Assembly (NCBI RefSeq): GCF_963675165.1
Contig: NC_087392.1
Location: forward strand, 1,379,001 to 1,443,000
Reading direction: 5' to 3'
Source of the DNA: Halichondria panicea
Lineage: Eukaryota > Porifera > Demospongiae > Suberitida > Halichondriidae
DNA: 64,000 nucleotides
Made by a program: the position numbers and the translations under genes. The notes under the pieces were generated by a model. It had not been told where the DNA came from. It was given only the letters and a program-made list of their open reading frames with translations, and did no database searches. Below are positions 1 through 64,000 of the stretch, one piece after another (position 1 is the stretch's first letter; each line of letters starts with the position of its first letter).

Positions 1-3000
1 AGAGTAAGTCATTTGTTATTATTTTCTGGCAGAGTTTTTGCTCAGTCCTAATAGGGCCCCTATTGGCAGTTAAGCTATCATGGTTGAGTGGGCCAGTGTA
101 CACTTGACTATCACAAGTTAGCATAGTAAATAATGACCAAAAAGAGGAAAAACAAAACTCCGTTAATGGCTGAATTAATCCCCATACCACCCACCGCATT
201 AGTCCCAATCCACCCTAGTACCTTCCATACTGTACGTATTAACCCAATTATCAACTCTTTGTTATTGAGTCTAGACCCTTAATGTGTTCCTTCTGGTTGC
301 ATTCCATATACACTGTTACTTACATAGCTCTGCATAATGTCTAGCTCTTCCAGCGTGCTTTAATTTCCCTGGAACATGATAGCTTCCATAAGAAGGATAA
401 AGCCATATGCCTATTAAAACCACAAACATGTTTCCTTTTCTCCTATAATGTGGGTGGACAGGCCCAGACAGCAATCCATTGTGGTCTCTGTTACCGTGGT
501 AATTAATCATTCATGGTCTGTCCGCCCCCTCTAGTACCACACTCTCCTTTTGTGAAATGTGTAAACAACCAACGTTCAAATGTTTGTGGTTTACAGCAGA
601 TGGTTTCCCTCTTTATATAGTTGAGGGTTGAAAGAGTTTGAAATTCAAATGTAAACCACGGATGAGCAACCACAGACTCTAGCCTGTTGATCTTTATCTG
701 TGGGCACGTAGCAACCGTATTACTAGAATGTTTTGCGAGCATCAAACATATGCGCAAAACCTACTAGTAAATACACACGATCCTTGCCAGAACGCAATAG
801 TTAGATCGTAAAGGGTCAAATTTTCTGCTGATTTGGCTCATTCGCAAACGTTTTTCACTCGCAATATATTCTAGTATTACGGACGGTATATGTACGTGGT
901 GCTAGGTATGGTTAGTGCACGTACAATGTACTTAGAGTTTGAACTTGATGAATGGTGTGAATTTGTTTTGGGGAACTTTCGTAACTTTTGGCAGCTGGTC
1001 TCCTCTAACTATTTCGTATAGTCTTCCTGAAATCTGTTAGTTCGGTAGTTCTATGGAATTCGTAGCAATGTCTCCCCATGGAAATTTGATTTGGCATATT
1101 TAGACATTAAAAAATTTTAATCCCTCTAACTATATAAACACGTATGCATACATTATATTAATAGCTATAGTTGCACGTTAACTTGATGTTGTTAATTGTT
1201 GTGTGTCATTTGTTTACTCTCATTGCTTCATCAGCACCTATTGCTTGGCAGCGGCTGTAATTAATTTACTGGATACCGATATGAGTCTCCCTTGCCTACC
1301 TCAGGGAGCCTTGATTGAGAAGCCACTGTTTCTGCTCATACCAAACGATCCTCGATGTAAACATAGTTTAGTTGTTGGCAAATAGTGAAGTAGTTGACCT
1401 CTGCTGACTGTATTAAGCCCTTGTGAAGACGTGATTGTACGGTATTGAATGACAAAATTGAGCACATTATACGTATTATTAGTTTAGCTGACGGACAACA
1501 GTAGCCTTAAAAATAGATTTAAATAAATATCTTTTGTTAAGAAATGTTATGTTTTTTAATTCGCTGTGGTAGCTAGCACACTATTAATAGTGGCTTCTCT
1601 GTTCGTGAAACAAAAATCTATGGAGCCTGGTTACACTTACAAATAGTAGCCATGCATGCTAATACAGGCTATTCAAACTGGACATGCTAGTCCCCCAGTG
1701 CCTTCCTATAATCGATCATAATCACTAATTCCATTAGTTTGCTGCCTTCCTAAAAGGATGACTGCCTGTTTGCCCTAGGCTATACAGCTGCTCAGAGAGG
1801 AAGTGGCTACCCACCTTATGGGATGTGGAGCTGGTTGTTTCCCACTGGGACTGGGGGAGTCAACCGTGTTACCATGGGTGATGTTTGTCTGTTGTGGGGT
1901 CTTTGGTTTATTGCTCTGGTTTCTGGGTGCCCTCAATATTTCCGTTGACCTTACTGCCTATGTAACGATTTGCTTCCTACGATATGTGATCTGTTGTGGC
2001 TTGTCTGCATCATAGACAATTACATTTAGTTATGTCATGTTTGCTTCTATCTGCATGAACCGTTCCTTCTATATAATTGAACGAGCATTCTTGAAATAAT
2101 TATGACCGCTAAAAAACTTTAGATGTTCGTTTTGCATATAATTATTGCACACTAGAGCGTTCTTGAAATATGACCGCTAAGAAAATAATTTAAATGGTCT
2201 CTTCACTAAGTTGGCATATAATAGCCTACCTTTGCAGCACTTGCTTGGGAGGGACTATGGTTACCCTGTGCTGATTATTGCACATTATAATTATTATGCT
2301 ATTATGATACAGACAACGGTGCATTATGCCTCCCCCGTCCTACAAGCTAGGGACTCTCAACAGAGACCTGACAATGCTGGAAGCCCTCAGGGGAAGCTTC
2401 AACAGAGCCCAAGCAAAGCCCGTCTGGCCTGAATTAGTGGGTGCCTAAATGCATGCCTTGCATTGCGAGGGATCTTTTTTGGTACTTCCCTGAGTGTTTC
2501 TGAAGCTCACAACATGGCTGTTAAGCTTGCATCAGCTAGTGTATAGGCATCAGCTAGTATAGGCTCAGTGTATACTTTTCAAGTACTAGCGTACATTAAT
2601 TTGTGATCTTGCTATAATTATATATACTCAATAACGTGTATTCATTGCACGCTAGCACGTAATTGGACTGTGATGCACGTAATTTGTTTCTTAAAAGGTT
2701 GATTTGGCTCGCTGAGCTTGGATTAATGACCTGTACAAATCACACTTGGTATTTTAAATGAGTTGTGCACACGTAACATTAATAACAATTATTTATGAAT
2801 AATATTGTCGTCATGATTCAATCAATTACTTGGCAAGCATTGCAAGTGTGGTGTCTTAATCCAATCAAGTACACTGGTTAAATGGATGGATTATATCGGT
2901 TGCCGTCGGTTACCTTCGCTTCCGTAAGTGATGTCAATCATACGAGTGCACATGTTACGTGTATGTTATAGCTATGTGAACGGAATGAGACGTAATCACC

Positions 3001-6000
3001 TTTCGTCAGCAAGTTGTCACTACTCTAGTCTAAACTTCATAGTTCCCCATTTAACTCACAAGCAATTACTGCAATTTTGCCAATTTTTGGAGCCACTGTA
3101 CTTTACTATCAAGGTGTTGCACTCTAGCAATAGAGATAATGCCCTTTGATGTGTTGGAAACTATTGCTGCAAATTTAATTGCCTGTCTGTTGTGAAATAA
3201 TAATTTTAGCACTAAATGCAAGTGCAAAATATTTGTGTTTTGCACTTTTGTATAGGTCTATTCAGGCTCTATTGTTGGCCTCTGAATAGGCTGGGGTGAT
3301 CATTATCGGATATCAGAACATTCATTTGAATGAGTGAATCTGTTGTTGTGGGATGTAGCTTGAAACCACATGGGTGATTAGGAACATGGACCTTGCACAC
3401 TTGTTAACCAAGACTCATTGAGAGTGCACCTACGTGTACTACAGCCTGCCAATTCTAACCACATGCTCTACACTTTCTGGCAAGCCTTCTTATTGTATGT
3501 ATATATTAGTGGTAGCTAAAGTGTTCCTATTATAATTATCGTTAGTTACCATTTGTTCCCTCATATAAGGAATTGTACTTTAGACCCCCCCCCTTGCATA
3601 GAGTGTATACGAAGTGTTAGCCTCAGGGCAAAACCCCAAATATTGAAAGATAAATTTTTACTGCCGGAACTAAGAGCATGTGCTTTGTAAATGTCCTGAA
3701 GTGTTTATATCTAAAATAAACAATTCTCAGGCATCTTATAATCATGCATGCACCTTCAATAAAGAGAAGATTAGTCTCCTTGCCTTGTAGAGGTTAGTCT
3801 GGTCAGTGCTCAAATATAAGATGGCTAGCTGCCAAACGTGCATTAGCTACGAGTGGAGTTTGTACAGATTCACTGACCCGTGTCAGGAATCGCTAGTTTG
3901 CTAACACAGTGGTATTGTGTTGCTATTATTTTCCATATGTCAGGTTTCTTGTTCTGCTATGTGCATGTTCATGATTGACGTATGCTTTGAAGTAAATTCA
4001 ATTTGTTACCTATAGAGTTAAGGAAGTGCACTCTTAGTAAGACACTGTTTAAATATTAAATCTGCATTCACTTATGTGTTGCTCTTTGCTCTATTCAATC
4101 GTTTGGTGTATGTGCTCCACTGATTTTTTGTGTATTCTTTTGGCCTATACGACATTTAGTCTAAAGATACTCTTCATTTTGTATCGTTATTCCAACTTTA
4201 AACTTAGCGCCATGGTGATCAAATACTGCATGAGCACCTCTGTACCTCACATGTATCTATAGGCACACTCAATTGGTTACAGCTGCTGAATATGACCTGA
4301 GGCAGTGTCCTCTGTTGGCTGCCCACTGGTAGTGGCAGTGTGTGATCAGTCACTGGGCTGGCCTTTGCTCTGCCCTGGGAAGTTAGAGCTTGTGAGGTAG
4401 CTAGTGTGGAAGTGTGGCAATGGGTGGCCCACAAAATGGAGATTAGTATCTTCACATCTCATTTCGCTAAAAGGTGTTCCACTGAAGTGGTAGGAACAGT
4501 TGCATCGTAGCTGCATGGCTTGTTAGTGAGTGCACATGTATTAATTAACCTCCTCCCCCCAACGCACACACCATGCTAACACACAGTCAGTCTACATGTA
4601 CAACGACTGCAAGAACACGTAGTGGAGAGCTTATCATCACAAAACAGTACGTATAAATTATATAACTGGTTTTTAGGTGTGCCAATTATTGACTTTTTAT
4701 GGGCAATAATGTAGTCCCCTCAATCACGTCCGGTTATGATCATTGTTTGTGTTTATATTCCATACTGAATGTATAGTGAGCTGTACGTCCTACGTAGTTG
4801 ATTTACGTGTAACTGTTGAAAAGCTAAATTGCTAGGGAAAGTTTAGTTCTGGGACTGTTTACCTTGCTTCTATAAGGTTTCTTGAATTCTTGGCAGCCAG
4901 TAATGACATTAGTGGGTTTGCAGGTACTTTCAGCACAGTGCCATTTTGTCTACACTCCTTTGTCTTCTCCCTTACATGGCGAAGGGGATACACACACAGT
5001 CTTGCAAACTGTAGCTTTGTGGTATAGTTCTGTAATTACCCTGTGTCGTCTTTGTTAGTATACACTTTGAATTTAGTTCGTTTACGTTGGGTCCTCTAAT
5101 CTAATCCTAGCGCAAGTGTTTCCCAATGTTTGATTCCACACATTAGCTTCTTGTTGTCGTCCCGCGTTACACCAGTCCAGTCTGTCTCACCACTAGACAC
5201 TACTTGTGACCACAAACCTACTAACTAACTATGGTCTATTGTGCACTGTGGGAATACACTGGATGTCTTATTGCACACTCCAGATAATTTTTAGCATCAT
5301 TTCTGCCAAATTCCCCTCTAGACTAAATCCGCTCACATGTGCTGAATAGGCTTGAGGTGTTTGTTTATGTACCTGTGTGTGGTTTATTATGAAGATATTT
5401 CATGCCTATTAAATCCCATATGTTAAATTCCTTGGAGAAACTGATCCAAATTCTTAGTCTGGACCGCAAGTATTTTACAGTATTGAATTTATATGTGATT
5501 AAGTTGCCATGCTCAATTTATCGTGTGCATTACACGCATTCTGTGGTGAGTGGAATATACACCAGACAAAAGACAAAAGTGACGCAAAATGATATTGTTC
5601 CCATGTACATCTGTTCCGTTGGGTTCCCCTAATGAAGTGGTAGTTCCATTACTCTGGCAACCAGACCCTCTTTGGTTTGGCAAAGACTTGTTCTCAAACA
5701 AAATTCAATTTCTTCCGCTACATTCTCAAGCTTAGTGGTTCTGTCTCAAGTGACTACATGTACATGACCTCTTTTCAAGCCCCAATTATGCAGTACATTG
5801 CGTGGCTATTGTCACCTTATACACACAACTACCATGTTTAGTGCTGGCCAGGTATTGCCTATGTTTAGCTGCCAACCAGACCTGTGGTGTCTTTGTGTGC
5901 CTACTTGCTCAAGTTCTATTGAAAGCTAGTGTGTAATTGCACAATGATAAGACAATATGTACAGTGAACTTTGTCAACCTTTATGTAGCCATTCATTCCA

Positions 6001-6048
6001 TCCGGTGTATCTAAAAGCCACCTACTTAGTACTTGTTATGGTCACATG
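1..6048. other. Region without a confident gene
   Basis: AT-rich, stop-rich sequence with no long open frame and no recognisable protein domain on either strand. It lies upstream of the zinc-finger exon that begins at 6232, so one or more 5' exons of that gene (noncoding or coding an activation domain) may be hidden here, but I could not connect any by splice phase. The only patch with coding-like composition is around 2328-2450. There is a short poly-C run near 3585. Confidence 0.6.
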
Positions 6049-6057
6049 AATGTAAGC

Positions 6058-6170
6058 CAGAGGAAGTACGACACGAGTACCTCGATTAAGGCAAAATTCA
6101 ACGTTAAAGTCATTGCATGTAATTAACTCAATTTTAGCCTGATCGAGGTACTCGTGTCGGACCTCCTCTG
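6058..6170. mobile_element. TIR element copy 1 (MITE-like, 113 bp)
   Basis: Starts CAGAGGAAGT and ends ACCTCCTCTG. The arms are inverted repeats that continue inward through a block reading like GACACGAGTACCTCGAT. It is flanked by a 9-bp direct repeat with one mismatch (AATGTAAGC at 6049-6057, AATGTAATC at 6171-6179). It has no coding capacity, so it would be non-autonomous. It sits 61 bp upstream of the zinc-finger exon at 6232. Confidence 0.8.
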
Positions 6171-6231
6171 AATGTAATCTACCCATCTGCAACCTATCTC
6201 ATGCAACTGTTCTCTCCCATGTAGAGTGCAG

Positions 6232-6645
6232 ACTGAGAGCAGGAGTGGAGAGAAAGTCACAAAGCGAATGTATTGTTGTAATCACACTGGCTGTATGAAG
6301 ATGTACACCAAGAGTTCTCACCTCAAGGCCCACAAGAGGATTCACACTGGCGAGAAACCATTCAACTGCCCATGGGAGGACTGTGATTGGGCGTTTAGAC
6401 GATCGGACGAGCTGACTCGGCACTATCGCAGGCACACTGGAGAGAGGCCGTTCCAGTGTCGAGACTGCAGTAGAGCATTCTCACGCTCTGACCACCTGGG
6501 CCTGCACATTCTCAAGCACCAGGCTGGAGAGAGTTTTCCCAAAGGCACACTCAGCATTGCCTCAGGGGCAGTGCCCGTTGATGATATACAGCCGTGTCAT
6601 GTTGCCGATATGGAGAACAATGTATCACTAAACAAGGACGCTTGA
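6232..6645 (+). CDS. Kruppel-like zinc-finger factor, 3' exon (gene A)
   Basis: Terminal exon of a KLF/Sp-type transcription factor. An acceptor (GTGCAG) precedes 6232 and the frame runs to a stop at 6643-6645. Three consecutive C2H2 fingers follow the KLF pattern: long-linker fingers 1 and 2 (C-x4-C-x12-H-x3-H), a short finger 3 (C-x2-C), and TGEKP/TGERP linkers. The recognition helices contain [17 protein letters not shown] and RSDHLGLH, which in this family bind GC/CACCC boxes. Unlike most KLFs the fingers are not at the very C-terminus: about 45 residues follow, rich in acidic and polar residues. The N-terminal exon(s) were not found; the start must lie upstream. It is convergent with a second KLF gene 0.95 kb away. 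Confidence 0.85.
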
Positions 6646-7593
6646 TGAATCTAGTTTTGTATTTTCATATTGGATGTCAATGTCGTCTATTTCTAGATTT
6701 CTTTGTACCTTTTTTTTGTATACATATATAATATGTATGCTCTTCTCGTATACAAATTTTCAATGTATCCTGTTCAAAATATCATTCTTACTAACCCTGC
6801 AAACTCTGTCTACTGGTATAGTTACTAGAGACCGTGCAGGCAAGGGAAGCCATGATTCCTGGTTGCGTTCTGTGAGATTCATTGCAAACTCCCCCACTTG
6901 TAACTCATCTGAAACACTAACCACCAACAATAGGGTATAGAATAATGTTTTGGGGATAACATCACTATATAGATATTAATCTCTCATCTGCTCAATAGAG
7001 AGCTACACAATGCCAGTTCCTATTCCCTATTATGACTAGCATGTTGCCTTGACCACAGATTGTTGTGAATGGATTATCAGAGTTACAATAGTTGTTGTTT
7101 GGCTTAGAATGGAGGCCATGGTTAAGAGATGAGCCAACTTTCTATTCAAGCTTGCCCAACAAAGTAATACTAGAGGCTTTAATTAATTATTACAACTGCA
7201 TATAGATCTAATCAGATGGTATTTTGTTTTAATAGTTTGTGTATATGTACTGCGAGTGCATGCATGTTCTCAAAATAATTATTCTCATTTCGCAAATTAA
7301 TTGTTGAACACATTGTCAGTTGAATAGAGTAGAAGGGTGAACAGTCTGGTCTATTCGGATAAGGCCAAAAGAAAGTTACACATGAATCAAAGTGTACATC
7401 AAGGAAAAATTTGGTTATAACTAAAAGGTAAGCAGAGACAAAAACAACAACAATAAAGTGAAAGGTGGCATCTTAGCCCTTGCTGCAGTAAGTGACATGG
7501 GTGACCTACAACAAGCACACAGAGCTATACAATGTCTGTTCAGATTTGATGTAAGCAATCGATGGCTGCAGGAGATGGAATATTACACACAGT
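6646..7593. other. Intergenic spacer between two convergent KLF genes
   Basis: Holds the 3' UTRs of the two zinc-finger genes. AT-rich; no open frame or repeat family recognised. Confidence 0.6.
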
Positions 7594-8948
7594 TCATTGA
7601 TGTCTTTTCAGGTGGAGAGCAAGATGGTCGGATCTTGAGAAAGCTCGCTCACAATGGGGGCACTTGAATGGTTTGACTCCAGTGTGCTTTCGCATGTGTC
7701 TTGTGAGCTCATCAGAGCGTGCAAATTTCCATGTGCAGCCTTCCCACGTGCACTTGTACGGTTTTTCTCCAGTATGGGTCCTCTGGTGGGCCTTGAGGTG
7801 AGAGCTCTTGGTGTAGACCTTGTTGCAGCCAGGATAGCTGCAACGGTGGACTCGCTTGTTCCTCTGTGGCTTGGCATAGTAATAGACAGCGTTTACAAGA
7901 TCATAGGGGTTGTAGGGGGCCATTCCAGGTGCCATAAGGTGAGGGAAACCCAAGTGCTCCTTCATAGGCGAAGAGGGGTTGGAGTTCACGCCGGAGTAAT
8001 GATACAGGGGAACGGAGGGAGGGTACACTTGTCCAGCATTGGGTGCCTGGGTGTATACTTGAGTGTTGACGTTGATGTTCATCTGAGAGTATGAAGGAGA
8101 CGAGATGCCAGCAAAATCAGGCAGCTGAGACCTCACCAAGGCCTTGGAGTCAGCAGGTGGTGGAGAAGCTTGGTTACCAAATGACTGAAAGGGGTAGTGG
8201 CTGAGAGGGTGGCTGCTTTTGATGCCAGAAGGGCTTGCGATCCCACAAGAAGAGGTAAGCTCAGTCTTGACTTCGATTGGGAACTCCTCTGAAGCCATTG
8301 GTGGACTGGGGCAATACTCAGACTTGACAGAAGGACTGAGGGCAGGGTTGCTGATCTCATCAGAAAGCTCGAAATCGCGAAAAAATTCGTCTAAATCGGA
8401 AGCATTTGAAGAATTATCGTCGCTCTGACTGCCAAGGTATTTGGTCATTTCGTATCGAGCCTGCGAGTGAAGAGAGGGAATCATTAAAATACAGTTGAAA
8501 ATAAACATCAATAGAAGGCTAAAAAGGTCCAGTGTGGAAGGTTATTACTGGCTATGTGGGTGGATATTCCTAAGAGACATAAAGCAACCGTCGTTGGTGT
8601 GGGCAAATTAGACAATAGCCTGGCAACTGAGGAAATTCAATTACTCTAGTTGATACAAGAACATGAATCTTGTCACCAGACTGCATGCATTAAGGCTGCA
8701 TGCAGTTCAATGAATAACCACACGTTTCACTAGTAAACAACTACAAGAGGATAATGCTAAATCACCTTCTGAATTTCTTCGTCAGAGTGGAAGCCGCTGT
8801 CCTCTAGTTCAGAGGAGTAGCTGTACTCGGATGGGGAAGCTACACTCGGAGGGCTAGGGGTCCCAAAGGTGTAGAATCGTTCGTTGGCAGAATAGGTTGA
8901 CGGATTTTGTTGGGAAACAGGCAGGCAACTGAGAACTGCAGCAGACAT
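7594..8948 (-). CDS. Kruppel-like factor, KLF5-like (gene B)
   Basis: Two coding exons: 8948-8766 (ATG to AAG|GTGAT) and 8460-7594 (after CTCGCAG), joined in phase 0 to give about 350 aa. The C-terminal 85 residues hold three KLF C2H2 fingers with helices [18 protein letters not shown] and RSDHLALHL, ending LKRHQ at the very C-terminus as in vertebrate KLF5 and relatives. The N-terminal part is Ser/Pro-rich and low in structure, with an acidic stretch ([14 protein letters not shown]) that could be an activation domain. Two psi-K-x-E sumoylation-like motifs, VKSE and VKTE, also resemble activator/repressor switches in other KLFs. By family it is a nuclear factor binding CACCC/GC boxes. The exact orthology within the KLF family is not determined. 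Confidence 0.9.
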
Positions 8949-9447
8949 CGCACTTTATTAATATAGAAGAAAGAAAATGAATTTAGTGAGAGGTCCTGTG
9001 ATTTCGTGTGTAGGTAGATGAGGCTTGTGATTATTGACTGCTAGAGTCTTTTAGATCGGAGATCTCGGCTTGAGGTTTTGTCCTGTGTAGGTATAAATTA
9101 TGATCCAGTTGATCCAGTTGATTCTCTTCGTTGCACTGCAACAGAATACTTGGAAATAAAACTTGATTGGCCGCACAGCGGAGGGTTGGAGCACTGCTCA
9201 CAGAGTTAGTGAAAAATGTCGGATAGTAAGACTATGTGACGAGTTCCAGCTCGTGAGACAAGGACCAGCCTGTCTGCTATAGAGCCAGCTATAGCTGTGA
9301 GGTAAACAATCGAGGACCTTCAGGTAAGCCTGAGCAAATTTCTGACTTCGGAATCTGGACAACAGTGCCAATTTTTAATGGCTTTATACAAACACAGACA
9401 GGAAATACATTGACTTCCTGTACCAAACTAAAACGTGTCTGGAGAAA
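8949..9447. promoter_or_regulatory. Divergent intergenic promoter region
   Basis: About 500 bp separating the start of KLF gene B (-) and of the unrecognised gene at 9448 (+). It contains an inverted CCAAT (TGATTGGC, about 9163-9170) on the + strand. No other element is assigned. Confidence 0.45.
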
Positions 9448-12400
9448 ATGGCCACCAGCAGCAAGGAGTTCATCAAGCAAAGGAGACGTGCGTATGCTGC
9501 AAAGTTTCCCTTCCTCACAGACAGTCAGATCACTGCAAAGTTGAAGAGGATATGGATTGCATCTCAAGGTATTACTGGTACCAAGTATTGCAATATACTG
9601 TAATGCACTGCTAAGCTCCTCGGTGGTTGGACCGTCAGTTTAGTACTATCTATAGTAGAGGCCTTTAATCTTTCCCAATAAGTCCTGGCGAAAATCTATA
9701 ATTTTTTTAGCTATTGTTGATTGCATTCATGCACTCCTGTCGATTGTTATGTAATTGTTTTAATGATCTTGTATTCCTGAAATGTTATTGCGTACTTGAT
9801 AAATTTGTGATTGTTTTAACGGTTCCACTCCCCAGGCTTACTTACAGTATTTGCATTGTCACTGTCATTAATTAATTATCCGGTACAACAATGATTAATT
9901 AAGCAATAAACGAGGTGTACATAAATCACAGTACAAGGTACAGTCTGTGTGCGTTAGTGCGGGTATATCTTTTAGCATCTCCCCTGCCAGTTAGTATTAA
10001 GTTTCAGTAATTGAATACAACTTGTGGGGTGGGTTTCTCTGTTTACATTGCTCAAATTAGTAATACATCTGTGTGCGCTACTATACTGGCATATAATATG
10101 CATCAGTGCCTAACTTGCTGACGACGTACGTGTATAGATGGTCGGAGTGTCGAGGAGCCTCTTCATGGCTCGTTGTCTCTCATAACAACTCAACTCTGTT
10201 TGCAATTCACTCCCTCTTGTATCAAAGAATATCACTGATTAATGTTGCGTAATTTCTCATAGAATAAGATGCATCTTCTGTAGTAACGTAGCAATGTAGA
10301 CCACAGCACTTGCTATCTCTGTATAATTATCACATGCATTCTCTACACTAGCCAGCACCAGAGGAGGTCTGCCACGAGTGCCTCGATTAGGCTAAAATTG
10401 AGTTAATTAGTCACATTCAACAATGACTTTACTGTTGAATTTTGCACGTTACCAAGCCTAAGCAAGCCTAATCGAGGTACTCATGTCCTACCTCCTCTGA
10501 GCCAGCACTTAGTGACCAAATGCAGCAAGTTACGCATATTGCTAGCACACACTTATATGCATCTTCATGTCCACTAAGTGGTCCACACAGGTCAGTATCC
10601 AAGTGGGAATTGGCTACTCTACTTATCTGACATTAATTTAGCTGCATCTTGCCCACTCACCAATGCTTTAACTCCAACCTGAGTCAGTCACATGAGACTG
10701 TTTAAATTTACCCTTTGATATTTGAGCTGCCTTGTTTGCAGTATTTCTTTCTATCTGCTGTGGGATAGAGTTGAATGGCTTGATCACACTTGTAAGAGAG
10801 AGCGTTCCGTTTTTGGATAACACTTTTATTGTCTTACTGATACATGTTTACCAACAAGAAGGTATCAGCACATTACTCGGCCCACTCAAAGCAAAGCTTA
10901 TTTTACACAACTGGCCTTTCATTGTAGCTTATAATAGTTAATACAATGAGACTACCAGGCAACCCGCAGGTCAGGTCGCGTTCCATTGAGCTGTTGCTAG
11001 GCTTCCTTATTTGTTGACAGCATTGCTAAGTATTCAAGAGACAGTCCGACTGCGTTCTAACCACAGGAATCAATAGACTCTGTCACAGTGTCCTCTATTG
11101 CATGGTCATTTTAATTTCCTTTTTTACTGGACGCATTCAGTTAATGCAACAACGGTCACAGTTAATTTAATTAATGTACATCCTTTTTAAAATGACATAA
11201 CCATTTGTAGTTGTTATGTCCCAATTCTAGTTACGAACATGTAAAAAATGCATGAGTTCCCATGGTATCTGTATTTAGACTCTGGTGACCTCAACAGGTG
11301 TTGGTGTTTATGCTCACTCTCACATAACACTCTCCTGCTTTGTCTCGGGGAGACCTCTTACGAGTAATTGACCACTCTTCTCCTTTGGTCTACTCGTGGT
11401 GTCTAGCCCTGTGTGCACATTGTGGTGAGCCTGTTGTGTGATTGGTCGGCTGAGGAATGTTCTCCACAGCGCACACACTTGGGGACATATGGACGTACCT
11501 AGCTGAAATTGAATTAAAGACCTCTTGAATTTGTCAATGGTAGAAGTCTGAGTAAGTAGCTCTATTGTATAATAGTTTAGTGTTTTAATTGTGTCTTTGT
11601 TCGCTGGCACCGTTCAACAAATTGTTTGTATTATAAACAAAATTATTACATTTTCAATTCAGCCAAATGTTTCCTCGGTGTAATCGTGGGCGTGTGTACA
11701 TGTATGGCTGTGTTGTATATTCCCCATTATACCGCTATATGACCTTACACTTCGCAGCGTACCCTTGTGTCAAATATGGGTGCTCGATAATTATATTTGC
11801 ATTCACTGGAAGCCGTATCTTTGGCTACCGATTGTTAAAATGCGTTATAGTATAATTTGAGTTAATTTTGTGTTGTGGGTCTCATTTCAGACCTATGTGG
11901 TTAAACGGTTTCTATAGTACTGTATATTGTGTCCTCGGAATGCCAGTACGTGATTCACGCTAGCTTCGGCAGTTGAATTGAATCCTGAAAGTTTAGTTCT
12001 TTGTCAACTGAAAGTATGCATTCTAATTGTTTTTGACATTACAAAGTAGGAAGGTATTACACAGTAATATATATTTTTAATGGCCCTGAAAATGAGTTGG
12101 TGAATTTGAAATCTTAGAGTGCCTCTAACTCACTTACGAGCATTCTTGCTGCCTAGCTACCTCTGCACTGACTAGGATTCATAAGTTTTGAGCCACTTTG
12201 AAAGCAAGCAAGCTATATAAGTGTAAAATGTTTTTTAGTTGCCAATTACGAAACTTGACCATTTGTGTCTCTCTCCTCTCCCACTTACCTTACTGGCATT
12301 AGGTTTCATTTACCCACTTTTAATTTGTTTCCATATTTACTCACTTTGGCTCTCTATGTATGGCCCACCCTCCCTCCTACGGGCAGCCTTCTGATTGGCT

Positions 12401-14062
12401 GGGTTTTTTTAACGAGACTAAGAGACCCCTTATCTCAATAGCTACGGTACTTTGCTCTAATTAAGTTAGCATTCATTCATACAATTCATACAAATGGGTG
12501 CAGTAGGTAGTCATTTGCTGGAGACACTTGTTTCTTGGCTTGTGCATTTTATTTGCGCTGATGAGTTTAATTAAGTAGTGTATACATGAATGCTCAGACA
12601 GATACATACATGCATAAATGTTGGATAAGTTATGGGAAATATTGTCCATTAAATTAATTGCACCACTCTCTATACTTGTCCGAATATCGAGTAGAACAAA
12701 CTTATTTCAGCTAATTTTTTCTCTTGTATGCATAGTAAAACAAACATCGTCTGTAATGCTAACCCAAATATCCTTGTGCTTCGTTGTATTCACTGTCTAA
12801 TTTCATTAAGGGTTAACGTATTGTGTATTACACCTTGTATACAATTGACTATAATTATTCTGTCTGTGTGCAGACCGTGTTAATGACTCACTTCCACCAA
12901 CTGTTGGCACAACACAAGCTACAAGTCGAAAGGTAAGCCTTAACCTTACAGTTATTTTTAGCCACCAATTAATTAATTGTATTGTTCCAAAGTGTTGAAT
13001 TTGCAGTATCCTCTCATCTCTCTTTGTACCTCTTTGCTCCAGTCCAGGTCCATTGTGCAAAGAAGCCTGCCTTGTTTGGCACGGGACTTCTCACAGGCCA
13101 TTAAAGAGAACATTGACACTGCACACAGCAAAGACATTCCGACTTGTACCCGAACAAGTGATGTAGGTAAGAATACAAAGCGAACTTGGCTCACTGCCAT
13201 GGGAAATTGTTAACTGATCGCACGACTTTAAATCCTCTCGTTCATCAGGGTCTAGGTGTGACCTCCCACAAACCACAAGTACCCCCCACGCCCGTGCCAC
13301 TGTATATAGCAGCCAGTCACCTCCAGTCACCTCATCCCACAACACTCGGGAACACACTGATACTGTCAGCCCACAATCTCCCAACACACTATTATTGACT
13401 GTAGGCTCTGAAGCCAGATGTCATGACCGACCAACTTATAAAAAACCAGTCCGAAAGCCTCGATTAAGCGTAGGAACTAAAAAGACGGTGCAGCAGAACA
13501 TTACAAGCTCGCAACCAGAGCCAACCAAGCACGATAATTCCCTTCTCGAAACGACACTAAACATATCCCTCCCTTGTGACCTCCTCCCCTCCTCTAGACT
13601 GACTCGCAGCAAGACAGCTTTCTTGAGGCAACAGGAGCTAGCCTCTCCGTCTCAACCACCAGCCAAGAAGAGGCGAACTATAAAAAAAGACGAGTCCTGC
13701 ACTCCAGATAAATGTCCGAGTGTGTTTGAGGTAGCAGCTGTGTCTAGGAGCAAAGCAAAGTCCAGCAGTCCTAATCAACCGTTTGTTGAGTGCACCACCA
13801 CACCTTCCCAGGTTGTACTAGCTCGTATATTTATTTACCCGTTTAAATGCTCACTATTGGTTTCGTACTTGTTACAATTCCTAATATACATGTATGCCAG
13901 CTTACACATGTACATAACCGTTTTATCCGTTTTCTCTTCTTTCAGAGCCCCTTGATGTCAGTGCCCCAAGACCAACTGTGTGACTTGTTCTCACGGCCAC
14001 TCCCAGAGAGACAATCACTCGACTCTGCCCCTACTCATTCCCACACTGATCAGCGAAGGTGA
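9448..14062 (+). CDS. Unrecognised five-exon protein, 327 aa
   Basis: Exons 9448-9568, 12874-12932, 13043-13166, 13249-13811 and 13946-14062 all have GT-AG borders; their lengths total 984 nt and phases agree throughout, with stop TGA at 14060-14062. The start ATG has a good context (AAAATGG). The first exon encodes a basic, helix-prone segment (IKQRRRAYAAKFPFLTD...ITAKLKRIW) whose spacing of R/P/L/W recalls helices 1-2 of an HMG box, but it is too short for a full box. The rest is Ser/Thr/Pro-rich and disordered-looking, with basic clusters (PAKKRRTIKK, KPVRKPR) that could be nuclear localisation signals. The 3.3-kb first intron is the largest in the gene and carries TIR element copy 2. I do not recognise the family; a small nuclear protein is the most I would infer. 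Confidence 0.7.
10359..10499. mobile_element. TIR element copy 2 (MITE-like, 141 bp)
   Basis: Begins CAGAGGAGGTCTGCCACGAG and ends with the inverse, CCTACCTCCTCTG. It is flanked by a perfect 9-bp direct repeat AGCCAGCAC (10350-10358 and 10500-10508). It lies inside intron 1 of the unrecognised gene. It shares the internal block TTGAATTTTGCACGT with copy 3, which confirms common descent. Confidence 0.85.
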
Positions 14063-14442
14063 GGTCTTACAAGTGCAGCGTCTTTGATACTGTAAGTAGG
14101 AAACTTTACGAAGCCAAGAATGCAAATTAAGGAATGAGGTAGTATGATTAATCATGTACAGTTCCACGAATTGTTGGTGGTTCAGACGCCATTAGTGAGC
14201 TTCTTAGTGAGGAATGTGCTCTTTGCTGGTTATTTTGACTGCTTTCTAAGTGTATGAGTGGGTGAATGTTTTAGTGAGGGTCTTTAAATGGTGTGAAGCA
14301 CAACTAGTGTATATAATATGGTAATTGTGTTTCCTTTATCCCAAAGTGAAAGCCTCATGCAGCTGCACGTACAGCCATGTGCATATAGAATCCTCTTAGT
14401 ATGATAATTAGTGGTCTGCATTGTGTTGTTATGTGTCCATGC
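14063..14442. other. Spacer between convergent genes, first part
   Basis: Region after the stop of the 327-aa gene, probably its 3' UTR. No open frame recognised. TIR element copy 3 follows, then about 320 bp more before the BBS7 stop. Confidence 0.5.
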
Positions 14443-14546
14443 CAGAGGAGGTCCGACATGAGTAATTTCGATAATTGCAACAATGACTCTGTTGAATTTT
14501 GCACGTGACCAAGCCTGAGCGAGGTACCCGTGTCGTACCTCCTCTG
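14443..14546. mobile_element. TIR element copy 3 (MITE-like, 104 bp)
   Basis: CAGAGGAGGTCCGACATGAG at the left end, GTCGTACCTCCTCTG at the right, flanked by a perfect 9-bp direct repeat TGTCCATGC (14434-14442 and 14547-14555). Intergenic between the 327-aa gene and BBS7. Confidence 0.88.
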
Positions 14547-14870
14547 TGTCCATGCAGTACCTATGTTGACACCCTCTGCAGGATAATCTCGAGCGCAGCG
14601 AGGGACAGTCAGGGGGAAGTTTTGGACTATTGCCTATTCAATGATGTTGATGACATATTTATGTGAAACTATACATTACATACTTGTAGCTAGTTATAAC
14701 TTGTCCTGCTCATGCATAGCTAGAACTTGTAACTTTATGTTTGTATCCCTATTACACAGTCGACAACAATTTAAAATATCACTTCTTTTTAATAACATTT
14801 GCACAGCTTGTTTATCATTATGTTCAACAGTGATCGGGTTGCAGTAATAGTTACAAAAAAATATATTTAT

Positions 14871-15421
14871 TTATTTTGAGGAATGAAAGAATTCGAGAAG
14901 AGATTCAAGGTCACAATTGTCCAGTAATTCTAACAGTTCCGGTACTTTGTTCTTGACATTCTGTCCCTTGAAGCTTGCATGGTCCATGAACAGATCTGTT
15001 ATCAGGGCTGAGTGGGTGGGGGGGTAAAGGCATGGTCTGCATAATTGTAACAAGCTGCTTACCATAGAGCCTTTCTATCAAAGACGGCTGCTGCTTTAGG
15101 TCCTTTGTCATCTGTTGGGCATTGTCTGTTGAGGAAAGGGATAATGGGTAATGGTGATACCATAAAATAAAATAAAATTAAGATAAATTGGTTTAACGAT
15201 CTTTACCTAGAATGTATTGGCATTGTGGGGAGAGGAATTGGTTTAACGATCTTTACCTAGAATGTATTGGCATTGTGGGGAGAGGAATGATGTGTCTTCC
15301 TCATGGATTTTGACCTCCTGTAGTGCCTCTATGAGCTGGACATTCTTAGCCAGCATGAGCTGTGACTCTAGTCTGGGATAGATAATTCCTAATACGTGGG
15401 ATATCGAGTCCTCATCAAGCT

Positions 15422-15455
<34 letters not shown>

Positions 15456-18400
15456 CGGTGCATGTTACTGTACATACATACACATCATCTCACCGTGTGT
15501 GATCTTGACTAAAACCTTCCTGGAACTGGTCTCTTTAGACAAGACCTCTTTCAACACAGATATGGTTGAGATGTTGTCGGACCTAAACACGGCCTCTCCT
15601 CTTCTGTACACCACCTCCAGCTCTGTGTCAATGAACGTGGACTTGAAGTGCAGAGTGTTAGTACTGTCTGAGGTTGACTGGTCAGGTACGTTGGCTGGCT
15701 GGTCTGGTATATTGGGGAGAATAATCCTAATCCATGAATGCACCTCACCCAGGCTAAAGGGACCAGTCAATTTGAGCACATTGCAGGGGCTAGAGGGACA
15801 AATATGGTATGCAACATCAATTAATTTTCAACAAATCCACAGACTGCCAGTGATGATCGTGCACTCACTATACACGGTCATTACTACACTAATTGGCAGG
15901 GGGAACCCACCCACCACAGCTTACCACTACACTAATTGGCAGGGGCACCCACCCACACAGCTCACCACTACACTAATGGCAGGGGCACCCACACACACAC
16001 AGAGCTCACCACTACACTAATGGCAGGGACACCCACCCACACACAGCTCACCACTACACTAATGGCAGGGACACCCACCCACACACAGCTCACCGTGTGC
16101 TATCGAAGGAGTGAGTCCTTTGATGCAGAGACAGAGGCTTGATCTGATACTGTCTCACTCTGCACGACTTGGGCTCCATAAGAGGAACGATGTAAGCATG
16201 GAGAGTACCGTACTGCCCCTCTATCGAACGTACCTGGGGATGGAATATCGTAACAGAATGGATTCGCCTATATAGTAGTCACATACATGTATCTCATAAC
16301 CTAATACATGCGTATACACGAAATATAGCTTATCAACAAATTTCGTTACAATCATTAGTAATTATTATGATACTACTGAATTTGTATACTTTAACTTCGA
16401 GTCTGTTGGTGTCGTGACATCTGAATGTGGCTAGGAGGTAGTTATCGTTGTCAGTGTCTGGAGGAGTGTAGCTGACAACAGCTGAGCTTGTGTCCACCTC
16501 CTGCAGGTCCAGGGGCACATCACTCTGGCAGGTGGGGGAGGAGCAAGAATGTAACAACCTATTTATAATTGGAATGAATGACACTTGGTAACTCTTAACA
16601 AGCTGTTCACAAGATCACATCAGAGGAGGTTGGGCATGCGTCATCATTCATGTGAGATTCCTAAGATTATTGCTCACGTTATACTGAACAACTATAAAAA
16701 AAAGTTTGCTATATGTCTGAGCTTATAACACCTAACTACATGTAGCTGTATCTGTTGCCTGATTGGAGCAGGGTTAGCTTGCCTGATTGGAGCAGGGTTA
16801 GCTTGCCTGATTGGAGCAAGATTAGCTATACTATAGGGTAGAGTATAGTCCAGTGGTGCTGTATGTAGCGTTCATGGTACTGGCAGACTAGCATCTGCAC
16901 TCTATGCACTGATAACTCGTTAGAATGCTATACACCAGGAAGTCCAAATAATAGTCTGCTCTCAGTCTCTGATACTACGCTAACAAAATAAGCTAAATTG
17001 AAATCATTGTCTAGAATGTGAGCCAGCTCAGAAAAATGTCGTTGCCGTAATCGTGTCCAACCTCCTCTGATATCACATAATGTGTTTAGATCTATGGGCT
17101 ATTAAAAGGGGAGTATAAGCATGGGGCTGGTTAATGACTTGGAAGTCAAGAACAATCATAACAAAATAAGCATTCCATAGGAAGCTCAATTACATGCTAT
17201 GACTACGCCACTCACTTGTAACATAACAGTCTCAATGGGGGCCTGTATCTCAATGGCCAGTGTGTACCAGGCCTCATCTTGGTTCAAAGTGAACTTGTCA
17301 TTGATTGGAAATTGGGGGAGGGCTGAGAGAGTCTGAGTGGTCTCTCTGGCAGAGAACACTGTCTCTTGGTAGCGCTCCTTAGCCTCGTGCACCTTGCCCT
17401 CCAGTGAGGACACCTCCTCTCTACACACAGTTGGTCAATAATGGAAAATCGAGCACACTACATACAGCACAAGTATTGAGTGTACCACAGAAACATGGGC
17501 CTAGCAGCATATACAATACATGCACAAAACAACTGTGTAACTGGCAAAGGAAGAAAGTGAAGTGGTGAGCTTACTTGAGAGAGGCTAGTTTGGTCTGTAC
17601 CTCTTGGGACAGTGTTTGCTTTGCTACTTGTTCCTTAGTGAGGCCTAGGACACACCCACTGTAAGTAGCCACAATCACTTCATCATGTTCAGACGAGCCA
17701 ACCACCCCCCCACATACTGACGTCACACTCTCATTCAAACTCTACCAAGAGAATATCAATGAGATGAGGATAGAAGGTGGATAATACATACAGTTTAGTC
17801 TTGCTTGTTGACAAGAAATTTACGCATATCTTATCAGCTATTAAAAAAATCCACCCCTAGACACATTCCATTTATACCACATACCCCAAATCCACCCTCT
17901 ATTCTACACCCCCTCCCCCACACACACACACACACACACACACTGGGCTTACGTGTGTGAACTGGAGCCGTGGCTCATCGCTGTCCTCGAAGCCATACAC
18001 CTCCACCACACCATCATCACGCCCCACAATGATGTCGGCGACACCGTCTCCCGTGATGTCCCAGGTACTGATGCACGAAATGCCGCCATATTTACGCTCA
18101 TTGAGCATGTCCCAACGATAGTTTGGTTCGGTAGGTGTGAGTTTGACCAGCCCCATCTTTCCGTTTTGAGTGCCATAGAGCACCTCCTGCCCATCCTCTC
18201 CTGGGTAAGGTACAGCAGTAAGCATGATTACTAAGCACCAGGTAATGTGTTACCTCCGTCAGATTTATTCAAAGCAATACACATAGGCGGCCCAGCAACT
18301 TCCAGTTCATACAGCAATTCAGAGTCCTAAATGGTAAAAACATGATAAAAAAAATATTAGAATGAAAAGTAGTTTGCTGTGATGCTGCATGTAACTGTGA

Positions 18401-19046
18401 GACATACATACGCATGTAACTGTGAGACATACATACTGTAGGAGTCACCTTGAGTGCTCTGAGGGTATTGTCTTGGCAGGCCAGGACTGGACAGAGGGGG
18501 AGGTCAGGTTTAGGGGGGAGGCACAGGATGTCGTTGATCTTGTCTGAGCTCAGGTAGTAGTTGGTGTCCCGGCAATCCACATAGTGGTTGTACACGTAAC
18601 TCCCACACACGAATAGGTTGCTGCCTTCAACACACCTACGCATTTTGTCAAGGAGACAAGTTACAGCAATGACTGGTTAAACACTCAAGCAAGGTTCTGA
18701 AATGCACCAGGACACAGGAACAACCACATTAGAAGACACAATACTATAGGAACAGCGATTGAAATAGAAAACAGAATAACTTACATCCCATGAACACTTT
18801 CGGTGAGGGTGGTATCAAAGGATAGAAACTGCTTCCCTTTCCTTGAGAATCCACGAATCATAGCCTCTGAGGAGACAAATACCTTGTCTCGAGAGCCTGC
18901 ATCAGAACCACCTGTACAGAGTGTAGTGTGTGAGTGTGGAGGGGAGGAGTGTGTGTGTGTGTGGAGGGGAGGAGTGTGTGTGAGTGTGGAGGGGAGGAGT
19001 GTGTGTGTGTGTGGAGGGGAGGAGTGTGTGTGTGTGTGGAGGGGAT

Positions 19047-19085
<39 letters not shown>

Positions 19086-19628
19086 CGTAAAATTATCAGT
19101 TCACACCTAACTCCAATCTTGTTATCCCAGGACCAGGCAGACCCTTGAACACATTCTGTAAAGGCATACATTCATTCAACATAAACACAGCAACAATTGA
19201 ATACACAGTGAGTCTCACATGAGTGTCTCCTTTCTTCATTTCAAAAATGGTCACAACACCAGTGCTGTCTCCAATAGCTACCTGGAAATATGCTTAAATA
19301 AGATGTGTGCACGACAACAGTGCTTGGAGTACCTTTTGATGACCCTTCTTCACTGATGGGAGAACCTTCATAGTCTGAGGCACTGTGGTACCAACCTGAA
19401 GAAACAGGGATGACAATTCGTATAATTTATACTACAAGCATTCCATTTACGCTTGAATGAATGCAGGCTATGTAATTGATCAGTGATGCAAGTGATATGT
19501 GTACGTGTACGTAGTGGTGTACGTTAATTATGCAGATGGAGTTCTGATCTTTACATACATTATTTAGAGCAATGCAGGTCAGGATATCATACCTGTGTGT
19601 AGAACACTTGGTTGAGACATAAATCCAT
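14871..19628 (-). CDS. BBS7: BBS7, BBSome subunit
   Basis: Homologue of Bardet-Biedl syndrome 7, a subunit of the BBSome, the coat-like complex that moves membrane proteins in and out of cilia. The start is a 12-codon first exon (19628-19593, [12 protein letters not shown]), which aligns with the human start. Later exons encode the beta-propeller blades ([60 protein letters not shown]), a coiled-coil segment, the GINDKFTLN-like platform region (here [14 protein letters not shown]), then [17 protein letters not shown]. The last exon has [13 protein letters not shown] and ends LLEFFHSSK (stop 14873-14871). Order and content match full-length BBS7 (about 700 aa). Several introns hold TG tracts and minisatellites. 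The gene is head-to-head with the PH-domain gene, with an X-box between them. Confidence 0.95.
15186..15285. repeat. Perfect 50-bp tandem duplication over a BBS7 splice donor
   Basis: Two identical 50-bp units, 15186-15235 and 15236-15285. On the - strand each unit contains the end of a BBS7 exon plus its donor (CTAG|GTAAAG), so donors exist after 15257 and again after 15207. The upstream one (exon end 15257) keeps the frame into the next exon (YIL|DNAQQM). Confidence 0.9.
15425..15452. repeat. (TG)n microsatellite in a BBS7 intron
   Basis: Uninterrupted GT dinucleotide tract of about 14 units. Confidence 0.95.
15884..16095. repeat. Minisatellite, about 40-bp unit, in a BBS7 intron
   Basis: Five degenerate units built on CACTACACTAATGGCAGGG followed by CACCCACCCACACACAGCTC. 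The last two units are near identical. It adjoins an exon beginning near 16100. Confidence 0.9.
16621..17069. mobile_element. TIR element copy 4 (449 bp), in a BBS7 intron
   Basis: Left end CAGAGGAGGTTGGGCATGCG, right end TGTCCAACCTCCTCTG. It is flanked by a 9-bp direct repeat with one mismatch (AGATCACAT at 16612-16620, ATATCACAT at 17070-17078). It is longer than the other copies and carries an internal three-unit 24-bp tandem repeat. No open frame. Confidence 0.75.
16755..16826. repeat. 24-bp tandem repeat, three units
   Basis: Unit TTGCCTGATTGGAGCAGGGT plus TAGC; two exact copies, the third diverged at its end. Internal to TIR element copy 4. Confidence 0.85.
18933..19083. repeat. GTG/GGAGGGGAGGAG minisatellite and TG tract in a BBS7 intron
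   Basis: About five units of a 24-28-bp motif (GTGTGGAGGGGAGGAG plus GT repeats), ending in a pure (TG)n run near 19051-19083. Long open frames through it on both strands are repeat artefacts. Confidence 0.9.
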
Positions 19629-20854
19629 GCTGCTGGGCTTAGTGATGATGACTTTGAAGGCTCTGGATCTGAAAAGTTGTCATTAGCAACTGGGGTTTAG
19701 AGTTTATTGATGTGGTTCAGTTGTCATGCGCACACAATAGTTAATTTGTTGCTGTTCCTGACCAATCCTCCACGCCTTGTCCGTTTGTCTGTTGCAGTTG
19801 AGAAAACTTTTGTCCAAGCAGCTAATTCAAGCAAAGCCTGTGTGTATTTACAGCGAGGTGAGTTAATACTGTAGATACAATATGTCACTTATTTTGCAAC
19901 GGAGGATCTAGGATAGCCTGGCTAGCTCAATTTTGTAACACAATTTGGGTGGGGCAGTTACTTGCAAACTTTGTAAAAGGTGCAACTTTTTCTCCAGTAC
20001 ATTTATCTGCCTTTGATAATAACTAGATTGTTCCTTGGAATCCAGATAACAATCAAATCATCTACAATAAAATTAATTAGCACGTTGATTGTTTGTAGTC
20101 TTCTGTTTGCTTATTGCATTTAATTTGCTGAAATTGAAGCAGCTCTATATGCTATTCAACTACTTGAAAAGTGTGTCCTTATTAGGTACATGTAGCTATG
20201 AGTTTGTCAAATGTGTGGTGTGGAGTTTAATAATTAACAGGAAGGAGTTTCCTATCTCCCTTTGTTGTGCTGTTCTTATCTGGTGTTCTCAGAATCTTTA
20301 GGTCTAATTATGAGATCACTGACCATCCTGTCAGTGGTGGCATGCCTAATTATAGTGCCAGGCCTTTGTTGGTGACAGACACTCTGCAATAGTGGTAGAA
20401 TGCCCATTGTTAAAATTAATGCATAAAAGGATAATAATTGTCTTGAAGGCTATTGGAGCTTATGAAAACAGTTGTTAATCAGAATACCCTACCCCATTAC
20501 ACATGGACTTTGTGTCAAAAGGCTGTTGTGCTTTGAGCTTGTTATCAGTGAGTGTGTGCCAATCATTGCTGCAACTGTAGGACCTCTGCTTCTTATGTGT
20601 ACTACAACATCTACCTCTTTTGTGACCATGTATAGCTGTTCCATGTGATAGGCTTTTATGTAGGACAAGAGATAATTACATTGTCTTTTTAGAGACAAAT
20701 GCTCCTCTTTAGCACGTGTTCCTTTAACGATATTCATAGATGATGCAATATAACGTATTCATGTTTGGAGTTGCCTTATGCGACTATGATAAGCACCTTT
20801 TTGTCTAGGATGGCTAAATAGCTTGAAAATGTTAATCATCATTTTTCCAGAGCC
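19629..20854. other. Divergent promoter and 5' UTR intron between BBS7 and the PH-domain gene
   Basis: Besides the X-box there is a CCAAT (GACCAAT near 19760). A strong splice donor (GCGAG|GTGAGT, exon end 19857) could pair with the acceptor TTTTTCCAG at about 20842-20850, just before the PH gene's ATG. The PH gene would then have a noncoding first exon close to the BBS7 promoter. The remainder is AT-rich intron-like sequence. Confidence 0.5.
19676..19690. promoter_or_regulatory. X-box (RFX binding motif) upstream of BBS7
   Basis: The 15-mer GTTGTCATTAGCAAC fits the RFX X-box consensus RYYNYY-N(1-3)-RRNRAC, with half-sites GTTGTC and AGCAAC and a 3-bp spacer. It lies 48 bp upstream of the BBS7 ATG. 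RFX factors acting through X-boxes control ciliary genes, including BBS genes, in animals. The motif is near-palindromic, so it could serve both divergent genes. Confidence 0.75.
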
Positions 20855-22691
20855 ATGTCAGAGGAAGAAGCACAAATAGTACCTCCCACTACTGAGGAGA
20901 CCCCAGCAGCTACTTCAGAGGAGACTCCAGCAGAAACTCCAGCAGCTACTTCAGAGGAGACACCAGCAGAAACTCCAGCAGCTACTTCAGACGAGACACC
21001 TGCTGCCACTGATGACCAGCCAGCCGTGACAGAGGTCACCGAGGTCACTGTTACTGAGGACGCACCCACAGACGAGGCGGCGACACCCAAAGATGGTGAG
21101 AAGCCACCTAAAGAAGAGATGATAGAAGAGGTACCCAAAGATGAAAAGAAGAAAGAAGGTAACAGTGTATATCTATAGACGTACATTTCAACCTTATTAT
21201 TGACATTCCTTTCTATAGCGAAACCAAAGAAACCCAAGGAGCCCAAAGCCTCCAAGGTAGTTGACTACAGAACATCAAAGGAAGGATGGGTACAGAAGCA
21301 AGGACTGCTGTTCAAGAAGTGGAAGCGGGAGTACTTGTCTCTGGATGAGGAGGACAGTGTACTGCGTTGGTGGAAGAATGAGAGCAGGTCTAGCCTGGAT
21401 GCAGCACTCTACATGAAGTGAGTTCTGTCCCAGAATGCATGTTATTAATTGTTGGTTCTACCTTATTGTTTGTTGTTTCAGTTTAGCCCTATACATGTGT
21501 CTTTATGGCTTTCACTGTACCCTCTGTCACTGTGTAGGTACTGTGCTGATGTGTCTGAGCCCAAGGCAGAGGCCACCACCACTTGGCCTGACGACACTGC
21601 CAACCGCTGCTTTGTAGTGTGCTCCCCTTACAGAGCCTTCTTCATTGTGGCTGAATCACCAGAGGAGAAAGAGTGAGTTCATTCATGTTGGACCTGGGGA
21701 AGGGTGTTGATGCTAATAGGCTTATCTGTATTGTATGTATTGTCCTAATGAACTCTTGGTATTGTCTATAGCAGGTGTTATTGTAGTATTCTTTTTTTTT
21801 ATGGACATACCATCATGTTATCACCATCTTGTGCAGTGACTGGATTCAGAAGCTAACAGCTGCTAAGGAGAAGGTGAGTACAACCATGTGTTGTGTGTGA
21901 ACTCACTGTTGATTGTTGTGTCAATTCATTAGTGGAACACTGAAGGACGCAAAGTGATCTCAACTGAACTGATCTCCGGAGCATCTATCAAGGGTGCCTT
22001 TGACTCTGCGGCTGCTGATGCTGATAAGACACTCAAAGAGGAGGGAGTAGTGAAGGAGAAGACAGAGGTATGTTTATCAATGCCAAAAGTGATTCCTTGT
22101 CATGTGTAATCACTACAGGAAGCTCCTGCTGCTACTGAAGGTGAGACAGCACCTGCTGAGGCCGAGGGTGGGGTCGTTACCGTGGAGGTTGATGTTGAAA
22201 CACCGACCACTGAAGAACCCAAACCAGCTGAAGAGGCACCTAAAGATGAAACTCCTACAGAAGAGGCACCAAAGGACGAAACACCAGCTGAGGAGGCACC
22301 AAAGGACGAAACACCAGCTGAGGAGGCACCAAAGGACGAAACTCCCACTGAAGAGGCACCAAAGGACGACACACCTGCCGAAGATTCACCTAAAGATGAA
22401 ACTCCTGCAGCAGCTGAAGGTATATACATGTATACCAGTATATAATTATAGCTTTAGTTATCTCGTGCTCATTTTGCTACCCTATTGGCAACATATTAAT
22501 TTTATCCTAGTATCTCTCTCCATGCTGTAGGTGCTCATTTTGCTACCCTATTGGCAACATATTAATTTTATCCTAGTATCTCTCTCCGTGCTGTAGGTGC
22601 TCATTTTGCTACCCTATTGGCAACATATTAATTTTATCCTAGTATCTCTCTCCGTGCTGTAGGTGAAGCAGAGGTCAAAGCAGACGACTAA
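20855..22691 (+). CDS. PH-domain protein with acidic repeats, 379 aa
   Basis: Seven exons: 20855-21158, 21219-21417, 21538-21672, 21837-21873, 21933-22067, 22119-22419 and 22663-22691; 1140 nt in frame. Residues 1-100 are low-complexity and acidic, with ETPAATSE-type repeats. Residues about 120-235 form a pleckstrin homology domain: GWVQKQGLLFKKWKREYLSL at the start (KxGxxxKxWKxRxxxL pattern), WW-KNESRSS strand, and the C-terminal helix with the invariant Trp in DDWIQKLTAAKE. After a linker come about seven 10-residue repeats (PKDETPAEEA type) and a short tail GEAEVKADD. PH domains usually bind phosphoinositides or protein partners, so membrane association is likely. I do not recognise a specific orthologue. 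Head-to-head with BBS7, tail-to-tail with phosphorylase kinase. Confidence 0.88.
22227..22410 (+). repeat. In-frame 30-bp coding repeat (PKDETPxEEA)
   Basis: About six 30-bp units encoding a 10-residue acidic repeat in exon 6 of the PH-domain gene. The units differ mostly at synonymous or conservative sites (GCACCAAAGGACGAAAC core). Repeat frames on the other strand are shadows. Confidence 0.9.
22465..22662 (+). repeat. 66-bp tandem triplication carrying a splice acceptor
   Basis: Three units, 22465-22530, 22531-22596 and 22597-22662, differing by one base (CCATG versus CCGTG near the end). Each ends with a pyrimidine tract and GCTGTAG, so the last intron of the PH-domain gene has three equivalent 3' splice sites. 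Only the third leads into GEAEVKADD; the first two lead into an alternative short tail with an in-frame TAA. Confidence 0.92.
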
Positions 22692-23145
22692 CCACTGTAT
22701 ATATACACAAGAAAAATTGTAACAAGCTATCACCAGCTGTGAACTTAATTATGCATATCTTTATCTGTTATTATAGGCACCCAATTTATTTGCGATTTTT
22801 TTACACAATTTTTCGTTAATCCTTGCATGCCACCCTTTTTAGCTCAACGTTTAAAAATTTTTGTGTGAATAAATTGATATCTCAAACTTATCTCAGTGAA
22901 GCAATTCATTAGCTGCATACATGGATGGGGGGGGGGGGCTATTTGCTTGCATGCATGGAAATAGGGGTGGTACTATAGGGTCTGTAATAATTATAATTAT
23001 AGAGATGATAATAATTGATGTGCGAATATTCATACATGCATTCAGAGTATACATCAAACCAACTAGCAAGCACAAACAATAATTATTAATAATTATTATG
23101 AATATATGAATAAAATTAAGGTCGATTGATATAAATAGTCCTAGC
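22692..23145. other. Spacer between convergent genes
   Basis: 3' UTRs of the PH-domain gene and phosphorylase kinase beta. It includes a poly-G run (about 22926-22937) and AT-rich sequence. No gene seen. Confidence 0.6.
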
Positions 23146-26100
23146 TTAGCTAATCTTGCACTGGTCGGAAGGTGGGTGTGCTCCTCTCAGCTGGTCTGCC
23201 ACTGCCTGGGCCAGGTAACTCATTGTACCATAGCGACCACTGGGGGCACTGTCATAAAAATGCACACAGATATTGTTTGGCCCTCCACAGCTCCCCTTTT
23301 GAACACAGCAACACTTGGTAGCCGGACCCTCGCATTGTTTCTGTAAGGGGGGGGGGAGAGCAGGAGTCATGTGACATGTATAAATAAAGAAGGGTTCCTT
23401 GTAATTGAAATGGGCCTGTTTTTAGGAGCTACTTTGAGAAAATATATGTAGATAGAAATGTCCAAATTCAAAATTAACATGCTTGGCATACTGCACATGT
23501 AATGATGTTGATGTTGATTCCTTTTAGATTTAGCCTACTCACTTGGTCTTGAAGGAAGAGGTGGAGTGCAAGGTTGATGAGGTGGTCCACCACGATGGGG
23601 GAGTGGCCAAACGAGGGCTGACTGCTAGACATGGCAACCAGCCCAACAACCATGAGAACTTCCACTACCAGCTGTCGATACTCCGGGTCAGGAATATTGT
23701 TCAGTTTAGACTCAAGCAGCAGTGCAAACTTGAGCTCCCCAGGCGTCATCTGGTGTGCCACAGAACAAGTCTTATTACACACACACACAGTAACACAGTA
23801 CCTACATACACACGTACATGCACACACAGTGACACACACAGTGACACATACAACATACACACACACACAGTAACACAGTACCTACGTACACATGCACATG
23901 TACCTCTTGAATGGTTGGGTGCTGAGGAAGCTCTGATTCTTTTGTACTTGCAAAGTATATACCTTTACACTGAGGAGAGAAAATCAACCGTTATAACATA
24001 CACACACTCACTCCACACACTGTCAAACTCTCACCCTCTCTAGAATGTGCCAAACATTGGAGTAGAAGTCGACGGGCACTCTATTGAGAGCTCCATCGAG
24101 TCTCCTCCTTCGTTGCCAGTGACCAGAGTCGAGGTGACGGTTGGGTCGTCGCTCAATAGGGCTCTCCACGTCCATACTAGTGCCCAGCTCCTAAAGGAAG
24201 ACGACTACTATTACAATAGTGTTAAATAAGGAGGACCATAATATTATTCAGAAGGCTAGGGGCGCATATAAGTACAGCGTATAGTTGAATTTAGTACCGA
24301 GGCACATGTTTCAATCTCACTGACTTCTTGTACTACCTTTCAATTCATATATGAGGCTTGAGTATTCATTTTGATAAAGCACACCTTGATGTCTTTCTGT
24401 AGCCTCCCCTTGACACGCTGCTTGCTAGGGGCCACAATGGAGAGTTGTCGAGCGACTGAATTGACCAGCTGACCATCATACACCTTACTCTCACGACTCT
24501 GAACTGTGTTGTGTGTGTGTGTGGGGGGAGTGGAGTGGGCATATAGACCATTAAAAATTGTGCTTCTAAAGAGGAATTAAATACTGTATCTATGCATGTA
24601 CAAATACATGCAGGCCAGGGATTTTTTAGGGAAAAACCAAATTCCTCAGGGAATTGTATCAAAACACAGCCCAATAACACGTGTTTAGTGATTGTAAATA
24701 ACTCTATACAGACCTCAACAACATGTCCACCAACAAGTGTTCACATGTAACAACAGTGTACTAGCTTGTATGAACAATATGCATGTTGTGGTTGCATGGC
24801 CAGGCCACTCACTCTCTCCCACGCTGAACTCCTTCCTGCTGAGAATGAGGTGAAGGAGGTGCTTCACGTCAAACGGACTCAGTTCATGAAGACGATCCAC
24901 AGCGTCCTCAACTAGGGAGGGGCAGAAACATGAACAACTAGGGTACCAATATCCATCTATATAATCACATTTTCACTTTGGGAACGGTGTGTATACATGC
25001 ACCGACTAAGCATTAGAATGTATATACAAACAATACACGCACAGTAGTAGCACACTATATATACTAGTTGATTCAGTAACTACAGTTGTGGAGGGTACCT
25101 GAGCAGCTCATTGTGCGACTGAGCTCTGAGACCATGACGTTGCGAATAAGCCCCACCCTCAGTCTGAGCATGTCAGTAAAAAGCTCCGGCTCAGAACGAA
25201 TGAACATGCCCAGATACACAATGATCTCCTGTGTCAGAGCCACTGCAGTGTGATCGCTCTCACAAGCAGCTACAATCTTGTCCAGCAGCTCTAGTGATTT
25301 GCAGGGTCTGGAGGAGAATGATTTATGTTGTTGTTAGCTAGTAACTGAAGAGATAGTTTTAGACAAAGAGGTACGGTGATAGAGGTATGGTGATAGAGGT
25401 ACGGTGATAGAGGTACGGTGATAGAGTCAGCAGTGTGTCTCACCTCTCAATGTGTATTTCATGATTCGGTTGCCCCACTGAAAAATTCTTTTGTCTCACA
25501 AGCAAATCAGTGGCAGCCTGGAAAAAATATGCATACCTTGGTTGAGTAGCAACGTAATGACACATATTAGTGGTCACACGTCCTCCACAAATGCCCTGCT
25601 CACCGCTCCCAAGTCCTCCACTCTCTTGTGCAGCATACCGGCAGTGTGGCGGACCAGAGACCACATGTTAGACATTCCTGCCTTCTGGTAGAGCTCATCC
25701 AGTAAACTGCTGACTGTGCACTCTGCACCCTCTATCCACACCTGATAGTCCATACCACTGTGTGTGTGTGTGTGTGTGTGTTTGAGGGTATACAAAAAGT
25801 ATCATTTGTGTGGGAGAAATTGTGTCAACTGTTCGCGTTACTAGCTCAAACGGAATGCTCGCTTAAATTAATCTTTAAAAAGGTTGGCATCTGATGCCCT
25901 AATATTAAACTTAGTGGTGGATCCTTGAGACCTTGTATTATCCTATCTAGTTAGGCAAGCAAAAAAAAAAGGAGAACAAAAGAGCAAACGGCACAAAACC
26001 ATACAGGTAGAAAAGGCAAACAGATGCCCGACCTTGAGAGTCGAGAATGATGGGTTAAAGAGTCTTTAACGGTGCACCAACACTCCCCATTCATCTGTTG

Positions 26101-26475
26101 CATTCAAAACAACTAGTATACTGAATAATTATTGTAGCTATTCACTTGGGGCCATGCTGATTGTAAGCTATATTCACATTTGAGGTAATACTGACATAAA
26201 GTATAGAACTTATCTTAGACTTGGCTGCTGTAATACTTCAACTTAGCTTGTGCATGGCTGTGTACTTGTGTAAACTAAATCTGACCTTGAGGGAGGCTTA
26301 ATTATAAGGTACATTGTACAGGCCTGTATTGTCTGGGCCAGGTTTTGTGGTGGTAGTATCTGATAATGGGGATGGGTCTATGTGGTTCTTCTAGGTGGCA
26401 AGCACAAACTATCATTAACCTCTAATTTTTGGTTCTTAGAATTAGCACAAGGCATTAGTCAAAATAAATAGATAG

Positions 26476-26526
<51 letters not shown>

Positions 26527-29500
26527 GTGCAACATAAGCATACGTGTGTCCACTTGTATAAGTAACTACATACGTTGATACCAACTACAAACTTTAGAAT
26601 TGCTAAGGAATTATCAATCAAAGCGCCTAATATAGCACATGTGTTGGTCATTTGTGTAATACAGTAAGACTCATACATGTAAATCCTACAAACACATGTC
26701 ACACTGTATGCACAACACAACATTGAATTGCCACTCAGTTTCCAACACAGAGACCCACCAACCCATACACTACAAGGGTCGATTATTGCTAGCATTAGGT
26801 CAACACACACACTCACACACTCACCATATGTCATGGATCCTATTGAGGTAGTCGGCCTGATTGAAGATATTACTGTCCACCTGCAGTCTCCTCACTAGTT
26901 CCTCCACTGCCAGACTCTCGTTCTCTTTACGAACTAGCTGCCCGAATGAAATGGACGGAGAGATGGTGTGGTCCGTACGAAGGCGCTCAGAGATGCCTTG
27001 TCTCCTGCGACTGTAGGCTGAGGCTACTCTCAGACTCAGCATGGGCTCCTCTGGTGTGCTAGCCATCGCACCTGAACAGGAGAGGACACACGTATTCAGT
27101 ATTAATAGTAATAATACCAATTTTAGGAGAATACCAGTTTCCCCTTTTGTTGGATGAAGGTAATTATAGTCATACTGTAATAATTATGTAGACGATTGCA
27201 ATATGTTGGGTAGTTGTTGTCCCCTGTACCTCGTTTGTCATCCCTAGATATGGAGCGTCTGGCAGTGGGGGGAGTGACCCTACTCCTCCTAATGGAGTCC
27301 TGGGCTCGATTCAGAGGGAGGGAAAGAGGCTTCCCAGTGTGCTCCATCAATGTACTGTTTCTTTGGAACAACCCTGACATACGATAAGACTTCTGGTCCA
27401 CAAGAGAGATGTCTAGAATATTGACTAAGACGTTGTGTGTGTGCGTGTGTGTAGAGTGAATTACCATTGTGGGCAGAGCAACACATTTACACACTGTACA
27501 TAAACTCAGTCTGTACACTGTACACATACATAGATTATTCCGAACCCAATAACGAACCAATCAACATGAATCTCCTCACCTGCTTCCGATCGACTAATAA
27601 AGTGAAGGTTTCTGATGCTTGCAGTGTTGAAGAAATCAGACATCAGGCCAACTTGAACCCTGACCCCTGCCGTGTAGCCGCTGTTGAGAGTGTTGAGTAG
27701 TTTGATCATGGGTGACTTATCCCACGTCAACTCCTCCCCCAGCATCGTCCTGCAGCAACAAACCAGGCAGTGGTATAATCACACGGTGTCTTGATTCTAC
27801 AGTTGTTCTGATTATGATTTTTTGAAAGCTTAGGTTTTCCCTTTTGGTAAAAGAGAAATGTTGCTATGAAATAATCAATCTGTACATGCTCTAGACTAGA
27901 AACTAGTTGCCTTGGGAATATATAAACTGTAACAGTACAATTCTAAGGAGACAGAATTTAGAGTTAATACCACAACAGTGACATGGTACCATAGCAGTGG
28001 CAGTACAATGGTAGGTCTTCCCATGAGCTTCCAGTTGGACTTGAGGTAGGCCAGGTCAGTTCTGATGAGGTCCGCCAATAGACGATTGTCTAGACACATG
28101 TAGAAAGCCTCGTGGTCCAGGAACTGGAGGAAACAAAGACGAAAGAAACGGGACGCATAATTACAGGTAAGAACAATAGGAGAGAGTACAGCTACACCTC
28201 ATTCATTCCCTCTTCATTTCCCACTATCCCATGCAACTCTCTCCCTTTTCTGTATCTTATTACACAGAGGCTAGAGGAAACAACAAACAAACTATTTTTA
28301 TTATGAAATGGACCTCTAGAGAGCTAAAGGCTAATGTTGAGAGAGGTACAAATAATAGTAATACTAGGCCAATAATTATGCTGGACTCTGACTACACGTA
28401 CATGTATACATTTATCTAACAGTGTTCATATCTCGATGAATGTACCTGAGGTGTGAAGACAACAGTCTGGTTGGAGTGAGTGTATAGCTGGCTTGTGGCG
28501 ATGACTCCCAGCATGTGAGGGGGTCGTCCAGAGAGACCCATCTTCTGACTCACTCCCAGTCTCTCGTACACCTTGATCAGGTATTTGGCAGGCAGGATCT
28601 TGACCGGGTGTTTGTGCTCACGCTCAAGATGGCGGATAGTTTCCGTGGAGATGCCAACCTGACGAAGTTTGTGCCGCATTTTGCTGTCCTCCGAGAGCAC
28701 AACAACTGCAGATAATAATTATTACAAGTATCGCTTTTTTACTGATTGGTGTATGCAAGCACAGTTGACATACACTGACATGTAATTATTAAAATTTTGT
28801 ATTTCAGATAAGAATGCTAACATCTTGACTATGGGGGAGGGGGTTATGGCTCCACCCACTCACCTTGTACCAGTGTGTCGGGACGAGGGAGCATGGAAAA
28901 TCGTCTGTTGAGAGGATCTATCTCTCCAATATTGAGGAGGTTGGCCTCGAGGAGGTTACAAAGAATGAAGAGAGATTGAGACCACATGTGCTGGATTTTA
29001 GGACCCATCACCCTTGATTGACTGTGGGGGCGGGCGTACTCCAAGTCAACCTGTCGGGTGTAATAAATGGAGTTACTGAAACTGAATCATGACCTTTCAA
29101 ATAAACAGCCATAACTTTATTAAATTTCTGTATGCTTAGAAAGAGACCTTTCAAATGATGAACTTTGATGACACTATTTAAAGATCTCTTTCTTAGCTTT
29201 CAGAAAATAGTTGAAATACAGAAATTGAAACGTGGAATGATTTGATGAGTTGATTAATTCTCTCACCGTTTCTCTTGGTACGAGGTAGAGTTCTGGTACG
29301 ATGGCCAGTCCCTCCTCGTTCACTGGGACAATCTTATTGAGTTGTGCCCTGTACTCCTGAGCCTTGATGTGGTTGCCCTCGATAAGAGAGTCCAGTAGGA
29401 GCAGGATGAGGAATAGAGGCCACTCGCACTCTATATTCTCAAACACCTTCAACTCTGCAGGCTCGTAGTGCTGTCTGGTAGAGTCCTACACATGGGGCAA

Positions 29501-31882
29501 TTTCGATAGAGTAAGGAGACATAATTATAATTAAGTAGCTAGGCTTTCTGGAATATAGTAGAGGGTCATGTGATACAACTCCTTTTGTTCTGAGCAACAG
29601 ATTACTGGATCTTCCTTGCTTGAGTTACAAGTACACACAGTTTCGTGCAATGAGAACATACCTCTTTGGCTGTCTGGTAGCCATCTCTGAGGAAGCGTTT
29701 GCAGCCATAGTTCCCTAGCAGCTTTGTGATCACCTCCTCCTTTGTCTCCTGGGCCATACAGGGATCAGAGACGGCAAAGGCTGGGAAACCAACTATTGTG
29801 AGCAGGGCCGCGTCAATCTCCTTGGAACTTGATTCACGAGGAAGAAGCGAGTTGAGCTTTGTCTGTATATATAAGTAAGTTAAATAATGAGTACATACAT
29901 GTACACTTATATGTGCACTCATTACTGACCTAATTAAAGCAACCACCTAATTAAAGCAACCACAAGTTCCGTACACATTGTGTAATACATTATAGCAGTG
30001 CTAGTACACGCCACCACCTCACTCCCTCCACTTGCTAGTACACGCCACCACCTCACTCCCTCCACTTGCTAGTACACACCACCACCTCACTCCCTCCACT
30101 TGCTAGTACACGCCACCACCTCACTCCCTCCACTTACATCACACTGTGCAACCTGATCGTTCATCACATGGATCACAGAAGCCTCACTGCCACGAGAACC
30201 AAACAGGTCCAGCTCACCGATGGCCTCAAGAGCAGCCTTGGCCATTCCAATCGAAGATGAATTGAGCTCTGTCTCACCGTGGTTTGTCTTATCACCTCTC
30301 TCCCATATACCGTAGTCCTGGAGGGAGGGGGGAAACAGGCGGGGAGTTTTCAGCAAACAACAGCTACTAAATAAATTATGATCTAAACGCAGCACTACTA
30401 GTGGCTGCTAAGTAAAGTGCATCTTTATTACTTGACTTACAGGTATCCTATACGCCTCCTCTATGTAGAAGACTAAGTTCTGTACGTATGCCACTTCATC
30501 CAGACTGTAAATGATCCGTAGGCCGGCGGCTGTCATCTGAGCCAGAGTGAGGATGTACAGGGAGGTGGCATCAATCTGCAGGTGGCCCCAGTTGTGGTCC
30601 CCCACCACCGTCAAGCAGCTGTCTGTGTGCGTGCGTGTGTGTGTGTGTGTATGTGTGTGTGTGTGTGTGTGAGTGTGTGTGTAGTGTATGAGTGGGTGTG
30701 TGTGTGTGTGTGTAGTGTATGAGTGGGTGTGTGAGTGTGTGTGTGTGTGTGTGTGTGAGTGTGTGTGTGTGTATGAGTGGGTGTGTGTATGAGTGGGTGT
30801 GTGTGAGTGTAGTGTGTGTGTGTGGGCTTGAGTGGAGTACAAGCTTCAAGGTATTCAGAACACTATGCAGTGCTATACCGTGGTCGAATAATTATATGAA
30901 GTGCATGTACTTACTAATGTTATACTTTGCATGAAGAGAGTGCTCTTTGCTGAGTGTTTTCTTGAACATCTCCACCTTGTCCGCCTATAAAAAGCAACAA
31001 AAATAGTATTAAAATAGCCAGCTCTTCCCGATTGTATAACACCACAGATTGAGTTGCTACAGACTAGACGTACCTGAGACATCATACTCATGAGCAACCC
31101 CCTCATCAGCTTCACAGAGCTCTGCATCATAGGAACACATAATTATAAAGGAGCTTGCTAACTATCATTGAGTGCCTATAACTTTTTTATTTATTTTATT
31201 TTATAGTAATAGCAAAGGTCACAAAAATATAGCAGTTATGCTAATGCTAATCTGCAACTTAAGATAGCTTTCAGTTGCTCCTACCATAGACATTAGAGAT
31301 GTTCCTACGGAGCCTTAGTGGTATGCACCTATTGCTTGTATGTATTATACATTAATTGAAAACTGGCCCTTAATCTCGTGTGTCTAACGTATATACAATG
31401 TAACCCATGGCCACATTAACGTCCATAGCAGAGCCATATTATAGTGCCTGCAATAAACAGATCGAAGGCCGGCAGTACCTGCTCCAGTTGGAAGGCTGTC
31501 AATCTGTCCTCTTCAGTATCTGCCTGGCGTCTGAAGGCTATGGACGTGCCCCATATCGATAGACAGCTGTAGACGTTGTCCCTCACCCAGGCATCGTTAG
31601 CTGCCCAGCCAGGCGTACCATCAGCATATAGGAATGCCGGTATCAGTCCAGTCACAGGATGCTGTACAATTTATATATATATGCCATTCTCCATGAACTT
31701 GCACGTCTATTGTGCAATGTACTCACTTGATATTGTAGTACAGTTTTGTTCAAGAGTCTGTACGACTCGTGAAGCTTGGTTCTGGAGTTTCTCCTGAAGC
31801 GCTTCATGTGTACTAGGTCAAGGCTCCCCTCAGACTCGCTTCTATTCTGCCTCAATCGTTTCCTCGCAGGAGCTTGAGCCAT
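23146..31882 (-). CDS. PHKB: Phosphorylase b kinase regulatory subunit beta
   Basis: About 23 exons. The first (from ATG at 31882-31880) has a basic, Ser-rich N-terminus ([14 protein letters not shown]), a likely regulatory phosphorylation region as in vertebrate beta subunits. Then come the glucoamylase-like domain ([109 protein letters not shown]), the middle region ([31 protein letters not shown]), and the C-terminal calcineurin-B-like segments ([53 protein letters not shown]). It ends in CKIS, a CaaX prenylation signal; the mammalian alpha and beta subunits are farnesylated there. It regulates glycogen phosphorylase kinase. Many intronic TG tracts. Beta rather than alpha is chosen from the N-terminal extension and matching blocks. 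Confidence 0.93.
23775..23900. repeat. CA-rich simple repeat in a PHKB intron
   Basis: Two copies of CACACAGTAACACAGTACCTAC separated by CA/GACA runs, directly next to a splice donor of the - strand gene. Confidence 0.85.
25368..25427. repeat. 14-bp tandem repeat in a PHKB intron
   Basis: Four units of AGGTACGGTGATAG (one with T for C), followed by a diverged remnant, close to an exon start at about 25305. Confidence 0.8.
26478..26523. repeat. (TG)n microsatellite in a PHKB intron
   Basis: Uninterrupted tract of about 23 TG units inside the longest PHKB intron (about 25757-26823). The rest of that intron is AT-rich and shows no gene. Confidence 0.95.
29104..29232. repeat. Dispersed inverted-arm repeat, copy 1
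   Basis: Begins ACAGCCATAACTTTA. It contains GCTTAGAAAGAGACCTTTCA and, about 30 bp later, an imperfect inverse (AAAGATCTCTTTCTTAGCTT), then TCAGAAAATAGTTGAAATA. The same order of blocks occurs at 62243-62475. In a PHKB intron. Confidence 0.7.
30001..30136. repeat. 34-bp minisatellite at a PHKB splice donor
   Basis: Four units of CTAGTACACGCCACCACCTC plus ACTCCCTCCACTTG. On the - strand the last unit begins at the donor of a PHKB exon (GAT|GTAAGTGGAGG); the other units carry GCAAGTGGAGG at the equivalent place, so the array appears to have grown from the donor sequence. Confidence 0.88.
30626..30830. repeat. Compound TG / GTATGAGTGGG repeat in a PHKB intron
   Basis: About 200 bp of TG tracts interrupted by GTATGAGTGGGTGTG motifs. 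The open frames here on both strands (poly Thr-His or Val-Cys) are artefacts. Confidence 0.92.
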
Positions 31883-32199
31883 AAGAATTAATATTTCAAT
31901 ATTTCGCTACCGAAGGTCATTTGATGTGCTTGCGAATAATTAGAATGAGCTCCAAGTACACTGTACCCTGCCTCGAACATTTGCGGCCTTAATTAGAGAC
32001 AAATTATTTATGAGCAAAGAAACTGAATGCATTTTGCTTAAAAATGTTGTTGCCAAAATCATTTTTTGGCGACATTAATTTTGCACTGCTTGTTTATTTA
32101 GTATGCATGCATTCTCGTATCAAACTTTTGCAAATTCATGTAATTTGATTGCACAAATTGATTCAGATTTAGCCAAAATTGATTGTTCAACATAATCTC
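31883..32199. other. Spacer between neurochondrin stop and PHKB start
   Basis: About 320 bp separating two genes on the - strand. It must hold the neurochondrin 3' UTR and the PHKB promoter. AT-rich; nothing further recognised. Confidence 0.5.
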
Positions 32200-35100
32200 T
32201 CACTGTGTGACTGACTGGAGGAAGGTACAGAGTGCAGTAGCGACCGACTCCAGCTGATCGTTTCCTATAGACAAAGAGTACATAAATTTGGGGCAGACAC
32301 ATACAGTAACACACACCTACCTTTAGAGACCTCTCCAATGTCTGCAAGGACTGTTGTCAGTTGCTGAACATAGTTCCCATTAATGGCCACTTCTAAAAGC
32401 TCTGACTTCCATAGAGCTGACCGAGAAAGCTCTACACAAATTGGCATATGACATCGATTAACGGCGCCAGTTTATACTTTGATATACCATGTACCTTGCA
32501 CGGATATAAACCATAGTTCAGAGATATCCTCCCACAAAGTAGCTGAGAGTGATTGGTCTCCGTGCCGCTTCACACCTGGGCAATCCCTCAGCAAGGACAC
32601 AAGGTAGTGAAGAATGGAAGTCAGTGTCTCTTTGAATGGGGCTTGAGTTTGTCGACTGAGCTGATCTGAGCCTGTACAATGGAAGTGGATGATAGCAGTG
32701 AAACTGCATTACACCATGCATAACCCAATGGCTTTGAAATTAATGGTAAAATTCCATATCAGTACTTGTATTTATAAACAGATGTTGGACAGATTTTGAG
32801 TGATATTCATCAATTCATTGACATACAAAAATAACTGCACTAGACATTCTCACAATTTAAACTTGTTTTTGCTGGTACACTGATCAACAGTTCTAGCACA
32901 TACACTATCATGATGTAAGTTTTTGTACATAAACAGTCCATGTCTCTGAAACGCTCCTCCACCAACAAACAGGACACATTGTGCACGAGTCACAATCACC
33001 TTTTGTAACAGTCCAATATATCCCGCGTCTTTTGTGCCGGACACACTCTCAAATCCATCCTCCCATTCTCCTATCGAGGCACCAGCTCCGTACATACCCT
33101 GAAAAAGATGCATCACTTCATTACTGATTTCTGGTTGCGCTCCTTTCCTCCATTTCTTGCTTCCGTACTTTCCAACGTCAATTGAAAGGAATGCATTCTC
33201 GAGCTTAGTGTCCTTCTTAAACTGCTGGAACTTGTATAGAGTGTCCTTGAGGCAGTAGGGGACTGTCTTGTGTGTAGTGAGAAGGCTCATTTCGTATCGA
33301 CCCATGACAGCCAAAAACGGCCCTCCACTAAAGTGTCTATTGATATAAATTTCTGCATCATGAACTAACCGCTGACTGGGACTAATGATCTCTTGAATGG
33401 GGTAGGTTTCGGCACAACCAGAGTCTCTAATGAGAACACGCTGGCCAGAGCCCATCCCCCTCCACATCTCCATGATAACAGTCACCTCGTTACTCGAGTA
33501 ATCACCCAGTATGTGAGAGTTGAATTCGTTCAATGATAATTCATCACCATAGTAAAAGTTCAAACATACTTGACGTACTATTGTAAAACCTTTAGTTTTA
33601 AGAAAATTGACTTCAGAGGATGATGGAAATTTGCTATCACAACCAATCTTATATCGGTCTCCTTGAGGTGAATGCAGCACTTGTTCACCAGCTTTCTGTC
33701 TTGCTTTCAAAACACTAACTGAAGGATAGTTGAACGAAACAACGATAACTTTTTGGGGCCCTTCAATAAGAAAATCTTCCCAGTTTATCAGAGATGAATA
33801 CTGGTACTGATCGGAGACTCTCTTCCACTCGGCCGTATCGAACAGATCCCCAAATCTCAGTTGGCTCTTCCACATTTGGTCATTGAGTGGAGTCAGTAGG
33901 GAGGAGTCTTTGGTGGCTGGTTGAACTACATCTAGATTAAGCGTCTTTGCCCAGCACTGAAGTTGAAACATGTTTCGAGAAGCCATTGTCTGCTGTTCAT
34001 AGTAGTTGATTGCAAGTACCACTCCTCTCTTGACACTGATATTGTTGGGGTCAACTTTGAGTGGAGGGATCTCAGTAACACCTTTTTGCATTATAACTGG
34101 CTGATTTGATTCCATCACTTTGTGTCTAACTATCACTGCAACAGGTACACTTTCAGAGGATGAGTTGAATACTGCTTTATGCACAACAATTGAAGTATTT
34201 TGATCAGAGGAAGGAGACTCTTTTGGAGGGGAAGGTTTATTTCTTTCCTCAGCTGAAGACTTTATCATCTTTTCGGCTTTGAGAAGATCAGGTGCAACTT
34301 GTAGTAGTCTTTCTGGTGTGTCTTCATAATGACTCTCTATATTGTGCACCTTAATCTTACGACCATGTTTTACAATAGGGATGAGGTCATTGGGTTCAAT
34401 CGAGGGAGAGCTACTCACTTTGAGGGCTTTAAGATTGAAGATGAAAAGGCCTAAAAATAAAGCTAGAGCTACCAGCAGTAGTAAGATTTTCTTGAAGAGC
34501 CTAGCCATCTTTAGTTTAAAAGTAAGGACTAGCTGCATACTGCTGTAACTAGGAATGTAACAACCATAGGAATGTAACACAAACACAAATGCAATTTACA
34601 TGCCACACTTGCTGCTAGGGCTCTAAGAAACCTTGTTCGTAATCAATTAACAACATGCTAGCTAAAGTCAAGAGTGTTGGTGTGCTCTGTACAGTAGTAT
34701 CGATAGTGCTCTTATTCACTCATACCTACCTACGATCAAACGTTGCTATACAAAGTCAAATAATAGTTGGAAGAAGACATCATTCTACACAGAGTCAAAT
34801 AGAACTACCAATAGTTAAAAGAGGAAATCTTTCTACACAGACCATAAAAAAGAGTGATCCCACAAGAGGCTTTGTCGTAGCTGGTGACTTCTGGGAACAA
34901 TTTTCATCTGCAAGTAGAAATTTGCAAAATCTTCAGTGCTGGGCAGGAAAGGTTGGAGCTAAGGTGGTGGAACCCTACTCTGTGAGCTCAATGCTTCGCA
35001 CAACAATCGGACCACAGCAGTCCAAGCTAAAGTTCAGTGATCTTATTGATCTGGAGTATTGGAACCAAGAGAGTGTGAGGATGAGAAATGCAGAGGTTGT

Positions 35101-38100
35101 ATCATATGAGACGTTCCTGAAAGAAGCAACAAAAGATGTTATCATAGTGCAACTCAAATTCGTTAAAAGTAAGACCAGAACATTGCAAGCAGAAGTGAAG
35201 CAAAAGCCCGACAAATTCCAACCAAGAGAAATCAGATACAAAAACGGTTGCTCCAAACACAGTAAATGGCCAAATAATGATCTCATCAGTCAAGCTGGCT
35301 TCAATATTGTACGAAAAGTTTGCTTCAACTTTGAATATGGAGACAAACTAACAATTGATGAATTCAATGAAGCTATATATAACACACACAGCCCTAACAG
35401 TACTACAGTGTACTTTGAACAATGGAAAGGACTGGCTGCTTCTGGCCGTATAAATGTTGTAAATTCAGGATGCTCAAATACGGGTATACAGGAGCACATG
35501 CCTCCCAGTCCAAGGCTATTAAAACATGTCGACAGATATATCACAAAATACCTAACAAACAGTGAGTTTATCGCTATTATTGCAAGGATTGAAAAATCAA
35601 AAAACGGACTAAGCAAGCGGCAAGGCTCTATAGGATACTGTCTAACAAAGACACTTGAGCATTGGAAAATGTTCTCTGCTAAAAAAAGTCTGAGCAAAAC
35701 ATTTCTATCCATAGATATGGGAAAATATGGGAGCAAAAGTTTCAAACAAAATGCCACGATTCAGCAAGACTTTCAAAATTTCTTTCAAGGTATGTATGGT
35801 GACAAGTGGAGCGTTGCAGAGTGGGAGCGATCATTTGAAGACATTGGGGATACCACCGATGCAGGCTACATAGCACTACTCCAGAAGATGATTGTCACAA
35901 GAGCAACGTGTGTGCTGTTTGTGGGTGGAGGGTCGTTCCAGAAGCACGCTCTGGCATTGTATCAAGCTAGAGTCCCTGAGGCTGATTGGTGCATTCATAT
36001 AGTGCCTGTATGTACTCAGAAGGGCAATTTGGAACTTATTCATGCATAGTTAATGTTACTAGTATCGATCACATTAAAATGGTGATGTAAACACCATAAT
36101 TATATTAATTGTGTAAATGATTATAAGGCTTGGATTCCAAACGTTTGCATAATTGCATTCCATGCTACAGGTACAGTTGGGTAGGGTAGTTAACACATAC
36201 ACCTTTGTATTTAGCTATTTAGCTATAGATCTAGTTAACTATAGAAGCTAAGATGACCATCACAGGCAAAATCAAGATAGTTTTTATCCTTCTAGTGCTA
36301 GTCATTCTGCTATTAATGACCAACAGCTCATACTATTATCAAAGTGCCTTGTTAACTACAAGCAGGAATGAAGGTCGATCAGAGCATTCCCGTACAGCAT
36401 CAAGCTACAACAACAGTATTGAGAGGCTACTAGTTACAGAGATGGAGAACATGCTGAGACATAATTTAACTAACTCACAAGAGCAATTAAATGTTACTGA
36501 ACTAAATAACACTACAGCCGAACACAATAACATTCTGTCACCTTTTGCTGCATCACTACAGACAGCCTCCTTGAAACAAGACTACAACACTGAAGGAGGG
36601 TACATAGTAGTACTGGACATATACGAACAACAAACAATGGCCTCAGGCAACCTACTACAACTACAATGTTGGGCCCGGTATTTGAACATGGTGGTTGTTA
36701 AGCCGTTCATGAAAAACTCGAATATGTTGACCCCATTAGATGAAACTAAACAACTGGGCATGCTCAGAATGGAGGACACGTTTGACATGCACGACTGGGA
36801 AGAGTACACCAGAGATGTTGGATACGCTCCACTCGTAGAATGGGCGGAATTTGTGAGAACAGCCCCCAGAAAACTGATTGTTGTACAAGCTAAATACCCA
36901 GTCTTAACGTATGTAAGAGACGTACGAGCTAGGGGACTCCCCTTTCCCCACCCCCCTTCAGCAAAGAAACTTTACGCTGAGGGATGCAAATTCAAGTTTC
37001 TACACAGCAAAGGATTGTCTTATTTGCAGTCAAGAGGGTTTGTGGTTGCACGTACTGTGTGTCTCAATTTCCTATCAGGGGATGAGTTAACTATGAAAGA
37101 GATTCAAGAACACATTTTAGGAGAATATGAAAATGAAAAAGTGTCGATTCTTATTAGCGAGTGGAGAGGAATTGGAGAGAATCAGAGATTTTTAGTTCAA
37201 GAAAACATTTGTCCAGAAGAGAAAGCTTATAGAGAGCACACAAAACCAAGTGCAAGAATCTTACGCGATGCAGAACTCTATACTCAACAGTATCTAAGTC
37301 ACAATGGTGGTAATACATCATACGTGGCTGTAATGGCCAGATACGAAATGACAGGACTGACTAAACACAAGATCAGTGATGGAGATACACATGCCATTAT
37401 TCCCAGCTGCCTAAAGCAAACTAATCAAGGCTTGGAGGTAGTGAAGTCTGTCAAGCACATACCACAGGTGTTCCTTTCTATAGACATTGGAAAGTATGGC
37501 AGTGACAGTTTCAAAAACAAACATTATTTTGGCCACCTCTCAGACATGGAAGCATTTGTGGAGAAGCTACAAGGATTGAAATTAGAGGACTGGGAGAAGA
37601 CCTTTGAGTCAGTTACACACAACCAAGACTCTGGCTACATAGCCATGTTACAACTAGTATTAGTCACTAAAGCTGATTGTATAGTGTTTGTAGGGGGAGG
37701 AACATTTCAAAGACATGCTCTACATTTGTATCAGGAGTTACATCCTAATGAAAGCGACAGATGTGTTAGGATAGTTGAGAAATGTACAAGTCCATACAGA
37801 CCAGTTACAAAGTGACTTTAATTTGCCTTATTATACTACCATTCTATGATATCACTCACCTGTTTTGTTTGCAATGAGAATGAACAATAGAAGAGTGTTC
37901 ATCTTCAAAATGGGACATGAGGGAGGGGCTACAGAATGTGTGCATGAGGGGCACAGATGAGGACATGTGAGAGAGAGTGGGAAATAGTAGGAGAGGCAAA
38001 CAAAACGTTGTACACAGCAATCAATGAATGCACAAAAATGTATAGATTCCCTATAAAACATACATGTACCATGCACATACCTACTACGTGCATGGTACAT

Positions 38101-40398
38101 GCATGTTTTATAGGGAATCTATACATTGCCATACCTAGTATACTGTATGTAAATTTATAATGTAATTGTACAATGAATATAGTAATGACTGTGTATTCAA
38201 AGCAGTATGTGTATCTCACCTTTGGTGAATATCTTAAAGATGAGTGCAGAGGTAATGGCAGCTTCTTCTCCATCACTGAACAGACTCCTCTCACAGACAC
38301 ACACATTCACCATCACCTCACAGCAAAACCGCAGCTTTTCAGCTACACCATCACTGTTAAGAAACAAATCCTTCCTAAAATGTTCCAAAAACAATCGATT
38401 ATTCACTTACAGACTATTAGGATTCTCCAGAAGCAGTCTCTGCAAGTGTGCCTGCAATACATCCCACAGACCAGCTTGAATGAGGCTCTTTCTTGGATTG
38501 TCCTCAGCTGTGAGGTGACTTAATCCAGGGAGTAAGAACTTGAGGAGGTCTTTACCCTCTCTCTCTGCTGCTGGGCTGTCGGTGAGCTTTGCAAGACGAA
38601 CAAGAAATGGGAGACACGAGTAAATATCTGTAGATAGTGAGAGGCTGTCTTCTGCAAGCCAGGCCCCTACCACACGCACACACGCTATGAGGAGGGGGGT
38701 CGTCTCCATGGAGAGTGTTTCAAGGAGCGTGTCAGTGGGTGTTATGGAGTCAAGTTGCTTGAGAAGGAGGAGAATAAATGTGAATATCTCAGTTAGGGTG
38801 GTATGCAAATGGAGAAGATCTTCTTCAGTAAGTGAAGTTCCTAGTATGAATGAGAAAAAGGGACCAGTCAGTATGGGTGACTCACAAGGCTGCACGTATG
38901 TCGTACCTTTTGTAATGTCGTTGTGTCTCAAGATGTAAGCTATGGCAGACTCAAAGACAATGAAACAAGAACATAGCAGCTCTGAAGATTCACTAACATC
39001 AGTCACCTCTCTTCCATCTATTGCCAGTCTTGCCTCCTAAGGTAACAAAAGCAGACACATTAACTAAAGCATAACTACAGCACATCCAATTGATCATTGG
39101 CTTCATATTTAACACACAGGCACTGTACTAAGGGCTAAAAATAATTATTGAGACCTCACCACTTTGAACAGGTCAACGAGTAGTAGCATGAATTTTGAAC
39201 CTGAAGGCTCCACCCATTGCAATCCAAACAGTTGACATAGGAGAGCGGCCAAGTGTAGGGCAGGGTCACGATGGACTGAGTCCAGCTTACTGGTCAGAAT
39301 GTCCTTTAGCCCAGCTGCAACGTCTCTCACCCACTCAGCTCCGCCCATGGCTACGTTCTGTACAGGACAATATTTTAGAATTTTTTGCAACAATCACTAC
39401 TTACCAACGAGTCTCCAGCTAGTAGGATCACACTATGAAGCAGTTTACACAGCTGAAACTTCAGGTCATCCTACAAAATCCATCCCAGTCAATACAACAC
39501 CATCTCTTATCAATCAATGTACTCCCTCACCTGGTTCGACTTAAACTCTGCAGCAAGCACAGTCATAAGAGACGACAAGTGAGATGGAAAACTCTCCATT
39601 GCTCTAACGTCTTCTTGTCTCAGAATATGTAGCAATAGATCTTTTCCTCCTGCAGACACTAAAGAGCAAAATAATTATGATTATATACATCAGACCCACA
39701 ATAAAGGACATTACCTGAGGTTTGACAGATATAATTTTTAGCCAGGGCTTGGAGAGTGGAGTAGTCAGATCTCAATAAATGGCGGCACCCAGTGCAAGTT
39801 GTACTGATTCCTTGGAGACATTGTAGAGCATCTTCTGCTATTAAATTATTCTCTTTACTGGAGAAAAATTTATAACCTCCCGAGCATGGACGGTGAGATG
39901 TACTGCTTACCAGTTGGATAAGTAGTCATTGAACAGAGGAATTTTGGAGGTCACTTGAGGATGCAATGCCTTATGGACGTGAGTGCTGGTCAATTTAGGT
40001 ACAAATGATGCAATTTAATGGTTACCAATTCTTGGTCTGTGCAGAAGCAAGCTAATATGGTGACAGCAATCGCCTGATAAGGATTATCAGTGCATTCTTC
40101 TGGATTAATCTCTGTGGAAGGAACCACATTTTCATAATAGTTAATAAGGTACAACTCACTCGTTGCAAGTAGCCTGTTCAAAAAGTTGAATCCAATTGAA
40201 TTGAAGATTTTTTTTCGATCTTCACTCCCGATATCTCCAGATTTGATCAGCTTGGCAGCCTGTAAAGAATCAGTGAAATTTAATACAGCTAGCTACAGGG
40301 CATTTTGGTTTCGTAAAGCTTACCACCAGCATTGCAGCCATTTTCTCATTATCTGAGCTGGCCTTGGTTAGGATAGATAAGCACTGGCTGAGATCCAT
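32200..40398 (-). CDS. NCDN: Neurochondrin, with three genes nested in one intron
   Basis: Homologue of neurochondrin, an armadillo/HEAT-type cytoplasmic protein that in vertebrates acts in neurite outgrowth and dendritic signalling. The start ATG at 40398-40396 gives MDLSQCLSIL...NEKMAAMLVV; an in-frame ATG 42 codons upstream is possible but looks like UTR. Following blocks: KLIKSGDIGSEDRKKIF, GFNFLNRLLAT, ILACFCTDQEL, GSKFMLLLVDLF, VGAWLAEDSLSL, CLPFLVRLAK, LLPGLSHLTAEDNPRKSLI. The exon 38353-38220 ends in phase 1 (TKG); the next in-phase exons are 32671-32495 (DISELWFISVQ), 32431-32321 and 32264-32200 (stop TGA). DISELWFISVQ aligns with the DLQELWFLGMQ segment of human neurochondrin, so the C-terminus lies beyond the three nested genes. 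The intron is 32672-38219, 5548 bp. Confidence 0.88.
32850..34508 (-). CDS. Intronless type II membrane protein, glycosyltransferase-like, paralogue A
   Basis: Single-exon gene of 552 aa. I chose the ATG at 34508 because it starts MARLFKKILLLLVALALFLG, a cytoplasmic basic tail plus membrane anchor as in Golgi type II enzymes; an upstream in-frame ATG at 34586 would add 26 residues. After a Ser/Pro-rich stem comes a conserved domain: MASRNMFQLQCWAKTLN, VRQVCLNFYYGDELSLNEF, WRGMGSGQRVLI, SQRLVHDAEIYI, FLSIDVGKYGSKKW, DAGYIGLLQKVIVTRAQCVL and FVGGGAFQRHG. The FLSxDxGKYGS and VLFVGGGxFQ blocks recall nucleotide-binding motifs of O-fucosyltransferase-like GT-B enzymes, but this is an impression, not a family match. 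Same strand as the host gene; divergent from paralogue B with 146 bp between starts. Confidence 0.85.
   Translation of the reverse strand: MARLFKKILLLLVALALFLGLFIFNLKALKVSSSPSIEPNDLIPIVKHGRKIKVHNIESHYEDTPERLLQVAPDLLKAEKMIKSSAEERNKPSPPKESPSSDQNTSIVVHKAVFNSSSESVPVAVIVRHKVMESNQPVIMQKGVTEIPPLKVDPNNISVKRGVVLAINYYEQQTMASRNMFQLQCWAKTLNLDVVQPATKDSSLLTPLNDQMWKSQLRFGDLFDTAEWKRVSDQYQYSSLINWEDFLIEGPQKVIVVSFNYPSVSVLKARQKAGEQVLHSPQGDRYKIGCDSKFPSSSEVNFLKTKGFTIVRQVCLNFYYGDELSLNEFNSHILGDYSSNEVTVIMEMWRGMGSGQRVLIRDSGCAETYPIQEIISPSQRLVHDAEIYINRHFSGGPFLAVMGRYEMSLLTTHKTVPYCLKDTLYKFQQFKKDTKLENAFLSIDVGKYGSKKWRKGAQPEISNEVMHLFQGMYGAGASIGEWEDGFESVSGTKDAGYIGLLQKVIVTRAQCVLFVGGGAFQRHGLFMYKNLHHDSVCARTVDQCTSKNKFKL
34655..36049 (+). 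CDS. Intronless type II membrane protein, glycosyltransferase-like, paralogue B
   Basis: Single exon, 464 aa, the shortest of the three. It begins MLAKVKSVGVLCTVVSIVLL, a signal anchor. The domain is colinear with paralogue A: SASRNLQNLQCWAGKVG, VRKVCFNFEYGDKLTIDEF, EQWKGLAASGRI, SPRLLKHVDRYI, FLSIDMGKYGSKSF, DAGYIALLQKMIVTRATCVL, FVGGGSFQKHALALYQ. Cysteines near the C-terminus (VPVCTQK) parallel A (VDQCTSK) and C (VEKCTSP). It lies in the neurochondrin intron on the opposite strand. Golgi glycosylation is inferred from topology only. Confidence 0.87.
   Translation: MLAKVKSVGVLCTVVSIVLLFTHTYLRSNVAIQSQIIVGRRHHSTQSQIELPIVKRGNLSTQTIKKSDPTRGFVVAGDFWEQFSSASRNLQNLQCWAGKVGAKVVEPYSVSSMLRTTIGPQQSKLKFSDLIDLEYWNQESVRMRNAEVVSYETFLKEATKDVIIVQLKFVKSKTRTLQAEVKQKPDKFQPREIRYKNGCSKHSKWPNNDLISQAGFNIVRKVCFNFEYGDKLTIDEFNEAIYNTHSPNSTTVYFEQWKGLAASGRINVVNSGCSNTGIQEHMPPSPRLLKHVDRYITKYLTNSEFIAIIARIEKSKNGLSKRQGSIGYCLTKTLEHWKMFSAKKSLSKTFLSIDMGKYGSKSFKQNATIQQDFQNFFQGMYGDKWSVAEWERSFEDIGDTTDAGYIALLQKMIVTRATCVLFVGGGSFQKHALALYQARVPEADWCIHIVPVCTQKGNLELIHA
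36253..37815 (+). CDS. Intronless type II membrane protein, glycosyltransferase-like, paralogue C
   Basis: Single exon, 520 aa. The N-terminus KIKIVFILLVLVILLLM is a membrane anchor, followed by an Asn-rich stem with many N-x-S/T sequons (NNTT, NVTE, NLTN). The conserved domain shows MASGNLLQLQCWARYLN, ARTVCLNFLSGDELTMKEI, SEWRGIGENQRFLV, SARILRDAELYT, AVMARYEMTGLTKHK, FLSIDIGKYGSDSF, DSGYIAMLQLVLVTKADCIV, FVGGGTFQRHALHLYQ. By eye A and C share the EQQTMAS and MLTPL blocks that B lacks. Starts 204 bp after the stop of B and ends 405 bp from the next neurochondrin exon. Confidence 0.87.
   Translation: MTITGKIKIVFILLVLVILLLMTNSSYYYQSALLTTSRNEGRSEHSRTASSYNNSIERLLVTEMENMLRHNLTNSQEQLNVTELNNTTAEHNNILSPFAASLQTASLKQDYNTEGGYIVVLDIYEQQTMASGNLLQLQCWARYLNMVVVKPFMKNSNMLTPLDETKQLGMLRMEDTFDMHDWEEYTRDVGYAPLVEWAEFVRTAPRKLIVVQAKYPVLTYVRDVRARGLPFPHPPSAKKLYAEGCKFKFLHSKGLSYLQSRGFVVARTVCLNFLSGDELTMKEIQEHILGEYENEKVSILISEWRGIGENQRFLVQENICPEEKAYREHTKPSARILRDAELYTQQYLSHNGGNTSYVAVMARYEMTGLTKHKISDGDTHAIIPSCLKQTNQGLEVVKSVKHIPQVFLSIDIGKYGSDSFKNKHYFGHLSDMEAFVEKLQGLKLEDWEKTFESVTHNQDSGYIAMLQLVLVTKADCIVFVGGGTFQRHALHLYQELHPNESDRCVRIVEKCTSPYRPVTK
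38038..38126. repeat. 89-bp near-perfect hairpin in a neurochondrin intron
   Basis: The left arm starts ATGTATAGATTCCCTATAAA and continues CATACATGTACCATGCACA; the right arm is its inverse with only one or two mismatches over about 40 bp, leaving a loop of about 9 bases. It lies 93 bp downstream (in neurochondrin sense) of the exon end at 38220. It could be a short palindromic element or a foldback RNA precursor. Confidence 0.9.
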
Positions 40399-40599
40399 GC
40401 TTGCAAATGCTCTGAAGCTGCTGCAGATATTGTAGTTTCTGAATCTCCTCTCACTACTCAGCTCAGAGAGACGGTAAAGGGCTTTGTTGCAACATGTGTG
40501 CTTCAAGGTGGCTGGGGCTAGCAACCCCTTGAAAGTCTTTTTTTGTGTCGATCTTAACCAATTTAATAAGCTATAAGAATCAACAAACCAGGAGTCAAT
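40399..40599. promoter_or_regulatory. Short bidirectional promoter, NCDN / TMBIM4
   Basis: About 200 bp separate the two divergent start codons (76 bp if the upstream in-frame neurochondrin ATG is used), so both promoters must overlap. No specific motif is assigned. Confidence 0.5.
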
Positions 40600-41743
40600 A
40601 TGATGGATCTTGAGTCAGTATTCAATGGAGGAAAGCCTGGGAAAGGAGAGTCCCTGTCAGTATGGCAAGCTGAGATTGCTCTAAGACTCAGTAAGTTGAT
40701 ACCAGATCTTACTGTTGTAAAAGCCTTTTACATTGTCTTGCCCAACTCTACATAATTATGTAGGTTTTCTGCGAAAGGTGTATGGGATCCTCACTGCTCA
40801 ACTACTGCTAACTGTGCTGGTGTGTGCAGTATGCATGTTTGTGCCTGCACTCAAAGATGTCGTACAGAGCAGGTGTGTTCGTATTGCTTGTATTGTGCTG
40901 TGTTTGCCATCTTTGTTCTTGCCTGCAGTGTTGTGCTTAGTATTGGGTTGCTCATAGGGACACTAGTTGTTCTAGTGGCACTCATTATTAAGAAGAACGA
41001 AGCTCCCACCAACTTTATTCTTCTGTTCGTATTTGTAAGTCACTCAATTGTCGTAAATTATAGTATCAGACAGATTCATGCACTCCTAAAATCGATAGTA
41101 TGTATCTCATTTATTTTAATGTGTAGACACTCCTTGAAGGCCTCAGCGTTGGGATTGTGATAACCTACTATGATGTGGACCTAGTATTGAAGGCATTTGC
41201 TATCACCGCCAGCGTATTCATTGGGCTTACAGCCTACACCATGCAGAGCAAATACGATTTCAGCAGTTGGGGAGCAAGGTGAGTTGTGTTGCAATGAGTG
41301 GCATTCTTTAGGAAGACAGTTACGTGTAAGGTTCCTCCTCTCTGTCTTCATGCAGCTTGTTTGCCTTCCTCTGGGTTCTGATCATTGGTGGAGTGTTACA
41401 GGTGGGTGGGTATAATAACAGGCACATCTCTATAGGCCGCCTTTGTTTTCATCTATAGTAGCGTATCACTTGTATCAGCTAAAACTTATTAGTTAAGAAA
41501 CATATCTAGAGCCTGTATTATATCCATACCCTACAGATATTTTTTTGGAGCGAGGCTTTGGATTTTGTGCTGACTGTGGGAGGTGCTCTGATCTTCTGTG
41601 GCTTCATCATATTCGACACACACATGATAATGCACAAGGTCTCGACAGAGGAATACATAATGGCCTCTATTAACCTCTATCTGGACTTCATCAACTTGTT
41701 TCTCTACATTTTGCGTCTGTTGCAAGCCATGAAAAAAAACTAG
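40600..41743 (+). CDS. TMBIM4: TMBIM4 / Lifeguard-4, Bax-inhibitor-1 family
   Basis: Six exons (40600-40690, 40764-40872, 40929-41034, 41127-41278, 41356-41401, 41537-41743), 711 nt in frame, 236 aa, matching the family's usual length of about 238. Seven hydrophobic segments. Diagnostic blocks: [90 protein letters not shown]. These match TMBIM4 (also called GAAP) better than other Bax-inhibitor family members. Members sit in Golgi/ER membranes and modulate calcium leak and apoptosis. Two ATGs open the frame (MMD); either may start. Confidence 0.95.
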
Positions 41744-42170
41744 CATAAAAAGAACATAACTTTCATTGTACTATAACAGCTGCAAGTAATTTCTGCATTG
41801 GTTGTATAAAACTAGTCATTCTTTTACAGTGTGTGTGTTAAGGTTTATTAAAAACTTTGATTGAAAAAAAAAATTACGGGTTAAAGAATTCCCTCTCATT
41901 CAGCGATCTACGATAACACAGGGTGCCTTGCTATTATTTGTGCAATACTATATATAAGCCCATTAGGTGGTTAACCAAAATAAGTTTCATCATAAATATC
42001 TGCTTCGAGGTCAAACCGCGTACAAGTATAGGAGGAAAGCTCAAAGGTCAAAAGGTTAAAAGGTCACATGACTAGCACACGGTGGTACATTGTCTGCCCG
42101 CGAAAGCCACAAGATCAAAGAGAAAGTTTAGAGCATTTTACAGCTATCTAGAGCTTGTTGCAAGTAAAAA
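41744..42170. other. Spacer between TMBIM4 and ISWI
   Basis: TMBIM4 3' UTR and ISWI promoter/5' UTR; AT-rich with a short A-run near 41864. No gene seen. Confidence 0.6.
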
Positions 42171-48584
<6,414 letters not shown>

Positions 48585-48823
48585 ACTGCTCCACTGACAA
48601 TCATTAGATAGATTGCATGCATACATTGTTTCTTGCTCACTGCTCACAAACTTTACTGTATAGTAGTTATATAATATTATTATGCAGCAGTTCACTTTGC
48701 TTCCTGTGGTTTGTTGTACTCTTTGCTAACTCAATTAATGAAGGAATGCAAAATAAATGCAAACCACATGAAGTGCTTGACAAGACTCTGTAGCTTTAGT
48801 AGTGTTCTTACTGTACCTACGAA

Positions 48824-51800
48824 ATGGCTGATGGAATAGACATACAAGTTGTAGCAGCTAGCCCCCCACCTTTACAAAATAACGATGTTACTGAAGCTCT
48901 CACTGACAAAGAAATAGAACAGTACGGTGGGCTAAATTTGTCTGATCGAATGAGAGATGTTCTCCAACGGCCAAGAGGTAGTATCTCTTTGGAACAACCT
49001 TCTCCAGTCTCCAATCTAAGACGGCCTTCAATTATTGAAATGGTGAATAGTGGAGGCCTTGTTTTCAATCAGCGTGGCTCATGCGAAATCAACTTGGAAA
49101 ATCTGCCTGCACAAGATGTTGAAATGATGTACCACTATCATGGTCATAGAAGAGGCTCTTTCCAACCTAGCGAGAACCCGTCATGGAACCAGAGTCTGGA
49201 CACAAAGGACTCCTTAAATGACGACCAAGAAGAAACCGAAGATAAACAACACTGCTGTTCTCACACACGTTGGAACCAAAAATTCGACTCTCCGATCCTC
49301 GAGAAGCATCTGAGTAGAACTGTGATGGAGTTTCTTCGAATACGTTTCCGTTTTGCTCTGTTGTTTATTGGTCTCTTTACGCTCATCTGGCTTGTATTCT
49401 TTGCTGCCAGCATTCCATTCACCCCCCCTGACTCAGTTCAACCAGTCACGTTGAGTGTGAATCTTTCCGTGTTCAGTGTGTCTTACAATGTTGGCTATGT
49501 GATTGGAGCGGCAGTGTTGTTTGTATGCACCATAGCTCTTCTGTTTTTCACCTATTCCCAATATTATAGGTTTATTGCAGTACCACTATCGGTTATTTTA
49601 TTCATTGTTCTCATGTTCTGCTCGTTTGCTTTGGCACTGGCTTTGCATTTTGATCGAGAAGTACAAGGATTCCTCACCATGGCGTATGTGGCACAATTCA
49701 CAATCACCTCAATTATAATACTGATGATTTTTATGCTTTCCCGAATGCCATTTTGGGTTTCTATAACCATGTGTCTTTTGTACCTTGTCATTCTAGAAAC
49801 CCTTCTAGCCATTTTCACATTCATTCCCAGGGCCCCCGGAGTTATGGAAGGTGGACCTCACTACCCTCAGAACTTTTACGTCAATTCACTTGTAGCTCGT
49901 ATCATGTTTTACGTTTGTCTCATTTCAGTTAGTGCGAGCACCTCTTATCTTTCTCGGCTACGACAGAAAGTCACCTTTTGGAAGATAGCACAGTGTGTCT
50001 TGTCGCAGAAGGCCCTTGAGCTCGAACGAGAATTGGAAGAGAAGACAATCCTCTCAATGATGCCAAAACCATTTGCAGAAGATCTGATGAATGTTCAAGT
50101 TCAAATGGCATTCATGCTCAAGACAAAAGTGGGAATTGAAAGCCTTGACCCACAGTTCCAGTCTATATCCGCACCATTTAACATTTGTAGCATGGAAAAT
50201 GTATCTATTTTATTTGCCGACATTGTTGATTTCACTAAGTTTTCCTCCTCTCTCTCGGCTCCAGAGTTGGTGGGGATTCTGAATGATGTATTCTCAACCT
50301 TTGACGAACTAGCCATGCAGTGCAATTGTGAGAAGATCAGCACTTTGGGGGATTCCTATTTCTGTGTTTCTGGGTGCCCTGAGCCAGCTGCAGACCACGC
50401 CGATAACTGTGTGAACATGGGACTGTCCATTGTTAAAGCTCTGGAAGAATTCAGGAGAAATACTGGTCACCCAGTAAGAATGAGAATTGGTATGTATTAC
50501 TACGAGCTTAAATAGATTAATTTTACTATTGATGTTTTCTCTGTTGTAGGTATTCATACTGGCTCTGTGTTCTGTGGTGTTATGGGAACGAAACGATTCA
50601 AGTTTGATGTCTGGTCAAAAGATGTGCGAATCGCCACCAAGGTAGAATCGACCGGAAGTGCTGGTAAAGTCTTGATCTCCTCAGCCACTAAGCTGTTTCT
50701 CTCTGACGACTACACCTTCCAAAGACTCAACACTCCCACTGGTGTCCCAGAACTTGCTGATCTCAAGCTCTACTTTGTCGAACTCCCCTCTCTCATGACT
50801 GACCCTGACATGGAATCAAGCATGCTCAAAGATGATGTAGAGTTGGAGCCATACCGCTCATTAACCGCTCGCCCGTCTCTCTCTACTTGTGAGTCTCCAG
50901 TTCGTAAGGTGGCTGCGCCCCTCCCCCTCTGTCCCTGCTTGCGGGCCCAACACACCACTGCCCCTGTTGGGAGGCCATTGCAGCCAGCTACCTCGATTGT
51001 GGACATTTTTTCTCGTCAGAAACAACTACAGCGATGCACTTCGTATGTGGAGCTACCAGTACCCAAACCTACAGACGAAAATAATGACAAAATTGTGGAA
51101 CTCATGGAAGAACAAAATGTGAACTTTGAAACGTATTTCGACCCCCAATTGAAAGCTATCTCCCTGTACTATCAGGACCCAGACTTGGAAGCATCTTATC
51201 GAAACCACGGACAAGACTTGGACGATGGTTCTAACATTGGTATGGCTGAAATCACGTTGGGATTCCGGATAACCAAGCTAAGCTACATGATTGACACCAC
51301 TGTTTTATTCATTAATTACCTGCTAATCATAATTGGATCTGTCGTTTGTCTGAACTCCGAAGGCACACTTGGGGAAGTCTGGCGTTCTCTGCTAGCTGTC
51401 GTTGTATTCGGTCTGATTATTGACATACTAATCATGGTCTTTGTGTCTGCTGTTTTTGCCCCAAAACTTTTCCCTAAGAGATTTGCGAAATTTGCCACTT
51501 TTATTGTGAACTGGTATGCCAGATCCATAGTTGCACTCTTCATGATCTACTACCCTATGACTATTGTGTATGTGAGCATAGCACAATGTAAGACTGGATT
51601 TGGATCAGTGGCAGGCCTGGCTCATGTCCAAATGGCCTTCTTCATAACAGTTCTTGTTCTGATTAGCAGTATCTCATTCATGGATGTCAGCTACTTTGTC
51701 AAATGTATTGGAGGCTTTCTGTCAGCTGCTCTGGCAATTGGTATGATTGTGGGCGTTCACATGACCCTCTGTATTGCCAACTCTAAACTGTACAATGAAA

Positions 51801-52765
51801 CACTGTCTACGTCTGCAACTCCGACCGATTCGGCCAGATTGGAGTCAGTGACACATAATGGTCGCATCCTCCCTACAGAGTCCCCTGAATCGTATGTGAT
51901 GACCTACTTCACAAGGCACGTGGCCCCCGAAACAACAGTACTTTTGTTACTAGTTCTCATTTTGCTCATGGTTGTCAATCGGATGTCTGAAGTGTCTCTT
52001 CGTCTCCATTTCATCGCTCGAATTGAGGCATCGGCTCGAAGGAGATTGGCTCGATTACGCAAGGCCCAAGCCGACTGGCTACTATTCAACATTATACCCG
52101 ACCACGTTGCTAGGGAGTTGCGAATTAACGGAAAGTACTCGCAAGACCACGAGTGTGTGGGTGTCATCTTTGCTTCTATTGTCAACTTTCGAGACTTTCA
52201 AATGAACACACCAAACAGTGATGAGGAGTCCCTTCGAGTGCTCAACTTAATCATCAGTGAGTTTGATGCTCTTTTGGATCGTGAGCAATTCTCCAGTATC
52301 GAGAAAATCAAAACTATTGGTAGTACATACATGGCTGCTTCTGGTCTACCACTGGATTCACAAGGAAGAAATGTAAAGCACCTTTTGGAACTTGTGGATT
52401 TCTCAGAGAAACTCATTGAAGTACTAGAGCAAATCAACACACAAATGCCTGGGTTTGTTTTCAGAATGCGTATTGGGTTCAATTTTGGACCTTTGACGGC
52501 TGGAGTGGTTGGAAGTAGGAAGATGCTGTTTGATATATGGGGTGATACGGTGAACGTTGCTAGTCGAATGGACTCTACTGGTTTAGTGAACAAGATCCAC
52601 ATGCCTGAGACCTGTTTAGAAAAACTCTCTCCCTATGTTAATCACGAGACATACAAAGTTGTCAATGTGAAAGGAAAAGGCGAAATGAAGACTGTGTTCA
52701 TTAGACTGGGCTCAAGACAAGAAGATGATGTACCTCCCCACAGAGCAACATGTGAACTTCATTGA
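48824..52765 (+). CDS. ADCY9: Transmembrane adenylyl cyclase, type 9-like
   Basis: Two exons, 48824-50489 and 50550-52765, joined in phase 1 (RIG|IHTG), 1293 aa. Residues 1-165 are cytosolic; six membrane helices at about 175-385; C1 catalytic domain at about 440-640; six more helices at about 800-1010; C2 at about 1060-1260. C1 shows the metal-binding stretch NVSILFADIVDFTKF, the CEKISTLGDSYFCVSGCPEP block and RFKFDVWSKDVRIA. C2 shows IKTIGSTYMAASGL and LFDIWGDTVNVASRM, with the transition-state Asn/Arg block present. Conserved RFKFDVWS and the ADHADNCVNMGL segment fit AC9 better than other animal isoforms. Converts ATP to cAMP downstream of GPCRs. Starts 239 bp after the ISWI stop on the same strand. 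A single intron is unusual in this window. Confidence 0.92.
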
Positions 52766-53332
52766 CAATAAGGGACATTTCATAATTACTCTATTTCATA
52801 TTTCAGTTTGTAACTCGTGCAATCATTTTTCAGTTTTTGTATATTTATGTAAATTTTCGTACAAATCATGTATTTCTATTGTTGGTGTAAATACGAATGC
52901 CAATTTAAGTATCACATATTCAAGGCCTTGGCATGTTGTTGGTGTGTGTTAGTGGTGCCAACTGTACTGGCTTCAATTACCCATATTAGTAGCTTATTTA
53001 GCTGTAATAATTCTTTTGATGTTGAACATACGTATGGTTTTTATTGAACATGCGCACTGGACTACATAACACCCACACTCATTAAGGAGTAGGACGAATA
53101 TTTTCTAATAGACCTTATTATCACTTGTAACAAAAATCATGGTCGACCATTTCCTATTTTTGAAGCCCACAAAAATAGGGTCACTATATGCACCACACAT
53201 CCTCACAAAGCATTGACAGTAAACACAGACAATTCTCTTGACAGACATTTTGGTCAACAATTGAAATGAGACATCATAAAATTCTCTTCAACAAGACAAC
53301 ACACTCATCAATGTAACTGTTCCTAGACTGTT
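52766..53332. other. Spacer between convergent AC9-like gene and RPS3A
   Basis: 3' UTRs of both genes, AT-rich; no gene seen. Confidence 0.6.
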
Positions 53333-54957
53333 CTAGACGCTCTCCAGTACAGGTGGCTCGAAAGTATCAGTGCCTCCCTTCCCTGAGGCACTATCACCGT
53401 GGAGGTCCAATAATCTACCAACTGTGTGTGTTGTGTGCGTGGAGAGGGTAAATTCTAGATTCTTAAGGCAGAGCTGATCTATTATGCATAAATTCGTATT
53501 ACATTTATAGATATCATTCTGAACACCTAGTTCAAAACTCACCATCAAACTTGGGTTTCTTGAGGACTTTGACTTTTCTTATAAAGACATCATGCAGAGG
53601 GTAGATGGACTGACATCTCTTCTCAATATCCTTGCCAATACTGTCCGGGATCCTGCACAACGATCAAACAAGATCAATATTATAGTGGACGTACCAATAG
53701 CTACAAAATTTAGCAGCGTATCAGATGTGCTCTATATATATTGGTAGGTTAGGAAACACAACTATAATTACATAGTTATAAAGAATGGTCATTTACTTAC
53801 AGTTTGTTGACTGTCTCCTTGAGGTCGATCTGACTGATCTCTCGATTCATCGTCTCCACCATCTTCTTGCGAATTTGCCTGCACTGTGATGACTTGGCAT
53901 AAGAGGTTTTCTTGATCTGGTTGGGTTGTCTCTTTGTGAATCCAATGCAAAACACTCGCAGGAGGTATCCATCAGTTGTCTTCACATCAACATTAGCTTC
54001 AATCAGTGTCTGAGAGGAAGGAGGGTACACAGAAAATAGACAATTTATTAATTTTGTGTAGCAGCATATCGGGCATAATGCTATCAAAAGATATTATATT
54101 TTCTACCTAACAATGGAGGGAGGCAATGTAGACTTTCACAGCATGGGAGGTAATTGAAGCAAAAGCAGTTGCCAGTATAGTACATACGCAACAAGACACA
54201 CACATCCTTACCTGCCATTTCTTGACAAGAGCACGAAGCTTGTCGGTTGTCATTGTCATTCCATGGAAGTTAGTGAGGACACTTTTCCCCTGGATATCTT
54301 CTGAGATCAGACGGAACTTTCTGAATGATTGCTCGTCATTTTGGAGGTCAGCTAGAGAAACCTCAAATACTCTACCCTTGAGTCCATCACTGGCAAGCTC
54401 TAGAGTGGGAAAGAAGAGAGAGCACAATGTCAGAGTGTGTAATGGTAGAGGGGCCGTCTTGGAAAGGAATAACTAGCGTATGAGTATAAATACAGCTATA
54501 TTTATGCGGCCTCAGTACAGAGTTGTCCGCATTGTCGATTGAACTAAGACAGGGATAACTTGTGATCATCATAGACAGTGCAAACTCGGCAAGAACTTTA
54601 GATCTAAATACATACACACTGCCTAAAAGTTTAAGCGTATGAAAAAATACGACCACTTGCAAACATACTTTTTCCTTGAGTTCTGGTGACTAAAGTCTTG
54701 CCAATGTTTCTGACTGCAAACATGGACGGGGCTTTGACATCATACCAGTCCTTCTTGGTAAAGGGATCAATTCTGTAGCGTGGGTATAGGCACAAGTAGT
54801 AACTGCATCCTTTCTAATCCTTAGTCTACGAGCACTTTTACTGTACTAAGAGCATAGGTACTACTTATATGGATACAATATTTGACGTAGATACTCACAT
54901 CTTTTTTTTTGATCCCTTCTTCCCCTTGGTTAGCCTCTTGTTCTTACCGACAGCCAT
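53333..54957 (-). CDS. RPS3A: Ribosomal protein eS1 (RPS3A)
   Basis: Six exons. Exon 1 starts at 54957 ([19 protein letters not shown]), followed by [19 protein letters not shown] with [13 protein letters not shown], then [20 protein letters not shown] with [13 protein letters not shown], then [22 protein letters not shown] with [18 protein letters not shown], then [23 protein letters not shown] with [12 protein letters not shown]. The last exon (VGRLLDLHG...FEPPVLESV) ends at stop 53333. Component of the 40S subunit near the mRNA exit. The C-terminal variable stretch is about 10 residues shorter than in human. A pyrimidine tract and E-box lie just upstream, and a probable snoRNA lies in the second intron. 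Confidence 0.96.
54508..54577 (-). ncRNA. Probable C/D box snoRNA in an RPS3A intron
   Basis: On the - strand: C box ATGATGA (54572-54566) and D box CTGA (54515-54512), about 50 nt apart, in the intron between the exons starting IIDPF and ASDGL. After the C box comes AGTTATCCCTGT, followed by CTTA, a possible D' box. That 12-mer is the exact complement of the conserved eukaryotic 28S segment ACAGGGATAACT. RPS3A introns host snoRNAs (U73) in vertebrates. The terminal stem is weak, so I am not certain. Confidence 0.5.
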
Positions 54958-56518
54958 GATGATTAGTGAAAAGGAAGGAGTTCCACGTGCTTCATATTTA
55001 TGTACATGCGCATAAAATCTCTGTGGGGAATAGTTGTCAAGCAGAGGTCGTCAAAGTTAGAATCTTGCAGAGTAAGCAGCCACACCCAGTTATGCAACTC
55101 TGCCCACCACTCCCCCCTAGCTAGCTAGCACTCTGAGATTGACAGTGCAGTGTAACTAGTGACAGTGTATACAACAGTGAATGAATAGTGAACAAATTGG
55201 AGCTTTATTTTGCTTCTCATATATGCAGGTGAGTTGTTCTTGGTCTGTGTGTCTGATGCATTACATCTCCTGATGGTGTTCTGGTGTGCAGAGTCAGTGT
55301 ACATTGTAGCTACATAGTAGTCATGTGTATTAATTAAAAACAATCTCCAATTCGTGTTGTTTTTTAATGTGTACATTTCAATGTACGTAGTTGGCTCATT
55401 GATACACATCATTAGTACGATCATGATTAGTATCTATACATGATTGTACGTCTGGTTAGTATAAGTATGCAATCATTGAAATGTGCTCAAGAGATACGAT
55501 ACAGTAGATCTAGTGATGTCGGTACATGGTGAACCATCTCAGTATTCTGAGACAACAGTGAGTGGGAAATCTTTCTCACTCTCTTACTAACAGTTTTTCA
55601 CAAGCATCTCTTTAACATGAGGGAATATACAGCAACCTGAACCTATATCCTGAAGTGCTAGTACTGTTGGGACACAGATTCCCTTAAAGGCTCTGTTTTG
55701 ATATTTCCTGCATGTAAATGTACTTCTCATATTACTTAACCTATTGTGTATAAGACTGTAACTAAATACAAGCCCCCCTCAGTCTAAGCTGTGCAATAGA
55801 GCATGAAAAAACTGTACCACAGAAATTCATAATGTTCCCTCAGGGGACTTCAAAATAATAAATAACTGTGTGTGCTATTTTCTTACCTGTCCAAGAGTCT
55901 CTGCCAGATATGGCTTGTGTTTACATGAGAGGTACTCCTCCACTGTGTGGGTGGATATTGGTTAGACCTAGTCGTTGTGGCTTGTACGAGCTACATGATG
56001 TTACTGCTACTACGAGATATGCCTCGGGGGGGGGGGGGGTACTGTAGAAATAGTGCACATATAGCTTTAACGACTTTGGCCTGAGGTTTTGTTGAGTGGT
56101 AGGTTTGCAGAAAGCCCACTTAACCTAATATGTGGACTGTGGTGGTCATGTGTTGTGAATAATGATTAGCATGTAATTACTGAAATAGTTTAAGTACAGT
56201 ATAAGCTTCCCCCTTGCTGTGTGTGTCAAATACTTGTGTCGTGTAAAGTGATCTGTCATCATGTGTTAATACAATGTACAATATAATGTACAATGACGGA
56301 TAATTTCGTGCCTGTAAAACACATAGGACATTATATATCATGTAGCTGATAATTGTCTTGTAGCAAACAACATCATCCTTGTAAGGACAATATTTTGCCA
56401 GCTACAATGCCAGCTACAAAGCTAGCCTTGGCCAAATTTTCTTCGTATATGCTGTACTAAAGAATGTAAATGTCAATTATGTGAAGTTTTTCTTTGGTGC
56501 CCAGATGATCTAAGGTAG
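54958..56518. other. Divergent region and probable 5' UTR intron of the SOD-SH3 gene
   Basis: Holds the RPS3A promoter, then a likely noncoding first exon of the + strand gene ending at 55228 (ATATGCAG|GTGAGT). Its intron could run to the acceptor TTGGTGCCCAG just before about 56504. There is a poly-G run near 56028-56038. No other open frame is credible. Confidence 0.45.
54968..54980 (-). promoter_or_regulatory. TOP-like pyrimidine tract of RPS3A
   Basis: On the - strand CTCCTTCCTTTTC lies 11 bp before the ATG, as expected for a 5' terminal oligopyrimidine transcript start. Just upstream are an E-box CACGTG (54984-54989) and an AT-rich TAAATATG (about 54993-55000). Confidence 0.6.
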
Positions 56519-59500
56519 ATGAAGATGTTGATGAATGGCAGGTGTTGGTGGTTTCTCTCTCTACTGTTTCTGTTCCTGCGACCGACCCTCGGACTGAGAG
56601 TGAGGTCAGAGTTCAACCAGCGAGGCGTGAGCGGGAGCATCGAGTTCTCACAAGATGGACCAACCGATAACACCACCATTACAGTCAATCTGACCGGTGT
56701 GTTTCAGTGTGTGCTTGCTTCAGTGTAGCTAGAGGCCTATTTTATATACATATACATGACACTGTAAGGTGCTATAGTTACGTTGTATTAAAATTGAAAC
56801 GCATGTGTATATACATGTACATTTATGTTTGTTCATAGATCAATTGTTACTCTTAGTCAGAATCATAATCTACTACTCTATTACCCGCCCCCCCCATACC
56901 CATACAGGTCTCAGTCTCCACGATGATACTCTCTTCCAGTGGCATGTTCACCAGTATCCCTTTCCGCTGAATGGTATCCCTAATCCATGCGGCGTGGCCA
57001 TCACTGGGGGCCATTACGACCCCTTGGGGGCAAACTCAAATCAAAATTACACCCAGAACTGTGCTCAAGATCCAAGCAACTGTGAAATTGGTGATTTGAG
57101 TGGAAAGTTTGGTCTGCTCAACATTTCTCAATCCAATAACGTGATTGCTCAATACATTGACTCCACCCTATCACTACATGGTGTGTATAGTATTATTGGA
57201 CGCTCTATAGTCGTCCACCTCTCGGGCGGAGCTAGATTGGTCTGTGCGAACATTGACTACCCACAAGATACAGATACGGCTCAATCCGATATACTCATCT
57301 CTTCGTTTAGAAACCAATTCACTGGATATGTACATTTCAGGGGCCACACTGACAGCAACACTTCCTCTGTGTACACCAATCTCTTGCGAGTAGCTGGGAA
57401 CTCAACTTCGACTGGTCATAACTGGCATGTACACGTGAAGCCTCTGGATGTGAACGGTACTGATTGCTCTCTTGCTGGACCACATTATAACCCGTTGAAT
57501 GTCGATGTAAGTAACAATTATTCTATTTTGTGTAACCCTACAAGGCAAGAAAACTGTGAGATTGGTGATCTCTCGAATAAAGGCTCTCCGTACAGTGTTG
57601 TTAATCGTGTTGCTAAGCAGTTTTACACCGATCTATCTCTACCACTATCTGGAGACATGCTGTACATTGTCAATCGCTCAATTGTAATTCATCAGGAGAA
57701 TCGTGGTGGCCCTAGAATAGCTTGTGCTAATCTGACTCGATTTACTCCCCTGGAAGCTGTTGTGAACTTTAATAACGAAAACGGGATAACAGGCAGCATT
57801 CGATTTTCTCAGCTATCACTTTTTGACTACACATTCGTGACAGTTAACCTCCAAGGTTTGGCTGGAATGGCTGGAGGCTATCACGTACATGTCCTACCTG
57901 TTCCTCCTGAGGAGCCTGAGAGTTGTTTATTGACCCTGGGGCACTGGAACCCCACTGGAGTGGTGTACAATGACAGCATCACGCGACCACTAACTAGCGA
58001 TGAGTACGAGATAGGAGATCTAAGTGGGAAATTTGGAGGACTAGGCGGTCTCAATGAATTAATGGAAACATATTCGGACCCAAACGTGCCTTTGTTTGGA
58101 TTGTACAGCATTGTAGGACGATCTGTTGTGATTCATCGAACTGATGGATCTAGAGTGGCTTGTGCAAATATAGAACTAATCAGACCGGTTTTACGAGTTA
58201 TGGTATCTGTTAATACATCCAGCTTGAGAGGACAGATCATTTTTACTCAGCCAGCCGACGATCCATTCTCTGAGACGACAATCACCGTGGAATTGATGAT
58301 CCTACAGATAATAAACGTGACTACGCCCACTCCAAGTCCCACCCTCAGTTCTACCAACATACCCTCCATGACGCAACTTCCTGTTGAGGTTACTACTAGC
58401 CTATTCCCCTCTCCAGACACTACCTCAACTGTGGGTGCAGCGTCCTCGTTCCAGACTGTGTTTCCATCCCAGACAGTGCAGTCCATTCCAGTGTTCAGTT
58501 CCAGTGTGGACGTTGGCAGTGGTGACAGTATGCTCCCGTTTGGACCAACAAGTGAGCAAAATACTGTAAAAGCATAATCGGTCTTGTTTGTGAGATATTT
58601 GCCATTCTAGTGAGCGTATTCATTCATTTATTACTACATGTATTTGTGATTAATATTTGTGTTCTCCTCTGCAACTACAGCACCCGTTGCTCCAACACCC
58701 AGTGTCAGCCCCACCCCGATGTCTCGAAGGAGACGAGCCGTTAACAGTCGTACAAGAAGGCAGGCCGTGGGCGGAGTGGTCGGCTTCGATTGGAGCGTGA
58801 GGATGGTCTCTCAAGATTCCCCCATGGACTGCAATTCTCTGCCTGTCTTTGACCTAGCACCAAGGTTGTTGTGGCTTCCTGTGTGTTTCTTTAGAGCTCG
58901 TATTTGTGGCTATAAAACACCTTCAATGTTACAATATAAACAGTATTTCAATATGAACAGTATTTTCTAAAGCAATGTGTTTACACAGTATATTGTGTTA
59001 TTGGTGTGTACATAGTACACTTCTTTCAGTATGCCTTTGAGAGATAAACGAAAACGACGTAATAATTGATCAGCCCCATTTTAATGAACTACATGTACTC
59101 TGTATGTATTATAATCTACATGTTTCTGGAATGAGATCATTTATTAAACGTATTCACCTCCTCTCCCTCACAGTGACCCAACACTTTGCTCCCCGACCAT
59201 CCCCCTGGCATGTTCAACTGGTGATCTCACAGGGAAACATGGCCCCCTCTCACTCCCCGCCACCCCTGGGACATTCTCGGCCGTCTTTACTGACCCTTCA
59301 CTCCCCCTCTCTGGTCCACAGTCGCCATTCACAACACGAGCAGCTGTTCTTGTACAGCAGATGGGTGGATCCGTGGAGACGGCAACATGCTCATTGGCTG
59401 GCATGGTCGAAGAGCCACCTCCAATGACAATTAATCCCCCTACCACACTGACTGAGACCACACCTACGATGCAAACCACCACACCACCACCAGCAACAGG

Positions 59501-62500
59501 TATTGAAAAACGATACCAGTCTCTTAAACTGTTTGACTCCCTCCCCCCCCCACACACACTCATACACTGATTTAGCTGATACTGTAATCATTGGTGCCGT
59601 AGTGGGAGGTGTGCTAGGTGCTCTCCTGTTAGTGGGTGTAGTCATCCTACTCGTCTGTTGTTGCTACTGCAAGTCACAGAAGTCAGAGTACAAAGTGAGC
59701 AAACAAGCAGCTCTTGAAATGGGGACTGTTCGTCCATCCAAGCCTATACTCGGAGGTGAGCTATAGTTCTGCACGTGTAAATGCATGTGCTAGGGTAACT
59801 AACTGACAGGAGTGATTTGAATGCTCTTGTAACAAAATTGAGAGCTATTGATGGTATGTTTTAGCGAACAGTAAGTATTAAGCCAAATCATTAATTTGTG
59901 TTAATCCATGTAGGTTCACCATTATACTGTGCAGTGTGATACGTATTACTCTTATAGTTAACTGAAACCTGATATGCATGTACATGTACCACCCTCCACC
60001 CTTGTACACATTCTCCTCGTCTCCACAGTGCCCCACTATCGAGCACTCCACAACTATGCCCCCCAGAATCCGGATGACCTGGAGTTGGAGCAGGGGGAGT
60101 GGGTGACACTAATGGAGACCCCCGCTGGTGGGGGTTGGTGGAAGGGGAAAGTCACGGAGGGAGGGGAGGGATGGTTCCCACGTACCTATGTGGAGTACAT
60201 AGATAGAGACGCTGAGAAAAAGAAACAACAGGATGGTGAGTTTACGAACTTTATGCTGTTCCGTTTTATTTTTATTTTTTAGTAGCTGTGTATAAGGTTG
60301 TATGTTTAGTTATGTCAACACACACTCATCCTCAACAGAGAACTTCTTGATGGCAGCATCGGCCATTGTGGCGGCCTCAACATCATTCAACGTCCAGCAT
60401 CCCTCCCTCACACAGACCCGTCATCAGACACTCCCCTCAAAACCCAACAAGAGAGCCTTGTCCTTCAGCAAAAAGAAGGAAGACAAGATTGACTTGGAGA
60501 AGCTTCAGAGGTCACAAACGATGAACCGTAAGATTGATATTGACTCCACCCCTCGTGCTCTGAGGAAACTCGATCGACCTTACCTAGATACATTTAATAG
60601 GCAAGTTATCTTTTTGTTGAGTGGATCCAAAGCAATTTGGTACTACTCACCTTATAACTGCATTTATATTTGTGTATGTTTTGTAAGCTATGTAAATGTA
60701 CAGGAGTGCATGAACTAATTACTGTCCCTTTATAGTGATGAAAATGGAGAGGCTACAATCATTTCTAATGAGGGAGGAGAGGTAGTGAGTAATGGCGGGA
60801 CGCTACCAAACACACCCGTGAGTCAGAGGAACGTAGCCTTCTATGCCAATTCAGCAGCTATCGAGGGATCACCTCAGTCCCTAAGGGCATCAGAGCCGGT
60901 AGGTGGAGCTTCAAGTCATGTGACTCTAATAATTATAATGATCATGTAATACTGCAGGAGTATGAAAACGGAGAGCCAGACACTGATAAATACATAGCCA
61001 AACATAATTTCGATGGGTCTACGGATATCGAGCTCGAGCTGAAGAAAGGAGAACTTGTCACCGTTGTAGAGAAGTCGGACGGAGGGTGGTGGAAGGGTGT
61101 GTGTGAGGGGAGGGTGGGATGGTTCCCCCAGTCGTACGTTCGTCCTGCTCCTGTAGAAGCGAGAGAAAGCATGTCGGCCACCCAGCCAGCAAACATGGAG
61201 GAGATGATGAAAGCAGGTACAGTAGGTGTCTCTGTCTGTTTGAATGAATTGTTTGAGTGGCCACTTGAGTTTGTTCGTTCAATTTAAAATACTAACAGTG
61301 AGCTCTTTCATTTTTTTGGCAACTTAATGGGGGGAAAGCCCAAAATGTGTCCGTTAACTGAACACACCATAGAGAACTCAATTAAGTTATGGCTGATCAG
61401 AATGCTTGGATTTGTTACATGACACAAATACATTGTCAATGAGTTTAAGAAACAAGTTTATGGCACTCAAATTAATCCTGTTAATCATTTTCATGCCCCC
61501 TCCCCCCCACCAGGTGGTGATCTGGAGGCAGTAGAGTACTGCTCCATCTTCCCCTATCAGTCGGACACGGAGGGTGACCTTGTGTTTTCCGAGGGAGACA
61601 CTGTGCTCGTATATTGGGCCCAGGACAATGGCTGGTGGTACGGGGCAGTCGGTTCCACACAGGGATGGTTTCCTGGCTCTTTCGTCGAGGTAAGTATGGG
61701 TTGTGTAATATTCTGAAAGTCTCTGTAGGCATAGTGTTTTAGTTGCATGGTCATGGTTTATATAGAAGGACCGATTTCTAAGAGGTACATGTACTGTACA
61801 CTGAGCGTTGCTCACTGCACTAGGCCTGCTTTTGTACACATAATTATGTTGGAAGTACATGTAACTACTAGCATGTCTGATTCAAGATCATAATTTCCTT
61901 CTCTAGCCACTGATTGAATCTCCTGAGCCTCAAGATGAGAGACGAAAGGAGAGTAGGAGCTCGTTCAAGAAGATGTGGTCGCTACGTAAGAAGTCACGTG
62001 ACAAGTCTAAAGATGTTCCTCTGCTGGAGGAAGACAACGACGAGAAGTTACCGACAGCTAGCGAACCAGTGGGTCTGGAAGGTGAGTGATCCAATTGCCA
62101 TGGATGTACATGTACTTACTCAGTAGATGCATTTGCCATACTAATTTACATGCCATGCATGTAGCAACATACATGTATGGCAGCTGACAGAGTCCCCAAA
62201 CCATTGATTAGACGGGGGTAGGGGTATAGTTGAGCATCTTTCAACAGCCATAACTTTAGTACCGTTGATCCAATGTCAACAATTTTGTGATTTTCTGAAA
62301 GCTTAGAAAGAGACCTTTCAAATGATGTGTTTAAACATTAGGGCCATAATTTTTCGGCTTTCGGCTTTGGACCATGGGTATGAGAAAATTGGCAAATACT
62401 TTTATCAAAGTGAGATAACACCGTTTGAAAGGTCTCTTTCCAAGCTTTTTCAGAAAATAAAATTGAAATATTGGATCCACGGAATTTAAGTTACATGTAC

Positions 62501-64000
62501 TATAGGCCTACAGTCACTGACAATACTATCGAAGAGTCATGACTAGCCTCTGTTTGCCCTCAGGCCAACTCCAGGCAGCACTGGAGAGACGACGATCATT
62601 CGGTCGTGGACGTACCCTGGCAGTAGACGAGGAGGTGGCCCAGGGGGGAAGGAAAGAAAAGGGGCGTGGTGGGATGGGTGCCGTCGCTGATTTTATGAGG
62701 CGAAGCTTCAAGAAAACAAAGAGCAGGGACGAGCCAAAATATGAGGAGAAAATTGTTGAGAATACAAAAATTGATGAGATTTCTTCAACAACAAAACCGC
62801 CAGAAGAGGTTAGTTGTGATTAATTACTGCTGCAACACATAACATGAATTAAAAAAGTGTTAAGCTTTGTTCGTTCCTTATATGGAAAATGTTTCACTAC
62901 AAAAATGTATCTACATGTACATGTATATAACAGAACCACAGTGTGTTTATTCCATATAAGGAACGTGCAATGCTCAATGCTTTTAGTGATGTATTACAGA
63001 GATTCTTTGCAAACTCCAATACAGGCTCACCAAGTAGTAGTGTCTGTTTGCTTAGGTTAGTTCACATCCCTAGTTTCTGGCTTAATGCTGCTAGCCCTCC
63101 TCCTTATAGCTAGCTTAGTCTGATCATAATACTAAATAGTGCACAGCACATAATGAATTGCAATTGTTCTGTAGGTGGTACCAAAACCTGTTACACCACC
63201 AGCACCGTCAAGGTCTCCTCGCAAACGTCTGGACAGTAAGGCTAGACGAGCCCCTCCCCCTCCCCCTACAGCAACTACGCCCACTACACAGGCTCCACCC
63301 ACTTCTACACAGTCTGAACCGTTGAAAGAAGAACCATTAAAAGAAGAGCCGTCCCCTACCAAAGCCAAAGATACTAAGCCACCAACACCTACGCCACAAA
63401 TACGCAAGACCAGCACGGCCGCGGAAGCGGTGAAAACAACTCGCTCATTCTCTACTGCTCAGCCTAACTCCACCCAACCCATGATCCGTCCACGTAAACG
63501 ACTCACAACAACTGCAGGGGGCACACAGAGAAGACAGCCACCACCACCTCCACCAAGTGCGGCCAAAGTTGCCACACCTCCTGTTACACCCTCTCATCAA
63601 GCCACATCCTCAGATACAACAATGATTGCCAGCAGCACTAGTGCAGAGGAAGTCAAGGCACCTGCTAGTGAAACGAAACAAGTAAAGATCCCACCTGTTC
63701 CACCGAGATCCTCGCTACGTCCAAGAGTTCAACGCGTCAAGCGACCAATCAGTCGAATGATCCCCCCACCTCCAAACATTCCTCTCCCTCCCCCTCCAAT
63801 AAGAAAGGCATCCAAAATTGAGGAAACAATTCCGGCTATCAACAATTCAGAGAAGAGAAAGTCAATAGACAAACCATCAGTGGCACCAAAACCAGCTCAC
63901 TTGCGCAGATACAGCACCCCGACATCACCTACAGTTGCTCAAACGAATACAGAGCCTCTGAAATCACCTAAACCAAAACCACCCCCTCCAATGAGAACTA
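56519..64000 (+). CDS. Transmembrane protein with extracellular Cu-only-SOD repeats and three cytoplasmic SH3 domains (3'-partial)
   Basis: Thirteen exons with consistent phases; the last is open at the window end, at least 1608 aa. Exons: 56519-56696, 56908-58551, 58681-58864, 59174-59499, 59576-59755, 60029-60235, 60339-60600, 60736-60898, 60958-61216, 61514-61689, 61907-62081, 62564-62808, 63175 onward. Domains: signal peptide 1-25; SOD-like repeat 1 with WHVH (H72, H74), GGHYDP (H95), CEIGDLSGK, RSIVVH (H163) and RLVCAN; repeat 2 with WHVH, GPHYNP, IVIH, RIACAN; repeat 3 with YHVH, LGHWNP, VVIH, RVACAN. Then a degenerate fourth SOD-like unit split by a Ser/Thr/Pro linker with SRRRRAV and RTRRQ. 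One membrane helix at about 780-803 is followed by CCCYCK. SH3-1 about 838-900 (ALHNY, GGWWKGK, WFPRTYV), SH3-2 about 1058-1112 (GGWWKGV, WFPQSYV), SH3-3 about 1137-1193 (NGWWYGA, WFPGSFV); basic linkers; proline-rich tail from 1334. Copper ligands kept, zinc ligands mostly missing, as in copper-only SOD repeat proteins. Adhesion or receptor role is inference. Confidence 0.88.
62243..62475. repeat. Dispersed inverted-arm repeat, copy 2
   Basis: Starts ACAGCCATAACTTTA, with the left arm TGAAAGCTTAGAAAGAGACC continuing TTTCAAA and the right arm its inverse (TTTGAAAGGTCTCTTTCCAA plus GCTTTTTCAG), then AAAATAAAATTGAAATA. Same block order as 29104-29232 but with a longer centre. In an intron of the SOD-SH3 gene. 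Confidence 0.72.
62872..62965. repeat. Inverted repeat with 16-bp arms
   Basis: CGTTCCTTATATGGAA at 62872-62887 and its perfect inverse at 62950-62965, in an intron of the SOD-SH3 gene. Possibly a small foldback element. Confidence 0.7.

Follow-up and report, generated by a model that had tools for sequence, protein, structure and literature searches.

A predicted sponge membrane protein joining copper-only superoxide dismutase repeats to a cytoplasmic SH3 scaffold

In the stretch of Halichondria panicea DNA analysed here (the window, 64,000 nucleotides), a gene beginning at 56519 on the forward (+) strand, to which all coordinates below refer, joins superoxide dismutase (SOD) repeats to SH3 domains, and this join appears to be a new architecture within the known family of copper-only SOD repeat proteins (CSRPs). 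Thirteen exons, from 56519 to 65148, fuse in frame to encode a protein of 1990 residues. The presence of a signal peptide, Cu-SOD repeats, a membrane helix, SH3 domains and a proline-rich tail in one gene, as proposed in the first-pass annotation, is supported at the level of the gene model. We give an even chance to the reading that the product is a single-pass membrane protein, in which an ectodomain of Cu-only SOD repeats is tied to a polyvalent SH3/proline-rich cytoplasmic scaffold, possibly cut by furin and clustered from inside.

Gene model

Exon 1 (56519-56696) was read as encoding the signal peptide (residues ~1-25) and the first strands of SOD repeat 1, and is followed by exons 2 (56908-58551), 3 (58681-58864) and 4 (59174-59499), the membrane exon 5 (59576-59755), the SH3-1 exon 6 (60029-60235), and exons 7 (60339-60600), 8 (60736-60898), 9 (60958-61216) and 10 (61514-61689). 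Exons 11 (61907-62081) and 12 (62564-62808), on either side of the intron at 62082-62563, carry charged stretches without a Pfam match (61907-62808 overall), and exon 13 (63175-65148) encodes the proline-rich tail and ends at the stop at 65148. The gene thus overshoots the window end at 64000, and the remainder of exon 13 was read from the sequence beyond it.

The exon joins were deduced from the genomic sequence. All 12 introns have an AG acceptor, and their donors are GT in 11 cases and GC (GCAAGT) in one. In each of the 13 exons the coding frame is the only one free of stops, and phases match at the joins, which bears out the single, phase-consistent gene of the first-pass annotation. The assembly join that it had named as a possible refutation is not indicated, as the gene contains no N and lies deep inside a contig of 5.83 Mb. 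Phase-1 introns flank the exons for the membrane helix and for SH3-1 on both sides, which fits exon shuffling that would have made a signalling molecule of the cell surface out of a secreted antioxidant.

A non-functional or aberrant fusion, arising from a recent gene join or an assembly error and not under selection, is highly improbable. A single genome was examined, and its closest SH3 match elsewhere is only 51% identical, so that no parent copy is available to date the event. Against such a fusion stand the 1990 intact codons, the regular splice sites and the retained catalytic residues, together with the uninterrupted contig sequence. A young fusion of the duplication type would also have left a near-identical SH3 parent, and none was found, although relocation would leave none.

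Copper-only SOD repeats and a split fourth repeat

The domain search suggested in the first-pass annotation matched both the Pfam Sod_Cu and SH3 families, with E-values reaching the 1e-35 range; an NCBIfam scan of exon 2 and of the SH3-2 exon gave no match. Sod_Cu matched three stretches (E 2.5e-35), corresponding to repeat 1 (56597..57257, residues 27-176, spanning the intron 56697-56907), repeat 2 (57309..57740, residues 194-337) and repeat 3 (57774..58181, residues 349-484). The three repeats with copper ligands and active-site Arg announced from the first reading are confirmed. As read from the sequence, each has four Cu His, the active-site Arg, the Glu/Asp signature of Cu-only enzymes and a disulfide pair: His 72, 74, 95 and 163, Arg169, Glu119/Asp122 and Cys87-172 in repeat 1; His 233, 235, 252 and 321, Arg329, Glu277/Asp280 and Cys246-332 in repeat 2; and His 385, 387, 405 and 469, Arg475, Glu427/Asp430 and Cys399-478 in repeat 3. 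For repeat 3, the SOD5 mutants 5kbl (E110Q) and 5kbm (D113N) fixed the signature columns (E110/D113), and those of repeats 1 and 2 were placed by alignment to repeat 3. All three repeats lack zinc-site His, with none occurring from the third Cu His up to the signature Glu, and have a short loop VII, the Arg following the last Cu His by 6, 8 and 6 positions in repeats 1, 2 and 3.

The best PDB sequence match of repeat 3 is a Cu-only SOD, Candida SOD5 (E 6.4e-14). The structure prediction envisaged in the first-pass annotation for the SOD part was run on this repeat: SOD5 was again the top Foldseek match, but the model was poor (pLDDT 43.7, from an input that included three window sequences), so that the structural match is only supporting. 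There is strong sequence support for three Cu-only SOD barrels, predicted to lie at the cell surface and to convert superoxide into H2O2.

A fourth SOD repeat, missed in the first reading, lies next to the membrane, has lost its copper site and is interrupted by a Ser/Thr/Pro-rich linker, leaving an intact copper site (4 His and Arg, by sequence) in three of the four repeats. Its N-terminal part (58200..58298, residues 491-523) is weak alone (4.1 bits). The linker (58299..58775, residues ~524-639, spanning the intron 58552-58680) separates it from a C-terminal part (58776..59402, residues 640-745, spanning the intron 58865-59173) without the Cu His and the Arg. The Pfam scan did not detect repeat 4. 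Against a profile including repeats 1-3, its C-terminal half scored 27.8 bits, as compared with a best of 9.2 bits in 2000 shuffles of that half, and the joined halves 41.0 bits. When the profile was built solely from the other two CSRP genes in the genome, the C-terminal half reached 7.8 bits (best shuffle 6.9) and the joined halves 15.1 bits (best of 2000 shuffles, 9.6). A good score for repeat 4 as a SOD repeat therefore needs a profile that contains repeats of its own gene, and the support from the other CSRPs alone is marginal.

Repeat 4 bears on the two-gene alternative, which the first-pass annotation had named as a refutation. In that case, a secreted protein of Cu-only SOD repeats would stop at 58577, and the SH3 domains would belong to a membrane or cytoplasmic protein of their own, encoded downstream. 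The frame of exon 2 does stay open as far as a stop codon at 58577, a downstream gene could begin with the membrane exon or with a 5' exon that escaped notice, and neither of the two other CSRP genes has a neighbouring SH3 match in the whole-genome list. However, exons 3 and 4 hold the remainder of SOD repeat 4 (less clearly so with the profile of the other CSRPs), and their phases match through the membrane exon into that of SH3-1. One Cys of the repeat lies in exon 3 and three in exon 4, an even number only if these exons are joined. Moreover, neither AATAAA nor ATTAAA occurs on the + strand from 58577 to 59143. Because repeat 4 continues into exons phase-joined to the membrane and SH3 exons, we consider two genes decidedly unlikely. 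In the single-gene model, retention of intron 2 would close the frame at the same stop and yield a secreted, SOD-only form.

Two furin-type sites lie in the linker, RRRR (58725..58736, residues 623-626) and RTRR (58749..58760, residues 631-634). Two or more such sites arose in 31 of 20000 shuffles, and at least one in 1150 of 20000. The ectodomain contains 14 Cys, an even number in each repeat and on either side of the furin sites. Since the Cys of repeat 4 (658, 674, 682 and 741) are all C-terminal of both sites, no bridge within the repeat would span the cuts, and a cleaved SOD head would be either held non-covalently or released.

Release is the essence of a shed-antioxidant alternative, where a furin-cut membrane precursor liberates a soluble three-domain SOD and the cytoplasmic part has no role beyond sorting and secretion. 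The position of both sites beside a Ser/Thr/Pro-rich stretch, the lack of an expected disulfide across them and the extracellular action of known CSRPs speak for it. Yet a cytoplasmic part of about 1180 residues, containing four SH3 domains and an array of motifs, seems far beyond what sorting would need, and the split barrel could keep its halves paired; we regard this alternative as doubtful.

Membrane helix, SH3 domains and proline-rich tail

The membrane helix expected between the SOD repeats and the SH3 domains was recovered as the only hydrophobic stretch above the threshold used (59584..59667, residues ~781-808). It runs into CCCYC (805-809), which we take to be a possible palmitoylation cluster.

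The first reading counted three SH3 domains; these are present, but a further one at the C terminus brings the total to four. Pfam SH3_2 matched three stretches (E 1.1e-35) and SH3_9 the C-terminal domain (E 3.5e-9). SH3-1 (60029..60198, residues 838-894, with one base of codon 838 at 59755) lies on the phase 1-1 exon, SH3-2 is at 60985..61146 (residues 1058-1111), SH3-3 at 61531..61909 (residues 1141-1194, spanning the intron 61690-61906), and SH3-4 at 64972-65139, past the window. The first three, which are consecutive, carry GWW. In SH3-4 a Phe replaces the conserved Trp, and PxxP binding may be absent. The best match of SH3-1 and SH3-4 was GRB2, whereas SH3-2 was closest to beta-PIX, both when compared with PDB chains of a single SH3 domain and within this genome. 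SH3-3 was nearest to intersectin-2 and p47phox. Any specificity drawn from such similarities among very common domains is inferred.

The proline-rich tail, also borne out, is encoded by exon 13. It contains seven Px[PAV]xPR motifs, PPVPPR at 63691-63708 within the window and six more at 64588-64857 past it, as well as APPRRPP/PPPRPPS at 64144-64182, also past the window. Seven motifs were reached in none of 5000 shuffles, a test that overstates their independence because four of the seven sit in a segment that looks duplicated by eye. Ordinary PxxPx[RK] motifs were not enriched (5, with as many in 2109 of 5000 shuffles).

This composition raises the alternative of an NADPH-oxidase organiser like p47phox or TKS, with SH3 domains that recruit the oxidase and an ectodomain that converts its superoxide. 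The protein resembles the p47phox/NCF1 family (NCF1, NOXO1, TKS4, TKS5) in its consecutive GWW SH3 domains, in an acidic linker between SH3-2 and SH3-3 (31 residues, net charge -3) and in the strong tandem-SH3 motifs of its tail (two matches; two were reached in 77 of 5000 shuffles). In a survey of human proteins, at least two consecutive GWW SH3 domains were confined to the NCF1 family and CIN85/CD2AP. Furthermore, SH3-2, SH3-3 and SH3-4 all have p47phox among their best PDB matches, and this genome has a gene for a DUOX-like oxidase. On the other hand, that family has a PX domain and a C-[DE][DE] signature, and the protein described here is membrane-anchored; three scanned pieces covering the whole protein gave no Pfam match to PX, and C-[DE][DE] was not seen by eye in SH3-2 or SH3-3. 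A p22phox was not found, in a search where none of the controls scored. An initial kinship of SH3-3 with p47phox was dropped, as the chain score sums two domains and, on single domains, intersectin-2 (48.8 bits) beats p47phox SH3-A (39.9 bits). Membership of the p47phox family was abandoned for the same reason, and the organiser role is quite unlikely.

Proposed function and comparison with known proteins

In our preferred reading, a surface protein with a clustered SH3 scaffold, the three Cu-only SOD barrels would load copper from outside and turn superoxide into H2O2. Furin would then cleave at RRRR/RTRR within the split fourth barrel, after which the SOD head could be retained non-covalently, in the manner of Notch, or released. 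Inside, the SH3 domains may engage the Px[PAV]xPR array of their own copy or of adjacent ones, which would leave the protein autoinhibited or clustered, as reported for CIN85, and may recruit partners sharing that binding code. The outcome could be a patch of cell surface that handles ROS, located at cytoskeletal or endocytic sites and close to an NADPH oxidase such as the DUOX-like gene product. Roles as a receptor, in sensing and at actin are what we would infer. An unlikely but more specific version is a furin-cut heterodimeric receptor, in which the decayed SOD barrel, interrupted by a mucin-like insert, would clasp the head of three Cu-only SODs non-covalently to an SH3 condensate scaffold at the membrane. 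Superoxide or copper outside the cell, or traction on the head, would then alter how PIX/CIN85-type partners cluster inside. We know of no earlier enzyme-headed redox receptor built from a CSRP, and such a clasp receptor would, if true, be the first.

A 2026 review describes CSRP function as largely enigmatic and places CSRPs outside the cell. With a CSRP that is coupled across the membrane to a defined scaffold, one could ask directly by experiment whether such proteins act in signalling, in protection or in shaping local H2O2.

With the animal Cu-only SOD repeat proteins (CSRP, CUSR, amphibian SOD4), the ectodomain shares tandem Cu-only SOD barrels, copper ligands, E110/D113, the absence of zinc His, a short loop VII and a secretion signal; as in the CSRPs reported from Cnidaria, there are four repeats. 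Described CSRPs are predicted to be secreted or GPI-anchored, have linkers of 5-9 residues and carry their copper-less repeats N-terminally. In contrast, repeat 1 retains its copper site here, and the copper-less repeat is membrane-proximal and interrupted by a linker bearing furin-type sites, with the membrane helix and SH3 scaffold after it. Because secretion or GPI anchoring without a cytoplasmic part describes the known members rather than the SOD barrels, we class the ectodomain as a CSRP and the whole protein, with its helix and long cytoplasmic part, as a variant. No fusion of a Cu-only SOD to SH3 was among the matches listed in the open-licence literature, and the available part of PMC9118643 contains neither 'transmembrane' nor 'SH3'. 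Profile searches with the repeat alignment returned 100 pattern-matching stretches in non-eukaryote genome contigs and 57 in viral (non-eukaryote) contigs, among them no confirmed relative.

CIN85/SH3KBP1 and CD2AP likewise combine several GWW SH3 domains with a disordered proline-rich part bearing PxxxPR-type motifs in cis. The adaptor CIN85 is soluble and has three SH3 domains, and both it and CD2AP end in a C-terminal coiled coil, whereas the protein described here has four SH3 domains, one of them at its C-terminal end, a membrane anchor and an enzyme ectodomain. The first-pass comparison with CIN85-type scaffolds finds no backing in the SH3 domains themselves, whose nearest matches lie elsewhere than in CIN85, but is strengthened by the Px[PAV]xPR array, which corresponds to the published preference of CIN85 SH3 domains (PMC12730246), which in CIN85 can pair with proline motifs in cis for autoinhibition (PMC10786037).

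The predicted cleavage recalls a further class of proteins. Notch-type receptors are furin-cleaved heterodimers held together non-covalently, and the sponge protein similarly has a furin site in a loop of a membrane-proximal ectodomain module whose parts possibly stay paired. Here, however, the module would be a decayed SOD barrel, and both cleavage and pairing are putative.

Structure of the gene

Candidate exons were drawn from stop-to-stop frames over 54000-64000 of the window and from the raw sequence, and the 3' end was taken from loci beyond the window. The resulting model (56519-65148, forward strand) comprises 13 exons and 5973 bases including the stop, and encodes 1990 residues with a single terminal stop at 65148. 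Eleven introns have GT-AG borders and one GC-AG, the coding frame is the only stop-free frame in all 13 exons, and G+C content is 46-58% in exons versus 33-45% in introns. An assembly join within the gene, which the first-pass annotation had listed among the findings that would refute it, appears unlikely because its contig is 5.83 Mb long (of a 131.5 Mb genome in 39 contigs) and the gene contains no N. The superoxide dismutase (SOD) repeats, the membrane helix and the SH3 part very probably belong to one membrane protein.

Retention of intron 2 would stop the frame at 58577 (58552-58577 being read through), giving a secreted three-repeat SOD form as a possible alternative product. By eye, introns 11 and 12 (approximately 62280-62460 and 62865-62970) carry imperfect, MITE-like inverted repeats.

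The SOD ectodomain

Residues 1-25 read as a signal peptide, and Pfam Sod_Cu matches three stretches of the ectodomain (E = 2.5e-35). The three SOD-like repeats with copper histidines and active-site Arg that had been claimed were confirmed, the motifs being complete in repeat 1 (copper ligands His72/74/95/163; Arg169; Glu119/Asp122), repeat 2 (His233/235/252/321; Arg329; Glu277/Asp280) and repeat 3 (His385/387/405/469; Arg475; Glu427/Asp430). In a PDB sequence search the closest solved structures were those of the Cu-only SOD5 of Candida albicans (E = 6.4e-14), including mutants titled E110Q and D113N with Gln in the Glu column and Asn in the Asp column; because these align there, the two columns are assigned to E110/D113, a signature of Cu-only SODs (PMC13017621, in part). 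No His lies between the third copper His and the signature Glu in repeats 1-3, and the last copper His precedes the Arg by 6, 8 and 6 positions, respectively, both of which fit repeats that have lost zinc and loop VII. An AlphaFold model of repeat 3 from a three-sequence alignment was poor (mean pLDDT 43.7); a PDB fold search with it placed SOD5 entries at ranks 1-4 (best E = 3.6e-4, TM 0.54), a match that we take as supporting only. Judged by its residues, the outside part is probably an active Cu-only SOD.

The earlier count overlooked a fourth, degenerate, membrane-proximal repeat, found by profile search. The main profile, built from repeats 1-3 and six repeats of two other genes of this genome encoding Cu-only SOD repeat proteins (CSRPs), matched residues 673-741 within the full protein (20.4 bits), and scored 27.8 bits on the C-terminal piece alone (639-748; top of 2000 shuffles, 9.2) and 41.0 bits on both pieces joined. 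Repeats 1-3 alone gave 16.7 and 27.9 bits for the C-terminal piece and the joined pieces (best shuffles 4.5 and 7.6), and the six other repeats alone 7.8 and 15.1 bits (6.9 and 9.6). As this last profile scores low and Pfam has no match, repeat 4 is, on these scores, backed mainly by likeness to repeats 1-3 and less by likeness to other CSRPs. It lacks the copper His and Arg and is broken after its first strands by an insert of about 115 residues; Ser, Thr and Pro make up 53% of the first 97. Near the end of this insert lie two furin-type sites, RRRR and RTRR; shuffled ectodomains held at least two in 31 of 20000 cases and at least one in 1150 of 20000. N-glycosylation sequons number 13 within residues 51-529 and none from 530 up to the membrane. 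Past the signal peptide the ectodomain has 14 cysteines, 10 on the N-terminal and 4 on the C-terminal side of the furin-type sites, and their number is even in each of repeats 1-4 (4, 4, 2, 4), so a cut at these sites should break no expected disulfide, with pairing taken from the SOD fold. That the split repeat acts as a furin-cut clasp seems to us rather unlikely.

Sod_Cu has seven places in the genome: three in this gene's repeats, two in the exons of one ordinary-looking Cu/Zn SOD (C16:969k), and one in each of two tandem genes of close mutual similarity on contig C2 (about 1.47 Mb, reverse strand; loci L010:7783-9459 and L011:2308-3954). By reading, the latter encode secreted CSRPs in which repeat 1 has a complete copper-type site (His-x-His) and the other two repeats are degenerate. 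A source of reactive oxygen species exists, since a DUOX-like NADPH oxidase gene lies on the same contig as the gene (L020:259-1653, C16 about 2.046 Mb; Pfam Ferric_reduct and FAD_binding_8; 409 bits to dual oxidase 1). NAD_binding_6 has a second place at C16:2.722 Mb, and p22phox had no match in a genome search for which no valid control scored.

Several other genes were noted. By reading, the window holds large two-part open frames resembling a membrane-type adenylyl cyclase that has two catalytic parts (48803-52765, forward strand), three adjoining, mutually alike, sugar transferase-like single-frame proteins (32850-37815), each with a hydrophobic N-terminal stretch and one on the opposite strand, and an open frame with three KLF-type C2H2 zinc fingers (7594-8541, reverse strand). 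Elsewhere, two papain-like proteases (C9:2570213 and C8:493345, the latter one of several similar genes on C8) have Ser at the expected catalytic Cys.

SH3 domains and proline-rich tail

The single hydrophobic helix (best 19-residue window beginning at 786) leads into CCCYC. Beyond it, Pfam and motif reading locate four SH3 domains where three had been reported: SH3-1 (838-894), SH3-2 (1058-1111), SH3-3 (1141-1194) and SH3-4 (1933-1988). These are four of at least 81 SH3 matches genome-wide. A genome search with the SH3 half of the protein passed 26 matches, seven being the gene itself; the nearest outside it (C9:5230244, 51% identical, 44.7 bits) is an SH3 exon followed by a frame resembling a RhoGEF start, which by reading we take as beta-PIX. 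An NCK-like gene, with three SH3 domains and an SH2-like start by reading, is also present. Among the best 60 of 184 PDB matches for SH3-2, beta-PIX/ARHGEF7 leads the single-SH3 chains (52.4 bits), below two-SH3 chains of GRB2, sorbin/SH3-1 and p47phox. Best matches were GRB2 and myosin Ib for SH3-1, p47phox chains and intersectin-2 for SH3-3, and GRB2, LASP1 and p47phox for SH3-4, which may bind atypically because it reads Phe at the first conserved Trp position and Ala for the late Tyr.

The tail (residues 1334-1930) contains 125 Pro in 597 residues. It has nine PxxxPR motifs (shuffle mean 1.93) and seven of the form Px[PAV]xPR (mean 0.65), counts reached by none of 5000 shuffles; four of the seven fall in an apparently duplicated stretch, so the seven did not all arise independently. 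[RK]xxPxxP shows mild enrichment, with 10 copies, a number reached in 24 of 5000 shuffles, and PxxPx[RK] shows none, its 5 copies being reached in 2109 of 5000. Px[PAV]xPR is the binding preference of CIN85 SH3 domains (PMC12730246, in part), and a motif of this type occupies a CIN85 SH3 domain in cis, an occupation that tunes clustering (PMC10786037, in part). The CIN85-type scaffold proposed earlier is thus favoured by the tail but not by the SH3 domains, which best match GRB2, beta-PIX, intersectin-2 and p47phox. We give even chances to the SH3/PxxxPR part clustering the protein.

Comparison with known proteins

CSRPs have 4-12 repeats, are secreted or GPI-anchored, range from Capsaspora to amphibians and are largely enigmatic in function according to a 2026 review (PMC13017621, in part), whose main text lacks the words transmembrane, SH3 and sponge; they are present in a sea sponge (PMC7730656, in part). 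Among the matches listed from open-licence full-text literature, none describes a SOD-SH3 membrane protein, and the architecture may already lie unnamed in public sequence.

Membership of the NCF1 family was considered and dropped, because by eye neither SH3-2 nor SH3-3 shows the signature C-[DE][DE], and Pfam matched no PX domain in the protein. The tail holds two strong tandem-SH3 motifs, a number reached by 77 of 5000 shuffles. GWW occurs in SH3-1, SH3-2 and SH3-3: according to part of PMC12730246, the human proteins with at least two consecutive GWW SH3 domains are the NCF1 family and CIN85/CD2AP only, and the sponge gene has three.
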